From Cordylochernes scorpioides (Eukaryota; Arthropoda; Arachnida; Pseudoscorpiones; Chernetidae): DNA of 64,000 nucleotides. The stretch is from contig CP092877.1 in NCBI GenBank assembly GCA_030710605.1, positions 1,820,936 to 1,884,935 of the forward strand, given 5' to 3'. Positions 1 to 64,000 of the stretch are shown here, in pieces (the first letter of the stretch is position 1; each line of letters begins with the position of its first letter). Made by a program: the position numbers and the translations under genes. The notes beneath the pieces were generated by a model. It worked only from the letters and a program-made list of their open reading frames with translations. It did not search any database and was not told the origin of the DNA.

Positions 1-780
1 CAAAATTTCATGGTTTCCTTAGAAACCTGTCGCACAGTTTAAAATAGGCAAAGCGAGACTCATTCGATAAATTGAACTGATAATTTTTTTTTAGCATAAG
101 GAGAGTAGAAAGCTTGTGTTTTTATTTTTGAAAAAGAAAAGTTTATGCTTATAATGGTTTAATTTTTGATATACCTTCTTCTCTATAATGTGTTATGTGT
201 GTGAATTGGTATGCATTTAAGATCCTATTTCTCTAAACATTTCCCAAAGACATCGCTCAGAAGATTATTTAAAGTGGCGAGCAATATGAAGAATAGAAGA
301 TGAACATGCTCAAGCTGAGGTAGCATTAAATAGATAAAACGTGTTGTCTTAAAAACTTTATATTCAATTTAATAATAAAAAAATATTGTTAGAGAGAAGA
401 ATTACAGAAGGGCATCTGATCTCAAGATCTCGAGGAATGGACATTTAGCTCTGACAGCTAGGTGCCGCAAGCCCCTGATAACTTCTCAACGCTTTTCTCC
501 CCCCGCTTTCCTCGCGGGGTGTTGTCAGAATTGTCATTCAATTGGAAGATTGCTTGGTTTCGCCTTTTATGGCTCTTAGCCAATTATGTTGCAAATTCAA
601 TTTAATTGGAGCTGAATTTTTGCCTCTTCTATTGTTAAAGTTGAGCTATTTAGGGTTGCTGTAAAACGTAGATGTTGAATATATCGGGATTTAAATGTAG
701 CAATGGTTGGGAGGTTTAAAGAAAAGGACGCTAGTTATGATATTGGTATTGATTATGTTTGGCCCCATATGGTTACATGA
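1..780. other. AT-rich non-coding stretch
   Basis: I see no gene here: no long open frame, and no exon with splice sites that fits the neighbouring exchanger gene. It may be an older, unrecognised part of the LTR-element relic that follows, because that similarity fades towards the left rather than stopping sharply. Confidence 0.35.
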
Positions 781-2540
781 ATATAAGTGTAGTTGATAGA
801 ACCTAGGGTGATGTATCGGTTGTGGTGTGATATATGTTTATGGCATATGAAATGTAGTTTTCTCGGTGTTCGTAGGTCGGCGTGTTTTGACCTTAGTTGT
901 GACTCAGTAAAGGTATTTTCTAAATTGATTTTAGGTTAGATATGTTATGAAAGATGTGACCTTCGAAGTGGACACGCTTTGGGGTGTAAAAAAGATGTGT
1001 CAAAGGAAAAATGAAAGAATCTGTGGCCTGAAAGGTGAAAAAAGTTTTGTTGGGTTGCGCTATGATACGTTTAAGAAAAAAAAAAGTAATTTGAATGGTG
1101 TCAGGTGAAGTCATTGTTTTGGTGCAAAATCTAACCTGTTTTACCAGGAATAACAAGTTTACTGAAGTCATAAGTGGTGGTTGTACGAACATACAACACG
1201 AGTTTTTGAATGTTGGTGATGTGGTGCGTTTATTAGCAAAATTTTGTGGCGACGATGTGGAGCTCGTGTGGCTTGCGATTAGATTGGTTTGTGTCGCGCG
1301 AAAATAATTATTGCCGTGTTAAAGATGTGTGAGGGTGTTAAAATGTTTGTTGAAAAAATGTGTTTAAAATTAATTGTGAGCGAAAAATTCTATAGTAGGG
1401 ACGAGAAGATGTAATTTATGCTCGAAATATAATGGTGGTAAGAAGTTTGGCGGACGGTGACCCAATTTAGCTACTGGAGTGAAGTGAACAGGGTCCCCGG
1501 TTTTTATCTTCAACTTGGGGGGACAGATGTTTGTCTAGTTATGATTTTGGAGATATTGTATCCTGCGATTTCTGGTATTAAGAAATGTTGTTTCACCTAT
1601 GATTGTTAGTAAGATAACAAGAATTGTCATTGAAATAAGGAAGTGGCAAAGTAGTAAAAAACGAATTTAAATTTGGAGAATTCACATTTAATGGTGAAAA
1701 TAAGTATAAAGATAATATTTTAAAATAAACACGAAAAAAAATTAAATTTACAATATGATAAAAAGTAAATAATAATGATTTTTTTCAAGTTGTAGATTTG
1801 TATAATGCATTATATGTAAATTTATGAAAGGCATGTAAAATTAGCAAATTGATAAAAATGTGTAATTATCGAATAGTCTTTTTTTGTAAAATTAAATAGA
1901 AATTTAAAAATTTGAATTGAAAATTGCATCGAAAATAAAATAAAAAGGTAAGAAATTAATAAATCGACGTGAACAAAGTTGTGAGATTGAGGTGGATATA
2001 GGAAAGTTTTAAAAACTCACAGTTGATTCAGTCAGGTGCCTTGATCTTTGGTTGTCGTCCTGCTGACGTGGAAGGGTTCGATGTAGAGCTTGTAGGAAGA
2101 AGCTTGTAGCTTCTGTACAGTTGATTGCGGAATGTTGCCTCTTATTTGGGGATAGTATGTTCGGCTGTATAGTCGGAGTTGCCAGCTTGCTCTTTCATCT
2201 TTCGCTTCCTCTCGCATCTCTCTCCTTCATTGCTCTATCCTGTCGGCTTTCGATTTCTCCTGTGATAACCAAGATGACAATCAGGTGTGGAGAGCTTTCC
2301 AAAACTTCTCTGCACCTTGGAAGATGACAATTCACAGTTTTCACAGAGTACAGGCAGTCATGGTCGAGGCAGAATTGAAGACTTGGGATGGTCCACACAA
2401 AGAACGGAGGACACAGTTGTACTGGGAAAATTCCGTAAACAGAAAGAGTTGAGCTAGCAAAGAAAGATGGAGATGGTTAAGTGGAGAAGATTGCTCACTG
2501 GTTTATGGTGGCATCATAGGATGGAATGACAAAGACTTCC
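781..2540 (-). mobile_element. Relic of non-coding LTR element (same family as 55267-60445)
   Basis: Blocks of this region match the 57800-59930 part of the LTR element in the right arm in the same order. Examples are a 'tttctcggtgttcgtag' block, 'gctgacgtggaa', 'gcttgtag', and the LTR block 'tctgcaccttggaaga' through 'caggcagtc'. The left part matches its internal region, and about 2270-2530 matches the start of its LTR. The boundary motif 'atcctgtcgg' near 2236-2245 corresponds to the 'atcctgtcga' that adjoins the LTR of the intact copy. Similarity is patchy with many indels, so this is an old copy. No coding capacity is visible. The minus orientation is inferred from the intact relative. 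Confidence 0.55.
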
Positions 2541-2880
2541 GCGGACTTGGAAGTACCGATGCATTTGAAATGTGCATCATACACAGCCATCGCGTGTGTA
2601 TTTGTATATATGATATATAAATATTGTTACGGCGACCTTCAAATGAAAGATCCGGCATAGCAACAAGGTGGCGAAGACCATTGAAGCACACTGGTGCACG
2701 CCAGGAAAATCAGATACGAAGGATAGAGGCGCGCTTGACGAGTGGCACAAGTCTGTTTCCTTGTCCTGGTTGATGCCAGCTGCTGTTCTTTGTTTTGTGT
2801 ACATAGCTCGAGAACAGAGATCCTTGTCGGGTCCGCGTACTCATTTGATCATCCTGATGCGGAAACAACACAACAAATGA
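2541..2880. other. Non-coding stretch, possible LTR end
   Basis: No gene is recognised. The stretch leads directly into a gypsy-type relic, and its last bases (about 2860-2880, 'aacaacacaacaaatgatg') look like the end of an LTR followed by a primer-binding-like segment ('tgatgtcagaaccgggt'). No partner LTR was found, so the LTR reading is tentative. Confidence 0.25.
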
Positions 2881-2936
2881 TGTCAGAACCGGGTTATCTG
2901 TTTTTTTTTTTTTTTTTTTAAGAAATTCTAGGTATC

Positions 2937-3900
2937 AATGGCAACTAGAAGAATGGCAGCGGAAAAATCACAACTCCTACAGATTCTCTGGAATGAAGGG
3001 ACTATCCAAGAAATATTTGGAACTCTCTCAGCAATATTCGACATTTAAAGAAAAACTCTCTTAAAAATTTGATAAAGTTCTGCAGCCTTTGAAGAAAACT
3101 TTCTAGTAAGCTCGAGCAACAATCAGCATCATTAAGAGAAGAAGTTGCTGAATAGTTGGAAGCTCTCAAGAAGTGGGTCTTGGGAGCTAAAAGCAGACTA
3201 TCTGCTGTTATAAACGACTATCAAACTCGAATAGACGACGCTTCAAAAGGCAAACAAAAGGCTCGGCTCCTTCCTCAAAACAATATATTGCCAAATGGTT
3301 CCTACAACCGACTCGCCATTTGGCTCGGACCTTTCTGCGCGAAATACGACCAGCTTCAAAGTAAAGCCTCCCACCTTCGCTTCGTAAGCAACGTTCAGGA
3401 CGCAGTTCGAAGTTGTCGCTCGAGTCAACGGATGGTCCGAGATCGAGATGGCGGGTGCTTTGGCTGCTTCTCTTCAAGGTCCAGCCGCCGATATTCTAGG
3501 GACAATACCCTTGGAGCGACAGCTCGTTTATGGAAATTTGGTAGACTCTTTAAGTAGAAGATGAGGAAGCGAAAATTATCAGCAGCTTCACGCAGTTCGT
3601 TTCCGAAATAAAACTCGAACTAAAGGTGAATTATTGCAAGTTATCAATGATCTTCAGAGGCTATCAAGGCTTGGTATTTCCCGTCTTGCACGAAAAATAT
3701 TCAAGATTTTTTAAAACCCAGCAACATTTCGAAGAATCCCTCCTAACCCTCAAAAGCGGCGATATGTTCGGCTATCAACCCTTCTCTACTCTCCAAGAAA
3801 CTCAAGTTTTGTCTATGAATTATGAAGCGTCACAAAAAGCTTCAAGAGTTCCTCTTCGATTTGTTCGTTAAATAGAATTTAGTGAAAGTCATCCAACCAA
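2937..3900 (+). pseudogene. gag-like pseudogene of Ty3/gypsy relic
   Basis: From an ATG at 2937 the translation resembles the retrotransposon gag fold across several frames. The most telling pieces are KPPTFAS near 3364, then a stretch reading VARVNGWSEIEMAGALAASL (about 3410-3470), QGPAADILGTIP, and a later RFRNKTRTKGE block (about 3598-3626). These match the arrangement of gypsy gag proteins: a 'KPPxF' start, an 'NGW..E.A..LA..LQG.A' core, and a 'GE.L..L..D.QRL' end. Several stops and at least two frame changes interrupt it. No CCHC zinc knuckle is evident downstream. It is non-functional. Confidence 0.7.
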
Positions 3901-4169
3901 ATATCCTCTTCAACGTCGACGCATATCATTTTTTTAAAAATTAAGTCAGATGCAGGAGATGCAATAAAGGATATCTGCAACGGAAATATTCCCAAACTAT
4001 TCCAAAGACACAAAATAACGGATCCTTAGCAACCAGGGAAACGACAATGAAACAACTTCGCTGGGTAGGGGTCGGCTCAACTACAAAGACAATCCCCAAT
4101 CAAAGCCATCCGGGCTCTGCTCTTTCAGGAAATAATGATGGCTTTTTATTGTATGGGAGTGTTTGAAGA

Positions 4170-4525
4170 ACTTCTTGCTGCATGGTCATCGACACCGGAT
4201 CAAGCACCCCATCCCTCGAACTGGTTTCTTGAATCATCAAAACCCCGCAGTTAAAATTACCTGAAATGTCTCTCCATCACTACATCAACCGTGGAACAAA
4301 CACCGATACCTCATCGAATGCTCCTCGAACTGCAAATTGGTGACCACATCTATCAGCATCCTGGGCATGTAGCTGATATTATTGACAATGTCGTTTTTGG
4401 ACTTGATATACGAAGAAAAGTTGGATTCTGTATAGGTTTACGACAAGGTCTTCTACGTTCTGCGACTGAGGAAATTCCTATTTTAAATGGTAGACCAATG
4501 GAATGCCCGCAAGCCTACTGAGTTG
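4170..4525 (+). pseudogene. Retroviral-type aspartic protease relic
   Basis: The frame around 4185-4215 reads VIDTGSSTP, the aspartic protease active-site triad DTG with its usual context. After a frame change, 4300-4520 reads LELQIGDHIYQHPGHVADII followed by a GLD motif and LRSATEEIPIL, as in the C-terminal half of gypsy proteases. The two halves are in different frames and contain stops, so no working enzyme is made. It lies between the gag-like and RT-like segments, as expected for gypsy polyproteins. Confidence 0.65.
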
Positions 4526-4779
4526 TGGTCAGGGACGATGTAGAAATCCCACCATACATTGTCAGAAGAAGATTAAAGACCTCGAAATTACCGTTTCACA
4601 TTTTCATTTCAGAAGGAAGTAAGTCTGAAGTTGGAGTCAATTGTTAAAGAATTGATCGATACTCAAAGCAAGTCCATTCCTGTTCTTATTATAAGCTTAT
4701 ACGAGTCTTCTAAAAGTTGTTCGAAGATTATGGGAGGACAAAATACTCAGCATAGGATCGACACGGAAGAATCTGCTCC

Positions 4780-5420
4780 CATTCAATAGGCGTCAAGACG
4801 AATTTCCTTTGTTCGATGACGAGAGGTGGACTCTCTCGCGAAATAGATGTTGAATCAAGAAGTCATCGAGCCATCTTCTGATACCTTGACATCGCCATTA
4901 GTGCTTGTCAAGAGGAAAAAATGGATTTATCCCTTTATTTGTTAACTACCAACAACTAAACGACACATGTCACAAAAAAGGGGCTCTAACCCTTTTTCCT
5001 GAATAGACACTACCTTTAATGCTCTCTCTGGATCAAAATGGTTCTCTGTTTTAAATATAGAAGTGGATATTTTTCACTACTGAAAATGGCTTGTTGCAAT
5101 TCAATGTGATGTTCTTTGGTCTCTGAAATGCTCCAGCTACTTTAGAATACTTAATGGAATCTGTCCTTCAAGGTTCGCCCTGGGAAACCTGTCTTGCTTA
5201 CTTGGGAGTTATTATTGTTTTAGGGAGAACATTCAACCATCAACCTGACAATATAGAGCAAGTATTTCAGCGTTTTAGAGAAGCCAATATTAAGCTCATC
5301 CTTTCAAAGAAGTCTTTTACTTAGTATACATCATCTCTCCTGATGGCATTCACAAGGACCCATAGAAGACATAAGCTGTTAAAGAATCGCCGGTTTCAAA
5401 GACCTGGCGCAGCTTAGAAG
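4780..5420 (+). pseudogene. Reverse transcriptase relic of Ty3/gypsy element
   Basis: Fragments in changing frames match gypsy RT in order: VIEPSSDTLTSPLVLVKRKK (about 4862-4922), SLDQNGSLF near 5026, then FGLWNAPATLEYLMESVLQG with one frame adjustment (about 5116-5175), LAYLGVIIVLGRTF (5193-5234; the usual YLDDIIV catalytic motif has lost both aspartates), and VFQRFREANIKLILSKKSF near 5260-5320. Loss of the DD pair and several stops make it dead. RNase H and integrase are not recognisable downstream. Confidence 0.75.
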
Positions 5421-5544
5421 ATTTTTGAGTCTCTGCACATTAAAAGACCTCTCCACCATCTTATTGAAGCTAAATCTACATTTATTTGGAAACTTAAGAG
5501 CCAATGGTCATTGGTATTTTGTTGGGATATCCTCAACAAAACAA

Positions 5545-6960
5545 GTAACGTACAGGTTAGTAACAACAGGTTAGAGGCTGCTGCAGTCTTTGCTGCCTGG
5601 TCATCCAGTTCATTGCCTGCAACTCCGCTGTGGCCCTTGACCTAACAGAGGCTGAACTGGGTGCTTGGTCTAGAACCAGAATTATCTCCTCTATCAGAGC
5701 TGATTGGGTTGGACCAAAAACATATTGCTGCCAGGGAAGATCAACAATCAGGCGCAAAAGTTGGTCTTGTGATGGATATTGTCGCGCTTGACCCCTCTCC
5801 GGTTCATAGCGACGACGCCGCTTCCTCCGTTGTGAATCACCTGCCCCGGGCTCCCGTTGCTTTTCCTCTGCAGCTCTACCTAAAGACCTCCGAGAAACAC
5901 CACTCAGGTGGAGCAGCAGCTGCGATGTTGGCGAGAGAGTCATAACAGCAACCGGCACAAGGACTTCAAACCCTCCTCCTCCTTTTATTGTCATTTCTAC
6001 TACACATTACATATAACTAGAATAATAATTAACGGGTATTTACATTACGCTGCCTCCTAGGGCCAATATAAACGTGTATTTACAAACATTTGCCTCAGGA
6101 AACAGGCCCACAGCAGTCGGCGATTCCCACATTATTTCCAGACCGGAAATAGGCGAAAGCGCCATCTATTGGCGGAGGTTGTAGGTGTTTTGAAGGCTTA
6201 TATACGCGACAATATGTATTTAGCGAAAGTTTGCCTTTTCGTAATCTAGGCTGAAGGATATTGGGCGTCGGAAAATAGAGGCATGAAAGAGCAGCTGGGC
6301 CCGACCGAAATTTGAAATGACTATAATTAACTGCCTTGAGGTAAGTCATTCAAACTCAATTATGATGCCAAGTGGAATGCTACCAGTAGGAAAAATGGCT
6401 GAGATATTGGGAGTGTAGGGGCCACCTCGCACTATGCGACGCGCGAAGAGGTATTCCAGACTCCGGAACTGTCGGATGTCTTCTCTAAAAAAAGCGAGAA
6501 TGCCCCAGGCAAAGACCCCATGCGTTTTCCAGCCACAAATGACAGGCCAAAATTCCTCGGATGGTATTTGTGGTGGTGTTTTGTCCAGTATGGTATTTGT
6601 GAGACGGGGAATTATGTAAAGAGTCCGGAGTACAAATTTCTTAAGATGGGAAACGAATTTTCGCGTTTGGTCAAATTCGATTCCCAATAAGGTGATAGGC
6701 TGACCGAGAATCTTTAAACCAGGATCCGGGTTGGGGCGAACTCTTCTTACACTTGAATATGCAGCCCTGTGTCTTCCTTGGGGTTTAGCTGGCGGCCATT
6801 ATCGACCCACCCAGCAGTGATAATATCCATAAAATTGTTGATAGTCCTTTCAGGCAAATGACCACAAACCTGGATTTGGACAGTGAAGTCGTGGGAAAAA
6901 GTCACTAGAAAATTATCTGATTTGAAAGAATAGGAATAGGGCACGAGAGACCACATTTCA
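5545..6960 (-). pseudogene. Decayed non-LTR retrotransposon (RT and RNase H pieces)
   Basis: On the minus strand, 6960 to 6770 reads SDNFLVTFS (a YADDF-type RT active-site region with a substitution) and then NGRQLNPKE, the usual 'G..LNP.KT' motif of LINE RTs. About 6690-6480 reads LGIEFDQTRKFVSHLKK and LRTLYIIPRL, the RT thumb and connection region. At the far end, about 5650-5555 reads VKGHSGVAGNELDDQAAKTA, the C-terminal part of a LINE ribonuclease H. Stops and frameshifts separate the pieces. The order RT, connection, RNase H fits Jockey/I-type elements carrying RNase H; the clade is not resolved. Confidence 0.65.
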
Positions 6961-7764
6961 AAGGTAAGGACTTAACACAGAGGTGTTTCTAGTTGAGAAA
7001 ATATTGTGGCGTTGTATGGCCACGCGTAGTAAGAGACTTCTATATTTTAAAGGAAACTTACACGAGGCAAATCAACGAGGCGATCTAAGCTTTAGACAAT
7101 ATCCGGCCTCCATTTGGTATCTAAAGCCTTGCTGATGTCTTGGCTTATTATCTGAGTCTTCCTTCAGTGTGACTACTTGCTATCAATAAATTTAGTGATT
7201 TTGGCCTAGGTATTTTCTTCATTAGAGCAAACCTTAGTGATATTTACTGGACTTGTGGGAGTGTGCCATGATCATCATGGCTTGATAACAATAACCTAAT
7301 CTACTAACCTAACTTGGAAGAAAGTTATCCAAAAACTTCCTTAAGAGCTCGTTAAACGTCCTCAACTCACGTCCTCTCTTGGTCTGCAAGACTATTTTAT
7401 TTTACCGGCACCTGCAGCAGGTTTTTTCCAACCAACTTGTACATTTCCGTGTCATAGGATCTTGTCCGATCTCACAGTTACCATTTCAATCAATTATTAT
7501 TTTCAATTTTCTCTCATAATTTTTCATTACTCTTTTTTTTTTTAATCCAACACAATCATTCTATCACCACATTTATTAATTTCAACTAGAATACTATTTT
7601 TCTTCTCTACTCACTATATTCTTATACTGGGTAGTCAACCTACCAAGGTTTACCATTGTCGCTCAGGTTGAAATTGTAATATGATGCCTTGAAGAGTCCA
7701 TCCAAGAAAAGTGACGACAAACGTATACATCACTTTTTCTTGTATAATATGTTTATAACTGTTT
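6961..7764. other. Non-coding stretch before LINE insertion
   Basis: No gene is recognised. The stretch holds a degenerate pentamer-like tract ('aacctaatctactaacctaactt', about 7290-7315), AT-rich sequence, and at its right edge the 5' copy of the LINE target duplication (7754-7764). Confidence 0.4.
7754..7764. repeat. 5' target site duplication of LINE
   Basis: The 11 bases 'tataactgttt' here are repeated exactly at 10819-10829, directly after the (GTT)n tail of the LINE. This fixes both ends of the insertion. Confidence 0.8.
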
Positions 7765-7783
7765 AAACATCAGAACTGGGAAG

Positions 7784-8179
7784 TTGGGAGGACTACACAA
7801 TCCACTTAATTTCCAGCTCCCTCTAACATCGGAAAGAAGGGCCAAAGATCATATAATATCATCTCTGTCTAATAGACTTCTTGATTTCCTGGAAGATAAT
7901 TCTTTGACAATAGTTAATGGAAGATCTAGAGGTGATAAAGATGGAGATTTTACATACATATCTGAAAGAGGCTCTTCAACTATTGACTATTGCATACTCT
8001 CACAGGGTTCACTACAAATTTTACTGGACTTCAAAGTCGATGACCAACTGTACTCTGACCACCACCCTTTGGTTTTAACGATAAAAGGCCAAAACTTCAA
8101 TGAGAAAAAACCAAACGGGAAGATTATAATATTACGAGATATAGATGGTCAGCCGATGGACTCGCAATGTTTAAAATGA
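7784..8179 (+). pseudogene. LINE endonuclease domain, C-terminal part
   Basis: The 131-codon frame reads RLLDFLEDNSLTIVNGR, then GDFTYISERGSSTIDYCI and YSDHHPLVL. These are the last conserved blocks of the exonuclease-endonuclease-phosphatase fold used by LINEs to nick the target ('FTY.S..G.S.IDY', 'SDH.P'). The N-terminal catalytic blocks are missing because the element is 5' truncated. It overlaps the RT frame by 13 bases in a different frame, so a frameshift separates two parts of one original protein. Confidence 0.8.
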
Positions 8180-9570
8180 AACTGGAAGAATTGCGGGAAA
8201 AAAACATACCAGCCTCCGATGACCTTATATACACTTTCAATCAGCGAATTTTGGAAGCAATGTCATCTGCAAAAATAACCTACTCAATTAAGGGCGGCCC
8301 CAGGAAATCTAAGCCGTGGTTCGATAAGGACTGCTATGATATGAAAAAACTGGCAAAAGAAAGTCTGAAGAAATATCGTAAAACAAATAGATTGGAAGAC
8401 AGAGAATGTTATGCTTCTTCCAGAAAGAAATATCTCGCTTTATTGGATCTAAAAAGGAAAGGCTTTGATAATGAAAAACAGGAAATACTCAGAAATGCTA
8501 AAGACTCAAAGACCTTCTGGAAAACTATTGCGCTCTACAAAAGCACATCTATAATCCAAGGAGAAATATCTATACAGGACTGGCTGAACTTTTACCGCGA
8601 ACTAATGACTACAGAGAAAAATTTGAGAATTTGTAATTTACATAATGTGATTTCTCAGAACGATCCTTTATTGGACTCAGAGATAACCAATGCAGACATA
8701 TACAAGGAGATAGCTGGTTTGAGGAGTAACAAGGCATGCGGGCCCGATGGCATCCCCAATGAAGTATTAAAAACACTCCCTGATTCGTACATACTGCTGT
8801 TGAAACAACTCTACAATAGTGTTATGACGACTGGAAAATACCCAGCAATTTGGACTAATTCCACTATACACCCAATCTTTAAAAATGGTTATAAGAACAG
8901 CCCCTCCAACTACCGAGGTATTGCACTGATTAGCAATGTATCAAAGCTTTTCACATCAATCCTAAGATCACGACTGGAGGAATGGGTCGAAGGAAGAAGG
9001 GTTATACCCGAAAACCAAGCGGGATTTAGAAAAGGAAGATCATGCATTGACCACATATTTACACTAACTACTTTAATCCAACTATCATTAAGAAAAAAGA
9101 GGGGAAAACTATATGTCTTTTTTGTCGATCTAAGGAAGGCATTTGATACTGTACCTCACTCAATACTTTGGAAAAAACTTTACAACCTAGGCATAAGTTA
9201 CCAATTCATAAGTACGATCAGAAGTTACTACGAACAAGCAACTATAGCTATCAGATGGAAGGGATCATTTACGGAAAGTATTAAGATAAACTCGGGAGTC
9301 CTCCAGGGAGAACCACTTTCCCCACTGCTATTTATATTATTTATCACGGACTTAATCGAAATTTATAATAACTCAGACCTGCCGAGTGTAAATTTGCCAG
9401 AATTTGGAGATATCCATTTATTGCTGTACGCCGACGACATAGCAATTATAGGTGAGTCCAGGATGAACCTCCAAAAGAAGATCAAAATACTGAAAGAATA
9501 TCTCGATGAGAACTTAATGACACTAAATGAGTCCAAGTCAAAGATTATGGTGTTTCGTAATGGAGGGTAA
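8167..9570 (+). pseudogene. LINE reverse transcriptase
   Basis: This 467-codon open frame contains the RT motifs in order: NKACGPDGIPNEVLK (template grip), YRGIALISNVSKLF, GFRKGRSCIDHIFTL, FVDLRKAFDTVPH (first catalytic Asp), GVLQGEPLSPLLFILFITDL, LLLYADDIAII (catalytic Asp pair), and LNESKSKIMVF. It would prime cDNA synthesis from nicked genomic DNA. The palm and finger core is intact over its whole length. The frame is lost at about 9570 and the protein continues in another frame, so this copy is probably inactive unless the break is a sequencing error. Confidence 0.88.
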
Positions 9571-9781
9571 ACCCTCAAATAAGGATAGATGGTTCTGGAA
9601 TGATAAACCCATAACAATAACTTCAAGATATACATACTTGGGATTCCCTCTGACACCAACAATAACAACTACTCACCCGGCAAATTACTTTAAAGGAAAA
9701 GCACTTACAGCAATTAACGCCACACACCCAATATTAATAAAATCAAAAGCAAAGTCAATAAATTATCACCAAACTCTTTGA
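9571..9781 (+). pseudogene. LINE RT thumb segment in shifted frame
   Basis: The frame continuing from the RT reads WFWNDKPITITSRYTYLGFP, the usual 'YLG' block following the LINE RT active site, then KSKAKSINYHQTL before a stop at 9779. It is separated from the RT by one frame change and from the C-terminal segment by another. Confidence 0.7.
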
Positions 9782-9803
9782 TACAATAGCGAGAGCTGTC
9801 CTG

Positions 9804-10517
9804 ATGTATGCCGCTCCATTGTGGGCAACAGAGCATAAAGACTTATTGGATAGTATACAAGACATATTTATCCGTAGGTTCCTGAATCTGCCCAGATACA
9901 CTCCAGGCTACCTAATCAGATTAGAAACCGGTCGTATCTCATTGAGTGTAACAGCCTTAAAATTAACCCTGAAGTATTGGCTGCGGGTGTTGAATATGAG
10001 CAGTGACAGATTGCCACGTATATGTTTTAATAGAACACGGGAACTGTCTAATGCTTCGGGCACACCCATCGGTTTCATTAAAAAGCTCACCAATCTGCTT
10101 AACAATAATGGATCCCCTGCACTTGTTTCCTGTGATGACCCTGAAACGCTGAGGAGCGCGATTACAGGGCTCTTAAAAACAGCGGCAGACCAATCTATAC
10201 AAAACGACCTTACAAGAATGGATAAATCTAAGCTATACTCTCACTACAAAGACATTCACATATCTTTCATGACGGAGGGATACCTTTTAGGAGATTTTTC
10301 TTTCCCGGTTGTAAGACTACTCGCACAAGTTAGAATACTTTCAAGTTTTTTTAGAGAAAACCACACCAAGATGCTCTGCGGTGAGGACCCGACTTGTACC
10401 TTCTGTAATTCAAAACTAAAAAATGAAATCACTCACTATATTTTTGATTGCCCTGCTCTGAAAGAAGAACCCTTATGCTCAAAACTGGGCAACTCTGTGC
10501 TTCACTTCCATCAATAA
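9804..10517 (+). pseudogene. LINE C-terminal domain with Cys/His cluster
   Basis: A 237-codon frame starts MYAAPLWATEHKDLLDSIQ, the 'Y.APLW' and 'Q..F.R..L.LP' region that follows the RT thumb in LINEs. Near the end it has CTFCNSKLKNEITHYIFDCP, a C-x2-C-x8-H-x4-C cluster typical of non-LTR element C-termini and probably nucleic-acid binding. It ends with a stop at 10515-10517, so the natural C-terminus seems preserved. It originally belonged to the same polypeptide as the RT. Confidence 0.75.
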
Positions 10518-10818
10518 TTGACAATATGACCCAGAATAAGTATGTTGCTACGGCGTTTTATGGTTTCCACAAGTCCATATCTCAGAAGAAGGCCAAGTAA
10601 TACTCACTCCTCACTTTCTTACTGCTACTCTTTTTGTGTTGATTTCTTGCTTCTCTCTTTCTTTTTTTTTTTTTATTTTCTTGTTTTTTTTTTTCTTTTT
10701 CTTCTTACTCTGTATATATCGTTATTTCCTTTGTCTCACTGCTTTGTTCTTATGCATACCTCTGGTGAATCCTGTATAGGGTCAGTGACCCTAAATAAAG
10801 GCTTTTTGTTGTTGTTGT

Positions 10819-10829
10819 TATAACTGTTT
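10819..10829. repeat. 3' target site duplication of LINE
   Basis: Exact copy of 7754-7764, placed directly after the (GTT)n tail. Confidence 0.8.
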
Positions 10830-10974
10830 CGGTTAAAAAAAAAATGTAAATCGACGCAATTATCCCAAGCCGGGATATCGCGTTTTATGTGTTGAAATAA
10901 ATAAAATGATAATAATAATAATAAAAATAACAAATGAAAACATTAAGACGCGAATGTTTCTTTTCACAAATAAA

Positions 10975-11080
10975 TCAATTTTCTACTGTCCTTACTGCGA
11001 TGAAAAAATATTGGGAGGGCTTGACTAATCAGTGGTGAACCCTCCATGCGGTTTCGCCAATTTAATCTACCAAACCGCTT
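10975..11080. repeat. MITE fragment (GGGAGGG/CCCTCCC family)
   Basis: Contains 'ttttctactgtccttactgc', then 'gggagggcttgactaatcag' and 'gtggtgaaccctcc'. The same ordered blocks occur at 18430-18530, 33185-33330, 40045-40130 and 41270-41345. The full palindromic form is at 33156-33345; this copy carries only one arm and the loop. Confidence 0.65.
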
Positions 11081-11228
11081 CTTTAGAGCTCTAATATATT
11101 CTAATAGATCTTTCTGCTTATATATGGTACATTGAAATGTGGAATATTAGAAATGGTATTTAAGAAAACTATGGGCATAAGGAAGAGTATAATTACATTT
11201 AAATAATGTACACATTGAAATGTTCCAG

Positions 11229-11400
11229 GGTGATCATGGTGTGCAACTTCAGTCCGCTGTTGGGTCGCGTGGGACACAAGATTAGCTGGAAGATTGTGGT
11301 GATGATAATCTGGTCCGGGCTGCGCGGCATCATCGTCTTCGCCCTGACTCTCTCCATCACCAACGTCAAGGACTTCTTCGGTGATGACGACACCAAATTT
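11229..11400 (+). CDS. SLC9C1: SLC9C exon: NHE membrane-domain helices
   Basis: Acceptor 'tgttccag', donor 'gtgagt'. After one base completing a codon it reads MVCNFSPLLGRVGHKISWK and then IIWSGLRGIIVFALTLSI, the conserved helix pair near the end of the NHE transport domain ('W.GLRG....AL.L'), followed by an acidic GDDD loop. It is the first exon of the gene that I can see in the window. Confidence 0.85.
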
Positions 11401-14400
11401 GTGAGTTATCCATATAACGTTTTTTATCCCATTGTATAATTATACAAGGTCATTGTAAGAGAATCAGAGGCTGGATCTCAAAAGTATTGTTTAATTAACA
11501 ATAATATCATATTAAGATGACAAGGAACAAAGAGAGTCAAAAAAGGCAAGCGCAGTGGCAGACAACAAAAGCAAACTGAAACTTATACAGGTACGGCCAG
11601 AGTGGCGCCAGGTCACGTGATGTCTGGGGGAAGCTGGCGTTGCTAAGGCAACGGCCGGTGTGCGTAGTTACTCTCTCCAACAGTCATGGACATTGTAAGT
11701 CTATAAGTCTCCATGATGGGAGCTGCTGTCGTTGGTTGGCTATCCACCATATGACAGCCAGCCTTTGCCATCCATCCATAACGTTAACTAGAGGCATCTT
11801 TCAAAACCAACCCTCATTACCTAGATAGTAATCTGGAGAAATATATTTCTCTAGTTCCACTATTTCCCTACTGTTACAGGAGTTCAGGATTCCAATATTT
11901 AGCTATAGATAGTGCAAGAGAGTTCCTGGTGTCTGTGTCAATTTTTTTACACTAATAAAATTAAAATAGACACCCAATTTTTAAAAATATTATACTTATA
12001 TTGAGCAGTCGTAACTTCTAAGAAAGAAGAAAAAAATATAGAGATGATCTAAATCAATTCACTATTGGTTTGGTTTTATTTTAGACGTGCGGATGTTCAA
12101 AATTATATTACACAAAATTCTAGGCGCCAAGAATAACAAAGGGATCAATTAGATTACTTTACATTTATAAAAGAAAGAAAAATATAAATTATCCCATATC
12201 TATATATATAAATGAATGTATGTGTGTGTGTGTCCTTTATGCCTGACCAAACCACTCATTGGAACGCCATGAAACTTTGGGAAGTTATTTAGTATAGTAC
12301 TGGGAAGGTTTCTAGCAAATAACATTTTTGAAATAACTTTTCGCCTAAAAATAATCAAGATAAATATTCTAATTTATCTGTTATAATTCAACAATCTGCT
12401 CTAAATATTATCATGATGATACGAGGATTTTGTAATGTAGAAAATTATGAAAGACAAAATGAGACAAGAATAATGATACAATTCCAAGGCTAGATACTAT
12501 TCCTTTAACTTCCAATTACCGAGGGAACCAATTAATATTGATTTTATTCAACTTATCGAGTATTTTTCAAGGGACCGGGAAAAAATGTTCACTTTATCGA
12601 GAGATTCGTTAGACAAACCTTTACTCGGGTAAAACCCGGGCGAAGCCGGTTTCATCCGCTAGTTTACAATATTTAGACATTCTTACTGACTACACCTTAA
12701 AGAGGGCGATAAAGAATTAGCCACAAAACATCAGCCATTCTTTAAAACAACCTTCAATGTTTTACTGGTGTAATAAACATAATGAATTCCCATCTAATGC
12801 ATATTTAAAGGGAGAGGTGCCTCTTTCGGTATATGCATAACACCCTCCCTCAACTACTCTTTGTTATATATATTTAAATATATGAGAAATATTTATAGAA
12901 ACTCGTCAGAATATATAGAACAATGATATCCTGCGAGATTCCTCCTCTTTATTGTAATACATATATGTCATAATTTGCCTAATACCCAAGAGGTATAATT
13001 TCGCCAAAATAAGTATGTTAAACTGTAAATATATTAAGCTTGTGTTAAAAGGTGAATACAAATTCATCCATCTATAAATACACTGTATAAGATAAACGTG
13101 GAGGCCCTCGCGGGAGAATGCTACGGCACGCCGCGCGCTCACTTGGCTGGAACAATTTTTTCGAAGCTTACATGCATAACGGTTGCACCTTTCCATTTTA
13201 AAGATTGAGCAATCCATAATAATTTATATAAATAAATAAATATAAAGCATATATTGGATCTAAATTTATTAAACAGCCAATATTTCTAGGGGCAACACGC
13301 CTCTCTTTATCAAGGCTTTTGATTTAAACTAAATCACGTGTGATCCACTCATGCTATACAAGATCAAAGTAAGAAACTATCTGATGAAAATTTCACTGTA
13401 TATAAAATATATGTACAATCGTTATATTTAATAATAATTGAAAGAGTATACAATTAAATAACCATTTGATTAAATAAATGAAAAGATTGATAAATATACT
13501 CATTTTTATTTTATAATATTTATCAATCTTTTCATTTATTTAATCAAATGGTTATTTAATTGTATACTCTTTTAATTATTATTAAATATAACGATTGTAC
13601 ATATATTTTATATACAGTGAAATTTTCATCAGATAGTTTCTTACTTTGATCTTGTATAGCGTGAGTGGATCACATACCCACGTGATTTAGTTTAAATCAA
13701 AAGCCTTGATAAAGATTAGGGGCATTTTCTGACCATTAACATGAGCGTTTTTTTTTAGATGGCAGAGTGCCATCTAGTGGAACAGAAATAAACTAATTCC
13801 TTTTTTTCCCTGATATTTAGCCAACCCATTTTCTTGATAAATCAATAGAAGCCAACCACGAACGCGTTTCGAGCTGTTACCCTTCGTCAGCGTGGTGATT
13901 TTACCACTATTGATAAGACATCATTCTTAACCCAATGTTCGTTAGGGAAACTTTTACTCGGGCAAAAACCGGGCGAAGCCAGGTACATTTGCTATTTTTA
14001 TATATATAGAGAGATAGATCCTAAGAGAGGCTTTAGAAACTGATTTTTTTAAACCTTAGCAAAATTTACTTTTCTGAGTAAGCGTCCTAATGGATCTAAG
14101 AATTTCCTTATAGTTCTATTGGAAAAGGACCTATTCACCTCTAGTCTGGATTCACGAAGATATTGACATATATCCTAGACTACTAACGACCAAGTGGATT
14201 GAGTGACCAGTGATGGGTGCAGCTCATCATCCAAGTGGGGATGATCAACCTACTCTCGCTCATCATTAACGGCTCCAGCATGCGCAACCTGATTAACATG
14301 CTCGGTGAGTAATTTTCTTTTCTCGCAATGCACTAGTTTATTTACCAGTCTTAGACATGCTTGAATCGCTGTCTTCCTGAACTTATATTTGACAACTCTA

Positions 14401-17400
14401 TGTAATTGATGGATCGATGAACCATTGTAGTACGTCATCGCCGAGAAGTAGATAATAAACGTGTTCACATGCTTTTTACTCCGGATATTCTGGAATAAGT
14501 GTAGTGACAGGTCTCTACAACGTCTCCGCCGTGGACAGGGTCAACATGGCCTCGGCCATCGGCTACATAGACGACGTAGTCAAGAAGTCCATTAACGTCC
14601 AGAAGATGGACAATTTCTTATCAGACGCCAATTGGAACTGGGTGGAGAGCTACACGATCATCCCCAACCCATACACCAAGGACCAGACAGACGAGCAGAT
14701 CGAGGTAGGTTTCCCACATTAAGTTGCACCTACATAACATCTATCGATTGTGTGATGACGCAGAAAGAAGAACACGAATTTCTCAAAGAAATGCAATGTC
14801 TCTTTTGCGATCAAATTGTTATCATTGAACCAACTTTCAGAGAGTTCATGGACCTGAAAAAAGAAGCTCATCACCGAATCCTGAAGGCTTTGAAGGTAAG
14901 ATTAATTTTTGCATAAGATTTTTCGGCATCTACAACCTTGGAGCAGGTGAGCTGCTGGCGGCTGTTCGAGAGCGGCATCATCAAGCGGGACACCGTGAGG
15001 CTGCTGATCAACATCATCGAACACTCGGCCGATCTGGGAGAAGAGTAAGTCACAAACACTCCAAATTGACATGACTGAATTATCGCCTAGAGATTCAACT
15101 TTGATTTCAAAAAGCCAAAGTTCTATTTGAAAATGATCGCCTTTCCTTAAAAAAACTGAAAACATTGTATTACCCTGATACTTTTAGTAAAACGACATTT
15201 GAAAATCATTCCGCGTGTGTTTCTGTTGAACGAAAAATCGAAATTTATTTTAAGGAGAAATAACGATTATTTCTAACCTTAGGGATGAAGTATGAAAGGG
15301 TGAATTGTGAAGAGTAATGATAAACGGAAAAATAAAGTGTCCAGGGATGGGATTTTTCCGTTCATCATTACTATTCACAATTCACCCTTTCATACCTCAT
15401 CCCTAAGGTTAGAAATAATCGTTATTTCTCCTTAAAATAAATTTCGATTTTTCGTTCAAAAGAAACACATGCGGAATAATTTCCAAATGTCGTTTTACAA
15501 TCATAAGCCGCATTATATTGTATTATTAAACACTTTTAGTATATGTCACATATCTTCCAATTAGTTAGAGCCGATACTTTATAAGATCATACACTTCTAT
15601 TAAAATGTACACTGTTCCTATTTGATACCACCCCCATATTTTGTTTATATGCTATATCTTTATTAATATAACCTGTACACCCCCCTATTTGTATTTAAAC
15701 TAAAAATGGTGACGTCAAAATAAAAAGCCAAAAAGTGGTCAGCTGGTGGCAGCTGGGGGTCAGCGGCAGTATGTTCTACAGTGTGTCCATCGGCAGACCG
15801 CTTCTGTCTCTCTCTCTCCATGTCTCGGTGATAGGCATCCAAGTTTGTGTCATGGCCTCTACCTCTGTCCCGTGGGCTGTCCCCGATCACTCTCGATGCT
15901 AACATCTAGCCATGCCTCTGCTTCTTGTTGTCCGCGTGTGGGAAGAACATCAACACTCGCCTCACGTACACGACTGCCAGTTTATCCATACGTCGACAGG
16001 ATCATTTGCAACAATATTACACATATATATATTCATTATATTTCATTCTAATGCATTTTTAATTCTAAGCCTATATCAATGATTTTATCTCCGAAATTGA
16101 CTGTGTATGTTTATCTCAGTGAGTCCCAGATTTTCTGCGCATTTGTTTCTCCGATAAACATTCCAGTTTTGTTTACTTCGTGATGATCATCCCAAAATCT
16201 TCATCATTTTTCTCATTCCAAATCTCCCAGGAACTTTTGTCTCCCATATCAGGTTCTGGATCGGAAATTATATATTTAAATAATTTTATTCCTCTCAGAG
16301 CTGTGCTGATTTTCAATGCTCACATTTGATTATTAGTTCCTGTTAATAGTTACATTTTCTTTAGGATAAAAATTATAATCAGACATTTTCGCCTTTTATG
16401 TTAACTAATAAACAAATCAATATAACTTAAATACAATTATATACTTTGAATTTATTTAAATCTTGGGGAGAATTTAAACATGCAATATATGAATATAATT
16501 TAAATGAATCTATGCAACAAATACCATAAATATTTACAGAAGAGCGCTTCAGTTTACCGATTAGAATAAACTTCTTGCTTAATCGTCTGATTAAATATTT
16601 TTCGCTTGAGCTTTATATCAAACCACGGAACTTTGCTTAGACTCTTTAAAGAAACTGTTTCTAATAAGATTGATCAAACATTATCTTTATATTGATTTAC
16701 AAGAGAGAGAACAAAATAAAAGAGAAACTTATAACATTGTAAACAAAGAGAAACTTCTATTCTTCTTACGGTTAGCGCCTATTTACTTGTGATCTCACAC
16801 ATACTCTGTGGGAACAATTAATAAATTAAACTTAAATATATATACAACATAAATTCATAAAATTACTATCAGGTTATTCTAAAAATCTTTGCTCTTTAAA
16901 TAATTTCACAGGTAGGCTTTTTTTTACAATAATAAAAGAAAGGGCACACATATAAAGCTTTGACTTATGTTGAACCGTGTCATAAACTGGCTCTACAACC
17001 TACGTTCTAGTCGATAACGTCTGTCTGAAGATCCACCGCTCTAACAAACCGGGTTTATAGTTGGTTAGGTTGGATGACAAAACCAACCATTAATCTGTGG
17101 TGAATGTGGTGGAACAGCACTATTACTAGAGCTTTAAAATAATCCAAATAAAACGAGAATTGAAAATCTAAAAATGGGTAATAAACAGGTTTATGTTTAG
17201 TTTAGCTAGGAGCACATACAAAAATCCACCAAGGGCGACCCTTTATAAGTCCTCGACCACTCTTTCTAAGTTCCAATATTAATCTGGACAGTGGCAATAG
17301 ATTTCTGCTGAAATGACCTCTCTACTAACCTCCGTAAACTCAGCACACTTAGCATAGAATATATAAGGCGATAGTTTCTGAATGGCTCATTTACATGCTT

Positions 17401-20400
17401 AAAATGAATTGGTCTTAAACTTGACACAGATATGGTGGGCCGAGAAATGACGAAGAATTGAACAGAAGCCGTGTTTGTGCCCAGGTTCGTTAGTTCCGAC
17501 CATGTCCAGACTGCTATGACCATCAATCCTCGCTTCTATGAAGTGGTAAGTTAGCTCCAATTCTATTTTCACAGACACCTTGTTTAATAAAATGCCAGTC
17601 AACCAGAATCGCAGCGGAATATTGCTTAATATTTTTTAAAAATTCAATTTTAAAAACTTTCATAATAATAAATTGCGCCAACTATACGATTATGGACCAG
17701 TCCAACTCCACAGGTGAGTGTTAAAAACCAAACAGAACTTGACACCCTGGAAGCGCAATATGTGTAGAGATTATATTATAAGGAAAACCTAACCCATCTC
17801 TGTCATGTGTACTTGGAACTTGCTTCAGTCCTTCAACATTATCATTATTGAAATAAAAAATGGCATATCCTGACCAGGAGCAACATGTGCTTTACAGAAG
17901 GCAGAGCGCCATCTGGTGGAAGCACATTTTGCTCCTGGTCAGGATATGCCATTTTTTATTTTAATATCAACACCTGACCTTTTTATTTTTTTATCATTTT
18001 TTCATTATTATTATTATTTATTATTATTTTTTTGGTTTTGCCAGCGCTCTTTTTATTAGGCCAAAATATAAAATTCTTAAGAAATTACGTTTTGAGTTTT
18101 AACATGAATGTGTTTGATTGTATGGCCTTGATTTTCCTTTTTTTTTCGGTTAAATCATTGTATGGTGGAATGTTAAATGTGACTATATGCCCTTTCATGG
18201 CGCAAAAAAGTTACTTTATTGATCTTATTTCCGTAAAGACTGAAGCAATCTTGTGTGAGGATACAAAATATTGGTTTGAAAATAAGTAGAATTAAATTTT
18301 TCCTATTTGTTTTTTTAGTTTGCCTATGTATGACATTTCAGAAGATACTATAAATCTTACGAGGTACTAGAGCGCCATCTGTTATCAAATTATAAAACTA
18401 TTTTAGAGGCGTAATATTCTTTTTAAAATAAAACAATTTCTACTGTCCTTACTGCGATGGAAAAATAAAAGGGAGGGCCTGGCTCATCAGTGGTGAACCC
18501 TCCCAGCGGTTTCGCCAGTTTTATTGGGTAATTTTCGGCACGATGTTTTAACTATTCTTCCCTGGATCCCTTTCTTCTTATTAAATAGCATGATTCTCTT
18601 TTCCGGTCCGAAATCTGGAAGATATCCACACGCTTCTTCAAATGTAACAGAAAAAAAAATCTTTCATTTTTCATACGACAGATAGTTCTAGTTAATGGTT
18701 TTAGTTAATTTTTCAAATTCCTGTTTATCCTACATTTTGCCCAGAAGGTGTTCGGTGTTGCAGCGGCGGAAGCTGGAGACCTTCAAGGTGCTGAAGGGCA
18801 GTGGGCAGCAGCGGACGTCGGGCAGCAAACGCGGGATCGTAGCCAGGCTGCGGGAGTTGTGCAAGGCCTTGGTGAAGTCCATCTTCTTCGACATCGTGAT
18901 CTTGATGGTGATCACAGGCAACTTGGGGCTATTCTTCTACGAACTGGCGCACCCGGACACCTTCACGCCTATCGAGAGCATGTTGATCAACTGCTGCTTC
19001 CTGGCGGTATACATCCTCGAGTGCCTCATCCGAGTGAGTGCCTCTCTATCTTAGTAGAGACTTTTGCACAGTGACAATATGTTTACAATACATTAGAGTT
19101 TTATTTTCTGTATTTACGTATATCTTTATGAAAAAATAATAGAAAAAATAAAATATAAAACTTCATAAATAATCCTAGATATGCAAAAAACAGCTTATAT
19201 ATATATATGTATAAATAAATATAATGGCATATACTGGATATAAATTATTAATCAGCTAGTATTTCTAGGGGCAATACGCCTCTCTTTATCAAGGCTTTTC
19301 TTTGATTTAAACTAAATCACGCGGGCATGTGATCCACTCACGTTATACAAGACTAAAGCGAGAAACCATTTAAATAAAATATATATAACTGTAAATACAT
19401 GATCACTTGAAATTTTATCTATTATTCCTGTAGAAGGGCAGCTTGCGCCCGAAAGCTCGAATGATTTTTCAAATAAAGAAACTTATCCTTTTTGAATCTA
19501 TTCGTTATTATAAAAATATAAAAATGTTAGGTTTTGATATTAAAAATAAAAAAAGGCATATCCTGACCAGGAGCACATGTGCTTTTCATTTGCGCCAACA
19601 GCGCGAAATGCGTTCGGGGATGGCTTTTCCTGATTTATCAATAAATTGGGTTGGCCAAATATCAGTGAACAGGCTAAAACGAATGTTTAGTTGATTTCTG
19701 TTCCACTAGATGATGCTCTACCATCTGAAAAGTACATGTGCTCCTGGTCAGATTATGCCTTTTTATTTTTAATATATCTTTATATAGTTCCGTACTCTGG
19801 CGATATTACATGTACTTTGGTTTATTAAATACATCACACGCTGTACATGAGTCAGACTAGTGTTAAGATGAGGTTGGCATAAAAAAGTCACAGATCGAGA
19901 ACATGTACACAGAGAAACTACTGCATCCTGAATCTGTCGTAGTCAATCTCCTGCAACCTGCTTCTTAAGCATGTGTCACATGCAACCTATTCCTTCGGCA
20001 GCCTTCGTTTTCTTAAGCATGTGTCTCCTGCAACCTATGCTTCCTACAGACTTCGTTTTCTTCGTCACGTGTCTCCTGCAACCTATGCTTCCTACAGACT
20101 TTGTTTCTTCAGTATGTGTCTCCTGCAACCTATGCTTCCTACAGAATTCGTTTTCTTCATCATGTGTCTCCTGCAAACTATGCTTCCTACAGACTTCGTT
20201 TTCTTCAGCATGTGTCTCCTGCAACCGATGCTTCTTACATACTTCGTTTTCTTCATCATGTGTCGCCTGCAACCTATGCTTCTTACATACTTCGTTTTCT
20301 TCGTCATGTGTCTCCTGCAACCTATGCTTCCTACAGAATTCGTTTTCTTCATCATGTGTCTCCTTCAAACTATGCTTCCTACAGACTTCGTTTTCTTCAT

Positions 20401-23400
20401 CATGTGTCTCCTGAAACCTATGCTTCTTACAGTCTTCGTTTTCTTCATCATGTGTCTCCTGCAACCTATGCTTCCTACAGAATTCGTTTTCTTCATCATG
20501 TGTCTCCTGCAACCTATGCTTCTTACAGTCTTCGTTTTCTTTAGCATGTGTCTCCTGCAAACTATGCTTCCTACAGACTTCGTTTTCTTCATCATGTGTC
20601 TCCTGCAAACTATGCTTCCTACAGACTTCGTTTTCTTCATCATGTGTCTCCTGCAAACTATGCTTCCTACAGACTTCGTTTTCTTTAGCATGTGTCTCCT
20701 GCAAACTATGCTTCCTACAGACTTCGTTTTCTTCATCATGTGTCTCCTGAAACCTATGCTTCCTACAGACTTCGTTTTCTTTAGCATGTGTCTCCTGCAA
20801 ACTATGCTTCCTACAGACTTCGTTTTCTTCATCATGTGTCTCCTTCAAACTATGCTTCCTACAGACTTCGTTTTCTTCATCATGTGTCTCCTGCAAACTA
20901 TGCTTCCTACAGACTTCGTTTTCTTCATCATGTGTCTCCTGCAACCTATGCTTCCTACAGAATTCGTTTTCTTCATCATGTGTCTCCTGCAACCTATGCT
21001 TCTTACAGTCTTCGTTTTCTTTAGCATGTGTCTCCTGCAAACTATGCTTCCTACAGACTTCGTTTTCTTCATCATGTGTCTCCTGCAAACTATGCTTCCT
21101 ACAGACTTCGTTTTCTTCATCATGTGTCTCCTGCAAACTATGCTTCCTACAGACTTCGTTTTCTTTAGCATGTGTCTCCTGCAAACTATGCTTCTTACAG
21201 ACTTCGTTTTCTTCATCATGTGTCTCCTGCAAACTATGCTTCCTACAGACTTCGTTTTCTTCATCATGTGTCTCCTGAAACCTATGCTTCCTACAGACTT
21301 CGTTTTCTTTAGCATGTGTCTCCTGCAAACTATGCTTCCTACAGACTTCGTTTTCTTCATCATGTGTCTCCTGCAAACTATGCTTCCTACAGACTTCGTT
21401 TTCTTCATCATGTGTCTCCTGCAAACTATGCTTCCTACAGACTTCGTTTTCTTCATCATGTGTCTCCTGCAAACTATGCTTCCTACAGACTTCGTTTTCT
21501 TTAGCATGTGTCTCCTGCAAACTATGCTTCTTACAGACTTCGTTTTCTTCAGCATGTGTCTCCTGCAACCTATGCTTCCTACAGACTTCGTTTTCTTCAT
21601 CATGTGTCTCCTGAAACCTATGCTTCCTACAGACTTCGTTTTCTTTAGCATGTGTCTCCTGCAAACTATGCTTCCTACAGACTTCGTTTTCTTCATCATG
21701 TGTCTCCTGCAAACTATGCTTCCTACAGACTTCGTTTTCTTCATCATGTGTCTCCTGAAACCTATGCTTCCTACAGACTTCGTTTTCTTTAGCATGTGTC
21801 TCCTGCAAACTATGCTTCCTACAGACTTCGTTTTCTTCATCATGTGTCTCCTGCAACCTATGCTTCTTACAGACTTCGTTTTCTTTAGCATGTGTCTCCT
21901 GCAACTTATGCTTCTTACAGACCTCGTTTTCTTCATCATGTGTCTCCTGAAACCTATGCTTCCTACAGACTTCGTTTTCTTTAGCATGTGTCTCCTGCAA
22001 CTTATGCTTCTTACAGACCTCGTTTTCTTATTACATTGAAAATCTAAATTATATATGTGCAAACTATATTCTTTTGAAACATACTTTACACCATACACAA
22101 GATTGGTAAGGTTATTTTTTGTCACCTTTAAAAATAAAAAGTATTTATTTATTTTTGAGATGAAAACTCAATATTTTGTGGAATAACATAAAGTTATTTG
22201 ATAGATTTATTCCATTTATCATAAATTCATTTAGCGTGTGACGCTAAATGCACAGAAATATTTTTAAGTGTGACTCGAAACTTTTCTCACCACTGTATAC
22301 ATTATTTTATAAAACTACTATAAAAAATAGTATTTTAGTATATGTTATATCAATAGATGGCTTTGTTCTGTACGACATCCAGTTTCGACTTAACATTCCA
22401 ATAAAACAAACTCCATCTGTTAAACGTCAAGTATGAGTAGAGTGGAGAAAATGATCAGAACAGACCATGTAACTGAACTGTTCAAGGTTCCATCTATTGA
22501 AATTAATATCATTAATATTTTCCTGTGAATATCGGCTTAAATATGTTCTTGATAAATCAAGACGGGCCAATCATGCACATGTTTCTGGCTGTCGGCTCTC
22601 GTCAGTGTGGTGTAGGCTCAACGATCCACCGAAGGGTTATAGATTATTTTCAAAAATTAATTGATCAACATAAATGTTAGCCAACACTAAATTCGGTGAT
22701 TTCTGAAAGCCTGCGTATAGGAGCTGTTTCTTTCCGGCGAAATAGTCTTCAATCCTTCTGAAACCGTGTCTGGCGATGTGCGTTTGAGAAAGGCAAAGCT
22801 TGTTTTACATAAAATAATCCTCTCTAACACGTCCTTCGTTGTCCCAACCAGATCATGGCTTCCAGTTTCATGGAGTACATCAGGCAGCTCCTGTATCAGT
22901 TCGACTTCTTCATCATCCTGGTGGGGCTGCTGGAGATCGGCCTCACTCTCTCCCTGGAGAACCTCGCCTTCTTCCGCCAGGGCAAGTGGGTGCTGCGCTC
23001 GCTGCGCTTCATCGGCTTCGTCAAGTTCCTTCGCTTCTTCTCCATCATGCAGGTGAGACGGGCCTCGTAGCTCAGGCAATACTGGCAGCAATTATAGAGA
23101 GAATAAATGGACCATCTCTGAGAGTACGAAGTTCTTCGTAATATCGAAGGCTGCTTTATAAAGTTTCCAAGATTCAATTATATATTTCCTCATACCTTTT
23201 TTTTTTTTTCAAATCAGCTTTGGAGTTAAATTTAATGAATTTAAAAAAGTCTATCACAAAAAGTAAGTTAACATAATTAAGTATAAAAAATGTAGAGAGC
23301 GCCTCAAATTTAATAAAAAACATATATGTAGTATTTCTATAGATGTGAAAAAAGAAACTGCAGTCGTTTGTGGCCGTCTCCACCTCAGTAATCCTCTCTT

Positions 23401-26400
23401 TATTTTTTTCAAATCTTTTTTAAACAAAACAAAAATTTACATACACCATTTAGTTAAATCTTTAGTAAAAAAAATAAAATAAAATAAAATTTACATTCTA
23501 TCATTCAAAATGTATCACTACCCCCACAAAAAAAAAATTGTATTAATATTTTTCTCAACGGAGGCTGGGAGGGGATGGAAGGTAAAGGATAAGATACATT
23601 GCAAGAAATTATATTACACAAGTAACCATATTGTTAGAGGTAAAAAAGGCGACCAAAGCCTGTTAGTTGGGGAAAATCACAGGAAAAGGTGGCCATACAA
23701 AACCTAACTAACAATAGGCAGGAAAAAAAAAGAAAAAAAAATGATATGGACATTACATGTCTATGGAGACACTCTCCATGTAGAATCCCATTCCAGGGCA
23801 ACTTTTTTTGTTATTTTCGCGAAATCGGCAGTAGTTTCTCCAGGGGCTCTGTGGGGTGATCTGGATTTTTTTTTCTTTAATGGAAGAGAACAAAACCTGA
23901 GGACTATCGGTGGAAGCTTGCTTGTTAGGTTCGATACCCAAGCATCCTTCCAAATCCTCTTCTTCCTGAAATGGGAATGGTGGTTCAGTATTGCCTTCAG
24001 TTACCGGATCCCAGAGCTTTACTTTAGAAACATTAACTATTGTTGCATGCTTATTTTCGGGCTGGCAAGGCTTATCTATTTCTATGGTTTGTGGTGAGGG
24101 TATGGAAATTATGGTGTATGGTTCTGGATAAAAGGCTGGCATGAGCTTACCTTGACCTGATTGGTAAGGGATCTTATAAAGGACCTTATCCCCTATTTTT
24201 AGATTAGGCGTTTTATGGGATTCATTATATCTTTTTACCAATTTAAGATGTAATTTTTCGGTATTTTCATTTGCAATTTTCCTAGCCTCTTCTATGGGTG
24301 GATATGCTCTTGTTAATTTATTGATATATGATGGCGTTATGCCAAAAAGTAAATAAACGGGAGGCATTTTAGTTATGGAATGAGGAATACTCCGATATTC
24401 TTCTAAGGCCTTTTGTAATAATTTGGGCCATGGTATTCTGGGATTTTGTTGATGGTGAAGTCTAAGCTTTGAGATAATTGTCGCATTCGCCCTCTCTACA
24501 AGCCCATTACACTGTGGGTGCGAAGGGGATGTCATCACGTGTTTTATGCCCCTTTCGTGTATAAATTTGTTAAACCTTTGGGACACAAATGAGGGGTGGC
24601 TATCAGTAACGATAATTTTTGGTTTACCTACATTTAATAACTGATTTATTATATTGATGTACGTTGCTATAGACGTACTCTTAGAAGGATAAGCCCAGAT
24701 GTATCTTGAGTGATGATCAACTATCACATGAAGACAATTCTTTGTACTGTTATAATCCCCTAATCCTAAAATACTGTCAAGGGCAACTACATCAAATGGT
24801 TTCTCAGCTAGTGGTAAATTACCCATGAGTCCATACGAAGGTGTAGTTGGCTTCTTAACAGACTGACATATTTTACATTTAAGAATATAATTTTTTATTT
24901 GTCCTATCATTCCTTTGAAATAATATTGTGTTGAGATAACTCTAGCCATTGAACTTATGCCTGGGTGTCCTAAACTTTCGTGAGCCCTGCTTATCAATTG
25001 TTGTTGTAAGGAGGGTGGTACTATAATCCTATCTCTATTTTTTAGCCTAATATAAGTAATACCGTTTTTAATGAAATATAGTTTAGATGAAGGCTTAAGT
25101 AATGATTTTTGTTCTTGTTCTATATTTTGAACAGTTAAGAAGCAGGTATATGGCAGTCGAGACAACATGTCGGCTTCATGATTCTCACATCCCTTATTAT
25201 ATTTAAATTCCAAATCATATTCTGACAATTTTAGCGCCCATCGGAATAATCTACCGTTAGTATGTTTGAAATTATTTAACCAAATTAATGCCTTATGGTC
25301 GGTATGAACTATCACATGTTGACCTGTGAAAAATATAGGGATGATATCTTTTACATGTTTCTATTATCGCCAATAATTCAAGTTCTGTTATTGTATACTT
25401 GGATTCTGCTCCCCTTAAAGCCCTACTATAAAACGCTATGGGTCTTAAGGTACCATCAGGATACTCCTGTTTAAGTACGCCTCCTAAACCTGCAATACTA
25501 GCGTCGCAAAAGATATGTGTAGCTAATAATGGATTATAAATTTGGAGTATTGGTTTCGAAACTAATGCTTCTTTAAGGGCTTCAAAACTCCTCTGACACT
25601 CTTCACTCCACGTGAATTTTACATCTTTTTTTCAATAGATCATTTAAAGGCGCTCTCAACTTATTAAAATTATCTATAAATTTGCATAATGCGTAACGCT
25701 GCCCAAAAATGACCTTAAGCATCTAACATCACGAGGAGGGGGCAAAGATTTAATTATACCAACATTAGTACTTGAAGGAGAGATTTGATCTCCAAAAATT
25801 TCGTAACCCAAATAATTTATCTTTTGCATAAAAAACAAACATTTATCTTTCCTAAGTTGGATACCTTCCTCTTGTAGGATTGCAAATATTTCCCCAAGGT
25901 GTTCTAAATGGGATTCGGTATCTTTTGAGAAAACCAAGAGATATCGTCAAAGTAAGATATTATATTTTTAAGTTCATATTTCTGCAATATGGAAGTGAGG
26001 ATCCTGTTAAAAATAGCAGGAGGTGTCCGCAATCCAAATGGTAATCTGCACCATTGGTAAGAGCCTTCTGTGGTGGTAAAGCAAGTAATAGGTTGATCTT
26101 TTTCATGTAAACCAATAGTCCAGTATGCACTTAGAATATCAAGGCACGAGAATACTTTTTAGCCTTGCACCTTTTGGATGATATTTTCAACTAAAGGAAT
26201 TGGGAAACTATCTCCTATCAATTTTGAATTCAATTTCCTAAAGTCGATACATAGTCTAGATTTATAATTTTCTCCCTTTTTATGTGCTAAAGTTACTGGC
26301 GAACTATATGGAGAAGAAGCATGCCTAATAATCCCATATTTTAATAATTGCCTAATTTGTTCTTTAATTATTTCGGTGTCCCTGGGATTATGTCGATAAG

Positions 26401-29400
26401 GTCTGAGACAAACAGGAGTTTTATCCTTGAGTCTTAACCTGGGGGGATCTACTTTTAATGGTCTAATATTATATTTGTTTTCACCAAAAATATCATTATA
26501 GCGACTTAATAAAATGTAGAAATTATTCTTAAGTTTGTCATCATTATTTAGATAGCTGTCTTCTAGATTTGGCAAGGGTAAGGGTCGAAAGTTTGGTTGG
26601 TAAACGAGTTTAGATTTAAAACAAGAGGGGACATTTATGTTATATTGATCAATAGTTTTATCTAAAAGAGGTAACTTTTTTATGTTTTTACATTTTCCTG
26701 AAAGTTTTAAACAATAATTATGTTTTTTACAATATTTAACATTATTAGAAACACCAAAATATATATTTTTTTGAGTTATCACAATATTGCAAAGCATTGA
26801 GTTCATCTTTAGAAAATGTATATTGAAATTTGTATAAAAACACATTATTTTGCATAATAACATTCTCATCAAAATCAATCTTTAGGTTAAAATATTTCAG
26901 GTACTTAGTGGATACTATCAGAAAATTCAAATTTGGATTATCAATAATATAGAACAACATATTGTTAGTTATATCTCCAATTCTGATCGTTAAACAAATT
27001 TGTCCAAATATTCCAATACGGTTATATACAGTGCTAATCATATTAGGTGTGTTTGTGTGTTGTCGACCAGAGTTATTTATCTTATCTAAAAGGCATTCAG
27101 GTAATAGGTGTATGGAAATAATATTAATGTCACTGCCTGAATCAAAGAGCACTAAATAGGTTCCCAAGAGCAATGAATCTACCCCAACGTCACTCATCAC
27201 TCCCGGGCACCATAATTGTTGCCTTACATTACCTCTAAAGTCTTGGTAAAACTGCTTTCGCCGGGTTTCTTGTCGGTCGCCAACCTCTCTGCCGGGGCGG
27301 GCACCTGAAGGAAGAGAATCCTGTGAAGGCGTTGCATTCCTTGAGTCGACATTTTGAAAATCCCATCGATCACCATTAAATGGTGAAGATATCTCTTCAT
27401 GTCGAAATCCTTCTTCCAGGGAAGATGCGATCTTAATCCACATGTCCAAATTAACTGGATTGGCAGCGATCAAAAATGGCCTCAGCTTTGCGTTTACATT
27501 CGAAGAAAGCGCTTCCAGGGTCTGCTCCGAACTTATATTCAAGATTTTTGCCAACTTCAGTTTATTAAAGTAGTAGTCCATAAGGGGTTGCGATGGAAGC
27601 TTCTTTTCAGTCCAAAACTGCCTCATCAATCCACTTGTCGATACCGGGAAAAATGTATTCATAGCTTGGTGAAGTTCATCCAACGTAAACACGTCCTGGC
27701 ACATAGAGGCGTATATCTCTAACGCTTTCCCTTTAAAAATGCTTGGGATCATTGACAGAGCATCATTTTCTGAAATATTTTGGAGCTTGACTGTTCTTTC
27801 AAAAAGATTTCGCCATTCCTGATACGTAAGGCCTGTATCCGGGTTAAAAATTGGCAAGATTTCCCTAATTGAAATGTCCACTCTCGCTCCGGTAACAACC
27901 TCTTCTTTCGGTAAAGTTTTCAAGTCTTTTTTCGATGTCATTTCGACTTTATTTCCCGTAGGTAGCGATCCTGTCGGCTAGCTGTAGTATTTCTATAGAT
28001 GTGAAAAAAGAAACTGCAGTCGTTTGTGGCCGTCTCCACCTCAGTAATCCTCTCTTTATTTTTTTCAAATCTTTTTTAAACAAAACAAAAATTTACATAC
28101 ACCATTTAGTTAAATCTTTAGTAAAAAAAAAAAACAAAATAAAATTTACATTCTATCATTCAAAATGTATCATATATGCATTTAGGTTAGTTGTTGGCAT
28201 TGTTATAACTTTTATAACTCTAATGAGACCTTGTCTTAAGACTGTACTATTTAGCCACGTAGACACGGTCCCCTAAGTGGTCAATAAAGACATGTTTGTG
28301 GTTATAGTTTATATTTTCATAATTCATGTGATAATTAAGTGACGTGTGTGCAGCCCTTCATGGTCCGGTTCATGAACCACCATATCAACCAGAAGCTGCT
28401 GGACAGCTATGACCTAGGGCAGGGATTCCTTATTGCCCAAGAGGAGGTGAAGGAGAACCTCGAGTTTCTGGTAGAATACAAGCCCATCATCAACCAGTAC
28501 AAGCATTGGATGGACAACAACCGTATCAATGTAGGTGACACCACAGTTGGTAGATAGATAACCATACTCTTGTTATATCGTGCTTTCTCCTGTAGAAGGG
28601 CTTTCGTGACAGAAAGCTAGAGGTTTTTGAATCTAGGTACTACAGGCGGTGGATGGACAACAATGGCATCAATATAGGCCATACCTATGCCGTTGATGGA
28701 AAGCAATGGTATCAATGTAGGGGCACCACACAAGAGGTGAATGTACAACAATAGTATCAGTGTAGGGGGGGCACCACACAAGAGGTGAATGTACAACAAT
28801 GGTATCAGTGTAGGGGGGCACCACACAAGAGGTGAATGTACAACAATGGTATCAATGTAGGGGGGGGCACCACACAAGGGGTGATTGTACAACAATGGTA
28901 TCAATGTAGGGGGGCACCACACAAGGGGTGAATGCACAACAATGATATCAATGATGTAGGGGCAACACACAGCCCCTGGATGGACAGCAATGGTATCAAT
29001 GTGGGTACCGCACAGGCGATGAATTGTATGACAATGATATCAATGTAGGGGAGGGGGTACCACACAGGGCAACTACGATATCCTTGTAGATGTCAAACTT
29101 GGTGGATGAACAACTCTAGCTACCCACATAACTAGTCAATAAGTAGTACAAGCGGGCCATGGCTGTGCACAGATAGTGAAGCAGCTAGTGACCCTGCAAC
29201 GCACCAACCCTGACATCGTGGCCGCGGCTAAGACCCGGGTCGGAGCCCGCATGGTGCTGAACGACCTCCTGTACAGCCTGAAGGAACGTAAAGAACTCGG
29301 CATGCTGGACGAGAGTGAATTCGTCATTCTAGGAGAGGTGACTCTCTCTGCTACCTTTCTTGATTTTGAATCCAAGACCGCACACACACATCACACACTT

Positions 29401-32400
29401 TATTTAACAATTGAACTCAAATAGGCCACTGTGAATCAGGTCAATTGTTAGAACTGTTTTTAGATTATTTGCTTCAGCACACACAACACTTAGAGTAATA
29501 TATTTTCAGAAAACTAAATCTCTATTAAAAATTTAGAATACAGAATATATGAATCCTGTTTATCATTCCGAGGACATGAATCTATAAAATTACTCTGCCC
29601 AGATAATCGAGAGCAAGGTGAAGGACCTGGCCAAGGCCCCCAACAGCATCGTCCCTACCCTCAAGCCAGTGCAGCTGCTCAGCAAGGTGGAGTGGCTCAA
29701 CAGTATTCTCATCGTACGTTTCCTGGAGGTAGGTTGTATTGAGGAGCTCTTAGTTTTAATACTCCTTAAATCCTGTCTAATGGGATTCTATAAACCCAGA
29801 AGGGACTCCATTAGCCTCTCTTTTATCAAGACCCTCCGTGCGAGGTGTAGGCTTCATCATACGTGAGGTGTCACTGCTCAGAAACAACACGGCGAATCAA
29901 GACTAAGAAGTCGAAAAACATTCCTGGTAGCAATAACTACCAGTACTAATAGAGGACATTGGAGCGACCATTGATAAATTTTGCAAAATGTTTCAGGCTT
30001 CATTATTTTAATGCCATGCGCATGTTTATTATGATCAAAAAGATGTACTAATATATTTGGGAAGTAAGGAATGTTTGTGCGTCTAAACCTGTCTCCTTAG
30101 AGAAACATTGTGGTAAATTATCTAACGAGGGAGAACACCTGTCCTGTGGACCGCCACACGGTGAGTGGAATCTAGGAGATCGGCCAAGGTCTGTGGACCA
30201 TGAAACATGGCGTCGCCTGCCAAGCCGGTATAGCTCACGCCAAAAACTTGGTATAATCCAGTAATGTTTTATGTATTTTATAAATTCTCGATATAACGAT
30301 TCAGCCACCTCAGTACGGCTAGCATGGAATCACACTCCAAACCCAGATCCCCATCTCACACCCTACATTTTTCTTCTACTTTTAACATACCCCAAATTTC
30401 ATTCCTACCTTTTAACATACCCCAAATTTAATTCCTACGTTTTAATATACCCCAAATTTCATTTTTACGTTTTAACATACCCCAAATTTCATTCCTACGT
30501 TTTAATATACCCCAAATTGTATTCCTACGTTTTAATATACACCAAATTTCATTCCTACGTTTTAATATACCCCAAATTTCATTCCTACGTTTTAATATAC
30601 CCCAAATTTCATTCCTACGTTTTAATATACACCAAATTTCATTCCTACGTTTTAATATACCCCAAATTTCATTCCTACGTTTTTACATACCTCAAATTTC
30701 ATTCCTACGTTTTAATATACCCCAAATTTAATTCCTACGTTTTAATATACCTCAAATTTCATTCCTACGTTTTAATATACACCAAATTTCATTCCTACGT
30801 TTTAATATACCCCAAATTTCATTCCTACGTTTTAATATACACCAAATTTCATTCCTACGTTTTAATATACCTCAAATTTCATTCCTACGTTTTTACATAC
30901 CCCAAATTTCATTCCTACGTTTTTACAGGCCCCAAATTTCATTCCTACGTTTTTACATACCTCAAATTTCATTCCTACGTTTTTACATATCCCAAATTTT
31001 CCCTCTACTTTTTAACAGACAGCGGGATACAAGGGCTGTACAACAGAGAGAGAGAGATTTGAGATTTTTAAAATATTTTTATTGACATCATACACAAGTC
31101 AATGGTAGCATAGATATATAAAAAGAGAGATAATTAAAAATACAACAACAACAACAAAAGCCTTTATTGAGGACCTCTCGTCCTATAAAGGATTCGCCAG
31201 TTTACAGAGTAATTGAAGAGAAGAGAACTAAGAATACAGAGAGAAACCTATAAGTTAGTAGGTATAGTATAGTATTTTCTACACTGTAACTATATACAAC
31301 AGCAGCAACAAGCCTTTTACTGGAATCAAAGTCCCATACATGATTCGTCATTTTAGTCCTGAAAAAGATTATTTACATATAATTATTTACATCAATTAGA
31401 TTATGTATATAGCTTCCTTTTCTCTTCAGCCGTCTTCCAAAATTTGAACAACGCAAACGCTCCAGCTCTGTTTCTCACCACCTCCTTCAACAGGAGCTCC
31501 AAAGAGAGTCCCTCAAGGATAATTAAAAATATATATAGATAAAATAAAAAAGTAAGCTATTTACAGGTATATAAAGTCCAGGAGACTCCCCCAACGACCA
31601 ATAGTCCTCCTCCAGACAGTAAGAGAGAGTGAGAGGTGGCCATAGTTATAAATATTCCTCCATTTGTGACGTCTCACGTGAGTTAACGAAGCCATTCTTT
31701 CTTTAATCGAAAATGAATTATTTAAAAATGATTTATCAAATATTTTTCCATTAAAAATGCTATAGAAACCTTTCCATTTTAAAAGTGTATGTGTTTAAAA
31801 ATTATGAATAATTTTAAAACACTACTTTTAAATTTGTAAGTAAATTCTATATATAGAACGTAAGGATAGCGTTGGCAGTGTGTACCAGTCCAGCCTTGGG
31901 ATAAGTAAAGTCTTGTTACATAAAAAGACTTTTGCTAATATAGTTTTATCCTGACAAATAAAAAGTATTTGTTTAAAACAAAATTCATCTAATTAAAAGC
32001 TATTTCTAGATAATGGACATTGCGACTGCTGTGATAGATATGCATGGAGACATCTGAGGCTCTTCATTTGACACGACAACAACAAAAGCTATTTCTATAG
32101 ATCTTATATAACGAAAAATTAAAATTTAATGAGGGAGAGCATGGTTCATCAGTGGTGAATCTCTCTACTATTGTATTAGACTGAATTTCTTGTATGTTAG
32201 GGAGTACAGTAAATGGAAGGTTTAAGAGATATATTGACATATGCTTCTAGGACTTCGAAATATATGCCATAATTATTCTTCCGCAAATAAGCCTGTTTGC
32301 CAACATACTAAATATACCGGTCTAATTGATTAAATTCTCAAAGTTGCTGGTAAATTTCACCACTGTAGTAAGCCATGCCCTTCTAATGTTTTTTCTAATA

Positions 32401-35400
32401 GAATAAATAAGGTGGTCTGGTGAGGCCTCTTTGGCCCTGTAGATTGTACATTGTGGGAAGGCCTTTACACCATCCTGGAAGAGGAGCGATCTTGTATGGC
32501 CAGTTTTGAGCCTGGAAATACAGGTTGCTGCTTGTCAGTTCATCCCACATTCTAGAATAGCTCCAGGCTTTTGTTTCAGATACCAATGATGGAATGTTGA
32601 CTCCTGTATTTTTGTTTGGATGTTTCTTTTTTTGTAGGGGTTTGAAAAGGTCGAAATCAAGGATTTCACCAATTGAACAGTTGAGTGGGTTGAATACAGA
32701 TAATTCAGAACATCATATTAAAGATAGAGGTTGCCTGGCCGCGGCATTCATAGTTCTTTAAAATAAAAGACACTTCGGCCAGAAATGCTTTTATTTTCTC
32801 AACGTTTCGACAAAAATATTTTGTTCTCGTCAGGAAAAAGAAAAATTAAGAATTTGGCGTTAAAAATGATGCTGAGGTTACAAGGGCGTTCTCACGCCAA
32901 CTTGAAGGGTTCTTAATTCGAATTGAGGCATTTTTAAAAAATAAATATTTTCACTGTACAAGTCCAGCTCCACAGAGAGTACAAGTAAATATACGGGGCT
33001 CTGGCACCTTGTAAGTGTAAACTGCTTCTATATGTGCTGACCCGTGATACGCTGAAAGTACAAACCCCTACTTCACATTATTATCTTTTGGCCTCTCCCA
33101 AATAATATAACATATTAATGGAAATTTTAATGTTGAATTAAATATGTCAAGAATTCGAAACTATTATAGACGCGTATTATTCTTTTATAAATCAAACAAT
33201 ATCTACAGCCCTTACTGCAATGGAAAAATTAATGGGAGGGCCTGGCTCATCAGTGGTGAACCCTCCCATTAATTTTTCCATTGCAATATGGGCTGTAGAT
33301 ATTTTTTAATTTCTAAAAGAATCATACGCATCTATAATAGTTTCGGATTTTCATAACAGATGGTGCGCTAAGGCATCATAATACAACAAGCATTAAAGAG
33401 AGATATTGTCACACAATGCTAGGTACACAAAGGCAGATATAGCCCCCCACCTAGCATTGCCCCTGTTGCTGCAGCCCCATCTCCAGTTTGAGACCTTCAC
33501 CACCGAGTCCATCATCCACGAGATCGACAGCATGTGCAAGGGCATGCGGCTCATCAAGTCCGGGATTGTCATGGTGAGTTGGCATTGCTTGTGCGAGATA
33601 TATTCTGACACCTGCTCTGCCGTGAAACCAATGGAAATAAACATGGTACTTTTTTTAAACGCTCTTGCAAAATATTTTTAGAAAACACTCTTGCAGAAGC
33701 ACCTTTTTCTTTGGTACTACCTGCAAAGGTTCGACGTAAGCGGCAGGCAATTTGTTTCGCAGACTTATCTTAATATTAAGTTATATTTTACCTTTTTAAT
33801 TCCCAAGAATGCATTGGGCAAAATTACCCGAGGATCTTCATTGAAGTATTCTACAAGTATATAACAATAATGATCACACAATAGGTACTTGTGCCATTTT
33901 ATAAAGCTGGTAAGGACCTTTGGTCGTTTTGTGTGGAATTCTAGAAACACACAGATAAAGCACAGAAAGGAAAACTATCCATATGCAGTGTTATGGACGG
34001 AATAGTCTCTAGCTCTCTGCCTCTAATAACATAAAAAGGAAGTTGATGTTATGGAGTTTAGATGAAGTTGTACATGAAACAATTTTACCTGAAATATTTC
34101 TGTACATCACCGTAGGTTGCTATCTATCCACCATCTATGCAAACATTTTATGCAAATCACTTCTAAATTATCTATTTCATTTCTTTGTGAATATAAAGGC
34201 AGAGAGAGAAGCAATATGAATAATTTAGTGAAAAATAGAAATCAAATTCTATAGAGAAGATAAATTAGGGGAAAAAACGCTTTTTATATATAATTGAAAA
34301 TTATATTTAATTGTTGCCAGAAAAAAAAAAAAAACTTCCGAAGAATGAAAGTGAGGGTAGCGTACCTGTAGTCTATAAGTGGAGTAGTTTGTGCTATCCC
34401 ACGGCGGTGTCCTAGGTTCAAGGCCAGGTAGAAGCGCAAGAAGACGAAGCACTTCCCAACGTCGACACCTTCCGCTACTTCGACGCCGAGGAGGAAGTGA
34501 AGGATCTCTTGAGCGTTGGCCACACGCTAGGTCTGATGGGAGTGCTGACCAACAAGCGCTTCAAGACGGAGGCCGTGTGTTTAACGGAGGTGGAGGTACG
34601 TAGTCCGCGATACTTACACTACAGTTGTCTGTATGTCATAGAGGCCGTGTGTTTAACGGAGGTGGAGGTACGTAGTCCGCGATACTTACACTACAGTTGT
34701 CTGTATGTCATAGAGGCCGTGTGTTTAACGGAGGTGGAGGTACGTAGAGTCCGCGGTACTTACACTACAGTTGTCTGTAGGTCATAGAGGCCGTGAGTAT
34801 GACAGAGGTGGAGGTACGTAGTCCGCGGTACTTACACTACAGTTGTCTGTATGTCATAGAGGCCGTGAGTATGACAGAGGTGGAGGTACGTAGTCCGCGG
34901 TACTTACACTACAGTTGTCTGTATGTCATAGAGGCCGTGTGTTTAACGGAGGTGGAGGTACGTAGTCCGCGGTACTTACACCCCGGTTGTCTGTATGTCA
35001 TAGAGGCCGTGAGTATGACAGAGGTGGAGGTACGTAGTCCGCGGTACTTACACTACAGTTGTCTGTATGTCATAGAGGCCGTGTGTTTAACGGAGGTGGA
35101 GGTACGTAGTCCGCGGTACTTACACTACAGTTGTCTGTACATCATAGAGGCCGTGTGTTTAACGGAGGTGGAGTTACGTAGTCCGCGGTACTTACACTAC
35201 AGTTGTCTGTATGTCATAGAGGCCGTGTGTTTAACGGAGGTGGAGGTACGTAGTCCGCGGTACTTACACTACAGTTGTCTGTACATCATAGAGGCCGTGT
35301 GTTTAACGGAGGTGGAGGTACGTAGTCCGCGGTACTTACACTACAGTTGTCTGTACATCATAGAGGCCGTGTGTTTAACGGAGGTGGAGTTACGTAGTCC

Positions 35401-38400
35401 GCGGTACTTACACTACAGTTCTTGTGTATGTCATAGAGGCCGTGTGTTTAACGGAGGTGGAGGTACGTAGTCCGCGGTACTTACACTACAGTTGTCTGTA
35501 TGTCATAGAGGCCGTGTGTTTAACGGAGGTGGAGGTACGTAGTCCGCGGTACTTACACTACAGTTGTCTGTACGTCATAGAGGCCGTGTGTTTAACGGAG
35601 GTGGAGGTACGTAGTCCGCGGTACTTACACCCCGGTTGTCTGTACGTCATAGAGGCCGTGTGTTTAACGGAGGTGGAGGTACGTAGTCCGCGGTACTTAC
35701 ACCACAGTTGTCTGTATGTCATAGAGGCCGTGTGTTTAACGGAGGTGGAGGTACGTAGTCCGCGGTACTTACACTACAGTTGTCTGTACATCATAGAGGC
35801 CGTGTGTTTAACGGAGGTGGAGGTACGTAGTCCGCGGTACTTACACTACAGTTGTCTGTACGTCATAGAGGCCGTGTGTTTAACGGAGGTGGAGGTACGT
35901 AGTCCGCGGTACTTACACTACAGTTGTCTGTACATCATAGAGGCCGTGTGTTTAACGGAGGTGGGGGTACGTAGTCCGCGGTACTTACACTACAGTTGTC
36001 TGTACGTCATAGAGGCCGTGTGTTTAACGGAGGTGGAGGTACGTAGTCCGCGGTACTTACACTACAGTTGTCTGTACATCATAGAGGCCGTGTGTTTAAC
36101 GGAGGTGGAGGTACGTAGTCCGCGGTACTTACACCACAGTTGTCTGTATGTCATAGAGGCCGTGAGTATGACAGAGGTGGAGGTACGTAGTCCGCGGTAC
36201 TTACACTACAGTTGCCTGTACGTCATAGAGGCCGTGTGTTTAACGGAGGTGGGGGTACGTAGTCCGCGGTACTTACACTACAGTTGTCTGTATATCATAG
36301 AGGCCGTGTGTTTAACGGAGGCGGAGGTACGTAGTCCGCGGTACTTACACTACAGTTGCCTGTACGTCATAGAGGCCGTGTGTTTAACGGAGGTGGAGGT
36401 ACGTAGTCCGCGGTACTTACACTACAGTTGTCTGTAGGTCATAGAGGCCGTGAGTATGACAGAGGTGGAGGTACGTAGTCCACGGTACTTACACCCCGGT
36501 TGTCTGTACGTCATAGAGACCGTGTGTTTAACGGAGGTAGAGGTACGTATTCCGCGGCACTTACACCCCGGTTGTCTGTATGTCATAGAGGCCGTGTGTT
36601 TAACGGAGGTGGAGGTACGTAGTCCACGGTACTTACACTATAGTTGTCTGTACATCATAGAGGCCGTGTGTTTAACGGAGGTAGAGGTACGTAGTCCGCG
36701 GTACTTACACTACAGTTGTCTGTACGTCATAGAGGCCGTGTGTTTAACGGAGGTAGAGGTACGTAGTCCGCGGTACTTACACTATAGTTGTCTGTATGTC
36801 ATAGAGGCCGTGTGTTTAACGGAGGTGGAGGTACGTAGTCCGCGGTACTTACACTACAGTTGTCTGTACATCATAGAGGCCGTGTGTTTAACGGAGGTGG
36901 AGGTACGTAGTCCGCGGTACTTACACTACAGTTGTCTGTACATCATAGAGGCCGTGTGTTTAACGGAGGTAGAGGTACGTAGTCCGCGGTACTTACACTA
37001 TAGTTGTCTGTATGTCATAGAGGCCGTGAGTATGACAGAGGTGGAGGTACGTAGTCCGCGGTACTTACACTACAGTTGTCTGTACATCATAGAGGCCGTG
37101 TGTTTAACGGAGGTGGAGGTACGTAGTCCGCGGTACTTACACTACAGTTGTCTGTACGTCATAGAGGCCGTGTGTTTAACGGAGGTGGAGGTACGTAGTC
37201 CGCGGTACTTACACTACAGTTGTCTGTACATCATAGAGGCCGTGTGTTTAACGGAGGTGGGGGTACGTAGTCCGCGGTACTTACACTACAGTTGTCTGTA
37301 CGTCATAGAGGCCGTGTGTTTAACGGAGGTGGAGGTACGTAGTCCGCGGTACTTACACTACAGTTGTCTGTACATCATAGAGGCCGTGTGTTTAACGGAG
37401 GTGGAGGTACGTAGTCCGCGGTACTTACACCACAGTTGTCTGTATGTCATAGAGGCCGTGAGTATGACAGAGGTGGAGGTACGTAGTCCGCGGTACTTAC
37501 ACTACAGTTGCCTGTACGTCATAGAGGCCGTGTGTTTAACGGAGGTGGGGGTACGTAGTCCGCGGTACTTACACTACAGTTGTCTGTATATCATAGAGGC
37601 CGTGTGTTTAACGGAGGCGGAGGTACGTAGTCCGCGGTACTTACACTACAGTTGTCTGTATGTCATAGAGGCCGTGTGTTTAACGGAGGCGGAGGTACGT
37701 AGTCCGCGGTACTTACACTACAGTTGCCTGTACGTCATAGAGGCCGTGTGTTTAACGGAGGTGGAGGTACGTAGTCCGCGGTACTTACACTACAGTTGTC
37801 TGTAGGTCATAGAGGCCGTGAGTATGACAGAGGTGGAGGTACGTAGTCCACGGTACTTACACCCCGGTTGTCTGTACGTCATAGAGACCGTGTGTTTAAC
37901 GGAGGTAGAGGTACGTATTCCGCGGCACTTACACCCCGGTTGTCTGTATGTCATAGAGGCCGTGTGTTTAACGGAGGTGGAGGTACGTAGTCCACGGTAC
38001 TTACACTATAGTTGTCTGTACATCATAGAGGCCGTGTGTTTAACGGAGGTAGAGGTACGTAGTCCGCGGTACTTACACTACAGTTGTCTGTACGTCATAG
38101 AGGCCGTGTGTTTAACGGAGGTAGAGGTACGTAGTCCGCGGTACTTACACTATAGTTGTCTGTATGTCATAGAGGCCGTGTGTTTAACGGAGGTGGAGGT
38201 ACGTAGTCCGCGGTACTTACACTACAGTTGTCTGTACATCATAGAGGCCGTGTGTTTAACGGAGGTGGAGGTACGTAGTCCGCGGTACTTACACTACAGT
38301 TGTCTGTACATCATAGAGGCCGTGTGTTTAACGGAGGTAGAGGTACGTAGTCCGCGGTACTTACACTATAGTTGTCTGTATGTCATAGAGGCCGTGAGTA

Positions 38401-41400
38401 TGACAGAGGTGGAGGTACGTAGTCCGCGGTACTTACACTACAGTTGTCTGTACGTCATAGAGGCCGTGTGTTTAACGGAGGTGGGGGTACGTAGTCCGCG
38501 GTACTTACACTACAGTTGTCTGTAGGTCATAGAGGCCGTGTGTTTAACGGAGGTGGAGGTACGTAGTCCGCGGTACTTACACTACAGTTGTCTGTAGGTC
38601 ATAGAGGCCGTGTGTTTAACGGAGGTGGAGGTACGTAGTCCGCGGTACTTACACCCCGGTTGTCTGTATGTCATAGAGGCCGTGTGTTTGATGGAAATGG
38701 AGGTACGTAGTCCGCGGTACTTACACTACAGTTGTCTGTAGGTCATAGAGGCCGTGAGTATGACAGAGGTAGAGGTACGTAGTCCGCGGTACTTACACCC
38801 CGGTTGTCTGTACGTCACGGAGACTGATTAGTATGAATTTTTCACCATTACTAGTATCGACACCGCTCAGTGTACTTCATGAATAAAGAATAGACCCCTT
38901 TCTAAACATATTTCTTCGCGTCGCTTGGTACACACGTCCAAACTATCAAATTGCGAAAAGTTCAAGAATTTCAAGAAGAGATAGCCGGTTCAAAGTGAAT
39001 TAGTTCACCGGGCGCTATCCTAGACCATCTCGCACTCTCCAATTAGATTTACTCCATCCAATCAACCACTTTGGGTCCCTGAGGACTTGGCAACCCTAAC
39101 CACTCCAGCTTAATTCAAACATTTTTTAAAATTAGGAGTTGAACTCAGAATATATAATTTATAAAACCTTTTTCACACATATGGGAATTTAAATTTGCAT
39201 ATTGATAAGATTAGATGTTAATGTAATCTTTTTGGAGTAAAATATATGTATTAAATATAGTTTATATATATTTTTACTTTAAAATATTTTCTCGCAAAAT
39301 TAACTTATTTCTAAACATACAAGAGAATATAATGAGACAATATATATTAAGTTGTATATGTAAAACGACATTTAAAGATTATCCCGCATGAGTTTCTTTT
39401 CAACGAAAAATCAAAATTTATTTTAAGGAGAAATAACGATTATTTCTAACTTTAGGGATGAAGTATGAAAGGATGAATTGTGAAGAGTAATGATAAACGG
39501 AAAAATAAAAGTGTCCAGGAATGGGAAGTTGAAAAGAAACTCATGCGGGATAATCTTTAAATGTCGTTTTACAATCACAAGCCGCATTATATTGTTTTAT
39601 ACGTTGTTTTTTTTTATATATTGGAGATATTACAACAACAAACACAACAACAATAGCCTTTATTGGGCACACGTGCCATACAGGATTCTCCCTGTAGAAC
39701 AGAATAAATAAATAACAAATTAGCATCGTAGTTATATACAAATATTGGGTATTGACCTCGACCAATTATCGAGTTGGATCCGGTGTCTGTCTTAAATATT
39801 TTGATTGAGCTGATTTCCAGTATTTATAAAAAGCGAATGCAAAGGGTCTGGATTTTACGACTTTTGCCATTAAAACATAAGGCGAATTGCTATTATAGCC
39901 GGTCTCTTGACGAAGAATTTCTCTCTCTTCTTCCATTGCCGTACAGTATATGGAGATATTACATATTCAATATAACGAGAGAACTAAGCGCGCCACATGT
40001 GTTATAAGAAATCAAAACTATTTTGACGCGAATGAGTCTTTTTGAAATTAAACAATTTTCTACTGCCCTTACTGAAATGCTAAATCAATGGGAGGGCCTG
40101 GCTCATCAGTTTCGCCAGTTTAATCTACCATACCGCTGTAATATTGCATTTTGTTGTTTTCCTTTTATACCGATACTGAAGCTGACCTCTTGGAAAAGGT
40201 ATTTTAAATGAACTATGGACATAAGCCTTTGAGGACAGTAGAAATACACATATTTATTGATAATGCCACGTGAAAAATTAGGGAAGACAAAAACTTCAGG
40301 AGGAAACAAAATTTATTTCAGGCAAGAACAAACTATCAATTGTAAACAAAAGATAAGCCACGAGGGAAATTTACAGAGTTGCAAGATATAAACATAAAAA
40401 TGACCACTCTGTTAATAAAAAATAATAAAATTAATAAATACTATGTTATATAAATAAAATTAATAAATACTATGTTGCATAAATAAAATTAATAAATACT
40501 ATGTTACATAGCTTCTTCCCTATGGGAGCTGTGACCCACAGCTAGCAATTATTGTAGATACTGACGTGGATTTGACGTGCTTCTGCCAAGTCTTGGAACT
40601 TTGTCCCTAGTACCTTTGTGTCCTTTTTCTTGCGGGGTGAAGAGCGGCTTTGTCGTCCTATCGTCGTCTATAGGGACATCGTCCATCTTGGAAGGAAGTC
40701 TTGGCTTTGACACGGCGGTGGAATCCTGGAGCCAATCTCTAAAAATGTGGATCACAGCACCCATGGCTTCAAATTCTTCTCGGCGATCTTCAGTTTGTCT
40801 TCCCTAACTTACCCAGCATCTCCACCAAAATGCCACGTGGAAAATTAGGGAAGACAAAAACTTCAGGAGGAGACAACAATTTATTTCAGGGAAGGACAAA
40901 CTATGAATGGTAAACAAAAGATAAGCCACGAGGGAAATTTACAGAATCGCAAGATATAAACATAAAAATGACCACTCTGTTAATAAAAAACAATAAAATT
41001 AATAAATACTATGTTACATGCATTAATGCGTCGTCTATTATAAAAAGTGGAACGATTTTAGACACGTATATTTATTTTTGAAATTAAACAATTTTCTACT
41101 ACCCTTACTAAAATGATAAATTGTGTGTATTTCTGCTGTTCTCGAGATCTATGTCTATAGTTCATTTAAAATACCTTTCCAAGAGGTCAGCTTCAGTATC
41201 GGTATAAAAGGAAAACAGCAAAATGCAATATCACAGCGGTATGTTGAATAAATTATGGAAACCGATAGGAGGGTTCAACACTGATGAACCAGACCCTCCC
41301 ATTAATTTATTATTGCAGTGAGGGTAGTAGAAATTGTTTAATTTCAAAAGAATCATATATATGCGTCTAAAATAGTTTTCATTTATTATAAAAGAGTTAA

Positions 41401-44400
41401 ATATCTTCCCCACTATTTCCTGTAGTTATACGCCAAGTATGGGTGTTTCAGACTATATTCATTCCAATCAAAATAATCCAGAAGACCTTTGAAGAATTCA
41501 AGAGGCCCAACAGCTTCCAGTATAGTCTCTGGCGAGTGGCGGCCATCAAGATTGCCATTCCTTTTATCAGGGCGCATCCTTTCTACCAGGTGGGTTGTCC
41601 TGGTGTTCCTTGGTAAACTTCAGTACACCATTCCACCAAGCAGGTTGTCCTGGTGTTCCTGGGTAAACTTCAGTACACCCCATTCTACCAGGTATGTTGT
41701 TCTGGTGTTCCTGGGTAAACTTCAATACACCATTCTACCAGGTATGTTGTTCTAGTGTTCATGGGTAAACTTCAGTACACCATTCTACCAGGTGGGTTGT
41801 CCTGGTGTTCCTGGATAGATTTTAACACCCAATTCTACCAGGTAGGTTGTCCTAGTGTTCCTTGGTAAACATAAGCACACCCCATTCTACCAGGTAGGTT
41901 GTCCTGGTGTTCCTGGGTAAACTTCAGTACACCACTCTACCAGGTGGGTTGTCCTGGTGTTCCTGGATATATTTGAACCCCCCATTCTATTAGCTAGATT
42001 TTCCTAGTGTTCCTAGATAGATTTCAGCGCACCATTCTAACATGTAAGCTATCCTATTATGTCTCTGTGTAGCCTTTAGCGCATCTCTACCGAGGAGGTT
42101 TCTCTGGGTTAATCGTAGCTCACTTGGGTTATCATAAGGATATACTTCAAATAGGTAGAATGTTATACTTGCCTGAGTATTTTTAATCATACTATGTGAG
42201 TCGCTCTAGGTGGGTATTTATGTATAATCTATCTATATGCGACAACTTTAGCCAATTACCTTTGGCGCAATAACAAAAATAATAAATATGATATAATAGG
42301 GAAATAATCACCTCAATGTATGTGTGATAGGGCTGGCCCATCGAGCGCATCAAGCTCCGGCTGGAGGACGCCGTCATGCCCGATGTCTCTCAAGTTGATC
42401 ACTTCATCATCGACCAGGGCATCGACGATGTCATCCTGATTCAGGGCATCGCGGAGAACCAGTTCACCCAGGAGATCTTCCGCGGACCCAAGATGATCCC
42501 AAGGTCGACCGACGGACTCTATTTCCCGGTAGATAAAATATATTTTTTATTCTTCTCACTGCATGTGTTTGCGTTTAAAATCTTCTGTTGTGGAACATAA
42601 AAATGGAAAAGTCGGGGTGGACGACAGCATGTGGAGTTATCGGACAGTTTCTGTGCGTATGGCGGTCTGTGGGAAGAAAATTAGCTTCTATGTGAATCAT
42701 AATAAACGAGGCTAACAAAGAAGTTTCTAAGAGTGTAATGGCCAGTGTAATTGGCAGGGCAGTTTCTGATTGGAAAATGTCCTAAGTCTGTAAAGATTCT
42801 GCCCTTAAGGTCTGAGTATGTATAACGTCGAAGTGAGCAGGGAAGCGCCGAGACCCGCATCCTGCCCCTCATCCTGGTGATTAACAACGAGCGCCACGTG
42901 AGCCGCAAAGACGAAAGTGGCGACGCGGGAGGACGCTCCGTCTTCACTACGGCGTCTCGCTACAAGGCCTCCAACCACCTCTCCTTCGACTCACTCGTCT
43001 CTTCTAAGGTGACGCTCATTACCAGTAGTTGATCGCGCTTTTGTGATTCTTCTATAATGTCTCTCTTTCCCACAAACATATGAGATAATTTGGCTTTCCA
43101 ACCATGACGACAGCGTCTTTATCGTGTCAAGTCATGAATACTTCGCTACAAGGAGCTTGTTGATGTTACTTAAGTACAGACCATGATAATAAAGGCGAGT
43201 AGGGGCTTGGGGCAGCTTTTTATTGTAAGTTTATTGTGCGCCTATAAAGAAACAGCTTGACTTCGCACTTACAAGGTGCCAGCGCCTCATTGGTGGAATT
43301 AGACTTGTGAAACCGGGTTTCATTGAAGCAATTTAAAATATTTATTAATAAATACTACTCAAAACTGCACTACGTCTATTTTAATCTCAGGTCCTGGTTG
43401 TCAACAAAGTATACCATCCGAGTCTTCCATTATATTTGTAGTTTCACAAACCCTTCCTATTTGTAGGTCTTACAGCTCTGATTTAAAAGATAGTATATTT
43501 TCAATAAAGAACTGTTTATTATTTAGTTCCGTCCACGGGTATATATTAATCACCAACCTGTGAACGGAAGATTCCACCTGAAGGTTCAATGTGCAGCACA
43601 AGGCGGACGCAGCCGGCAGGAAGAATATCAAGGGGGCCGCCGCGGTGGAAGGTCCCAAGGAAGGGCCGCACGACTACTTCATGATGGAGGAGACAAAGGA
43701 GTCTAACCTGAGCGACATGAGCAGCGAGGACTCGGACGACCTCTACATGCAGTCGTACGACCTGGAGGAGGATGACGAGGCCATCCTCATGAACTACAAC
43801 CGCCGCAGGGTTTCCATGGCCGTCGTGAGTAGCGCACCCAACTAGCCATACGTCTAGAGACTGACTAAATCCCGATTGTCTGTACTTTGGTCATCTCTCT
43901 TCCCCAATGTAGCTGAGTCAGACTTTATTCAACCGAACTTGCCCAGTTTCACCCATTGAACCGAAAAATATTGAATCTCTAGATGAATCAGGATATAACA
44001 GGACAGTTTCTGGGTGTATGACGGTCTGTGGAGAGAAAGCCAGTTTCTAGGTAAATCACAGTAAACGAGGCTAACAGGACAGTTTCTAAGAGTGTAAAGA
44101 CCAGTGTGATTGGCAGGGCATCCGTAATAAACTTCCAACCTAGACTCAATGATGAACTTAATCATAGTTTTCAGAGTTAAATGACGATCAATTATATCAA
44201 ATAAGGAAAGAGGCGTACTTGGATCTATATAAGAAATAGAAAAATTGATATTTCGAGGCATTTTATCGAAATGAATACTATGAACATATCTGTAATCTGT
44301 TTAATTTTTCAATTGAGAAGCAGCAATATGTGTATAACTATTATTTAAACATCTCAATAAATCTTCATGTATTACTAGACACAGAAAAGTAACTACACCC

Positions 44401-46876
44401 TAGAAGATTCATTCATATTTATTTATTTATTATCATTTACAAAGCACGCGATATCCGTCTTGGATATTTGCATGCATACACAAGTTTGGGAGCTTATTTA
44501 CAGTAATTATTAATATGATTTTACGATGTACTAGAGCGCCATCTGTTATCAAATTATAAAACTATTTTAGAGGCGTAATATGATTTTAGTTATTATAATA
44601 GAAATTATTAACATATTTGTCAGTTAGTTAACGATTTAATTACCCTATAATGAATATTAGTGAACATCACAGATAAGAACAGAAAATTTACAGCATATAA
44701 CTATAAACCAGTTATTACAGCCCAGGCTATCTATTACTAAAAAACATTCTACAAAACCTATTAAAATTTATATACATATATCTATTATTAACTATTTGAT
44801 TTAGACAATTTATATTTATTTGATTTTTGACTCTCAAGTCCTCTACAAGTCGACAGTCCGTTAGAATATGTACAGGATTTTCTTCTTCTGCACCACATGA
44901 GCATTTAGGCGAATCCGTCTTTCTGACATTGTACAAATATGATCTAAAGTTACCGTGTCCAGTAAAAAATTGGACATTGTAAAAATTTGGCTTGACATAT
45001 TTGGGTATTTGGGAATCAGTGAAGAAGGACTTGAAAATGGTATTAGTCTTCTAATAGTATTTCTGCAATTTTTCCCTTATATAATTAGAAATTATACTCC
45101 TACTTGAAGAGTCAAATCGATTATAATTTATTTCGGTTTTCAACATGTTAGATTCAATATATTCAGTAAGTTTGGGGACTTGTGCAAGTATGTGTGTACA
45201 ATCCGATGATGTTGTACTGTAGGCCTGTATACAATGTTTTAATATATTATATTGAAGAGAATTTAGTTTGTCCTTAGACTTTTTGTTTATGAATGGATAC
45301 CATATTGGATAACCATAAGTAATTGTGCTTCGATATAATGTCTTATACAATATCAGTCTTCGTCTAAAGTCTAGACCCCATGCTTTCTTTGTCAGGCCAT
45401 ATAGGTATCCACAAGCTCTAGTTACTTTTATGATCATTTCATTAACGTGAGGCGTAAAGTCCAGTTTGCTTCTGACTCGGTGATTTTTAATAGTCACTCC
45501 TAGGATCTTAAGTTCTTCAACCGGTTTAATTAACTTGCTACCTGAGACTATTATATCGCTATTGCATTTATATAAATATAATATTTTTGTTTTTTCATCT
45601 GACAATTTTAATTTACGACTTTCACACCACTTATTGATTTTTCTTAATACATTATCTATTGTCTTTCTTAGTTGTTCAGGAGTTTTATTCCAACATATTA
45701 ACGTAATATCATCTGCATATCCTATTGTTTCACAATTATCATCCAGATTATTATTCAGTATCTCATTAATAAGAATATTCCATAATGTGGGAGACAGTGG
45801 TCCTCCCTGTGGACATCCTTTACTTAGTTTCTTATTAATTTCAGTTGAGGAATATCTAAATCTTATTCTTCTATTATCAAAGTATGATTGTAGAAGTTTT
45901 ATCATTGAAGCCTGCACACCATCTTCATCTAGTCTTTTCATCAAGGCCGGCCACCATGCATATTCATATAGTAACTCAATTTTTCACATCACACGGAAAA
46001 TTCAAGAAATGCTTACATAAAAGAGGTCTATCAGAAACACCAAATTGTTCCTGCGGAGAAACTGAACAAACTGCTTTTCACCTTATCTATGATGGTCCGA
46101 ACTTTGCAGAAGTGAGACATCGATTGTTCCCTGATCTAAATGATTTAACTCTTTTACATCAGCCACTTTGTCTATATAAATTTCATGAACATGAGATGTA
46201 AATTTGTAAATATTTAATTCTAAGTTCTAATTTGTTTGTTTCCTCTGTAATAGGTGCAAATATTTCAATATCGCAGCCTGTTTGATTAATAAACAAAAAA
46301 TTAAAATAGATAATTAAAAACATAAAGCATTACATATATCGAATATTTTAAACTGAGCTTTAACTTAACGTACATACATGTATACTACTACTTAGCATAA
46401 GTGGCAGGAAATCCTTCTCCACGCGACTACTTTCTTTCTGGTCAAAGCCGAATTTAAAAATAATAATTAATTAAAATGAAGACGATTATGTAGCAAAGTA
46501 TTTATTATTTTATTAACAGAGATCATTTTTGAAGTTTATATATTTACAATTCAGTAAAATTTCTTCATTGCTTATCTTTTGTTTATCATTCATAGTTTGT
46601 TCTAACCTCAAATAAATTGCTGAAGTTTGTCTTTCCTAATTTTCCACGTGGCAATATATTGACGAATTATAAAATCTAACGGTTGTCAACAACTTGTCAG
46701 CGAATCACTGACACTTCGGTACAATAAAGTGGCTGATGTCCTGTATGATGTTGTTGTAAATCCTGCTAGCAATAGTGCTAGGAATAATCCCTGCAATGTC
46801 AACTATCCAGTGTTATGTGTGTTCGCAGACCGACGATGACTTGGCCAGACTGAGGAAGGACTCGAACAACGAGTAA
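11229..46876 (+). CDS. SLC9C1: SLC9C-type Na+/H+ exchanger with voltage sensor and CNB fold, copy 1 (3' part of gene)
   Basis: Seventeen exons were assembled from GT/AG borders: 11229-11400, 14223-14304, 14511-14704, 14764-14895, 14947-15044, 18745-19033, 22852-23052, 28354-28530, 29173-29337, 29603-29728, 33475-33573, 34428-34595, 41452-41589, 42331-42528, 42841-43008, 43597-43824 and 46829-46876 (stop). The phase agrees at every junction; 14 of 16 introns are phase 0. The product is about 894 residues of an expected 1,100-1,200, so the N-terminal exchanger exons lie upstream. Domain order (NHE membrane end, linker, S1-S4 voltage sensor, linker, cyclic-nucleotide-binding fold, tail) is diagnostic of the SLC9C sperm exchangers, which exchange Na+ for H+ in the flagellar plasma membrane. 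Identification is by motif and order. SLC9C1 versus SLC9C2 is not resolved, and flagellar location is inferred from the family. Confidence 0.85.
12199..12662 (+). mobile_element. Probable non-autonomous Helitron
   Basis: Starts TC after an A ('a|tctatatatata', then 'gaatgtatgtgtgtg') and ends CTAG before a T. The end follows a GC-rich hairpin ('acccgggcgaagccggt') about a dozen bases upstream. TC...CTRR ends with a subterminal hairpin and insertion between A and T are Helitron hallmarks. No Rep/helicase coding is present. A remnant of the same 3' end lies at about 13940-13985. Confidence 0.55.
13306..13713. repeat. 408-bp near-perfect palindrome (foldback MITE)
   Basis: The left arm from 'tttatcaaggcttttgattt' is repeated in reverse complement up to 'aaatcaaaagccttgataaa', centred near 13510 ('tcatttttattttataa'). 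Arms are about 195 bases with very few differences. The left flank ('tatttctaggggcaacacgc') reappears at 19258-19280, so a dispersed family exists. A transcript would fold into one long hairpin. Confidence 0.85.
13852..13898 (-). ncRNA. Hammerhead-ribozyme-like motif
   Basis: The reverse complement reads CTGACGA (13884-13890), a weak stem-II segment, CGAAAC (13866-13871) and then GCGTT. Stem I pairs 'ccacg' before the core with 'cgtgg' after it, 6 bp without mismatch (13855-13860 with 13891-13896). CUGANGA...GAAA with a UH site is the hammerhead core. Stem II is poorly paired, so activity is uncertain. The neighbouring 'tgatttatcaag' block also accompanies the copies at 19590 and 22570. Confidence 0.5.
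14223..14304 (+). CDS. SLC9C1: SLC9C exon: last exchanger helix
   Basis: Acceptor 'gggtgcag', donor 'gtgagt', 82 bases ending in phase 1. It reads LIIQVGMINLLSLIINGSSM and ends NMLG. A hydrophobic helix ending in 'INGS' followed by LG closes the membrane part of the NHE domain in this family. Confidence 0.82.
14511..14704 (+). CDS. SLC9C1: SLC9C exon: cytosolic linker after exchanger domain
   Basis: Acceptor 'gtagtgacag', donor 'gtaggt'. It starts by completing the glycine codon split with the previous exon (LYNVSAVDRVNMASAIGYID) and ends IPNPYTKDQTDEQIE. It is soluble, charged and helical in character. It connects the transporter to the voltage sensor. Confidence 0.82.
14764..14895 (+). CDS. 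SLC9C1: SLC9C exon: linker (start less certain)
   Basis: Read from the acceptor 'gatgacgcag', phase 0, to the donor 'gtaag'; 44 codons from KEEHEFLKEMQ to EAHHRILKALK. The upstream intron is then only 59 bases. An alternative acceptor 'actttcag' at about 14840 would break the phase with the previous exon, so the longer form is preferred. Confidence 0.7.
14947..15044 (+). CDS. SLC9C1: SLC9C exon: linker helix before voltage sensor
   Basis: Acceptor 'ttggagcag', donor 'gtaagt', ends in phase 2. It reads VSCWRLFESGIIKRDTVRLL and then INIIEHSADLGEE. The 'WR.FE.G....' pattern continues the linker helix ending the previous exon (LKALK). The intron between them is only 51 bases. Confidence 0.82.
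15187..15498. repeat. 312-bp foldback MITE
   Basis: 'gtaaaacgacatttg' at the left end is matched by 'caaatgtcgttttac' at the right end. The arms (about 145 bases) are nearly identical in reverse complement, with the centre near 15345 ('gtccagggatggg'). A second copy with a shortened right arm lies at 39360-39572. Confidence 0.85.
17851..17961. repeat. Foldback MITE (ggcatatcctgaccaggag family)
   Basis: The terminal inverted repeats 'aaataaaaaatggcatatcc' and its complement, extended by 'tgaccaggagca', enclose a short centre with 'gcgccatctggtgg'. A longer member with the same ends is at 19556-19770. Confidence 0.8.
18350..18535. repeat. Half copy of GGGAGGG MITE
   Basis: Begins 'tactagagcgccatctgtta' and 'ttttagaggcgtaatattc', then 'ctactgtccttactgcgatg', 'gggagggcctggctcatcag' and 'gtggtgaaccctccc'. 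The first 60 bases recur at 44528-44582. The palindromic relative is at 33156-33345. Confidence 0.65.
18745..19033 (+). CDS. SLC9C1: SLC9C exon: voltage-sensor S1 and S2
   Basis: Acceptor 'attttgcccag', donor 'gtgagtg'. After one base it reads RCSVLQRRKLETFKVLKGSG, then a basic stretch, S1 (FFDIVILMVITGNLGLFFYE), an extracellular loop HPDTFTPIE, and S2 (MLINCCFLAVYILECLIR) with its conserved Glu and Arg. The exon joins in phase to LGEE of the preceding exon. Confidence 0.88.
19235..19770. repeat. Composite of MITE pieces
   Basis: The left part (19235-19400) matches the flank and left arm of the palindrome at 13306-13713. The right part (19556-19770) is a MITE with inverted ends 'ggcatatcctgaccaggagc' and 'gctcctggtcagattatgcc'. 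Inside it 'gcgccaacagcgcgaaatgc' looks like a remnant of the hammerhead family (stem II plus GAAA, without the CUGANGA part). Confidence 0.6.
19419..19469 (+). ncRNA. Hammerhead-like motif (degenerate core)
   Basis: Reads CTGTAGA (19428-19434), stem II GGGC...GCCC, GAAAG, then CTC. Stem I pairs the bases before the core ('tattattc') with those after it ('gaatgatt'). The core departs from CUGANGA at one position (A to U), so cleavage is doubtful. Similar versions occur at 28583-28625 and 53707-53750. Confidence 0.4.
19958..22031. repeat. 48-bp minisatellite, about 43 copies
   Basis: The unit is about 'catgtgtctcctgcaaacta' + 'tgcttcctacagacttcgtt' + 'ttcttcat' (48 bases). Because 48 is divisible by 3, several frames stay open on both strands for over 670 codons. 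Their translations are pure 16-residue repeats with no start context or splice signals, so I read this as satellite DNA, not a gene. Internal blocks are duplicated at 10-unit spacing: the variant order at 20521 recurs at 21001. It lies in the S2-S3 intron. Confidence 0.9.
22570..22613 (-). ncRNA. Hammerhead-like motif (degenerate)
   Basis: The reverse complement has CTGACGA (22599-22605), 'gagccgacagcca' and GAAAC (22581-22585), then 'atgtgcatgattgg' and 'cttgatttatcaag'. It shares the downstream block with the motif at 13852-13898. Stem I has several mismatches and the site after stem III is G, so it is probably inactive. Confidence 0.35.
22852..23052 (+). CDS. SLC9C1: SLC9C exon: voltage-sensor S3 and S4
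   Basis: Acceptor 'tgtcccaaccag', donor 'gtgaga', 67 codons, phase 0. It reads IMASSFMEYIRQLLYQFDFF, then IILVGLLEIGLTLSLENLAF (S3) and GKWVLRSLRFIGFVKFLRFF (S4). S4 carries Arg, Arg, Lys, Arg at three-residue spacing with a Gly at one expected charge position. This is a voltage sensor inside a transporter gene, diagnostic of SLC9C. Confidence 0.9.
23323..23326. repeat. Target site duplication of gypsy element
   Basis: 'tata' directly before the LTR at 23327, repeated at 28173-28176 after the other LTR. Confidence 0.5.
23327..23517 (-). repeat. 3' LTR of gypsy element
   Basis: Matches 27983-28172 almost base for base ('tgtagtatttctatagatgt' to 'tcattcaaaatgtatca'). Confidence 0.9.
23753..25315 (-). 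pseudogene. gypsy RNase H end and integrase
   Basis: The 520-codon frame starts within RNase H (MIVHTDHKALIWL, then KGCENHEADMLSRLP). It continues into integrase with the HHCC zinc finger (HESLGHPG and later CKICQ) and the DDE core: DVVALDSILG (first Asp), IIVTDSHPSF (second Asp), and SHPQCNGLVERANATI (Glu). A basic, proline-rich C-terminus with a KIGDKVLYK motif follows. All catalytic residues of integrase are present. The frame is cut off from the upstream pol by frame changes, so no complete polyprotein would be made from this copy as sequenced. Confidence 0.85.
25320..25680 (-). pseudogene. gypsy RNase H, N-terminal part in shifted frames
   Basis: Translation in the other minus frames gives a block with FCDASIAGLGGVLKQEYPDG and later AFYSRALRGAESKYTITELE, which is the catalytic start of the gypsy RNase H. 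It links the RT segment to the integrase frame but is separated from both by frame changes. Confidence 0.65.
25674..25937 (-). pseudogene. gypsy RT, C-terminal segment
   Basis: Reads VFSKDTESHLEHLGEIFAIL, LRKDKCLFFMQKINYLGYEI, then LRSFLGSVTHYA. This is the region directly after the RT active site (YFDD is just upstream in another frame). A one-base frame change separates it on each side. Confidence 0.8.
26159..26878 (-). pseudogene. gypsy RT, N-terminal segment
   Basis: The frame ends with RPYRHNPRDTEIIKEQIRQL, LKYGIIRHASSPYSSPVTLA, and SRLCIDFRKLNSKLIGDSFP, the fingers and first catalytic-domain motifs of gypsy RT. A single in-frame TAA at 26159-26161 ends it, and the sense continuation is clear for at least 40 more codons. 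It overlaps the gag-protease frame by about 130 bases in a different frame, as in elements that use ribosomal frameshifting. Whether that applies here is inference. Confidence 0.8.
26745..27941 (-). CDS. gypsy gag-protease
   Basis: A 398-codon intact frame from an ATG about 40 bases inside the 5' LTR edge. The first 200 residues have the gag capsid-like pattern (LTYQEWRNLFERTVKL, then FKGKALEIYASM and FWTEKKLPSQPLMDYYFNKL). There is no CCHC knuckle. A protease segment follows: YLVLFDSGSDINIIS carries the DSG active site. The frame runs out after KYIFWCF where the pol frame takes over. Gag assembles the particle and the protease processes it. Confidence 0.82.
   Translation of the reverse strand: MTSKKDLKTLPKEEVVTGARVDISIREILPIFNPDTGLTYQEWRNLFERTVKLQNISENDALSMIPSIFKGKALEIYASMCQDVFTLDELHQAMNTFFPVSTSGLMRQFWTEKKLPSQPLMDYYFNKLKLAKILNISSEQTLEALSSNVNAKLRPFLIAANPVNLDMWIKIASSLEEGFRHEEISSPFNGDRWDFQNVDSRNATPSQDSLPSGARPGREVGDRQETRRKQFYQDFRGNVRQQLWCPGVMSDVGVDSLLLGTYLVLFDSGSDINIISIHLLPECLLDKINNSGRQHTNTPNMISTVYNRIGIFGQICLTIRIGDITNNMLFYIIDNPNLNFLIVSTKYLKYFNLKIDFDENVIMQNNVFLYKFQYTFSKDELNALQYCDNSKKYIFWCF
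27983..28172 (-). repeat. 5' LTR of gypsy element
   Basis: Near-identical to 23327-23517. Just inside it (27964-27982) the minus strand reads GCTAGCCGACAGGATCGC, the likely primer-binding region. The same CGACAGGAT core adjoins the LTR of the element at 55267-60445. Confidence 0.88.
28354..28530 (+). CDS. SLC9C1: SLC9C exon: linker after voltage sensor
   Basis: Acceptor 'gtgtgtgcag', donor 'gtaggt', 59 codons, phase 0. It reads PFMVRFMNHHINQKLLDSYD, LGQGFLIAQEEVKENLEFLV, and ends HWMDNNRIN. The 'YD.G.GF..A.EEV' stretch is typical of the SLC9C region between sensor and CNB fold. Its 3' end and donor are the seed of the tandem array that follows. Confidence 0.85.
28531..29075. repeat. Donor-seeded minisatellite, ~56-bp unit, about 9 copies
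   Basis: After the exon end 'tggatggacaacaaccgtat'+'caat|gtaggtgacaccacag', degenerate copies of the same junction follow. Examples are 'ggatggacaacaatggcatc', 'aatggtatcaatgtaggggc' and 'accacacaagaggtgaatgt', repeating about every 50-57 bases up to 29075. Each unit therefore carries the exon tail (W/N-M-D-N-N-x-I-N), the GTAGG donor and the first intron bases. G-tract length varies between units. Confidence 0.8.
28583..28625 (+). ncRNA. Hammerhead-like motif (degenerate)
   Basis: 'ctcctgtagaagggc', 'tttcgtgaca', 'gaaagctagagg': CTGTAGA core variant, weak stem II, GAAAG, and stem I 'ctc' with 'gag'. Same subfamily as 19419-19469. It sits within the first, diverged interval of the donor-seeded array. 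Confidence 0.35.
29173..29337 (+). CDS. SLC9C1: SLC9C exon: linker helix
   Basis: Acceptor 'gctgtgcacag', donor 'gtgact', 55 codons, phase 0. It reads IVKQLVTLQRTNPDIVAAAK, TRVGARMVLNDLLYSLKERK and ends LDESEFVILGE. It is helical and charged, between the voltage sensor and the CNB fold. Confidence 0.83.
29603..29728 (+). CDS. SLC9C1: SLC9C exon: linker into CNB fold
   Basis: Acceptor 'actctgcccag', donor 'gtaggt'. It reads IIESKVKDLAKAPNSIVPTL, KPVQLLSKVEWLNSILIV, then RFLE. A second good donor ('gtacgt' at 29714) would end the exon five codons earlier, also in phase 0; RNA data would decide. Confidence 0.78.
30366..31020. repeat. 30-bp minisatellite, about 22 copies
   Basis: The unit is about 'cattcctacgttttaatata' + 'ccccaaattt'. 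The open frame through it (10-residue repeats) is a by-product of the unit length. There are no spacers between units and no cas genes, so it is not a CRISPR array. Unlike three other arrays in this gene it does not start at an exon border. Confidence 0.9.
31142..31370 (-). mobile_element. Two LINE 3' tails
   Basis: 'acaacaacaacaaaagcctt' + 'tattga' at 31143 and 'acaacagcagcaacaagcct' at 31297 are the reverse complement of the 3' end of the LINE at 7765-10818 ('aataaaggctttttgttgtt'), followed by 'ggattcgcc' and 'tgattcgtc'. They are short 5'-truncated insertions or old relatives of that family. Confidence 0.6.
32330..32600 (-). pseudogene. LINE C-terminal relic
   Basis: On the minus strand one frame gives SRLKTGHTRSLLFQDGVKAF, then PQCTIYRAKEASPDHLIY. 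The 'RL.TGHT...F..G....P.C......SP.H.L' arrangement is the C-terminal end of Jockey-type LINE proteins after RNase H. Stops precede it, so only a fragment remains. Confidence 0.6.
32785..32848 (-). ncRNA. Hammerhead ribozyme motif (best in window)
   Basis: The reverse complement reads stem I 'tttttctttttc', CTGACGA (32827-32833), stem II 'gaacaaaata'/'tttttgtc' (about 8 bp with one bulge), GAAAC (32804-32808), GTT as minimal stem III plus cleavage site, then 'gagaaaataaaag' closing stem I (C-G, U-A, U-G, then four U-A after the core, about 10 of 12 paired). Core, stem order and the palindromic ACGU stem III match the minimal type I hammerheads known from Penelope-like and other retroelements. 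Adjacent 'aaaagacacttcggccag' may be its host repeat. Activity is untested. Confidence 0.6.
33156..33345. repeat. 190-bp palindromic MITE
   Basis: 'cgaaactattatagacgcgt' and its complement 'atagtttcg' bound two arms of about 75 bases around the loop 'gggagggcctggctcatcag'/'tggtgaaccctccc', which is itself a GGGAGGG/CCCTCCC hairpin. It is the full-length member of the family whose halves lie at 10975, 18350, 40012 and 41270. Confidence 0.85.
33475..33573 (+). CDS. SLC9C1: SLC9C exon: first strands of CNB fold
   Basis: Acceptor 'cctgttgctgcag', donor 'gtgagt', 33 codons, phase 0. It reads PHLQFETFTTESIIHEIDSM then CKGMRLIKSGIVM. 'F....II.E.D...GM.LI.SG.V' is the opening beta-roll of the cyclic-nucleotide-binding fold. 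Confidence 0.82.
34428..34595 (+). CDS. SLC9C1: SLC9C exon: CNB fold, phosphate-binding region
   Basis: Acceptor 'ttcaaggccag', donor 'gtacgt', 56 codons, phase 0. It reads VEAQEDEALPNVDTFRYFDA, EEEVKDLLSV, then GHTLGLMGVLTNKRFKTEAV and CLTEVE. The middle matches the phosphate-binding cassette position of CNB folds ('G..LGE...L....R.AT'), but the usual Glu reads Leu and the usual Arg aligns with Lys. The last nine codons and the donor are the seed of the 72-bp array. Confidence 0.85.
34569..38830. repeat. Donor-seeded 72-bp minisatellite, about 59 copies
   Basis: Unit: the 27-base exon end (E-A-V-C-L-T-E-V-E), then 'gtacgtagtccgcggtactt', 'acactacagttgtctgtatg', 'tcata'. The first unit is the real exon end and its splice site; about 58 more follow at a 72-base period. 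In virtually every unit GAG|GTACGT is intact and 'catagag' precedes the exon-like part. Two types alternate irregularly: CLTE units and SMTE units ('gtgagtatgacagag'). The length being 24 codons keeps the exon frame open apart from a 2-base insertion near 34747, an insertion near 35416, and 'tgtag' stops. A 19-unit block (36450-37817) is repeated from 37818. Confidence 0.93.
38831..39359. other. Intron sequence, nothing recognised
   Basis: Non-array, AT-rich intron between the 72-bp array and the next MITE. No exon, repeat end or transposon protein was recognised. Confidence 0.4.
39360..39572. repeat. Foldback MITE with shortened right arm
   Basis: Same family as 15187-15498. It starts 'taaaacgacatttaaag' and ends 'atgtcgttttac', with the left arm complete and most of the right arm deleted after 'gtgtccaggaatggg'. 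Confidence 0.75.
39625..39705 (-). mobile_element. LINE 3' tail
   Basis: 'caacaacaatagcctttatt' then 'gggcacacgtgccatacagg' resembles the reverse complement of the LINE tail at 10780-10818. It may extend to about 39970, where no further similarity could be named. Confidence 0.5.
40012..40263. repeat. Left half of interrupted GGGAGGG MITE
   Basis: Starts 'aaaactattttgacgcgaat', contains 'ctactgcccttactgaaatg' and 'gggagggcctggctcatcag', and continues 'ttttataccgatactgaagc'. The same sequence in reverse complement is at 41146-41380, so the two halves flank the TRIM element. Confidence 0.7.
40264..40508 (-). repeat. TRIM LTR with internal triplication
   Basis: Matches 40831-41018 but holds three tandem copies of 'aataaaattaataaatacta' where the other LTR has one, which explains the 57-base length difference. 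Confidence 0.8.
40831..41018 (-). repeat. TRIM LTR
   Basis: 'tgccacgtggaaaattaggg' to 'aataaatactatgttaca'. The primer-site-like sequence adjoins it on the left, so in minus orientation this is the 5' LTR. Confidence 0.8.
41019..41380. repeat. Right half of interrupted GGGAGGG MITE plus extra copy
   Basis: 41146-41380 is the inverse of 40012-40263, ending 'gcgtctaaaatagttttc'. In addition 41040-41110 ('gattttagacacgtatattt', 'ctactacccttactaaaatg') is a partial third arm in direct orientation. Confidence 0.65.
41452..41589 (+). CDS. SLC9C1: SLC9C exon: end of CNB region
   Basis: Acceptor 'tgggtgtttcag', donor 'gtgggt', 46 codons, phase 0. It reads TIFIPIKIIQKTFEEFKRPN, SFQYSLWRVAAIKIAI, and PFIRAHPFYQ. 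It continues in phase from CLTEVE of the previous exon, where CNB folds place their last strand and C-helix. The exon end HPFYQ and donor seed the next array. Confidence 0.8.
41578..42215. repeat. Donor-seeded minisatellite, ~48-52-bp unit, about 12 copies
   Basis: The exon end 'ttctaccag' and donor 'gtgggttgtcctggtgttcc' are repeated as 'ccattctaccaggtatgttg', 'ttcctgggtaaacttcagta', 'cacc' and so on. The first units are nearly exact, later ones decay towards 42215. The mirror array in the second gene copy (63075-64000) has more units and continues past the window. Confidence 0.85.
42331..42528 (+). CDS. SLC9C1: SLC9C exon: C-terminal cytosolic domain
   Basis: Acceptor 'atgtgtgatag', donor 'gtagat', 66 codons, phase 0. 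It reads GWPIERIKLRLEDAVMPDVS, QVDHFIIDQGIDDVILIQGI, AENQFTQEIF, and ends TDGLYFP. It is conserved in the second copy with one residue changed (EIF to ETF). Confidence 0.82.
42620..42775. repeat. Dispersed ~150-bp repeat, member 1
   Basis: Shares 'ggacagtttctg', 'ggcggtctgtggg', 'aataaacgaggctaac', 'gtttctaagagtgtaa' and 'attggcagggca' with 43985-44130 in the next-but-one intron. Both members are kept in the mirror arm (about 62505-62665 and 61170-61310), so they predate the split of the two copies. Confidence 0.65.
42841..43008 (+). CDS. SLC9C1: SLC9C exon: C-terminal cytosolic domain
   Basis: Acceptor 'cgaagtgagcag', donor 'gtgacg', 56 codons, phase 0. It reads GSAETRILPLILVINNERHV, SRKDESGDAGGRSVFTTASR, and YKASNHLSFDSLVSSK. 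Ser/Thr- and Arg-rich. The second copy differs at four bases, one changing Ala to Pro. Confidence 0.82.
43200..43320. repeat. Dispersed repeat (ggtgccag family)
   Basis: 'tgtaagtttattgtgcgcct' to 'ttacaaggtgccagcgcctc' recurs in the mirror arm (about 61985-62110) and, diverged and inverted, at 32990-33085 ('ctggcaccttgtaagtgtaa'). Confidence 0.45.
43597..43824 (+). CDS. SLC9C1: SLC9C exon: acidic C-terminal tail
   Basis: Acceptor 'tcaatgtgcag', donor 'gtgagt', 76 codons, phase 0. It reads HKADAAGRKNIKGAAAVEGP, then HDYFMMEETKESNLSDMSSE, DSDDLYMQSYDLEEDDEAIL, and NRRRVSMAV. It is low-complexity, strongly acidic in the middle with Ser-Asp clusters, then a basic RRRVS stretch that would suit a basophilic kinase (inference). 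Confidence 0.83.
43985..44130. repeat. Dispersed ~150-bp repeat, member 2
   Basis: See the member at 42620-42775; same blocks, same order, same orientation. Confidence 0.65.
44727..45050 (-). pseudogene. R1-like LINE C-terminal zinc cluster
   Basis: Separated from the RT frame by a stop at about 45051. It reads QFFTGHGNFRSYLYNVRKTD, then SPKCSCGAEEENPVHILTDC and ends at a stop near 44727. The 'TGHG.F..YL' and C-x-C-x8-H-x4-C elements are typical of the end of R1-clade proteins. Confidence 0.75.
45051..45960 (-). pseudogene. R1-like LINE reverse transcriptase, C-terminal half
   Basis: From the truncation point it reads WWPALMKRLDEDG (the R1-type 'AWWPAL' block following the first catalytic Asp), GCPQGGPLSPTLWNILINEI, TIGYADDITLICW (catalytic Asp pair), LSDEKTKILYLY, LKILGVTIKNH, and YKTLYRSTITYGYPIWYP. 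The first half of RT is missing. The 297-codon frame is intact up to a stop at 45051-45053. Confidence 0.85.
45965..46340 (+). mobile_element. R1-like LINE 3' fragment, shared by both arms
   Basis: On the + strand it reads GKFKKCLHKRGLSETPNCSC, GETEQTAFHLIYDGPNFAEV, RHRLFPDLNDLTLL and a stop at 46199. This is another R1-type C-terminus, followed by a short 3' UTR. The same fragment sits in the mirror arm (60490-60890), so it was present before the two copies diverged. The younger minus-strand LINE landed next to it. Confidence 0.78.
46489..46653 (+). repeat. Solo LTR of TRIM family, only in copy-1 arm
   Basis: 'tgtagcaaagtatttattat' to 'cctaattttccacgtggca' is a diverged LTR of the element at 40264-41018. 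It is flanked by 'attat' and 'atat'. The mirror arm has the empty site ('gaagacgatatattgacg' in copy-1 sense near 55138-55155). A solo LTR inserted after separation of the copies. Confidence 0.75.
46829..46876 (+). CDS. SLC9C1: SLC9C last exon
   Basis: Acceptor 'gtgtgttcgcag', 15 codons TDDDLARLRKDSNNE and TAA. The same exon is found in the second copy with two silent changes. Confidence 0.83.
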   Translation, partial: TDDDLARLRKDSNNE

Positions 46877-46930
46877 AATAAAGAAAAACTAAAATTTGAG
46901 TTATCCAATAAAATCTTATTCAAAATAAAG
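46877..46930 (+). terminator. Polyadenylation signals of copy 1
   Basis: AATAAA occurs directly after the stop codon (46877-46882) and again near 46907 and 46925. One of them should serve as the cleavage/polyadenylation signal, giving a very short 3' UTR. Confidence 0.5.
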
Positions 46931-47053
46931 TTCAATTTTAACTACTGCTCATTCTAAAATAGATGGTATCAATTGTTATATTCAAATAGAGATATTGTGG
47001 TAATTTTCTATTATAAGTATGTAATTTGGCAAACATGGCATAGCATGGGTGTA

Positions 47054-47275
47054 TGTTTCGATTTGGATCTAGGGATGTACACTTCGATCAGGATATGTTA
47101 GTGACGATTTCTCAACGTCAGATCCTACCTACGCAGTAATGACGCATAAATAGCATCGAGGTGGCTGTTTGGTAGGCAAGTTTCAGTCTTCCACAAGACC
47201 AGGAAACAGTTCATGGTTTACTTGTTTCGATTTGGATCTAGGGATGTACACTTCGATCAGGATATGTTAGTGAAT
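47054..47275. repeat. 50-bp direct repeat 169 bp apart
   Basis: 'tgtttcgatttggatctagg' through 'gatcaggatatgttagtga' occurs at 47054 and again at 47223. The mirror arm lacks the interval (about 54690-54745 differs), so it is a local insertion or duplication in copy 1. Confidence 0.6.
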
Positions 47276-47766
47276 ACTAGAAGCTTCAATCTCCTTTACG
47301 GATCTCAAGCTAGAACCGGTTCGTGACTATATAAAAAGTAGGAGGAAATTGAAATGGGACCCCATTTTTTTAAATCGAAAAAAAAAAACCTAATAGCTGT
47401 GTTAACAATTCGGTTAATGCAGGTTGAAATATGTAATTGAATGGTAAACCCCAGAGTTCTCAAAAGCCCCAGAAGAAAGAGATGCGCCTTGTTCAACTTT
47501 ACCATCAAGAACTAAGGCGAACCCTTCCGAGTTTTCTTCCTAACAAAATTTAACACGATGAGAGTGGCAATATATTCACATATATAAGAGAAAAAGTGTA
47601 TTAAAATAATATATAGCAAGGTGTAAATAACAGGCTTCCGGGGCTAAGTTTCTTTTTGACAATTAACAATTCAAAATATTTTGACACTTTAAATCAATTG
47701 TTACAAAAATCAAAGATAAATTAAACAAAGATAAATGTGATTATTTACAATTTTGTGATAAAAATA

Positions 47767-49254
47767 CACTGGTGTCCAAAAAATAATAAACTTTTGTTTT
47801 TTAATGATATGTTTTAAAATATACAACTCTAAAAGCTAAAAAGTAATTTAATCAGGTATTTTAAGTCGTAGAATTTATTTATCGCAACCATTCGATTAGG
47901 TAAAATTGAAAATATGCAAATTTTTGCTTGCCTCATAAGTGTGCTATTTGACGTGTCGTTTACCCCATCTAAGAATTGTCCAATTATAATTTTATTTAAT
48001 CCTTAGTTAATTATGAGTTTACGGAAAATGTTAGCAGATGATTTAAAATGGAGAGCTGTTGGAAGAATGGAGGCAGGGCAATCACAAGTTGAAGTAGCAA
48101 AATGGCTAAATGTGAATAAATCTGTGGTCAGCAAAATATGGAAACAGTTCATTGAGACAGGAACCATCAAAAGAAAAGAAGGTTCTGGTAGAAAAAGAAA
48201 AACAGCTACCTCTGAAGACCGTTATCTGGTCGTAACTGCCAAGCGCCATAGGGAGATGACAGCTATTCAACTCTCTAATGAACTCTCAAGTGCTACTGGA
48301 ACGAGAATTTCAAGACAAACTGTTTACCAAAGGCTTCACGAAGGTGCTCTTTATGCAAGACGACCAATGGTCTGTATCCCTTTAACCTCTGCTCACAGGA
48401 GAGCCCGCTTGAATTGGTGCTTGGAACATCACGCCTGGACTCATGATCAGTGGGCCAATGTTCTCTTCAGTGACGAGTCAAGATTTAGTTTAAACACAGA
48501 TTCTCGACGAGTTTTCATCTGGAGGGAGCCTGGAACCCGCTATCATCCCAGTAACATCAGGGAAATAGACAGTTTTAGAGGGGGCAGTCTCTTAGTCTGG
48601 GCTGGCATAAGTTCTAGCAGACGCACACTCCTCCACATTTTTCTGGGGGCACTTTAACTGCCCAAAGGTACAGGGACGAGATCCTTGAGCCCTATCTAAG
48701 ACCTTATAGAGATCAAATTGGTCACAATTTAATTTTTATGGACGATAATGCTCGTCCGCATAGGGCTAGGCTAGTCAATGAATATATCCAGAGTGAGAAT
48801 ATTCGAAGGATGGATTGGCCAGCCAGATCTCCGGACCTGAATCCAATAGAGCATGTGTGGGATGCTCTAGGGAGGCGTATTGGAGCTCGTCACCCCTCTC
48901 CCAGAACCCTCGTTGAGCTAAGAACTGCTCTATTGGAGGAGTAGGGTTTACTACCCCTGGACCTCCTCCAAAGCCTGGTAAACAGTATGAGGGCTCGCTG
49001 TGAGACCTTGATAGCTGTTAGAGGTGATCATACTCCCTATTGATATCTTATTTCTTTAAGATCTGGACCTTAGCTTTGGGTATGTTGGTAATAATTTGCA
49101 TATTTCATAATTTCAAATATTTTTTTATTTTCATATAGCTAGTCAAATTCTCCATAGTTTAAACTATTTGTATACTAAATTTTATATTTGTTAATAAATT
49201 AGCTTTTGAGAAATTTCGATATTGGTTAAGTTTCTTATTTTTTGGACACCAGTG
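47767..49254 (+). mobile_element. Tc1/mariner transposon, copy 1
   Basis: Inverted ends CACTGGTGTCCAAAAAATAA and its exact complement TTATTTTTTGGACACCAGTG, flanked by TA on both sides, 1,488 bases. It encodes a DD34E-type transposase, broken by a frameshift and a stop. Confidence 0.9.
48013..48990 (+). pseudogene. Tc1 transposase, frameshifted
   Basis: The first frame (48013-48657) holds a paired-type double helix-turn-helix (GQSQVEVAKWLNVNKSVVSK, later SNELSSATGTRISRQTVYQR) with a basic GRKRK between. The catalytic start VLFSDESRFSL carries the first Asp. One base missing in the T-run near 48641 (compare 52209-52215) shifts the frame, after which FMDDNARPHRA (second Asp) and DLNPIEHVWDAL (Glu) follow. 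A TAG at 48942-48944 replaces the codon that reads TGT in the second copy. It cuts and pastes DNA in the nucleus when intact; this copy cannot. Confidence 0.88.
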
Positions 49255-50512
49255 TATATAAAAAACTGTTCTCAGAAAGGGAGGCTCCTCCACCTTGAGA
49301 GAGTTCTCCTCCTTTCTTTTAAAAAATAAACTTATCCCTCTGGAAGTCTGATGTTTCCACCTTGATATTGAAACAAGGGATTGTGTTCTTTGAACACTAA
49401 TAACATATATATTTGACTTAACTAACTATACTGGGGCATAACTGATTTTCTAACTAACAATATATACAGCAATAAAAAATAGCCATGACACCAGTCAAAA
49501 TGAATTGAACAACAGTCAAAGCAATAAATTCATAGATATTATGACTTAGCACGTGCCTAAATATCATGGAATCGCATGCGGTGGTCTACCATGACAATGC
49601 CCACACAATAGATAAAAGCTGACTCTTGTATATGTGTGTTCTCGGCCCCGGTATGAGTTGAATGTGGCCTCTAGACAAAATCTTTTAGACAATCCAGAAA
49701 TATTATAGTAAAACTTCGTTATGAAACGTTATCTCCCTTATAACGCTATCCCAATTATTGTGTTTTTTTCGTCCTTGTCCCGAAATTTTATTTTAATTTC
49801 CAGCATACAACGGTATTTAAAAAAGCGTGTTGGGACAAGTACTCAGAATATCCTGGTGTCATACCTATGTTGTACGTTGCCAAGATGCTGAGACAACTTT
49901 CTACCATTGTGAGTACAAGTAACAAAACCCAAAAGGGACTTAAATATTACCTAAAAGATTTTGGCACCTAATTTAGACACAGGAAGCACATAGCTCATTC
50001 TGTATTTTATTTATTTTGAACAATAAATATCACTTTTTTAACATTTGAAATTAATAAAAGTAAAAAAGTTTGACATTTATTGTTAAGCATTTAGGTATTG
50101 TAGAAAAAAAAAAATTATTAACAGATTGTCGATTTAGAAAATATTTAGACTCTCTAGTATTTTATAAAATTTGATTTGTTCTTGTCTTAAATATTTTGCG
50201 TTTTATCATGATGTTTGTCTTTTATAATTTTGTACGTGACACTATGAACAACAAATGTAGGGCCAAAGCCCAGAATTGAATGCCTATTGACATGTCTGGA
50301 GTCAACATAAACACAAATAAATGGTTGTAAAGATGGTGGAAAGGTTTTACTTTATTTTTACTGAGGGTGTCTTTTGATTTACAAGGTTGTCCCAAAAGTT
50401 CGTAAACACTTGCAAGAAATTGAAATACCAATATTATTCGCCGTTATGTATAATGTCTTTGTATTATGCATAAAGTAATTGTATTATTATGTATTCACCG
50501 TAATAATATTAT
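49255..50512. other. Left arm of inverted repeat, intergenic
   Basis: Non-coding. It matches 52837-54330 in reverse complement with substitutions and small indels ('acaaggttgtcccaaaagtt' here, its complement near 52954-52976). No gene was recognised. Confidence 0.7.
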
Positions 50513-51876
50513 TCGCCAAGTAATAAGGAAAACAACATTTTAAGAAAAACACTAACTTTTGGGACAACCTTATATTATCCCCTTACGTTCCCACCATGTA
50601 AAATATTCTTCTAATTTTATTTCTGTGAAGTGTAGGCCCTATCCAATAGCCTTCTTTTATTTGGAAGTTCGTAGGATTTCATTAGTGCTTTGTGAGCTCT
50701 CGTCAAATCCCTCTTTGACTGGCGAGGGCTATGTGGGGCTTCCAAAAGGGTTTATTGAATTTTTCCACGTTAATGTGGAGACGAAGGTCAGGCTAGTTTA
50801 CAGAGTAGGTTTATATCTGAGGTGAATGTTCCTATTTCGACGTGCTATAGCTGTGATATTCTTTGTTCATCAGCGCATAGACTGTCATACGTTGTTTACT
50901 GCCATTCTGTAAGGGCTGCTTAAGTCACTCACTTAGAAGATAAAATTGCTATAAAGTATAAAATAAGAATGTAAACAGCATCAATGCGTTTCTTTATTCG
51001 TGCAAAGTGCAAGTTTACGGATATTTATAATCCTTCTACAGGCATTCCTTGCACTTGGCACGAATAAAGAAACGCATTGATACTATTTATATTTTTATTG
51101 CGGAGCTAGTGATATGGATGGCTGTGCTGGAGTAAACCTCCTTTTTGTGTCTGGGTGCTATATTTATGGCGAACTAAATAACTTAGTCCCTATTTCTGCT
51201 CCGCGCTTATGGAATTGAAGACTTGAGGCGATGGCGTCGACCTTTCATATTAAATCTTACTTTTCCTTATTACTAATAATTGAATATAGTTGCGGAACTA
51301 CTGGTTTCCTGTGCTGCTCTTTTCCTGTTATTGCACCTTGTACGGAGAATCTGTATAAGACTAACGTCTTAATAAAGGCTTTGTGTGTGTGGCTATTTAT
51401 ATTTTTATTTTAAGTCACTAACACTGATCGTCTTAAAGTTATCTCAAAGTTTTAAATGAAGAATATAAATATGTATAGAATATTAGCGCGGGACTACACG
51501 TGGCCGTGAAAGATGCCGGTGTAGATCCACTAGCCATGACCCCGATGTCCCATTGTCTACACGAGCTGACATCTGGTGGGAAATAGACTAATTAGTACCG
51601 ACATAATAGTACGATCTTAGTATGCGGGGGGATCAGCCTCATTGTGGAAACCCCTCGGTGCCATCGTTCTTACAACGGCTCACAATACACTCAAAAAAAT
51701 TACAAAAACGACGTTCCTAAATGTTACCTGATGATCCGTTAAATACTTGGCATTTATAGGGGCAAGGAGGAAAAATACAGTCGACTCTCTAATTTTTGAA
51801 ACTCAAGAGACAGAGAGAATTATTAAGAGTTCAAAATAACAGGAGTTTAAACGACCAAGAGAGAGGGAGGGGGGAA
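50513..51876. other. Unpaired sequence between arms, left of gap
   Basis: No counterpart on the right side of the gap and no recognised gene. It includes a hairpin-forming inverted repeat at about 50985-51085 ('gcgtttctttattcgtgc' against 'gcacgaataaagaaacgc') and ends in purine-rich 'gagagagggaggggggaa' at the gap. Confidence 0.6.
50985..51085. repeat. Short inverted repeat
   Basis: 'atcaatgcgtttctttattc' + 'gtgcaaagtgcaag' is mirrored by 'cttgcacttggcacgaataa' + 'agaaacgcattgat' about 30 bases later. It could be a foldback element. Confidence 0.7.
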
Positions 51877-51976
51877 NNNNNNNNNNNNNNNNNNNNNNNN
51901 NNNNNNNNNNNNNNNNNNNNNNNNNNNNNNNNNNNNNNNNNNNNNNNNNNNNNNNNNNNNNNNNNNNNNNNNNNNN
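51877..51976. other. Scaffold gap of 100 N
   Basis: Exactly 100 undetermined bases, the usual placeholder for a gap of unknown size. It separates the two contigs that carry the two exchanger copies. Confidence 0.98.
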
Positions 51977-52619
51977 CCGCTTGAATTGGTGCTTGGAACA
52001 ACACGCCTGGACTCATGATCAGTGGGCCAATGTTCTCTTCAGTGACGAGTCAAGATTTAGTTTAAACACAGATTCTCGACGAGTTTTCATCTGGGGGGAG
52101 CCTGGAACCCGCTATCATCCCAGTAACATCAGGGAAATAGACAGTTTTAGAGGGGGCAGTCTCTTAGTCTGGGCTGGCATCAGTTCTAGCAGACGCACAC
52201 CCCTCCACATTTTTTCTGGGGGCACTTTAACTGCCCAAAGGTACAGGGACGAGATCCTTGAGCCCTATCTAAGACCTTATAGAGATCAAATTGGTCACAA
52301 TTTAATTTTAATGGACGATAATGCTCGTCCGCATAGGGCTAGGCTAGTCAATGAATATCTCCAGAGTGAGAATATTCGAAGGATGGATTGGCCAGCCAGA
52401 TCTCCGAACCTGAATCCAATAGAGCATGTGTGGGATGCTCTAGGGAGGCGTATTGGAGCTCGTCACCCCTCTCCCAGAACCCTTGTTGAGCTAAGAACTG
52501 TTCTTTTGGAGGAGTGTGGTTTACTACCCCTGGACCTCCTCCAAAGCCTAGTAAACAGTATAAGGGCTCGCTGTGAGACCTTGATAGCTGTTAGAGGTGA
52601 TCATAATACTCCCTATTGA
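51977..52619 (+). CDS. Tc1 transposase, C-terminal part, intact frame
   Basis: The first bases after the gap continue the transposase in frame (LNWCLEQHAWTHDQWANVLF). The catalytic residues are present in one frame: SDESRF (Asp), LMDDNARPHRA (Asp), PNLNPIEHVWD (Glu, 34-residue spacing class). It ends RGDHNTPY and TGA. The DNA-binding half lies in the gap. Unlike the copy at 48013 it has no frameshift or stop, so it may come from a complete element. Confidence 0.87.
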
Positions 52620-52834
52620 TATCTTATTTCTTTAAGATCTGGAACCTTAGCTTTGGGTATGTTGGTAATAATTTGCATATTTCATAATTTCAAATATATT
52701 TTTTTAATTTTCATATAGCTAGTCAAATTCTCCATAGTTTAAACTATTTGTATACTAAATTTTATATTTGTTGATAAATTAACTTTTGAGAAATTTCAAT
52801 ATTGGTTAAGTTTCTTATTTTTTGGACACCAGTG
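51977..52834 (+). mobile_element. Tc1/mariner transposon, copy 2, cut by gap
   Basis: Nearly identical to 48400-49254. The right end TTATTTTTTGGACACCAGTG is followed by TA. The left half is lost in the gap. In copy-1 sense its TA coincides with the TA at about 50513 in the left arm ('gtaataatattattcg'), so it inserted into sequence homologous to the left arm and interrupts the visible homology. Confidence 0.88.
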
Positions 52835-53654
52835 TATTATTACGGCGAATACATAATAATACATTTATACAATTACTTTATACATAATACAAAGACATTA
52901 TACATAATGTCGAATAATATTGGTATTTCAATTTTTTTTTGCAAGTGTTTACGAACTTTTGGGACAACCTTGTAAAACAAAAGACATCCTCAGTTAAAAT
53001 GAAGTAAAAATTTTCCACCATCTTTACAGCCTTTTATTTGTATTTATGTTGACTCCAGACATGTCAATAGGCATTCAATTCTGGGCTTAGGCCCTACATC
53101 TGTTGTTCATAGTGTCGCGTACAAAATTATAAAAAACAAACATCATGATAAAACGCAATATATTTAAGACAAGAACAAATCAAAATTTATAAAATACTAG
53201 AGAGGCAAAAATTTTCTAAATCGACAATCTGTTAATAAAATAGTTTTATTAACAATAATTTACTTTTATTAATTTCAAATGTTTAAAAAGTGGCATTTAT
53301 TGCTCAAAATAAATAACTACAGATTGAATTAATGCTTCCTGTGAGGGTCTAAAATATATGCCAAAACCTTTTAGGTAATATTAAGTCCTTTTGGGTTTTG
53401 TTACTTGTACTCACAATGGTAGAACAACTTCATCAGTTGTCTCAACATCTTGGCAACGTACAAATATGTATAACACCAGGATATTCTGAGTACTTGTCCA
53501 AAAACGCTTTTTAAAATACCGTTGTATGCAGGAAATAAAAAAGACAATTCGGGACAAGGACGAAAAAATCACAATAAGCGGAATAGCGTTATAAGTGGGA
53601 TAACGTTATTAACGAAGTTTTACTATAATATTTCTGAATTATCTAAAAGATCTT

Positions 53655-53839
53655 GAGTAAAAATATATCAGGCTTCCAGGGAAAAGTGTCTTTTCAAAAC
53701 ATTTTTATTCTCTAGCTTTCGGGTACGAACGGCCTTCTACAGGAGAAAACTTGGTAGAAGGGCGTTTGTGCCCGAAAGTTAGAGAATAAAAATGTTTTGA
53801 AAAGATAATTTTCCCTGGAAGCCTGATATATTTTTACTC
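53655..53839. repeat. 185-bp foldback MITE with hammerhead-like arms
   Basis: 'gagtaaaaatatatcaggct' and its complement at the right end; arms of about 75 bases. Each arm contains a 'tagaaggg...cccgaaagtt' or '...gctttcggg' block resembling a degenerate hammerhead. Absent from the left arm. Confidence 0.8.
53707..53750 (-). ncRNA. Hammerhead-like motif (degenerate)
   Basis: The reverse complement has 'ttctc', CTGTAGA (53736-53742), 'aggccgttcgtacc', CGAAAG (53716-53721), 'cta', 'gagaa'. Stem I 'ttctc'/'gagaa' is perfect over five pairs; core position 6 is U instead of A. Confidence 0.35.
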
Positions 53840-53859
53840 AATATTGAAACAGGGGATTA

Positions 53860-54010
53860 TTTTGTTGAACTAAAATATATTAGAAACGAAGGCGATAAAA
53901 ACGTGGTGATTTTCTTTTATTGATAAAATACAAGCTTTCAGGCAAGAATGCCCTTCCTCAGGTTACAACTCACGTTACAACGTTTTATCGCCTTCGTTTC
54001 TAATATTATT
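53860..54010. repeat. Second foldback insertion in right arm
   Basis: 'attagaaacgaaggcgataa' + 'aacg' and 'cgttttatcgccttcgtttc' + 'taat' are inverted ends. Between them the minus strand carries 'cctgaggaagggcattcttg' + 'cctgaaagc' (53925-53970), a CUGANGA...GAAA pair with a GGGC stem. Not present in the left arm. Confidence 0.65.
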
Positions 54011-54921
54011 GCGTGGCCACGTCATGTCTGATCCTAAAATATATTGTTTAAAGACCTACATTTAAGTCATACCGGGGCCGAGACCCTATATGCAAGAGTC
54101 AGCTTTTATCTACTGTGTGGACATTGTCAAGGTAGACCACCGCATGCAATTCCATGATATTTAGGCACATGTTAAGTCTAAATTTCTATGAATTTATTGC
54201 TTCGACTGTGTGTGTGTGCTGTTCAATTCATTTTGACTGGTGTCGTGGCTATTTTTGCTTGCTGTATATATTGTTAGTTAGAAAAAGTAGTTATGCCCCA
54301 GTATAGTTAGTTAAGTCAAATATTTATTAGTGTTCAAAAGAACACAATCTCTTGTTTCAATATCAAGGTGGAAATATATTATTATTACACTTATTGCCAA
54401 TATCATGTTAAATTTTGTTAGGAAGAAAACATGGAAGGGTTTGCCTTAGTTATTAATGGTAAAGTTTAACAAGGCGCATCTCTTTCTTCTGGGGCTTTTG
54501 AGAACTCTAGGATTGACTATTCAATTACATATTTCAACCTGCATTAACCGAATTGTTAACACAGCTATTAGGTGTTTTTTTTTTCGATTTAAAAAAATGG
54601 GGTCCCATTTCAATTTCCTCCTACTTTTTATATAGTCACGAACCGGTTCTAGCTTGAGATCCGTAGAGGAGATTGAAGCTTCTAGTATCTAGATAGAGTT
54701 ATACAAGTAGTATATTTGTAGTACTAGATAAAATGGTTGCCCTCATACACCCATGATATGCCATGTTTGCCAAATTACATACTGATAATGGAAAATTGCC
54801 GCATTATCTCTATTTTAATATAACGATTCATACCATCTATTTTGGAATGAGCAGTAGTTAAAATGGAACTTTATTTTGAATACGATTTTATTGAAAACTC
54901 AAATTTTATTTTTTCTTTATT

Positions 54922-54969
54922 TTACTCGTTGTTCGAGTCCTTCCTCAGTCTGGCCAGGTCATCATCGGT
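54922..54969 (-). CDS. SLC9C1: SLC9C copy 2 last exon
   Basis: TDDDLARLRKDSNNE and stop, with acceptor 'gtgtgttcgcag' on the minus strand. AATAAA follows the stop as in copy 1. Two silent differences from copy 1. Confidence 0.82.
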   Translation of the reverse strand, partial: TDDDLARLRKDSNNE

Positions 54970-57900
54970 CTGCGAACACACATAACACTGGATAGTTGAC
55001 ATTGCAGAGATTATTTCCTGTCTTCCTATTTTAGCACTAGTGCTAGCAGGATTTACAACAACATCATACAGCCCCTTTATTGTCCCGACGTTTCATTGAT
55101 TCGATGCCAAGTTGTTGACAACCGTTAGATTTTATAATTCGTCAATATATCGTCTTCATTTTAATTATTATTATTATTATGATTAATTCGTCTTTTTGAC
55201 CAGCAAGAAAGTAGTGACGTGGAGAAGGAATCCCTGCCATTTATGCTAAGTAGTAGTATACATGCATGTAATGATGTGAGTTCTTGTCGACTCTTGTAGA
55301 ATACTGTCGGCTCACTATAATATTTTGTTGAGTTTGATGTCGCCTACTGAAATAAGTTGAAGTTCTGGTAAGCCTTGTGTAGAGTTTTCCAGTACCTCTC
55401 TGCACCTTGGAAGACCTTTAAACGTTCTCACAAAATACAGGCAGTCGTGGTCGAGGCAGAGTGGAAAGTTTGGGAATGTCCACACAATAAACGAAGACAC
55501 AATTGCACTAAGAAAGTTCCGTAACAGATAAAAATTGAGCTAGGAGCGAAATATGGAGAGATAGAAGATTTCTTACTCGTCTACATGATGGATGGGATGG
55601 AACTCAGGTACGACCGACGTGAGCTGACGCTAAGGGTGAACTAAACTCAACTCTACTGTCAAGTGACTGTAAAGTGATGTATTTATAGGTTAAAGATGGG
55701 GGGACCTTATGTGACAGGGGCGTTTCTGAGAAAGGGGGCCCTTACCTGCCCAGGTGTGAGAGGGGTCTCTGCATTCCACCACATGTGACAGTGTGGGTGG
55801 CCTTGTCGTGGGAATTGTAAATCTACCTGATTTATGACTTCCATCTTTAGACTTTGCTGTTTTGGCAATACTGTATGCTCGATCTCTGCTTTAGCTCAAC
55901 TCTTAATCAATTACAGAGTTTATTTATTTATCCACTTTGTACAAATTACATTACATATGGCGATGCAATGACACAGATTAATCATGCGCATAATTATTTA
56001 TAGATGTGTTTCTATATACAACATGACAATCTTGTTATACGTAATTATACAATATAGGGTTGTTGGTTTAAATTACCATAGATGAGCCCCGGGAGTGAAA
56101 GGGTTTATCCGGGTTTAGGCGGGTAAAGCCTCTCTAACACAGGTAAGTAATTAAAATTTATTTTAATTAATTTAAACTGTGAGGGTTAAAAAGGGCTATA
56201 ACAAGATATTTGTTGGATATAAGATGATTAAAATAAAATGATGACATAAAAATTCACATTCTAAGAGAATATTGGTGGGCGTTGGACAGGGTTAGTAGTT
56301 GAAGAATATGCAATTGTTAGAAGTGCACATGTAAACCAAATACTCAGGTCCAGGTGCAAAGCGAGGATATAGACTTGAGCTGTCTTCCTTGGCAATGTTT
56401 CACTTGCGATCCTATATAAGGGTTACAGTGGTTTGTCACAATTTTAGGATTATTGGGTTAAAAGTTGTTGAAGAAAAGTTGCTTATTAATATGATTGAGA
56501 AAGGAGTGAAATAGAGCCATGCGATAAGTAGAATTGTAGCGACAGTAGGTGATCTAACTTGACTCGAAATCAAAGGTTGAATGTGGTCCGCTAGAGCTGG
56601 AAAAAAAAAAGTTGAAAGTTGAAAAAAGTGAACGCTTTGTGAATGCGTTGGTGATTTGCTCTGCGGATGAAATGAAATAAACTCTTGAAGCTTGTTCAGA
56701 CCAGAAGTTTGGATTTGTAAGTCTGGGGAACTGCGTCCTCAAAGAGTTTGTTGAATTACGAAATCAAAAAATAAATTGTCAAGCAGTGCTGTCGTTTTTC
56801 TACGTTGATGTGACGCAATGACTGAAAAGATAGTGATGAAAAATATAGGGAATTGGTTAAAGAATATGATTGTTGAAAACCATTGTTGTAGATTCCCGAT
56901 AGTGGATGATAAACATTGTCAGATAATAAAGGTATTTAAGCACATATAAAATATAGTGAAGTTTTCTTCCTTTCATTCATTAAATAGTGAATAAAAATAT
57001 AGAAATATGATTGCGGGTACAAAAAATGTAAGTGGACAAAATTAAACATGTAATATATAAAAGATATAATAATAATAAAATAAAAATAATTTTTGAAACA
57101 ATTAGATGTTTTGCAATACTAAATTAATATCATGAAAAATAAAAGTAAATTTGATTAAAGTTTTTTTTTTTATGTTGGATTAAAAATTTGATTATATAAT
57201 TGAAAGGAAAAAATAAAAATAATTATTCAAGATTTTATACAAAATTTATAATATAATTGAAGGTTATTAATGATTGGATAAATTTTAAGTAGTGTAAAAT
57301 TGAACAAAAATTGTCTCTTTTGAAGAAAAGTTACAACTGTTGTGTGTAGATATATCCTATTGGTAAACATTGGTGTTTTTGACTCTGTGAAGCGGGAATA
57401 TGTGAAATGATCCCTTCGTTTGTCTACAATGTTGGTATGTAGAGAATGATTTCTCTTTCGCGTTATAAAGTCTATATAAGACTTAACCAAATTGTTTTAA
57501 TTGGTGTTATCAATTAACATGTAAAATGTTTAATGTATGTTGTGATATCTCGTTGGTGAGATTCTCGAGGAAATCTAAATGATTAGTATGAAACATGTGT
57601 TTAAAAAAAAGAAAATGGCGTCATGAAGCTAGCGGTCAAGAAGATCTGCCTTGTGAGGGGGGAGAGAGGAGATGTCCAAAGATAGCAGTGACTTGGGGAG
57701 TGACGTCATAAAGGGCGTCCACTTCCTTTTTTTCACGGAAATTCTTTTTTTTTTTGGGGTGGTCACACATGTGGGATGGTTTTCTAGGTTTGAGATTTAC
57801 TTGAAACTGACTTTCTCCTTTTGTTGAGTTGGCAATTTTCTGCTATAATTGAAAGATATGATTTTCTCGGTGTTCGTAGTTGTTAAGACTTAGTAAAAAT

Positions 57901-60900
57901 GTTATACGATGATTTCAGCCTAGAAGTGAGTGAAAGACATGACTTTCGACGTGGACACGCTTTGAGGTGAGATGTCATAGGCATGAAGGCGTCTTTGGCC
58001 TGAAAAGTGAAAAGGTTTTGTGGTGTAGCGCTATGACACGAAGTGAGAAATGTGAATGAAAAGGTGTCACGTGAAGTCTTAGTTTGGTACAAATCTAACC
58101 TGTTTCACTATGAATAACAAATTTAATAAAGTCATGGGTGGTTGTTGTATGAAACACATCGAGAGAATATTTGACTGTTAGTGGATGTGGCACGCTTAAT
58201 GTGAAATTATTTTATTGTGGCGACGCGATATAGAGCTAAGTGGCGCTTGTGTGACTCGAAATTTGGATTTGTGTGTTAAGTCGCGCACTACAAATTGTTG
58301 CCAATTGGACAAAGTGATGTGTGAGTGTTGTAAGGTTTTTTGAAAGAAATGTGTTTATGACCAATCATGCATGTAAAAGGAAAAGACGAGGTAGTGTATT
58401 TATCCTCGAATATTAACGATTGTAATCGTTTTGGAAGGCTGTGACTTAAATTAGCTACTGGCGGTGAATTGGAGTGAATCTTTATTTTTAACTTGTTTTG
58501 GGAAAGATAGTTGTTTTCCCTAGTGGCGTTTTTGAAGATATTGTATCTTCCGATTTTTGCAATTAAAAAAAATGCGTTTCACCTATGCTAATTTACATTT
58601 AAGATTTTAATATATTTTTCAAATCGTTGATTATGGTAGCGTTAAAATGATTCTTGTAAAAGGGCAATGTCGTGAGAGTTACAAATAATTTAAATTGGGC
58701 GCTTACTTAAAATGGTGAACATTACCAAATTTTAAGAATTGATAAGATATTGGTCTTTTGGTATAAAGATAACTAATAAGTAAAACAAAAATAAGTTGAG
58801 AATTATAATGAATGAGATTTTTTAAAAATAATAATAAGGATTTTTTTTTCAAGTTGTAGACTTGGATAGTACCATTTTAGATAAATTTTGGATAGACATG
58901 TAAAATTAGTAAATTGGTAAAATTGCGTGATGGGCGAAATTTTTTTTTTTATGAGTAAAATTGAGAGTAATAACTTGAAATTTATAATCTGATTAAAAAT
59001 TAAAGTAAATTTTATAAATGAGAGTGTTAAAGTTTTAAAAATTGATTAAAAAATGATATAAAAAGGTAAAAATTGATTTTAAAATGCTTAAAGTGAAAAT
59101 ATAAATACAAATTTTATGGGGAATCAAGTTTTGAACTTGAGGATAAAGTTATGTAAGATTTTAAAACTTACAGTTTTGAAGATAGTTCAGTCAGGACACT
59201 TGATCTTTGGTTGTTTTCCTGCTGACGTGGAAAGCGCTCCATGCAGGGCTTGTAGAAGCTTGTAGTTTCTCCAACGTTGATTGCGGTTTGTCGCCTTGAA
59301 CATTGTATCGTTGTCAGGTCGAAGGTGGAGAACTTGTCACAGGGTTTGGGCCACATCGCTGCTCGGTTTCCATGTCTTGCGGGAATTTCGGGGCTGTCGT
59401 TGGCGCGGTCAGCTTGCTCCCGGCGTTGGCGATCGGTAGCGGGTCTGCGGAAGTCCCTTGGGGCGGCGACGTTTCTTCCGTAAATACCTCTTTTTGGGGA
59501 AGAGATTGCTTTGTCGTTTCGTTGGAATGGTCGGTTTGTTCCTCCATCTTTGCTCTTTCTCGCTTCCTATCTGAACAGGCTTCTTACCTTCTTCGTTGTG
59601 TCATTCTTCGTTTTGGTCATCCTGTCGACTAATGTAATGATGTGAGTTCTTGTCGACTCTTGTAGAATACTGTCGGCTCACTGTAATATTTTGTTGAGTT
59701 TGATGTCGCCTACTGAAATAAGTTGAAGTTCTAGTAAGCCTTGTGTAGAGTTTTCCAGTACCTCTCTGCACCTTGGAAGACCTTTAAAAGTTCTCACAAA
59801 ATACAGGCAGTCGTGGTCGAGGCAGAGTGGAAAGTTTGGGAATGTCCACACAATAAACGAAGACACAATTGCACTAAGAAAGTTCCGTAACAGATAAAAA
59901 TTGAGCTAGGAGCGAAATATGGAGAGCTAGAAGATTTCTTACTCGTCTACATGATGGATGGGATGGAACTCAGGTACGACCGACGTGAGCTGACGCTAAG
60001 GGTGAACTAAACTCAACTCTACTGTCAAGTGACTGTAAAGTGATGTATTTATAGGTTAAAGACGGGGGGACCTTATGTGACAGGGGCGTTTCTGAGAAAG
60101 GGGGCCCTTACCTGCCCAGGTGTGAGAGGGGTCTCTGCATTCCACCACATGTGACAGTGTGGGTGGCCTTGTCGTGGGAATTGTAAATCTACCTGATTTA
60201 TGACTTCCATCTTCAGACTTTGCTGTTTTGGCAATACTATATGCTCGATCTCTGCTTTAGCTCAACTCTTAATCAATTACAGAGTTTATTTATTTATCCA
60301 CTTTGTACAAATTACATTATATATGGCGATGCAATGACACAGATTAATCATGCGCATAATTATTTATAGATGTGTTTCTATATACAACATGACAATCTTG
60401 TTATACGTAATTATACAATATAGGGTTGTTGGTTTAAATTACCATATGTATGTACGTTAAGTTAAAGCTCAGGTAAACATATTCGAGAAATGTAATGCTC
60501 TATGTTTTTAATTATCTATTATCTATTTTAATTATTTTTATTTATTAATCAAACAGGCGCGATATTGAAATATTTGCGCCTATTACAGAGGAAACAAACA
60601 AATTAGAACTTAGAATTATACATTTACAAATTTACATGTATTAATCGACAGAGTTCATAAATTTATATAGACAAAGTAGCTGATGTAAGAGAGTTAAATC
60701 ATTTAGATCAGGGAACAATCGATGCCTCGCTTCTGCAAAGTTCGGAAAGTCGTAGAAAAGGTGAAGAGCAGTTTGTTCAGTTTCTCCGCAAGAAAAATTG
60801 GTGTTTCTGATAGACTTCTTTTATGTAAGTATTTCTTGAAATTTCCGTGTGATGTGAAAAATTGAGTTACTATATGAATGAATATGCTAGGGTGTGGTTA

Positions 60901-62955
60901 CTTTTCTGTGTCTAGTAATACATAAATATTTATTGAGATGTTTAAATAATAGTTATACACGTTAATGCTTCTCAATTGAAAAATAAAACAATTTAAGAGA
61001 AATTTTTCTAATATTCATTTCGATAAAATGGCTCGAAATATCAATTTTTCTATTTCTTATATAGATCCAAGTACGCCTCTTTTCTTATTTGATTTAATTG
61101 ATCGTCATTTAACTCTGATAAATTTTATTAAGTTCATCATTGGGTCTAGGTTGGAAGTTTAGTAGGGTTGCCCTGCCAATCACACTGGTCTTTACACTCT
61201 TAGAAACTGTCCTGCTAGGCTCGTTTACTGTGATTTACCTAGAAACCGGCTTCCTCCACAGGCCGTCATACCCCCAGAAACTGTCCTGTTATATCCTGAT
61301 TTATATAGAGATTCAATATTTTTCGGTTCGATGGGTGAAACTGGACAAGTTCGGTTGAATTAACCCTGACTCGGCTACATTGGGGAAGAGAGATGACCAA
61401 AGTATGGTCAATCGGGATTTAGTCAGTCCCTAGACGTATGGCTAGTTGAATGCGCTACTCACAACGGCCATGGAAACCCTGCGGCGGTTGTAGTTCATGA
61501 GGATGGCCTCGTCATCCTCCTCCAGGTCGTACGACTGCATGTAGAGGTCGTCCGAGTCCTCGCTGCTCATGTCGCTCAGGTTGGACTCCTTGGTCTCCTC
61601 CATCACGAAGTAGTCGTGCGGCCCTTCCTTGGGCCCTTCCACCGCGGCGGCCCCCTTGATATTCTTCCTGCCGGCTGCGTCCGCCTTGTGCTGCACATTG
61701 AACCTTCAGGTGGAATCTTCCGTTCACAGGTTGGTGATTAATATATACCTGTAGGCGCAACTAAATAATAAACAGCTCTTTATTGAAAATATACTTTCTT
61801 TTAACTCAGAGCTGTAAGACCTACAAATAGGGAGGGTTTGTGAAACTACAAATATAATGGCAGACTCGGATGTGTGGTATACTCTGTTGACAACCAGGAC
61901 CTGAGATTAAAATAGACATAGTGTAATAGCATTTATATAGAAATATTTTAAATTGCTTCAATGGAACCCGGTTTCCACACGTCCAATTTCACCAATGAGG
62001 CTCTGGCACCTTGTAAGTGCAAATTCAAACTGTTTCTTTTTTATAGGCACACAATAAACTTACAATAAAAAGCTGCCGCAAGCCCCTACTCGCCTTCATT
62101 ATCATGGTCTGTACTTGAGTTAAGTAACATCAACAAGCTCCTTGTTGCGAAGTATTCATGACTTGACACGATAAAGACTCTGTCGGCATGGTTGGAAAGC
62201 CAACTTATCTCATATGTTTGCGGGAAAGAGAGATATTATAAAAGAATCATGAAAGCTCGATCAACTACTGATAATGAGTGTCACCTTAGAAGAGACGAGT
62301 GAGTCGAAGGAGAGGTGGTTGGAGGCCTTATAGCGAGATGCCGTAGTGAAGACGGACCGTCCTCCCGCGTCGCCACTTTCGTCTTTGCGGCTCACGTGGC
62401 GCTCGTTGTTAATCACCAGGATGAGGGGCAGGATGCGGGTCTCGGGGCTTCCCTGCTCACTCCGACGTTATACATACTCAGACCTTAAGGGCAGAATCTT
62501 TACAGACTTAGGCCATTTTCCAATTAGAAACTGTCCTGCCAATTACACTGGCCATTACACTCTTAGAAACTTCTCTGTTAGCCTCGTTTATTATGATTCA
62601 TATAGAAGCTAATTTTCTTCCCACAGACCGCCATACGCCCAGAAACTGTCCGATAACTCCACATGCCGTTGTTCACCCCGACTTTTCCATTTTTATTTCC
62701 ATAACAGAACATTTTAAACGCAACACATGCAGTGAGAAGAATAAAAAATATATCTACCGGGAAGTAGAGTCCGTCGGTCGACCTTGGGATCATCTTGGGT
62801 CCGCGGAAGGTCTCCTGGGTGAACTGGTTCTCTGCGATGCCCTGAATCAGGATGACATCGTCGATGCCCTGGTCGATGATGAAGTGATCGACTTGAGAGA
62901 CATCGGGCATGACGGCGTCCTCCAGCCGGAGCTTGATGCGCTCGATGGGCCAGCC
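54922..62955 (-). CDS. SLC9C1: SLC9C-type Na+/H+ exchanger, copy 2 (last four exons)
   Basis: Exons in transcript order: 62758-62955, 62285-62452, 61463-61690, 54922-54969 (stop). Lengths (198, 168, 228, 48) equal those of copy 1, all splice sites are conserved and no stop or frameshift is present. By eye 15 of 642 bases differ from copy 1; 12 are silent and three change a residue (EIF to ETF, GSA to GSP, FMM to FVM). The pattern suggests coding constraint on both copies. Earlier exons would follow beyond 64000, past the array at 63075-64000. It faces copy 1 tail to tail. It may be a true paralogue or the other haplotype placed in reverse. Confidence 0.83.
55267..56079 (-). repeat. 3' LTR of LARD-like element
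   Basis: 'tgtaatgatgtgagttcttg' to 'ggtttaaattaccat'. Near-identical to 59633-60445. Confidence 0.88.
56080..59632 (-). other. Internal region of LARD-like element
   Basis: AT-rich with no open frame above about 110 codons and no gag, protease, RT or integrase motif on either strand. The part from 57800 on matches the old relic at 781-2250, so the non-coding structure is a family feature and not a local deletion. Confidence 0.7.
59633..60445 (-). repeat. 5' LTR of LARD-like element
   Basis: Near-identical to 55267-56079. The putative primer-binding segment lies at 59615-59632 on the minus strand. Confidence 0.88.
60490..60890 (-). mobile_element. R1-like LINE 3' fragment (mirror of 45965-46340)
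   Basis: Reverse complement of the copy-1 fragment with substitutions. It includes the cysteine-rich C-terminus region (about 60750-60830) and the 3' UTR 'aggaaacaaacaaattagaa'. A frame change spoils the reading. Marks an insertion older than the divergence of the arms. Confidence 0.72.
61170..61310. repeat. Mirror of dispersed repeat member 2
   Basis: Inverse of 43985-44130: 'cactcttagaaactgtcctg', 'ctcgtttactgtgatt', 'aaactgtcctgttatatcct'. Confidence 0.6.
61463..61690 (-). CDS. SLC9C1: SLC9C copy 2 exon: acidic tail
   Basis: 76 codons, acceptor 'tcaatgtgcag', donor 'gtgagt' on the minus strand. Identical to copy 1 apart from Met to Val in HDYFVMEE and four silent changes. Confidence 0.83.
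62285..62452 (-). CDS. SLC9C1: SLC9C copy 2 exon: C-terminal domain
   Basis: 56 codons, acceptor 'gtgagcag', donor 'gtgaca' on the minus strand. One residue differs from copy 1 (GSP instead of GSA). Confidence 0.83.
62505..62665. repeat. Mirror of dispersed repeat member 1
   Basis: Inverse of 42620-42775: 'ttccaattagaaactgtcct', 'cattacactcttagaaactt', 'ccacagaccgccatacgccc'. Confidence 0.6.
62758..62955 (-). CDS. SLC9C1: SLC9C copy 2 exon: C-terminal domain
   Basis: 66 codons, GWPIERIKLRLEDAVMPDVS to TDGLYFP, acceptor 'gtgtgataag', donor 'gtagat' on the minus strand. One residue differs (ETF instead of EIF). Confidence 0.83.
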
Positions 62956-63074
62956 CTTATCACACATACATTGAGGTAATTATTTTCCTATTATATCATT
63001 TTTAATATTTTTGTTGTTGCGCCAAGTTGTCGTAGATAGATATATTATACAAAAACACCCACTACCACCCAGGG

Positions 63075-64000
63075 CGACTCACCTAGTATGAATAAAAATG
63101 CTGAATATTACGACAATGACACCACGGTTGGCCTAAGGAAGTCCACCTAGTAGAAGAAGTCATGAAAACTACTCAGGTAAGCAGAACCTTCTACCTGTTA
63201 GAAATATGTCCCTTTATTACCCAAGTGCGCTACGATAACCCAGAGATACTTCCTTGGTAGAGGTGTTCTAAAAGCTACCCAGAGAAACAATAGGATAGCT
63301 AACATGTTATAATGGTGCATTGAAGTCTACCAAGGAACTCCAGGAAAACCTACCTTTACAATGGTGTGCTGAAGTGTATTCTGTAACACCAGGACAACCT
63401 ACTTGGTAGAATGGTGAGCTTAAAACTACCCAGGAACACCAGGACAACCTACTTGGTAGAATGGGGTGTTAAATTGTATCAAGGAACTCCAGGACAACCT
63501 ACTTGGTAGAATGGGGTGTTCAAATCTATCCAGGAACACCAGGACAAACTACTTAGTAGAATGGGGTACTGATGTCTGCCCAGGAACACCAGGACAACCT
63601 ACTTGGTAGAATGGTGTACTGATGTCTGCCCAGGAACACCAGGACAACCTACTTGGTAGAATGGCGTGTATTTATGTTTACCAAGGAACACCAGGACAAC
63701 CTACCTGGTAGAATGGGGTATTAAAATCTATCCAGGAACACCAGGACAACCCACCTGGTAGAATGGTGTACTGAAGTTTACCCAGGAACGCCAGGACAAC
63801 CTACATGGTAGAATGGTGTACTGAAGTTTACCCAGGAACACCAGAACAACATACCTGGTAGAATGGGGTGTACTGAATTTTACCCAGGAACACCAGAACA
63901 ACATACCTGGTAGAATGGGGTGTACTGAAGTTTACCCAGGAACACCAGAACAACATACCTGGTAGAATGGTGTACTGAAGTTTACCCAGGAACGCCAGGA
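63075..64000. repeat. Mirror donor-seeded minisatellite, copy 2, continues past window
   Basis: Units such as 'caggaacaccaggacaacct' + 'acttggtagaatggtgtact' + 'gaagtttaccc', about 48-52 bases, in reverse orientation to the array at 41578-42215. About 17 units are visible against about 12 in copy 1, and units become more regular towards 64000, where the exon should follow. Copy number thus changed after the arms separated. Confidence 0.85.

Follow-up and report, generated by a model that had tools for sequence, protein, structure and literature searches.

Minisatellites that span exon ends and splice donors in an SLC9C1-like gene of Cordylochernes scorpioides

Four tandem arrays in one gene repeat the tail of an exon together with its GT splice donor and some of the intron. 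Three of them lie in the window (the whole stretch of 64,000 nucleotides that was analysed), where they come after the exons that end at 28530, 34595 and 41589, and the fourth, with 14.5 units of 42 bp, is located just upstream of it in the same gene (C15:1819363-1820190). We consider it probable, at about 0.6, that these are ordinary minisatellites, the founding tandem duplication of which fell across an exon/intron border and was tolerated because the exon and the first donor stay intact.

Arrays at the exon ends of the gene

The translations of the exons match sperm-specific Na+/H+ exchanger chains, which indicates that the gene is an SLC9C1-like sperm Na+/H+ exchanger. It is located at 1.8 Mb of a contig of 90.4 Mb (2%), on which several highly similar copies of the gene are found; the gene of the window is referred to as copy A, and copies B and D were compared with it. 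When an SLC9C1-like exon was compared with viral contigs, no relative was confirmed. The exons and arrays of the window are listed in Table 1.

Table 1. Positions of exons and tandem arrays within the window.
Feature	Position	Strand	Remarks
48-bp array, 43 units	19962..22029	+	Intronic, no border
SLC9C1-like exon	28354..28530	+	Seeds the 47-bp array with its last ~27 nt; based on translation, exchanger-chain match and alignment of the tail to the array
Donor-straddling array, ~47-bp unit	28504..29066	+	TRF core 28704-29066; exonic start approximate
Following exon (KQLVTLQRTNPDIV...)	29180..29337	+	Start approximate only; based on exchanger-chain match
30-bp array, 20.8 units	30376..30999	+	Intronic, no border
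SLC9C1-like exon	34425..34595	+	Seeds the 72-bp array with its last 27 nt (GAGGCC...GTGGAG); exon start approximate
Donor-straddling array, 72-bp unit, 59 units	34569..38817	+	27 exon nt and 45 intron nt per unit
29-bp AT-rich array, 3 units	40424..40510	+	Intronic, no border
SLC9C1-like exon	41453..41589	+	Last 9 nt (TTCTACCAG) are part of the 50-bp unit; start approximate
Donor-straddling array, 50-bp unit, 9.2 units	41581..42046	+	Starts 9 nt within the exon
SLC9C1-like exon after the 50-bp array	42331..42527	+	End approximate
50-bp array of inverted gene copy B	63311..64000	-	Continues past the window edge

All four arrays are minisatellites, with head-to-tail units within about 10-100 bp as determined using TRF, and the exon portion of the unit ranges from 9 to 31 nt; the 42-bp unit consists of 31 exon nt and 11 intron nt. 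A preliminary description of this DNA had reported the three arrays of the window, with units of about 56, 72 and 50 bp that begin exactly at the exon/intron border. The arrays are real, their units do hold the exon tail and the donor, and the sizes of 72 and 50 bp are reproduced, but the unit after 28530 is ~47 bp by TRF and the starts are not at the border: the 72-bp array takes in the last 27 nt of its exon (start at 34569), and the 50-bp array the last 9 nt (start at 41581). The arrays of 48 and 30 bp had been described as straddling no border, which is correct and holds likewise for the 29-bp array. At the site of the 48-bp array, copy B has a single unit-matching place and no array.

The 47-bp array, for which TRF gives a copy number of 7.4, is interrupted. 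A dispersed-repeat fragment at about 28584-28632 separates the first, exonic copy from the later ones, so that TRF places the start of the array only at 28704 and a scan for contiguous repeats omits it from the straddling arrays.

The alignment of exon tails across the gene, which had been suggested as a check, was carried out by aligning each tail and donor to the following 175 nt at the 15 exon ends of the gene. Four exon ends were positive, namely the three already claimed and that of the 42-bp array, and by the same test the other 11 showed no array. Four of the 15 donor positions are approximate only because the position used is not followed by a GT, and the acceptor-side exon bounds are mostly approximate.

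Several properties of the units would fit a functional donor cluster, in which many donors might aid or regulate splicing or the units might add in-frame repeats. Most units retain the GT, 72 and 42 are divisible by 3, the 72-bp period corresponds to 24 codons, and the 72-bp units are initially open in the reading frame of the exon; in the 72- and 42-bp units, the columns of the donor also seemed better kept than the mean. However, neither 50 nor 47 is divisible by 3, for which reason an expansion of the coding sequence was rejected, and in the 47-bp unit the consensus reads GTAGGG in place of GTAGGT and thus lacks the donor consensus. When the donor window was ranked for conservation against every window of equal size in the unit, its ranks were 20/72, 1/72, 10/72, 17/50, 42/50, 31/50, 8/42, 1/42, 24/42 and 31/47. 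It ranks first in only two of the ten arrays, which does not uphold the impression from the columns, and the scatter of the ranks indicates no consistent selection on the donor window. A role of the repeated donors in splicing or coding therefore appears highly unlikely.

Direction of growth and comparison of gene copies

The exon tails EAVCLTEVE, FYQ and MVYIATLLLR align to sperm-specific exchanger chains. Because other animals' SLC9C1 can be aligned with the tails, the arrays grew outward from the exon. The reverse order, in which an intronic array came first and the exon was later extended into it when the donor shifted, would leave a border of identical appearance. Nevertheless, the tails align to the SLC9C1 and, for an array in another gene described below, the WDR26 of other animals and are thus older than the arrays, by which the reverse order is largely refuted and hardly credible.

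The exon tail and donor are intact in the three gene copies compared for each array. In copy B, the exon tail at the 72-bp array differs by one synonymous base, and copies B and D have a shorter first 50-bp unit. The copy numbers vary among the gene copies, with 59, 52 and 14 units of the 72-bp array and 9, 45 and 33 units of the 50-bp array. This recurrence with different copy numbers makes a local assembly error unlikely. An artefact in the first units, which the preliminary description had named as a possible refutation, would consist in a misjoin, and the presence of several very similar copies of the locus, some of which may be uncollapsed haplotypes, would favor such an error. Against this, each array is preceded by its exon tail and donor in copies that were assembled separately, and the repeat insertion parts the first from the later copies after 28530 in A, B and D, so that an artefact is most improbable. 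Since the copies may in part be uncollapsed haplotypes, they do not represent independent events.

For ordinary minisatellites that arose across a border, the following course is proposed. The founding tandem duplication would have spanned the exon/intron border; the exonic seed is old coding sequence, and growth went outward from there into the intron. Such a duplication would be tolerated, since splicing at the first donor should yield an unchanged mRNA, and a duplication deeper within the exon would be expected to alter the protein. The repeated donors would then be passengers of unit turnover. Of the two suggestions in the preliminary description, the weaker, that arrays are retained because they do not harm splicing, fits the evidence. 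The GC content of the exon edges is 0.55 compared to 0.37 for the introns, and GC-rich edges in AT-rich introns may raise the odds of a seed there. The cluster of four arrays in the gene may be due to chance, perhaps aided by the locus, and would be visible because the window was selected for it.

Frequency of donor-straddling arrays

When 11 arrays of the gene (of 15; four tiny ones of 29-46 nt were excluded) were placed at random, the expected number of donor-straddling arrays was 0.16, which was doubled to 0.33 by GC matching. The probability of four or more by chance is 3e-5 for random and 1.75e-4 for GC-matched placement, although the donor excess of this gene was chosen after the fact and the window was picked for it. 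None of the 15 acceptors of the gene, several of which are placed approximately, is straddled by an array, and the difference from the four of 15 donors gives P = 0.05. A sliding self-alignment scan over the introns overcounts in long arrays and was excluded from the P values.

Other genes were sampled as controls: 73 dynein matches supplied 40 exon ends and as many exon starts, and 76 myosin matches supplied 25 exon ends. The selection excluded matches that stop where the profile ends, the two long open matches and numerous near-identical copies. The fragments were positioned by the ends of the profile matches, and five of the 40 dynein fragments have no donor-like GT where expected, and on visual inspection some of the 25 myosin fragments end elsewhere than at a donor. 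One of the 65 exon ends is straddled, by a decayed array at a dynein donor that was flagged by the tail test and borne out by self-alignment. TRF alone found none in 40 control fragments and is too insensitive as a test for border arrays, because it missed this decayed array. Of the 40 exon starts, probably one is straddled, a case (fragment L113) that rests on the scan plus reading of the sequence. The array density of the control fragments predicts 0.56 straddled per 65 donors.

The proportion of straddled donors in the present gene, 4/15, exceeds the 1/65 of the other genes (Fisher P = 0.004). The value is P = 0.02 when only contiguous arrays are counted (3/15), and P = 0.03 when the control rate is set to its upper 95% limit of 8.3%. 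The gene holds 11 arrays in 47 kb of collapsed sequence, compared to four in 23 kb of the controls, which were scanned more sensitively. Because this density is not much above that of the controls, a hot spot alone does not account for the excess, and the donor excess in this one gene lacks a full explanation.

A birth of arrays directed by the donor, with 5' splice sites seeding tandem duplications far above chance, could produce such an excess; candidate triggers would be damage coupled to transcription, an RNA:DNA hybrid close to bound U1, or slippage with the GT-rich donor as a short repeat. The four donors and no acceptors of the gene are consistent with it, as is the decayed array at the dynein donor. 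However, the other genes show no preference for donors over acceptors (1/65 and probably 1/40, P = 1.0), and pooling with the present gene gives P = 0.22. Across the genome, arrays of the donor motif AGGTRAGT give 2,679 matches and those of three control motifs 1,914, 2,910 and 2,614, and arrays of longer period number 1,956 for the donor motif and 9,273 for its reverse. Among the matches listed, the donor motif forms at least 8 clusters in 148.5 Mb of C1, and controls form at least 13 in 131 Mb and at least 8 in 105 Mb.

The reading of donor-motif loci covered 14 of the 15 clusters on C1 among the matches listed, which represent 12 loci once two pairs of copies are merged; a simple repeat at 220.98 Mb of C1 and the clusters listed on C2 were left out. 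The start of the array was reached in eight of the 12 loci, with one clear exon end, two ambiguous cases and five without an exon end. The clear case, which favors donor-directed birth in so small a set, is a donor-straddling array in WDR26, where the exon tail GGPNDIFIASGSE aligns to a solved WDR26 chain with an E value of 2.4e-16. The open frame before the array at C1:29273634 has no match among solved structures. With no clear excess of donor-motif arrays over the control motifs, and one of 65 exon ends straddled in other genes, the donor-tied mechanism put forward in the preliminary description finds no support in these genome-wide tests, and general donor-directed birth is unlikely. A narrower version, that at certain loci 5' splice sites found minisatellites through co-transcriptional breakage or slippage at the exon ends of long genes, and that such donor-born minisatellites form a class with the ABCA7 array as its human member, is a single joint claim that we regard as quite doubtful.

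If arrays straddle donors at about 1% of exons, border-straddling VNTRs, most of them unannotated, would frequently give rise to splicing variation like that found in ABCA7, and annotation from short reads would miss or mis-splice them. A local donor excess, if proved general, would link the birth of arrays to splicing or transcription.

Comparison with known systems

Intron gain by tandem duplication, in which coding sequence holding AGGT is duplicated and splicing hides the duplicate, has been described (PMC4974935, as far as the available part of that source goes). The present arrays share the tandem duplication of coding sequence with AGGT and the hiding of the duplicate by splicing. However, a new intron arises within an exon in that case, whereas the present arrays take along a donor and intron that already existed, and the head of the downstream exon is not duplicated, so that intron gain was rejected as an account of these arrays; in a comparison of exon heads with the preceding 3 kb, none of the 15 acceptors, several of them approximate, aligned above shuffles. 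The arrays also resemble subtelomeric VNTRs in being tandem arrays of variable copy number, at a locus 2% into its contig; the latter are human, and the part of the source at hand does not mention exon borders (PMC7608644).

The preliminary description knew of no described class of donor-seeded minisatellites, which is wrong at the level of cases: a VNTR that includes a donor is not without precedent, as one human case has already been published. According to the available part of that report, the VNTR in intron 18 of ABCA7 is a minisatellite beside the exon that includes the splice donor of exon 18; its 25-bp unit has GT as the first two bases, it ranges from about 12 to 427 units, and it is linked to the risk of Alzheimer's disease (PMC5954066). 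In the RNA, retention of one unit is independent of the length of the array, and skipping of exon 19 increases with it (PMC5954066). As in ABCA7, the present arrays adjoin the exon, include the splice donor and have many units in variable copy number, and this applies to the 47-bp array with its first copy split from the rest by the insertion. Unlike ABCA7, where a single array is found and the available part of the source reports no exon tail, four arrays occur here in one gene, and each unit carries exon sequence.

The SLC9C1-like gene and its copies

The genome comprises 2.62 Gb in 24 contigs, and the window lies at C15:1820936-1884935 on contig C15 (CP092877.1). Its plus-strand gene was identified as an SLC9C1-like sperm-specific Na+/H+ exchanger because the joined exon translations match solved chains of this protein, with E values of about 4e-48 (3' part) and 2e-25 (5' part). 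The copies on C15 are about 88-96% identical over most long aligned stretches and less so in some array-rich ones. In the exons listed, they differ mainly at third codon positions (1, 1 and 13 differences in the exon at 28354), which suggests coding constraint; this evidence is only suggestive because the exon list was pre-filtered for such an excess. The first recognised exon contains two overlapping reading frames, and a frame change in this copy is possible. More distant matches on C2, C21 and C8 have open frames of 790, 1208 and 1146 aa, respectively, and are apparently intronless over the matched part.

Features of the SLC9C1-like locus and its relatives (bare positions are window coordinates; C15 positions listed lie outside the window)
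Feature	Position	Strand	Description
About 47-bp array, degenerate	after exon ending 28530	+	exonic first copy parted from rest
72-bp x 59 array	after exon ending 34595	+	starts inside exon, crosses donor
50-bp x 9.2 array	after exon ending 41589	+	starts inside exon, crosses donor
42-bp array	C15:1819363-1820190		unit: last 31 exon nt + 11 intron nt
25-bp array, ~158 units	C15:1812119-1816060		ends 24 nt before next SLC9C1 exon's acceptor
48-bp array, 43 units	19962-22029		one matching place in copy B, about C15:1901335-1903135
Insertion, ~4.8 kb	about 23330-28165		intronic; similar sequence at both ends; minus-strand ORFs 535, 240, 410 aa
RVT_1 reverse transcriptase domain	8104-9567		outside recognised exons
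Tc3-type transposase helix-turn-helix	48007-48654		outside recognised exons
First recognised exon	C15:1802772-1803193
Gene copy B	C15, neighbouring window gene	-	sequence alignment
Gene copy C	C15, neighbouring window gene; 5' half	-	sequence alignment
Gene copy D	C15, neighbouring window gene; 3' half	+	sequence alignment
Distant matches	C2:136284614-136285690; C21:4784788-4785861; C8:60262412-60263479

Donor-straddling arrays and chance within the gene

In the first four arrays of the table, the unit joins the exon tail, the donor (5' splice site) and some intron sequence. The preliminary description of three arrays carrying exon tail and donor was confirmed, and a search beyond the window added the 42-bp array, the fourth of this design, which adjoins the exon ending ...MVYIATLLLR. 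An array start exactly at the border was not upheld, as the 72- and 50-bp arrays begin inside the exon. The unit after 28530, given as about 56 bp, was found to be about 47 bp, and a dispersed-repeat fragment, which recurs elsewhere in the region examined, separates its exonic first copy from the remaining ones. The 72-bp array contains long open stretches within 34569-38525 (ORFs of 123, 229, 352, 455 and 239 aa, spread over more than one frame); since the first of them is in the exon's own frame, use of an inner donor could add 24-residue repeats.

The seven other counted arrays (66, 73, 25, 50, 48, 30 and 29 bp; four tiny arrays of 29-46 nt were left out of the count) straddle no border, and the 48- and 30-bp arrays had been noted as such. 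The 48-bp array apparently grew from a single unit, with the seed preserved in copy B. The ~4.8-kb insertion was read by eye as an LTR-type retroelement; one of its ORFs had no match when compared with Pfam.

Random placement of the 11 arrays in the collapsed gene gives 0.16 expected donor-straddling arrays (four or more, P = 3e-5), and GC-matched placement gives 0.33 (P = 1.75e-4). A tail-plus-donor test was positive at 4/15 exon ends and the 40-nt exon tail alone at 3/15, where the 50-bp array was missed because its unit holds only 9 exon nt; exon heads tested likewise gave 0/15. These results indicate that the pattern within this gene, which was picked because the pattern was seen there, is not chance.

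Frequency in other genes and in the genome

Among exon-end fragments of other genes, a straddled donor was found in 1/40 for dynein heavy chain (a decayed array with a unit of ~32 bp, which scores 94 on self-alignment vs 32 for the best of 12 shuffles) and in 0/25 for myosin in both tests. Two further dynein fragments have arrays that are entirely intronic, and 1/40 dynein exon starts has a probable ~50-nt duplication across the acceptor (score 46 vs 24 for the best of 20 shuffles). Many of the dynein and myosin matches, WDR26 and several arrays occur as pairs with near-equal scores (contigs C3, C11, C13, C20, C24, C4, C10 and C1), spaced from tens of kb to 141 kb, some inverted, and the two measured pairs are 98-99% identical; these are recent local duplications or uncollapsed haplotypes.

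The SLC9C1-like gene remains an outlier, with 4/15 donors straddled compared with 1/65 elsewhere (Fisher P 0.004), or 3/15 when only contiguous arrays are counted (P 0.02). GC-rich exon edges account for part of this excess (GC 0.55 in exons, 0.37 in introns and 0.42-0.53 in 8/11 arrays). Arrays cover 149/565 windows of the gene's introns vs 3/112 and 21/417 in the flanks, a difference that mainly reflects how long the arrays are; their number per length of sequence is not much higher than in control fragments. The gene is situated 2% of the way along C15; should this be close to a telomere, an enrichment of arrays would agree with what a human study announces in its title (PMC7608644). GC, coverage and position do not demonstrably account for the whole excess.

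In the whole genome, three AGGTRAGT copies spaced 20-50 nt occurred 2,679 times, compared with 1,914 for the reversed motif, 2,910 for a permuted motif and 2,614 for its reverse. At 51-80 nt, the donor motif gave 1,956 and its reverse, TGARTGGA, 9,273, nearly five times as many; some large array families contain this word. Among the matches listed on C1, donor-motif clusters were no denser than controls (8 in 148.5 Mb vs 13 in 131 Mb and 8 in 105 Mb). Eight donor-motif loci had a readable array start: two were ambiguous, five had no exon, and one was a WDR26 exon (E 2.4e-16 against a solved chain of that protein), whose array has a 58-bp unit and begins 42 nt inside the exon.

The donor-tied mechanism proposed earlier is not supported by these tests, as the motif arrays show no clear excess and the array density of the dynein and myosin fragments predicts 0.56 straddled donors per 65, where one was observed. 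At least three genes here, as well as ABCA7 in humans, thus carry arrays that straddle a donor, and arrays arising at random can account for such a frequency.

Origin, turnover and comparison with ABCA7

Judged from the alignments, growth is shown to run from the exon outward, because the exon tails lie in stretches alignable to the same protein of other animals (SLC9C1, WDR26). For every array, the three gene copies that were compared retain the exon tail and donor, with a shorter first 50-bp unit in B and D, and array copy number turns over between gene copies. A border-crossing duplication would be neutral provided that the first donor is used, and the suggested retention of arrays because splicing is unharmed fits the evidence. 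When all windows of a unit are ranked by conservation, the one holding the donor comes first in only 2/10 arrays, an argument against selection for a donor cluster.

In the open-licence literature searched, no paper surveying a whole genome for arrays at splice borders was found; the search yielded an intron-gain model (PMC4974935) and one donor-including minisatellite, in human ABCA7, so that at the level of individual cases such arrays have been described before. In the ABCA7 study (PMC5954066), the second donor was used and one unit retained, without change by array length, and exon-19 skipping increases with array length. By analogy with this unit retention and exon skipping, splicing effects of the SLC9C1-like arrays are plausible; the ABCA7 VNTR and these arrays both include a splice donor.
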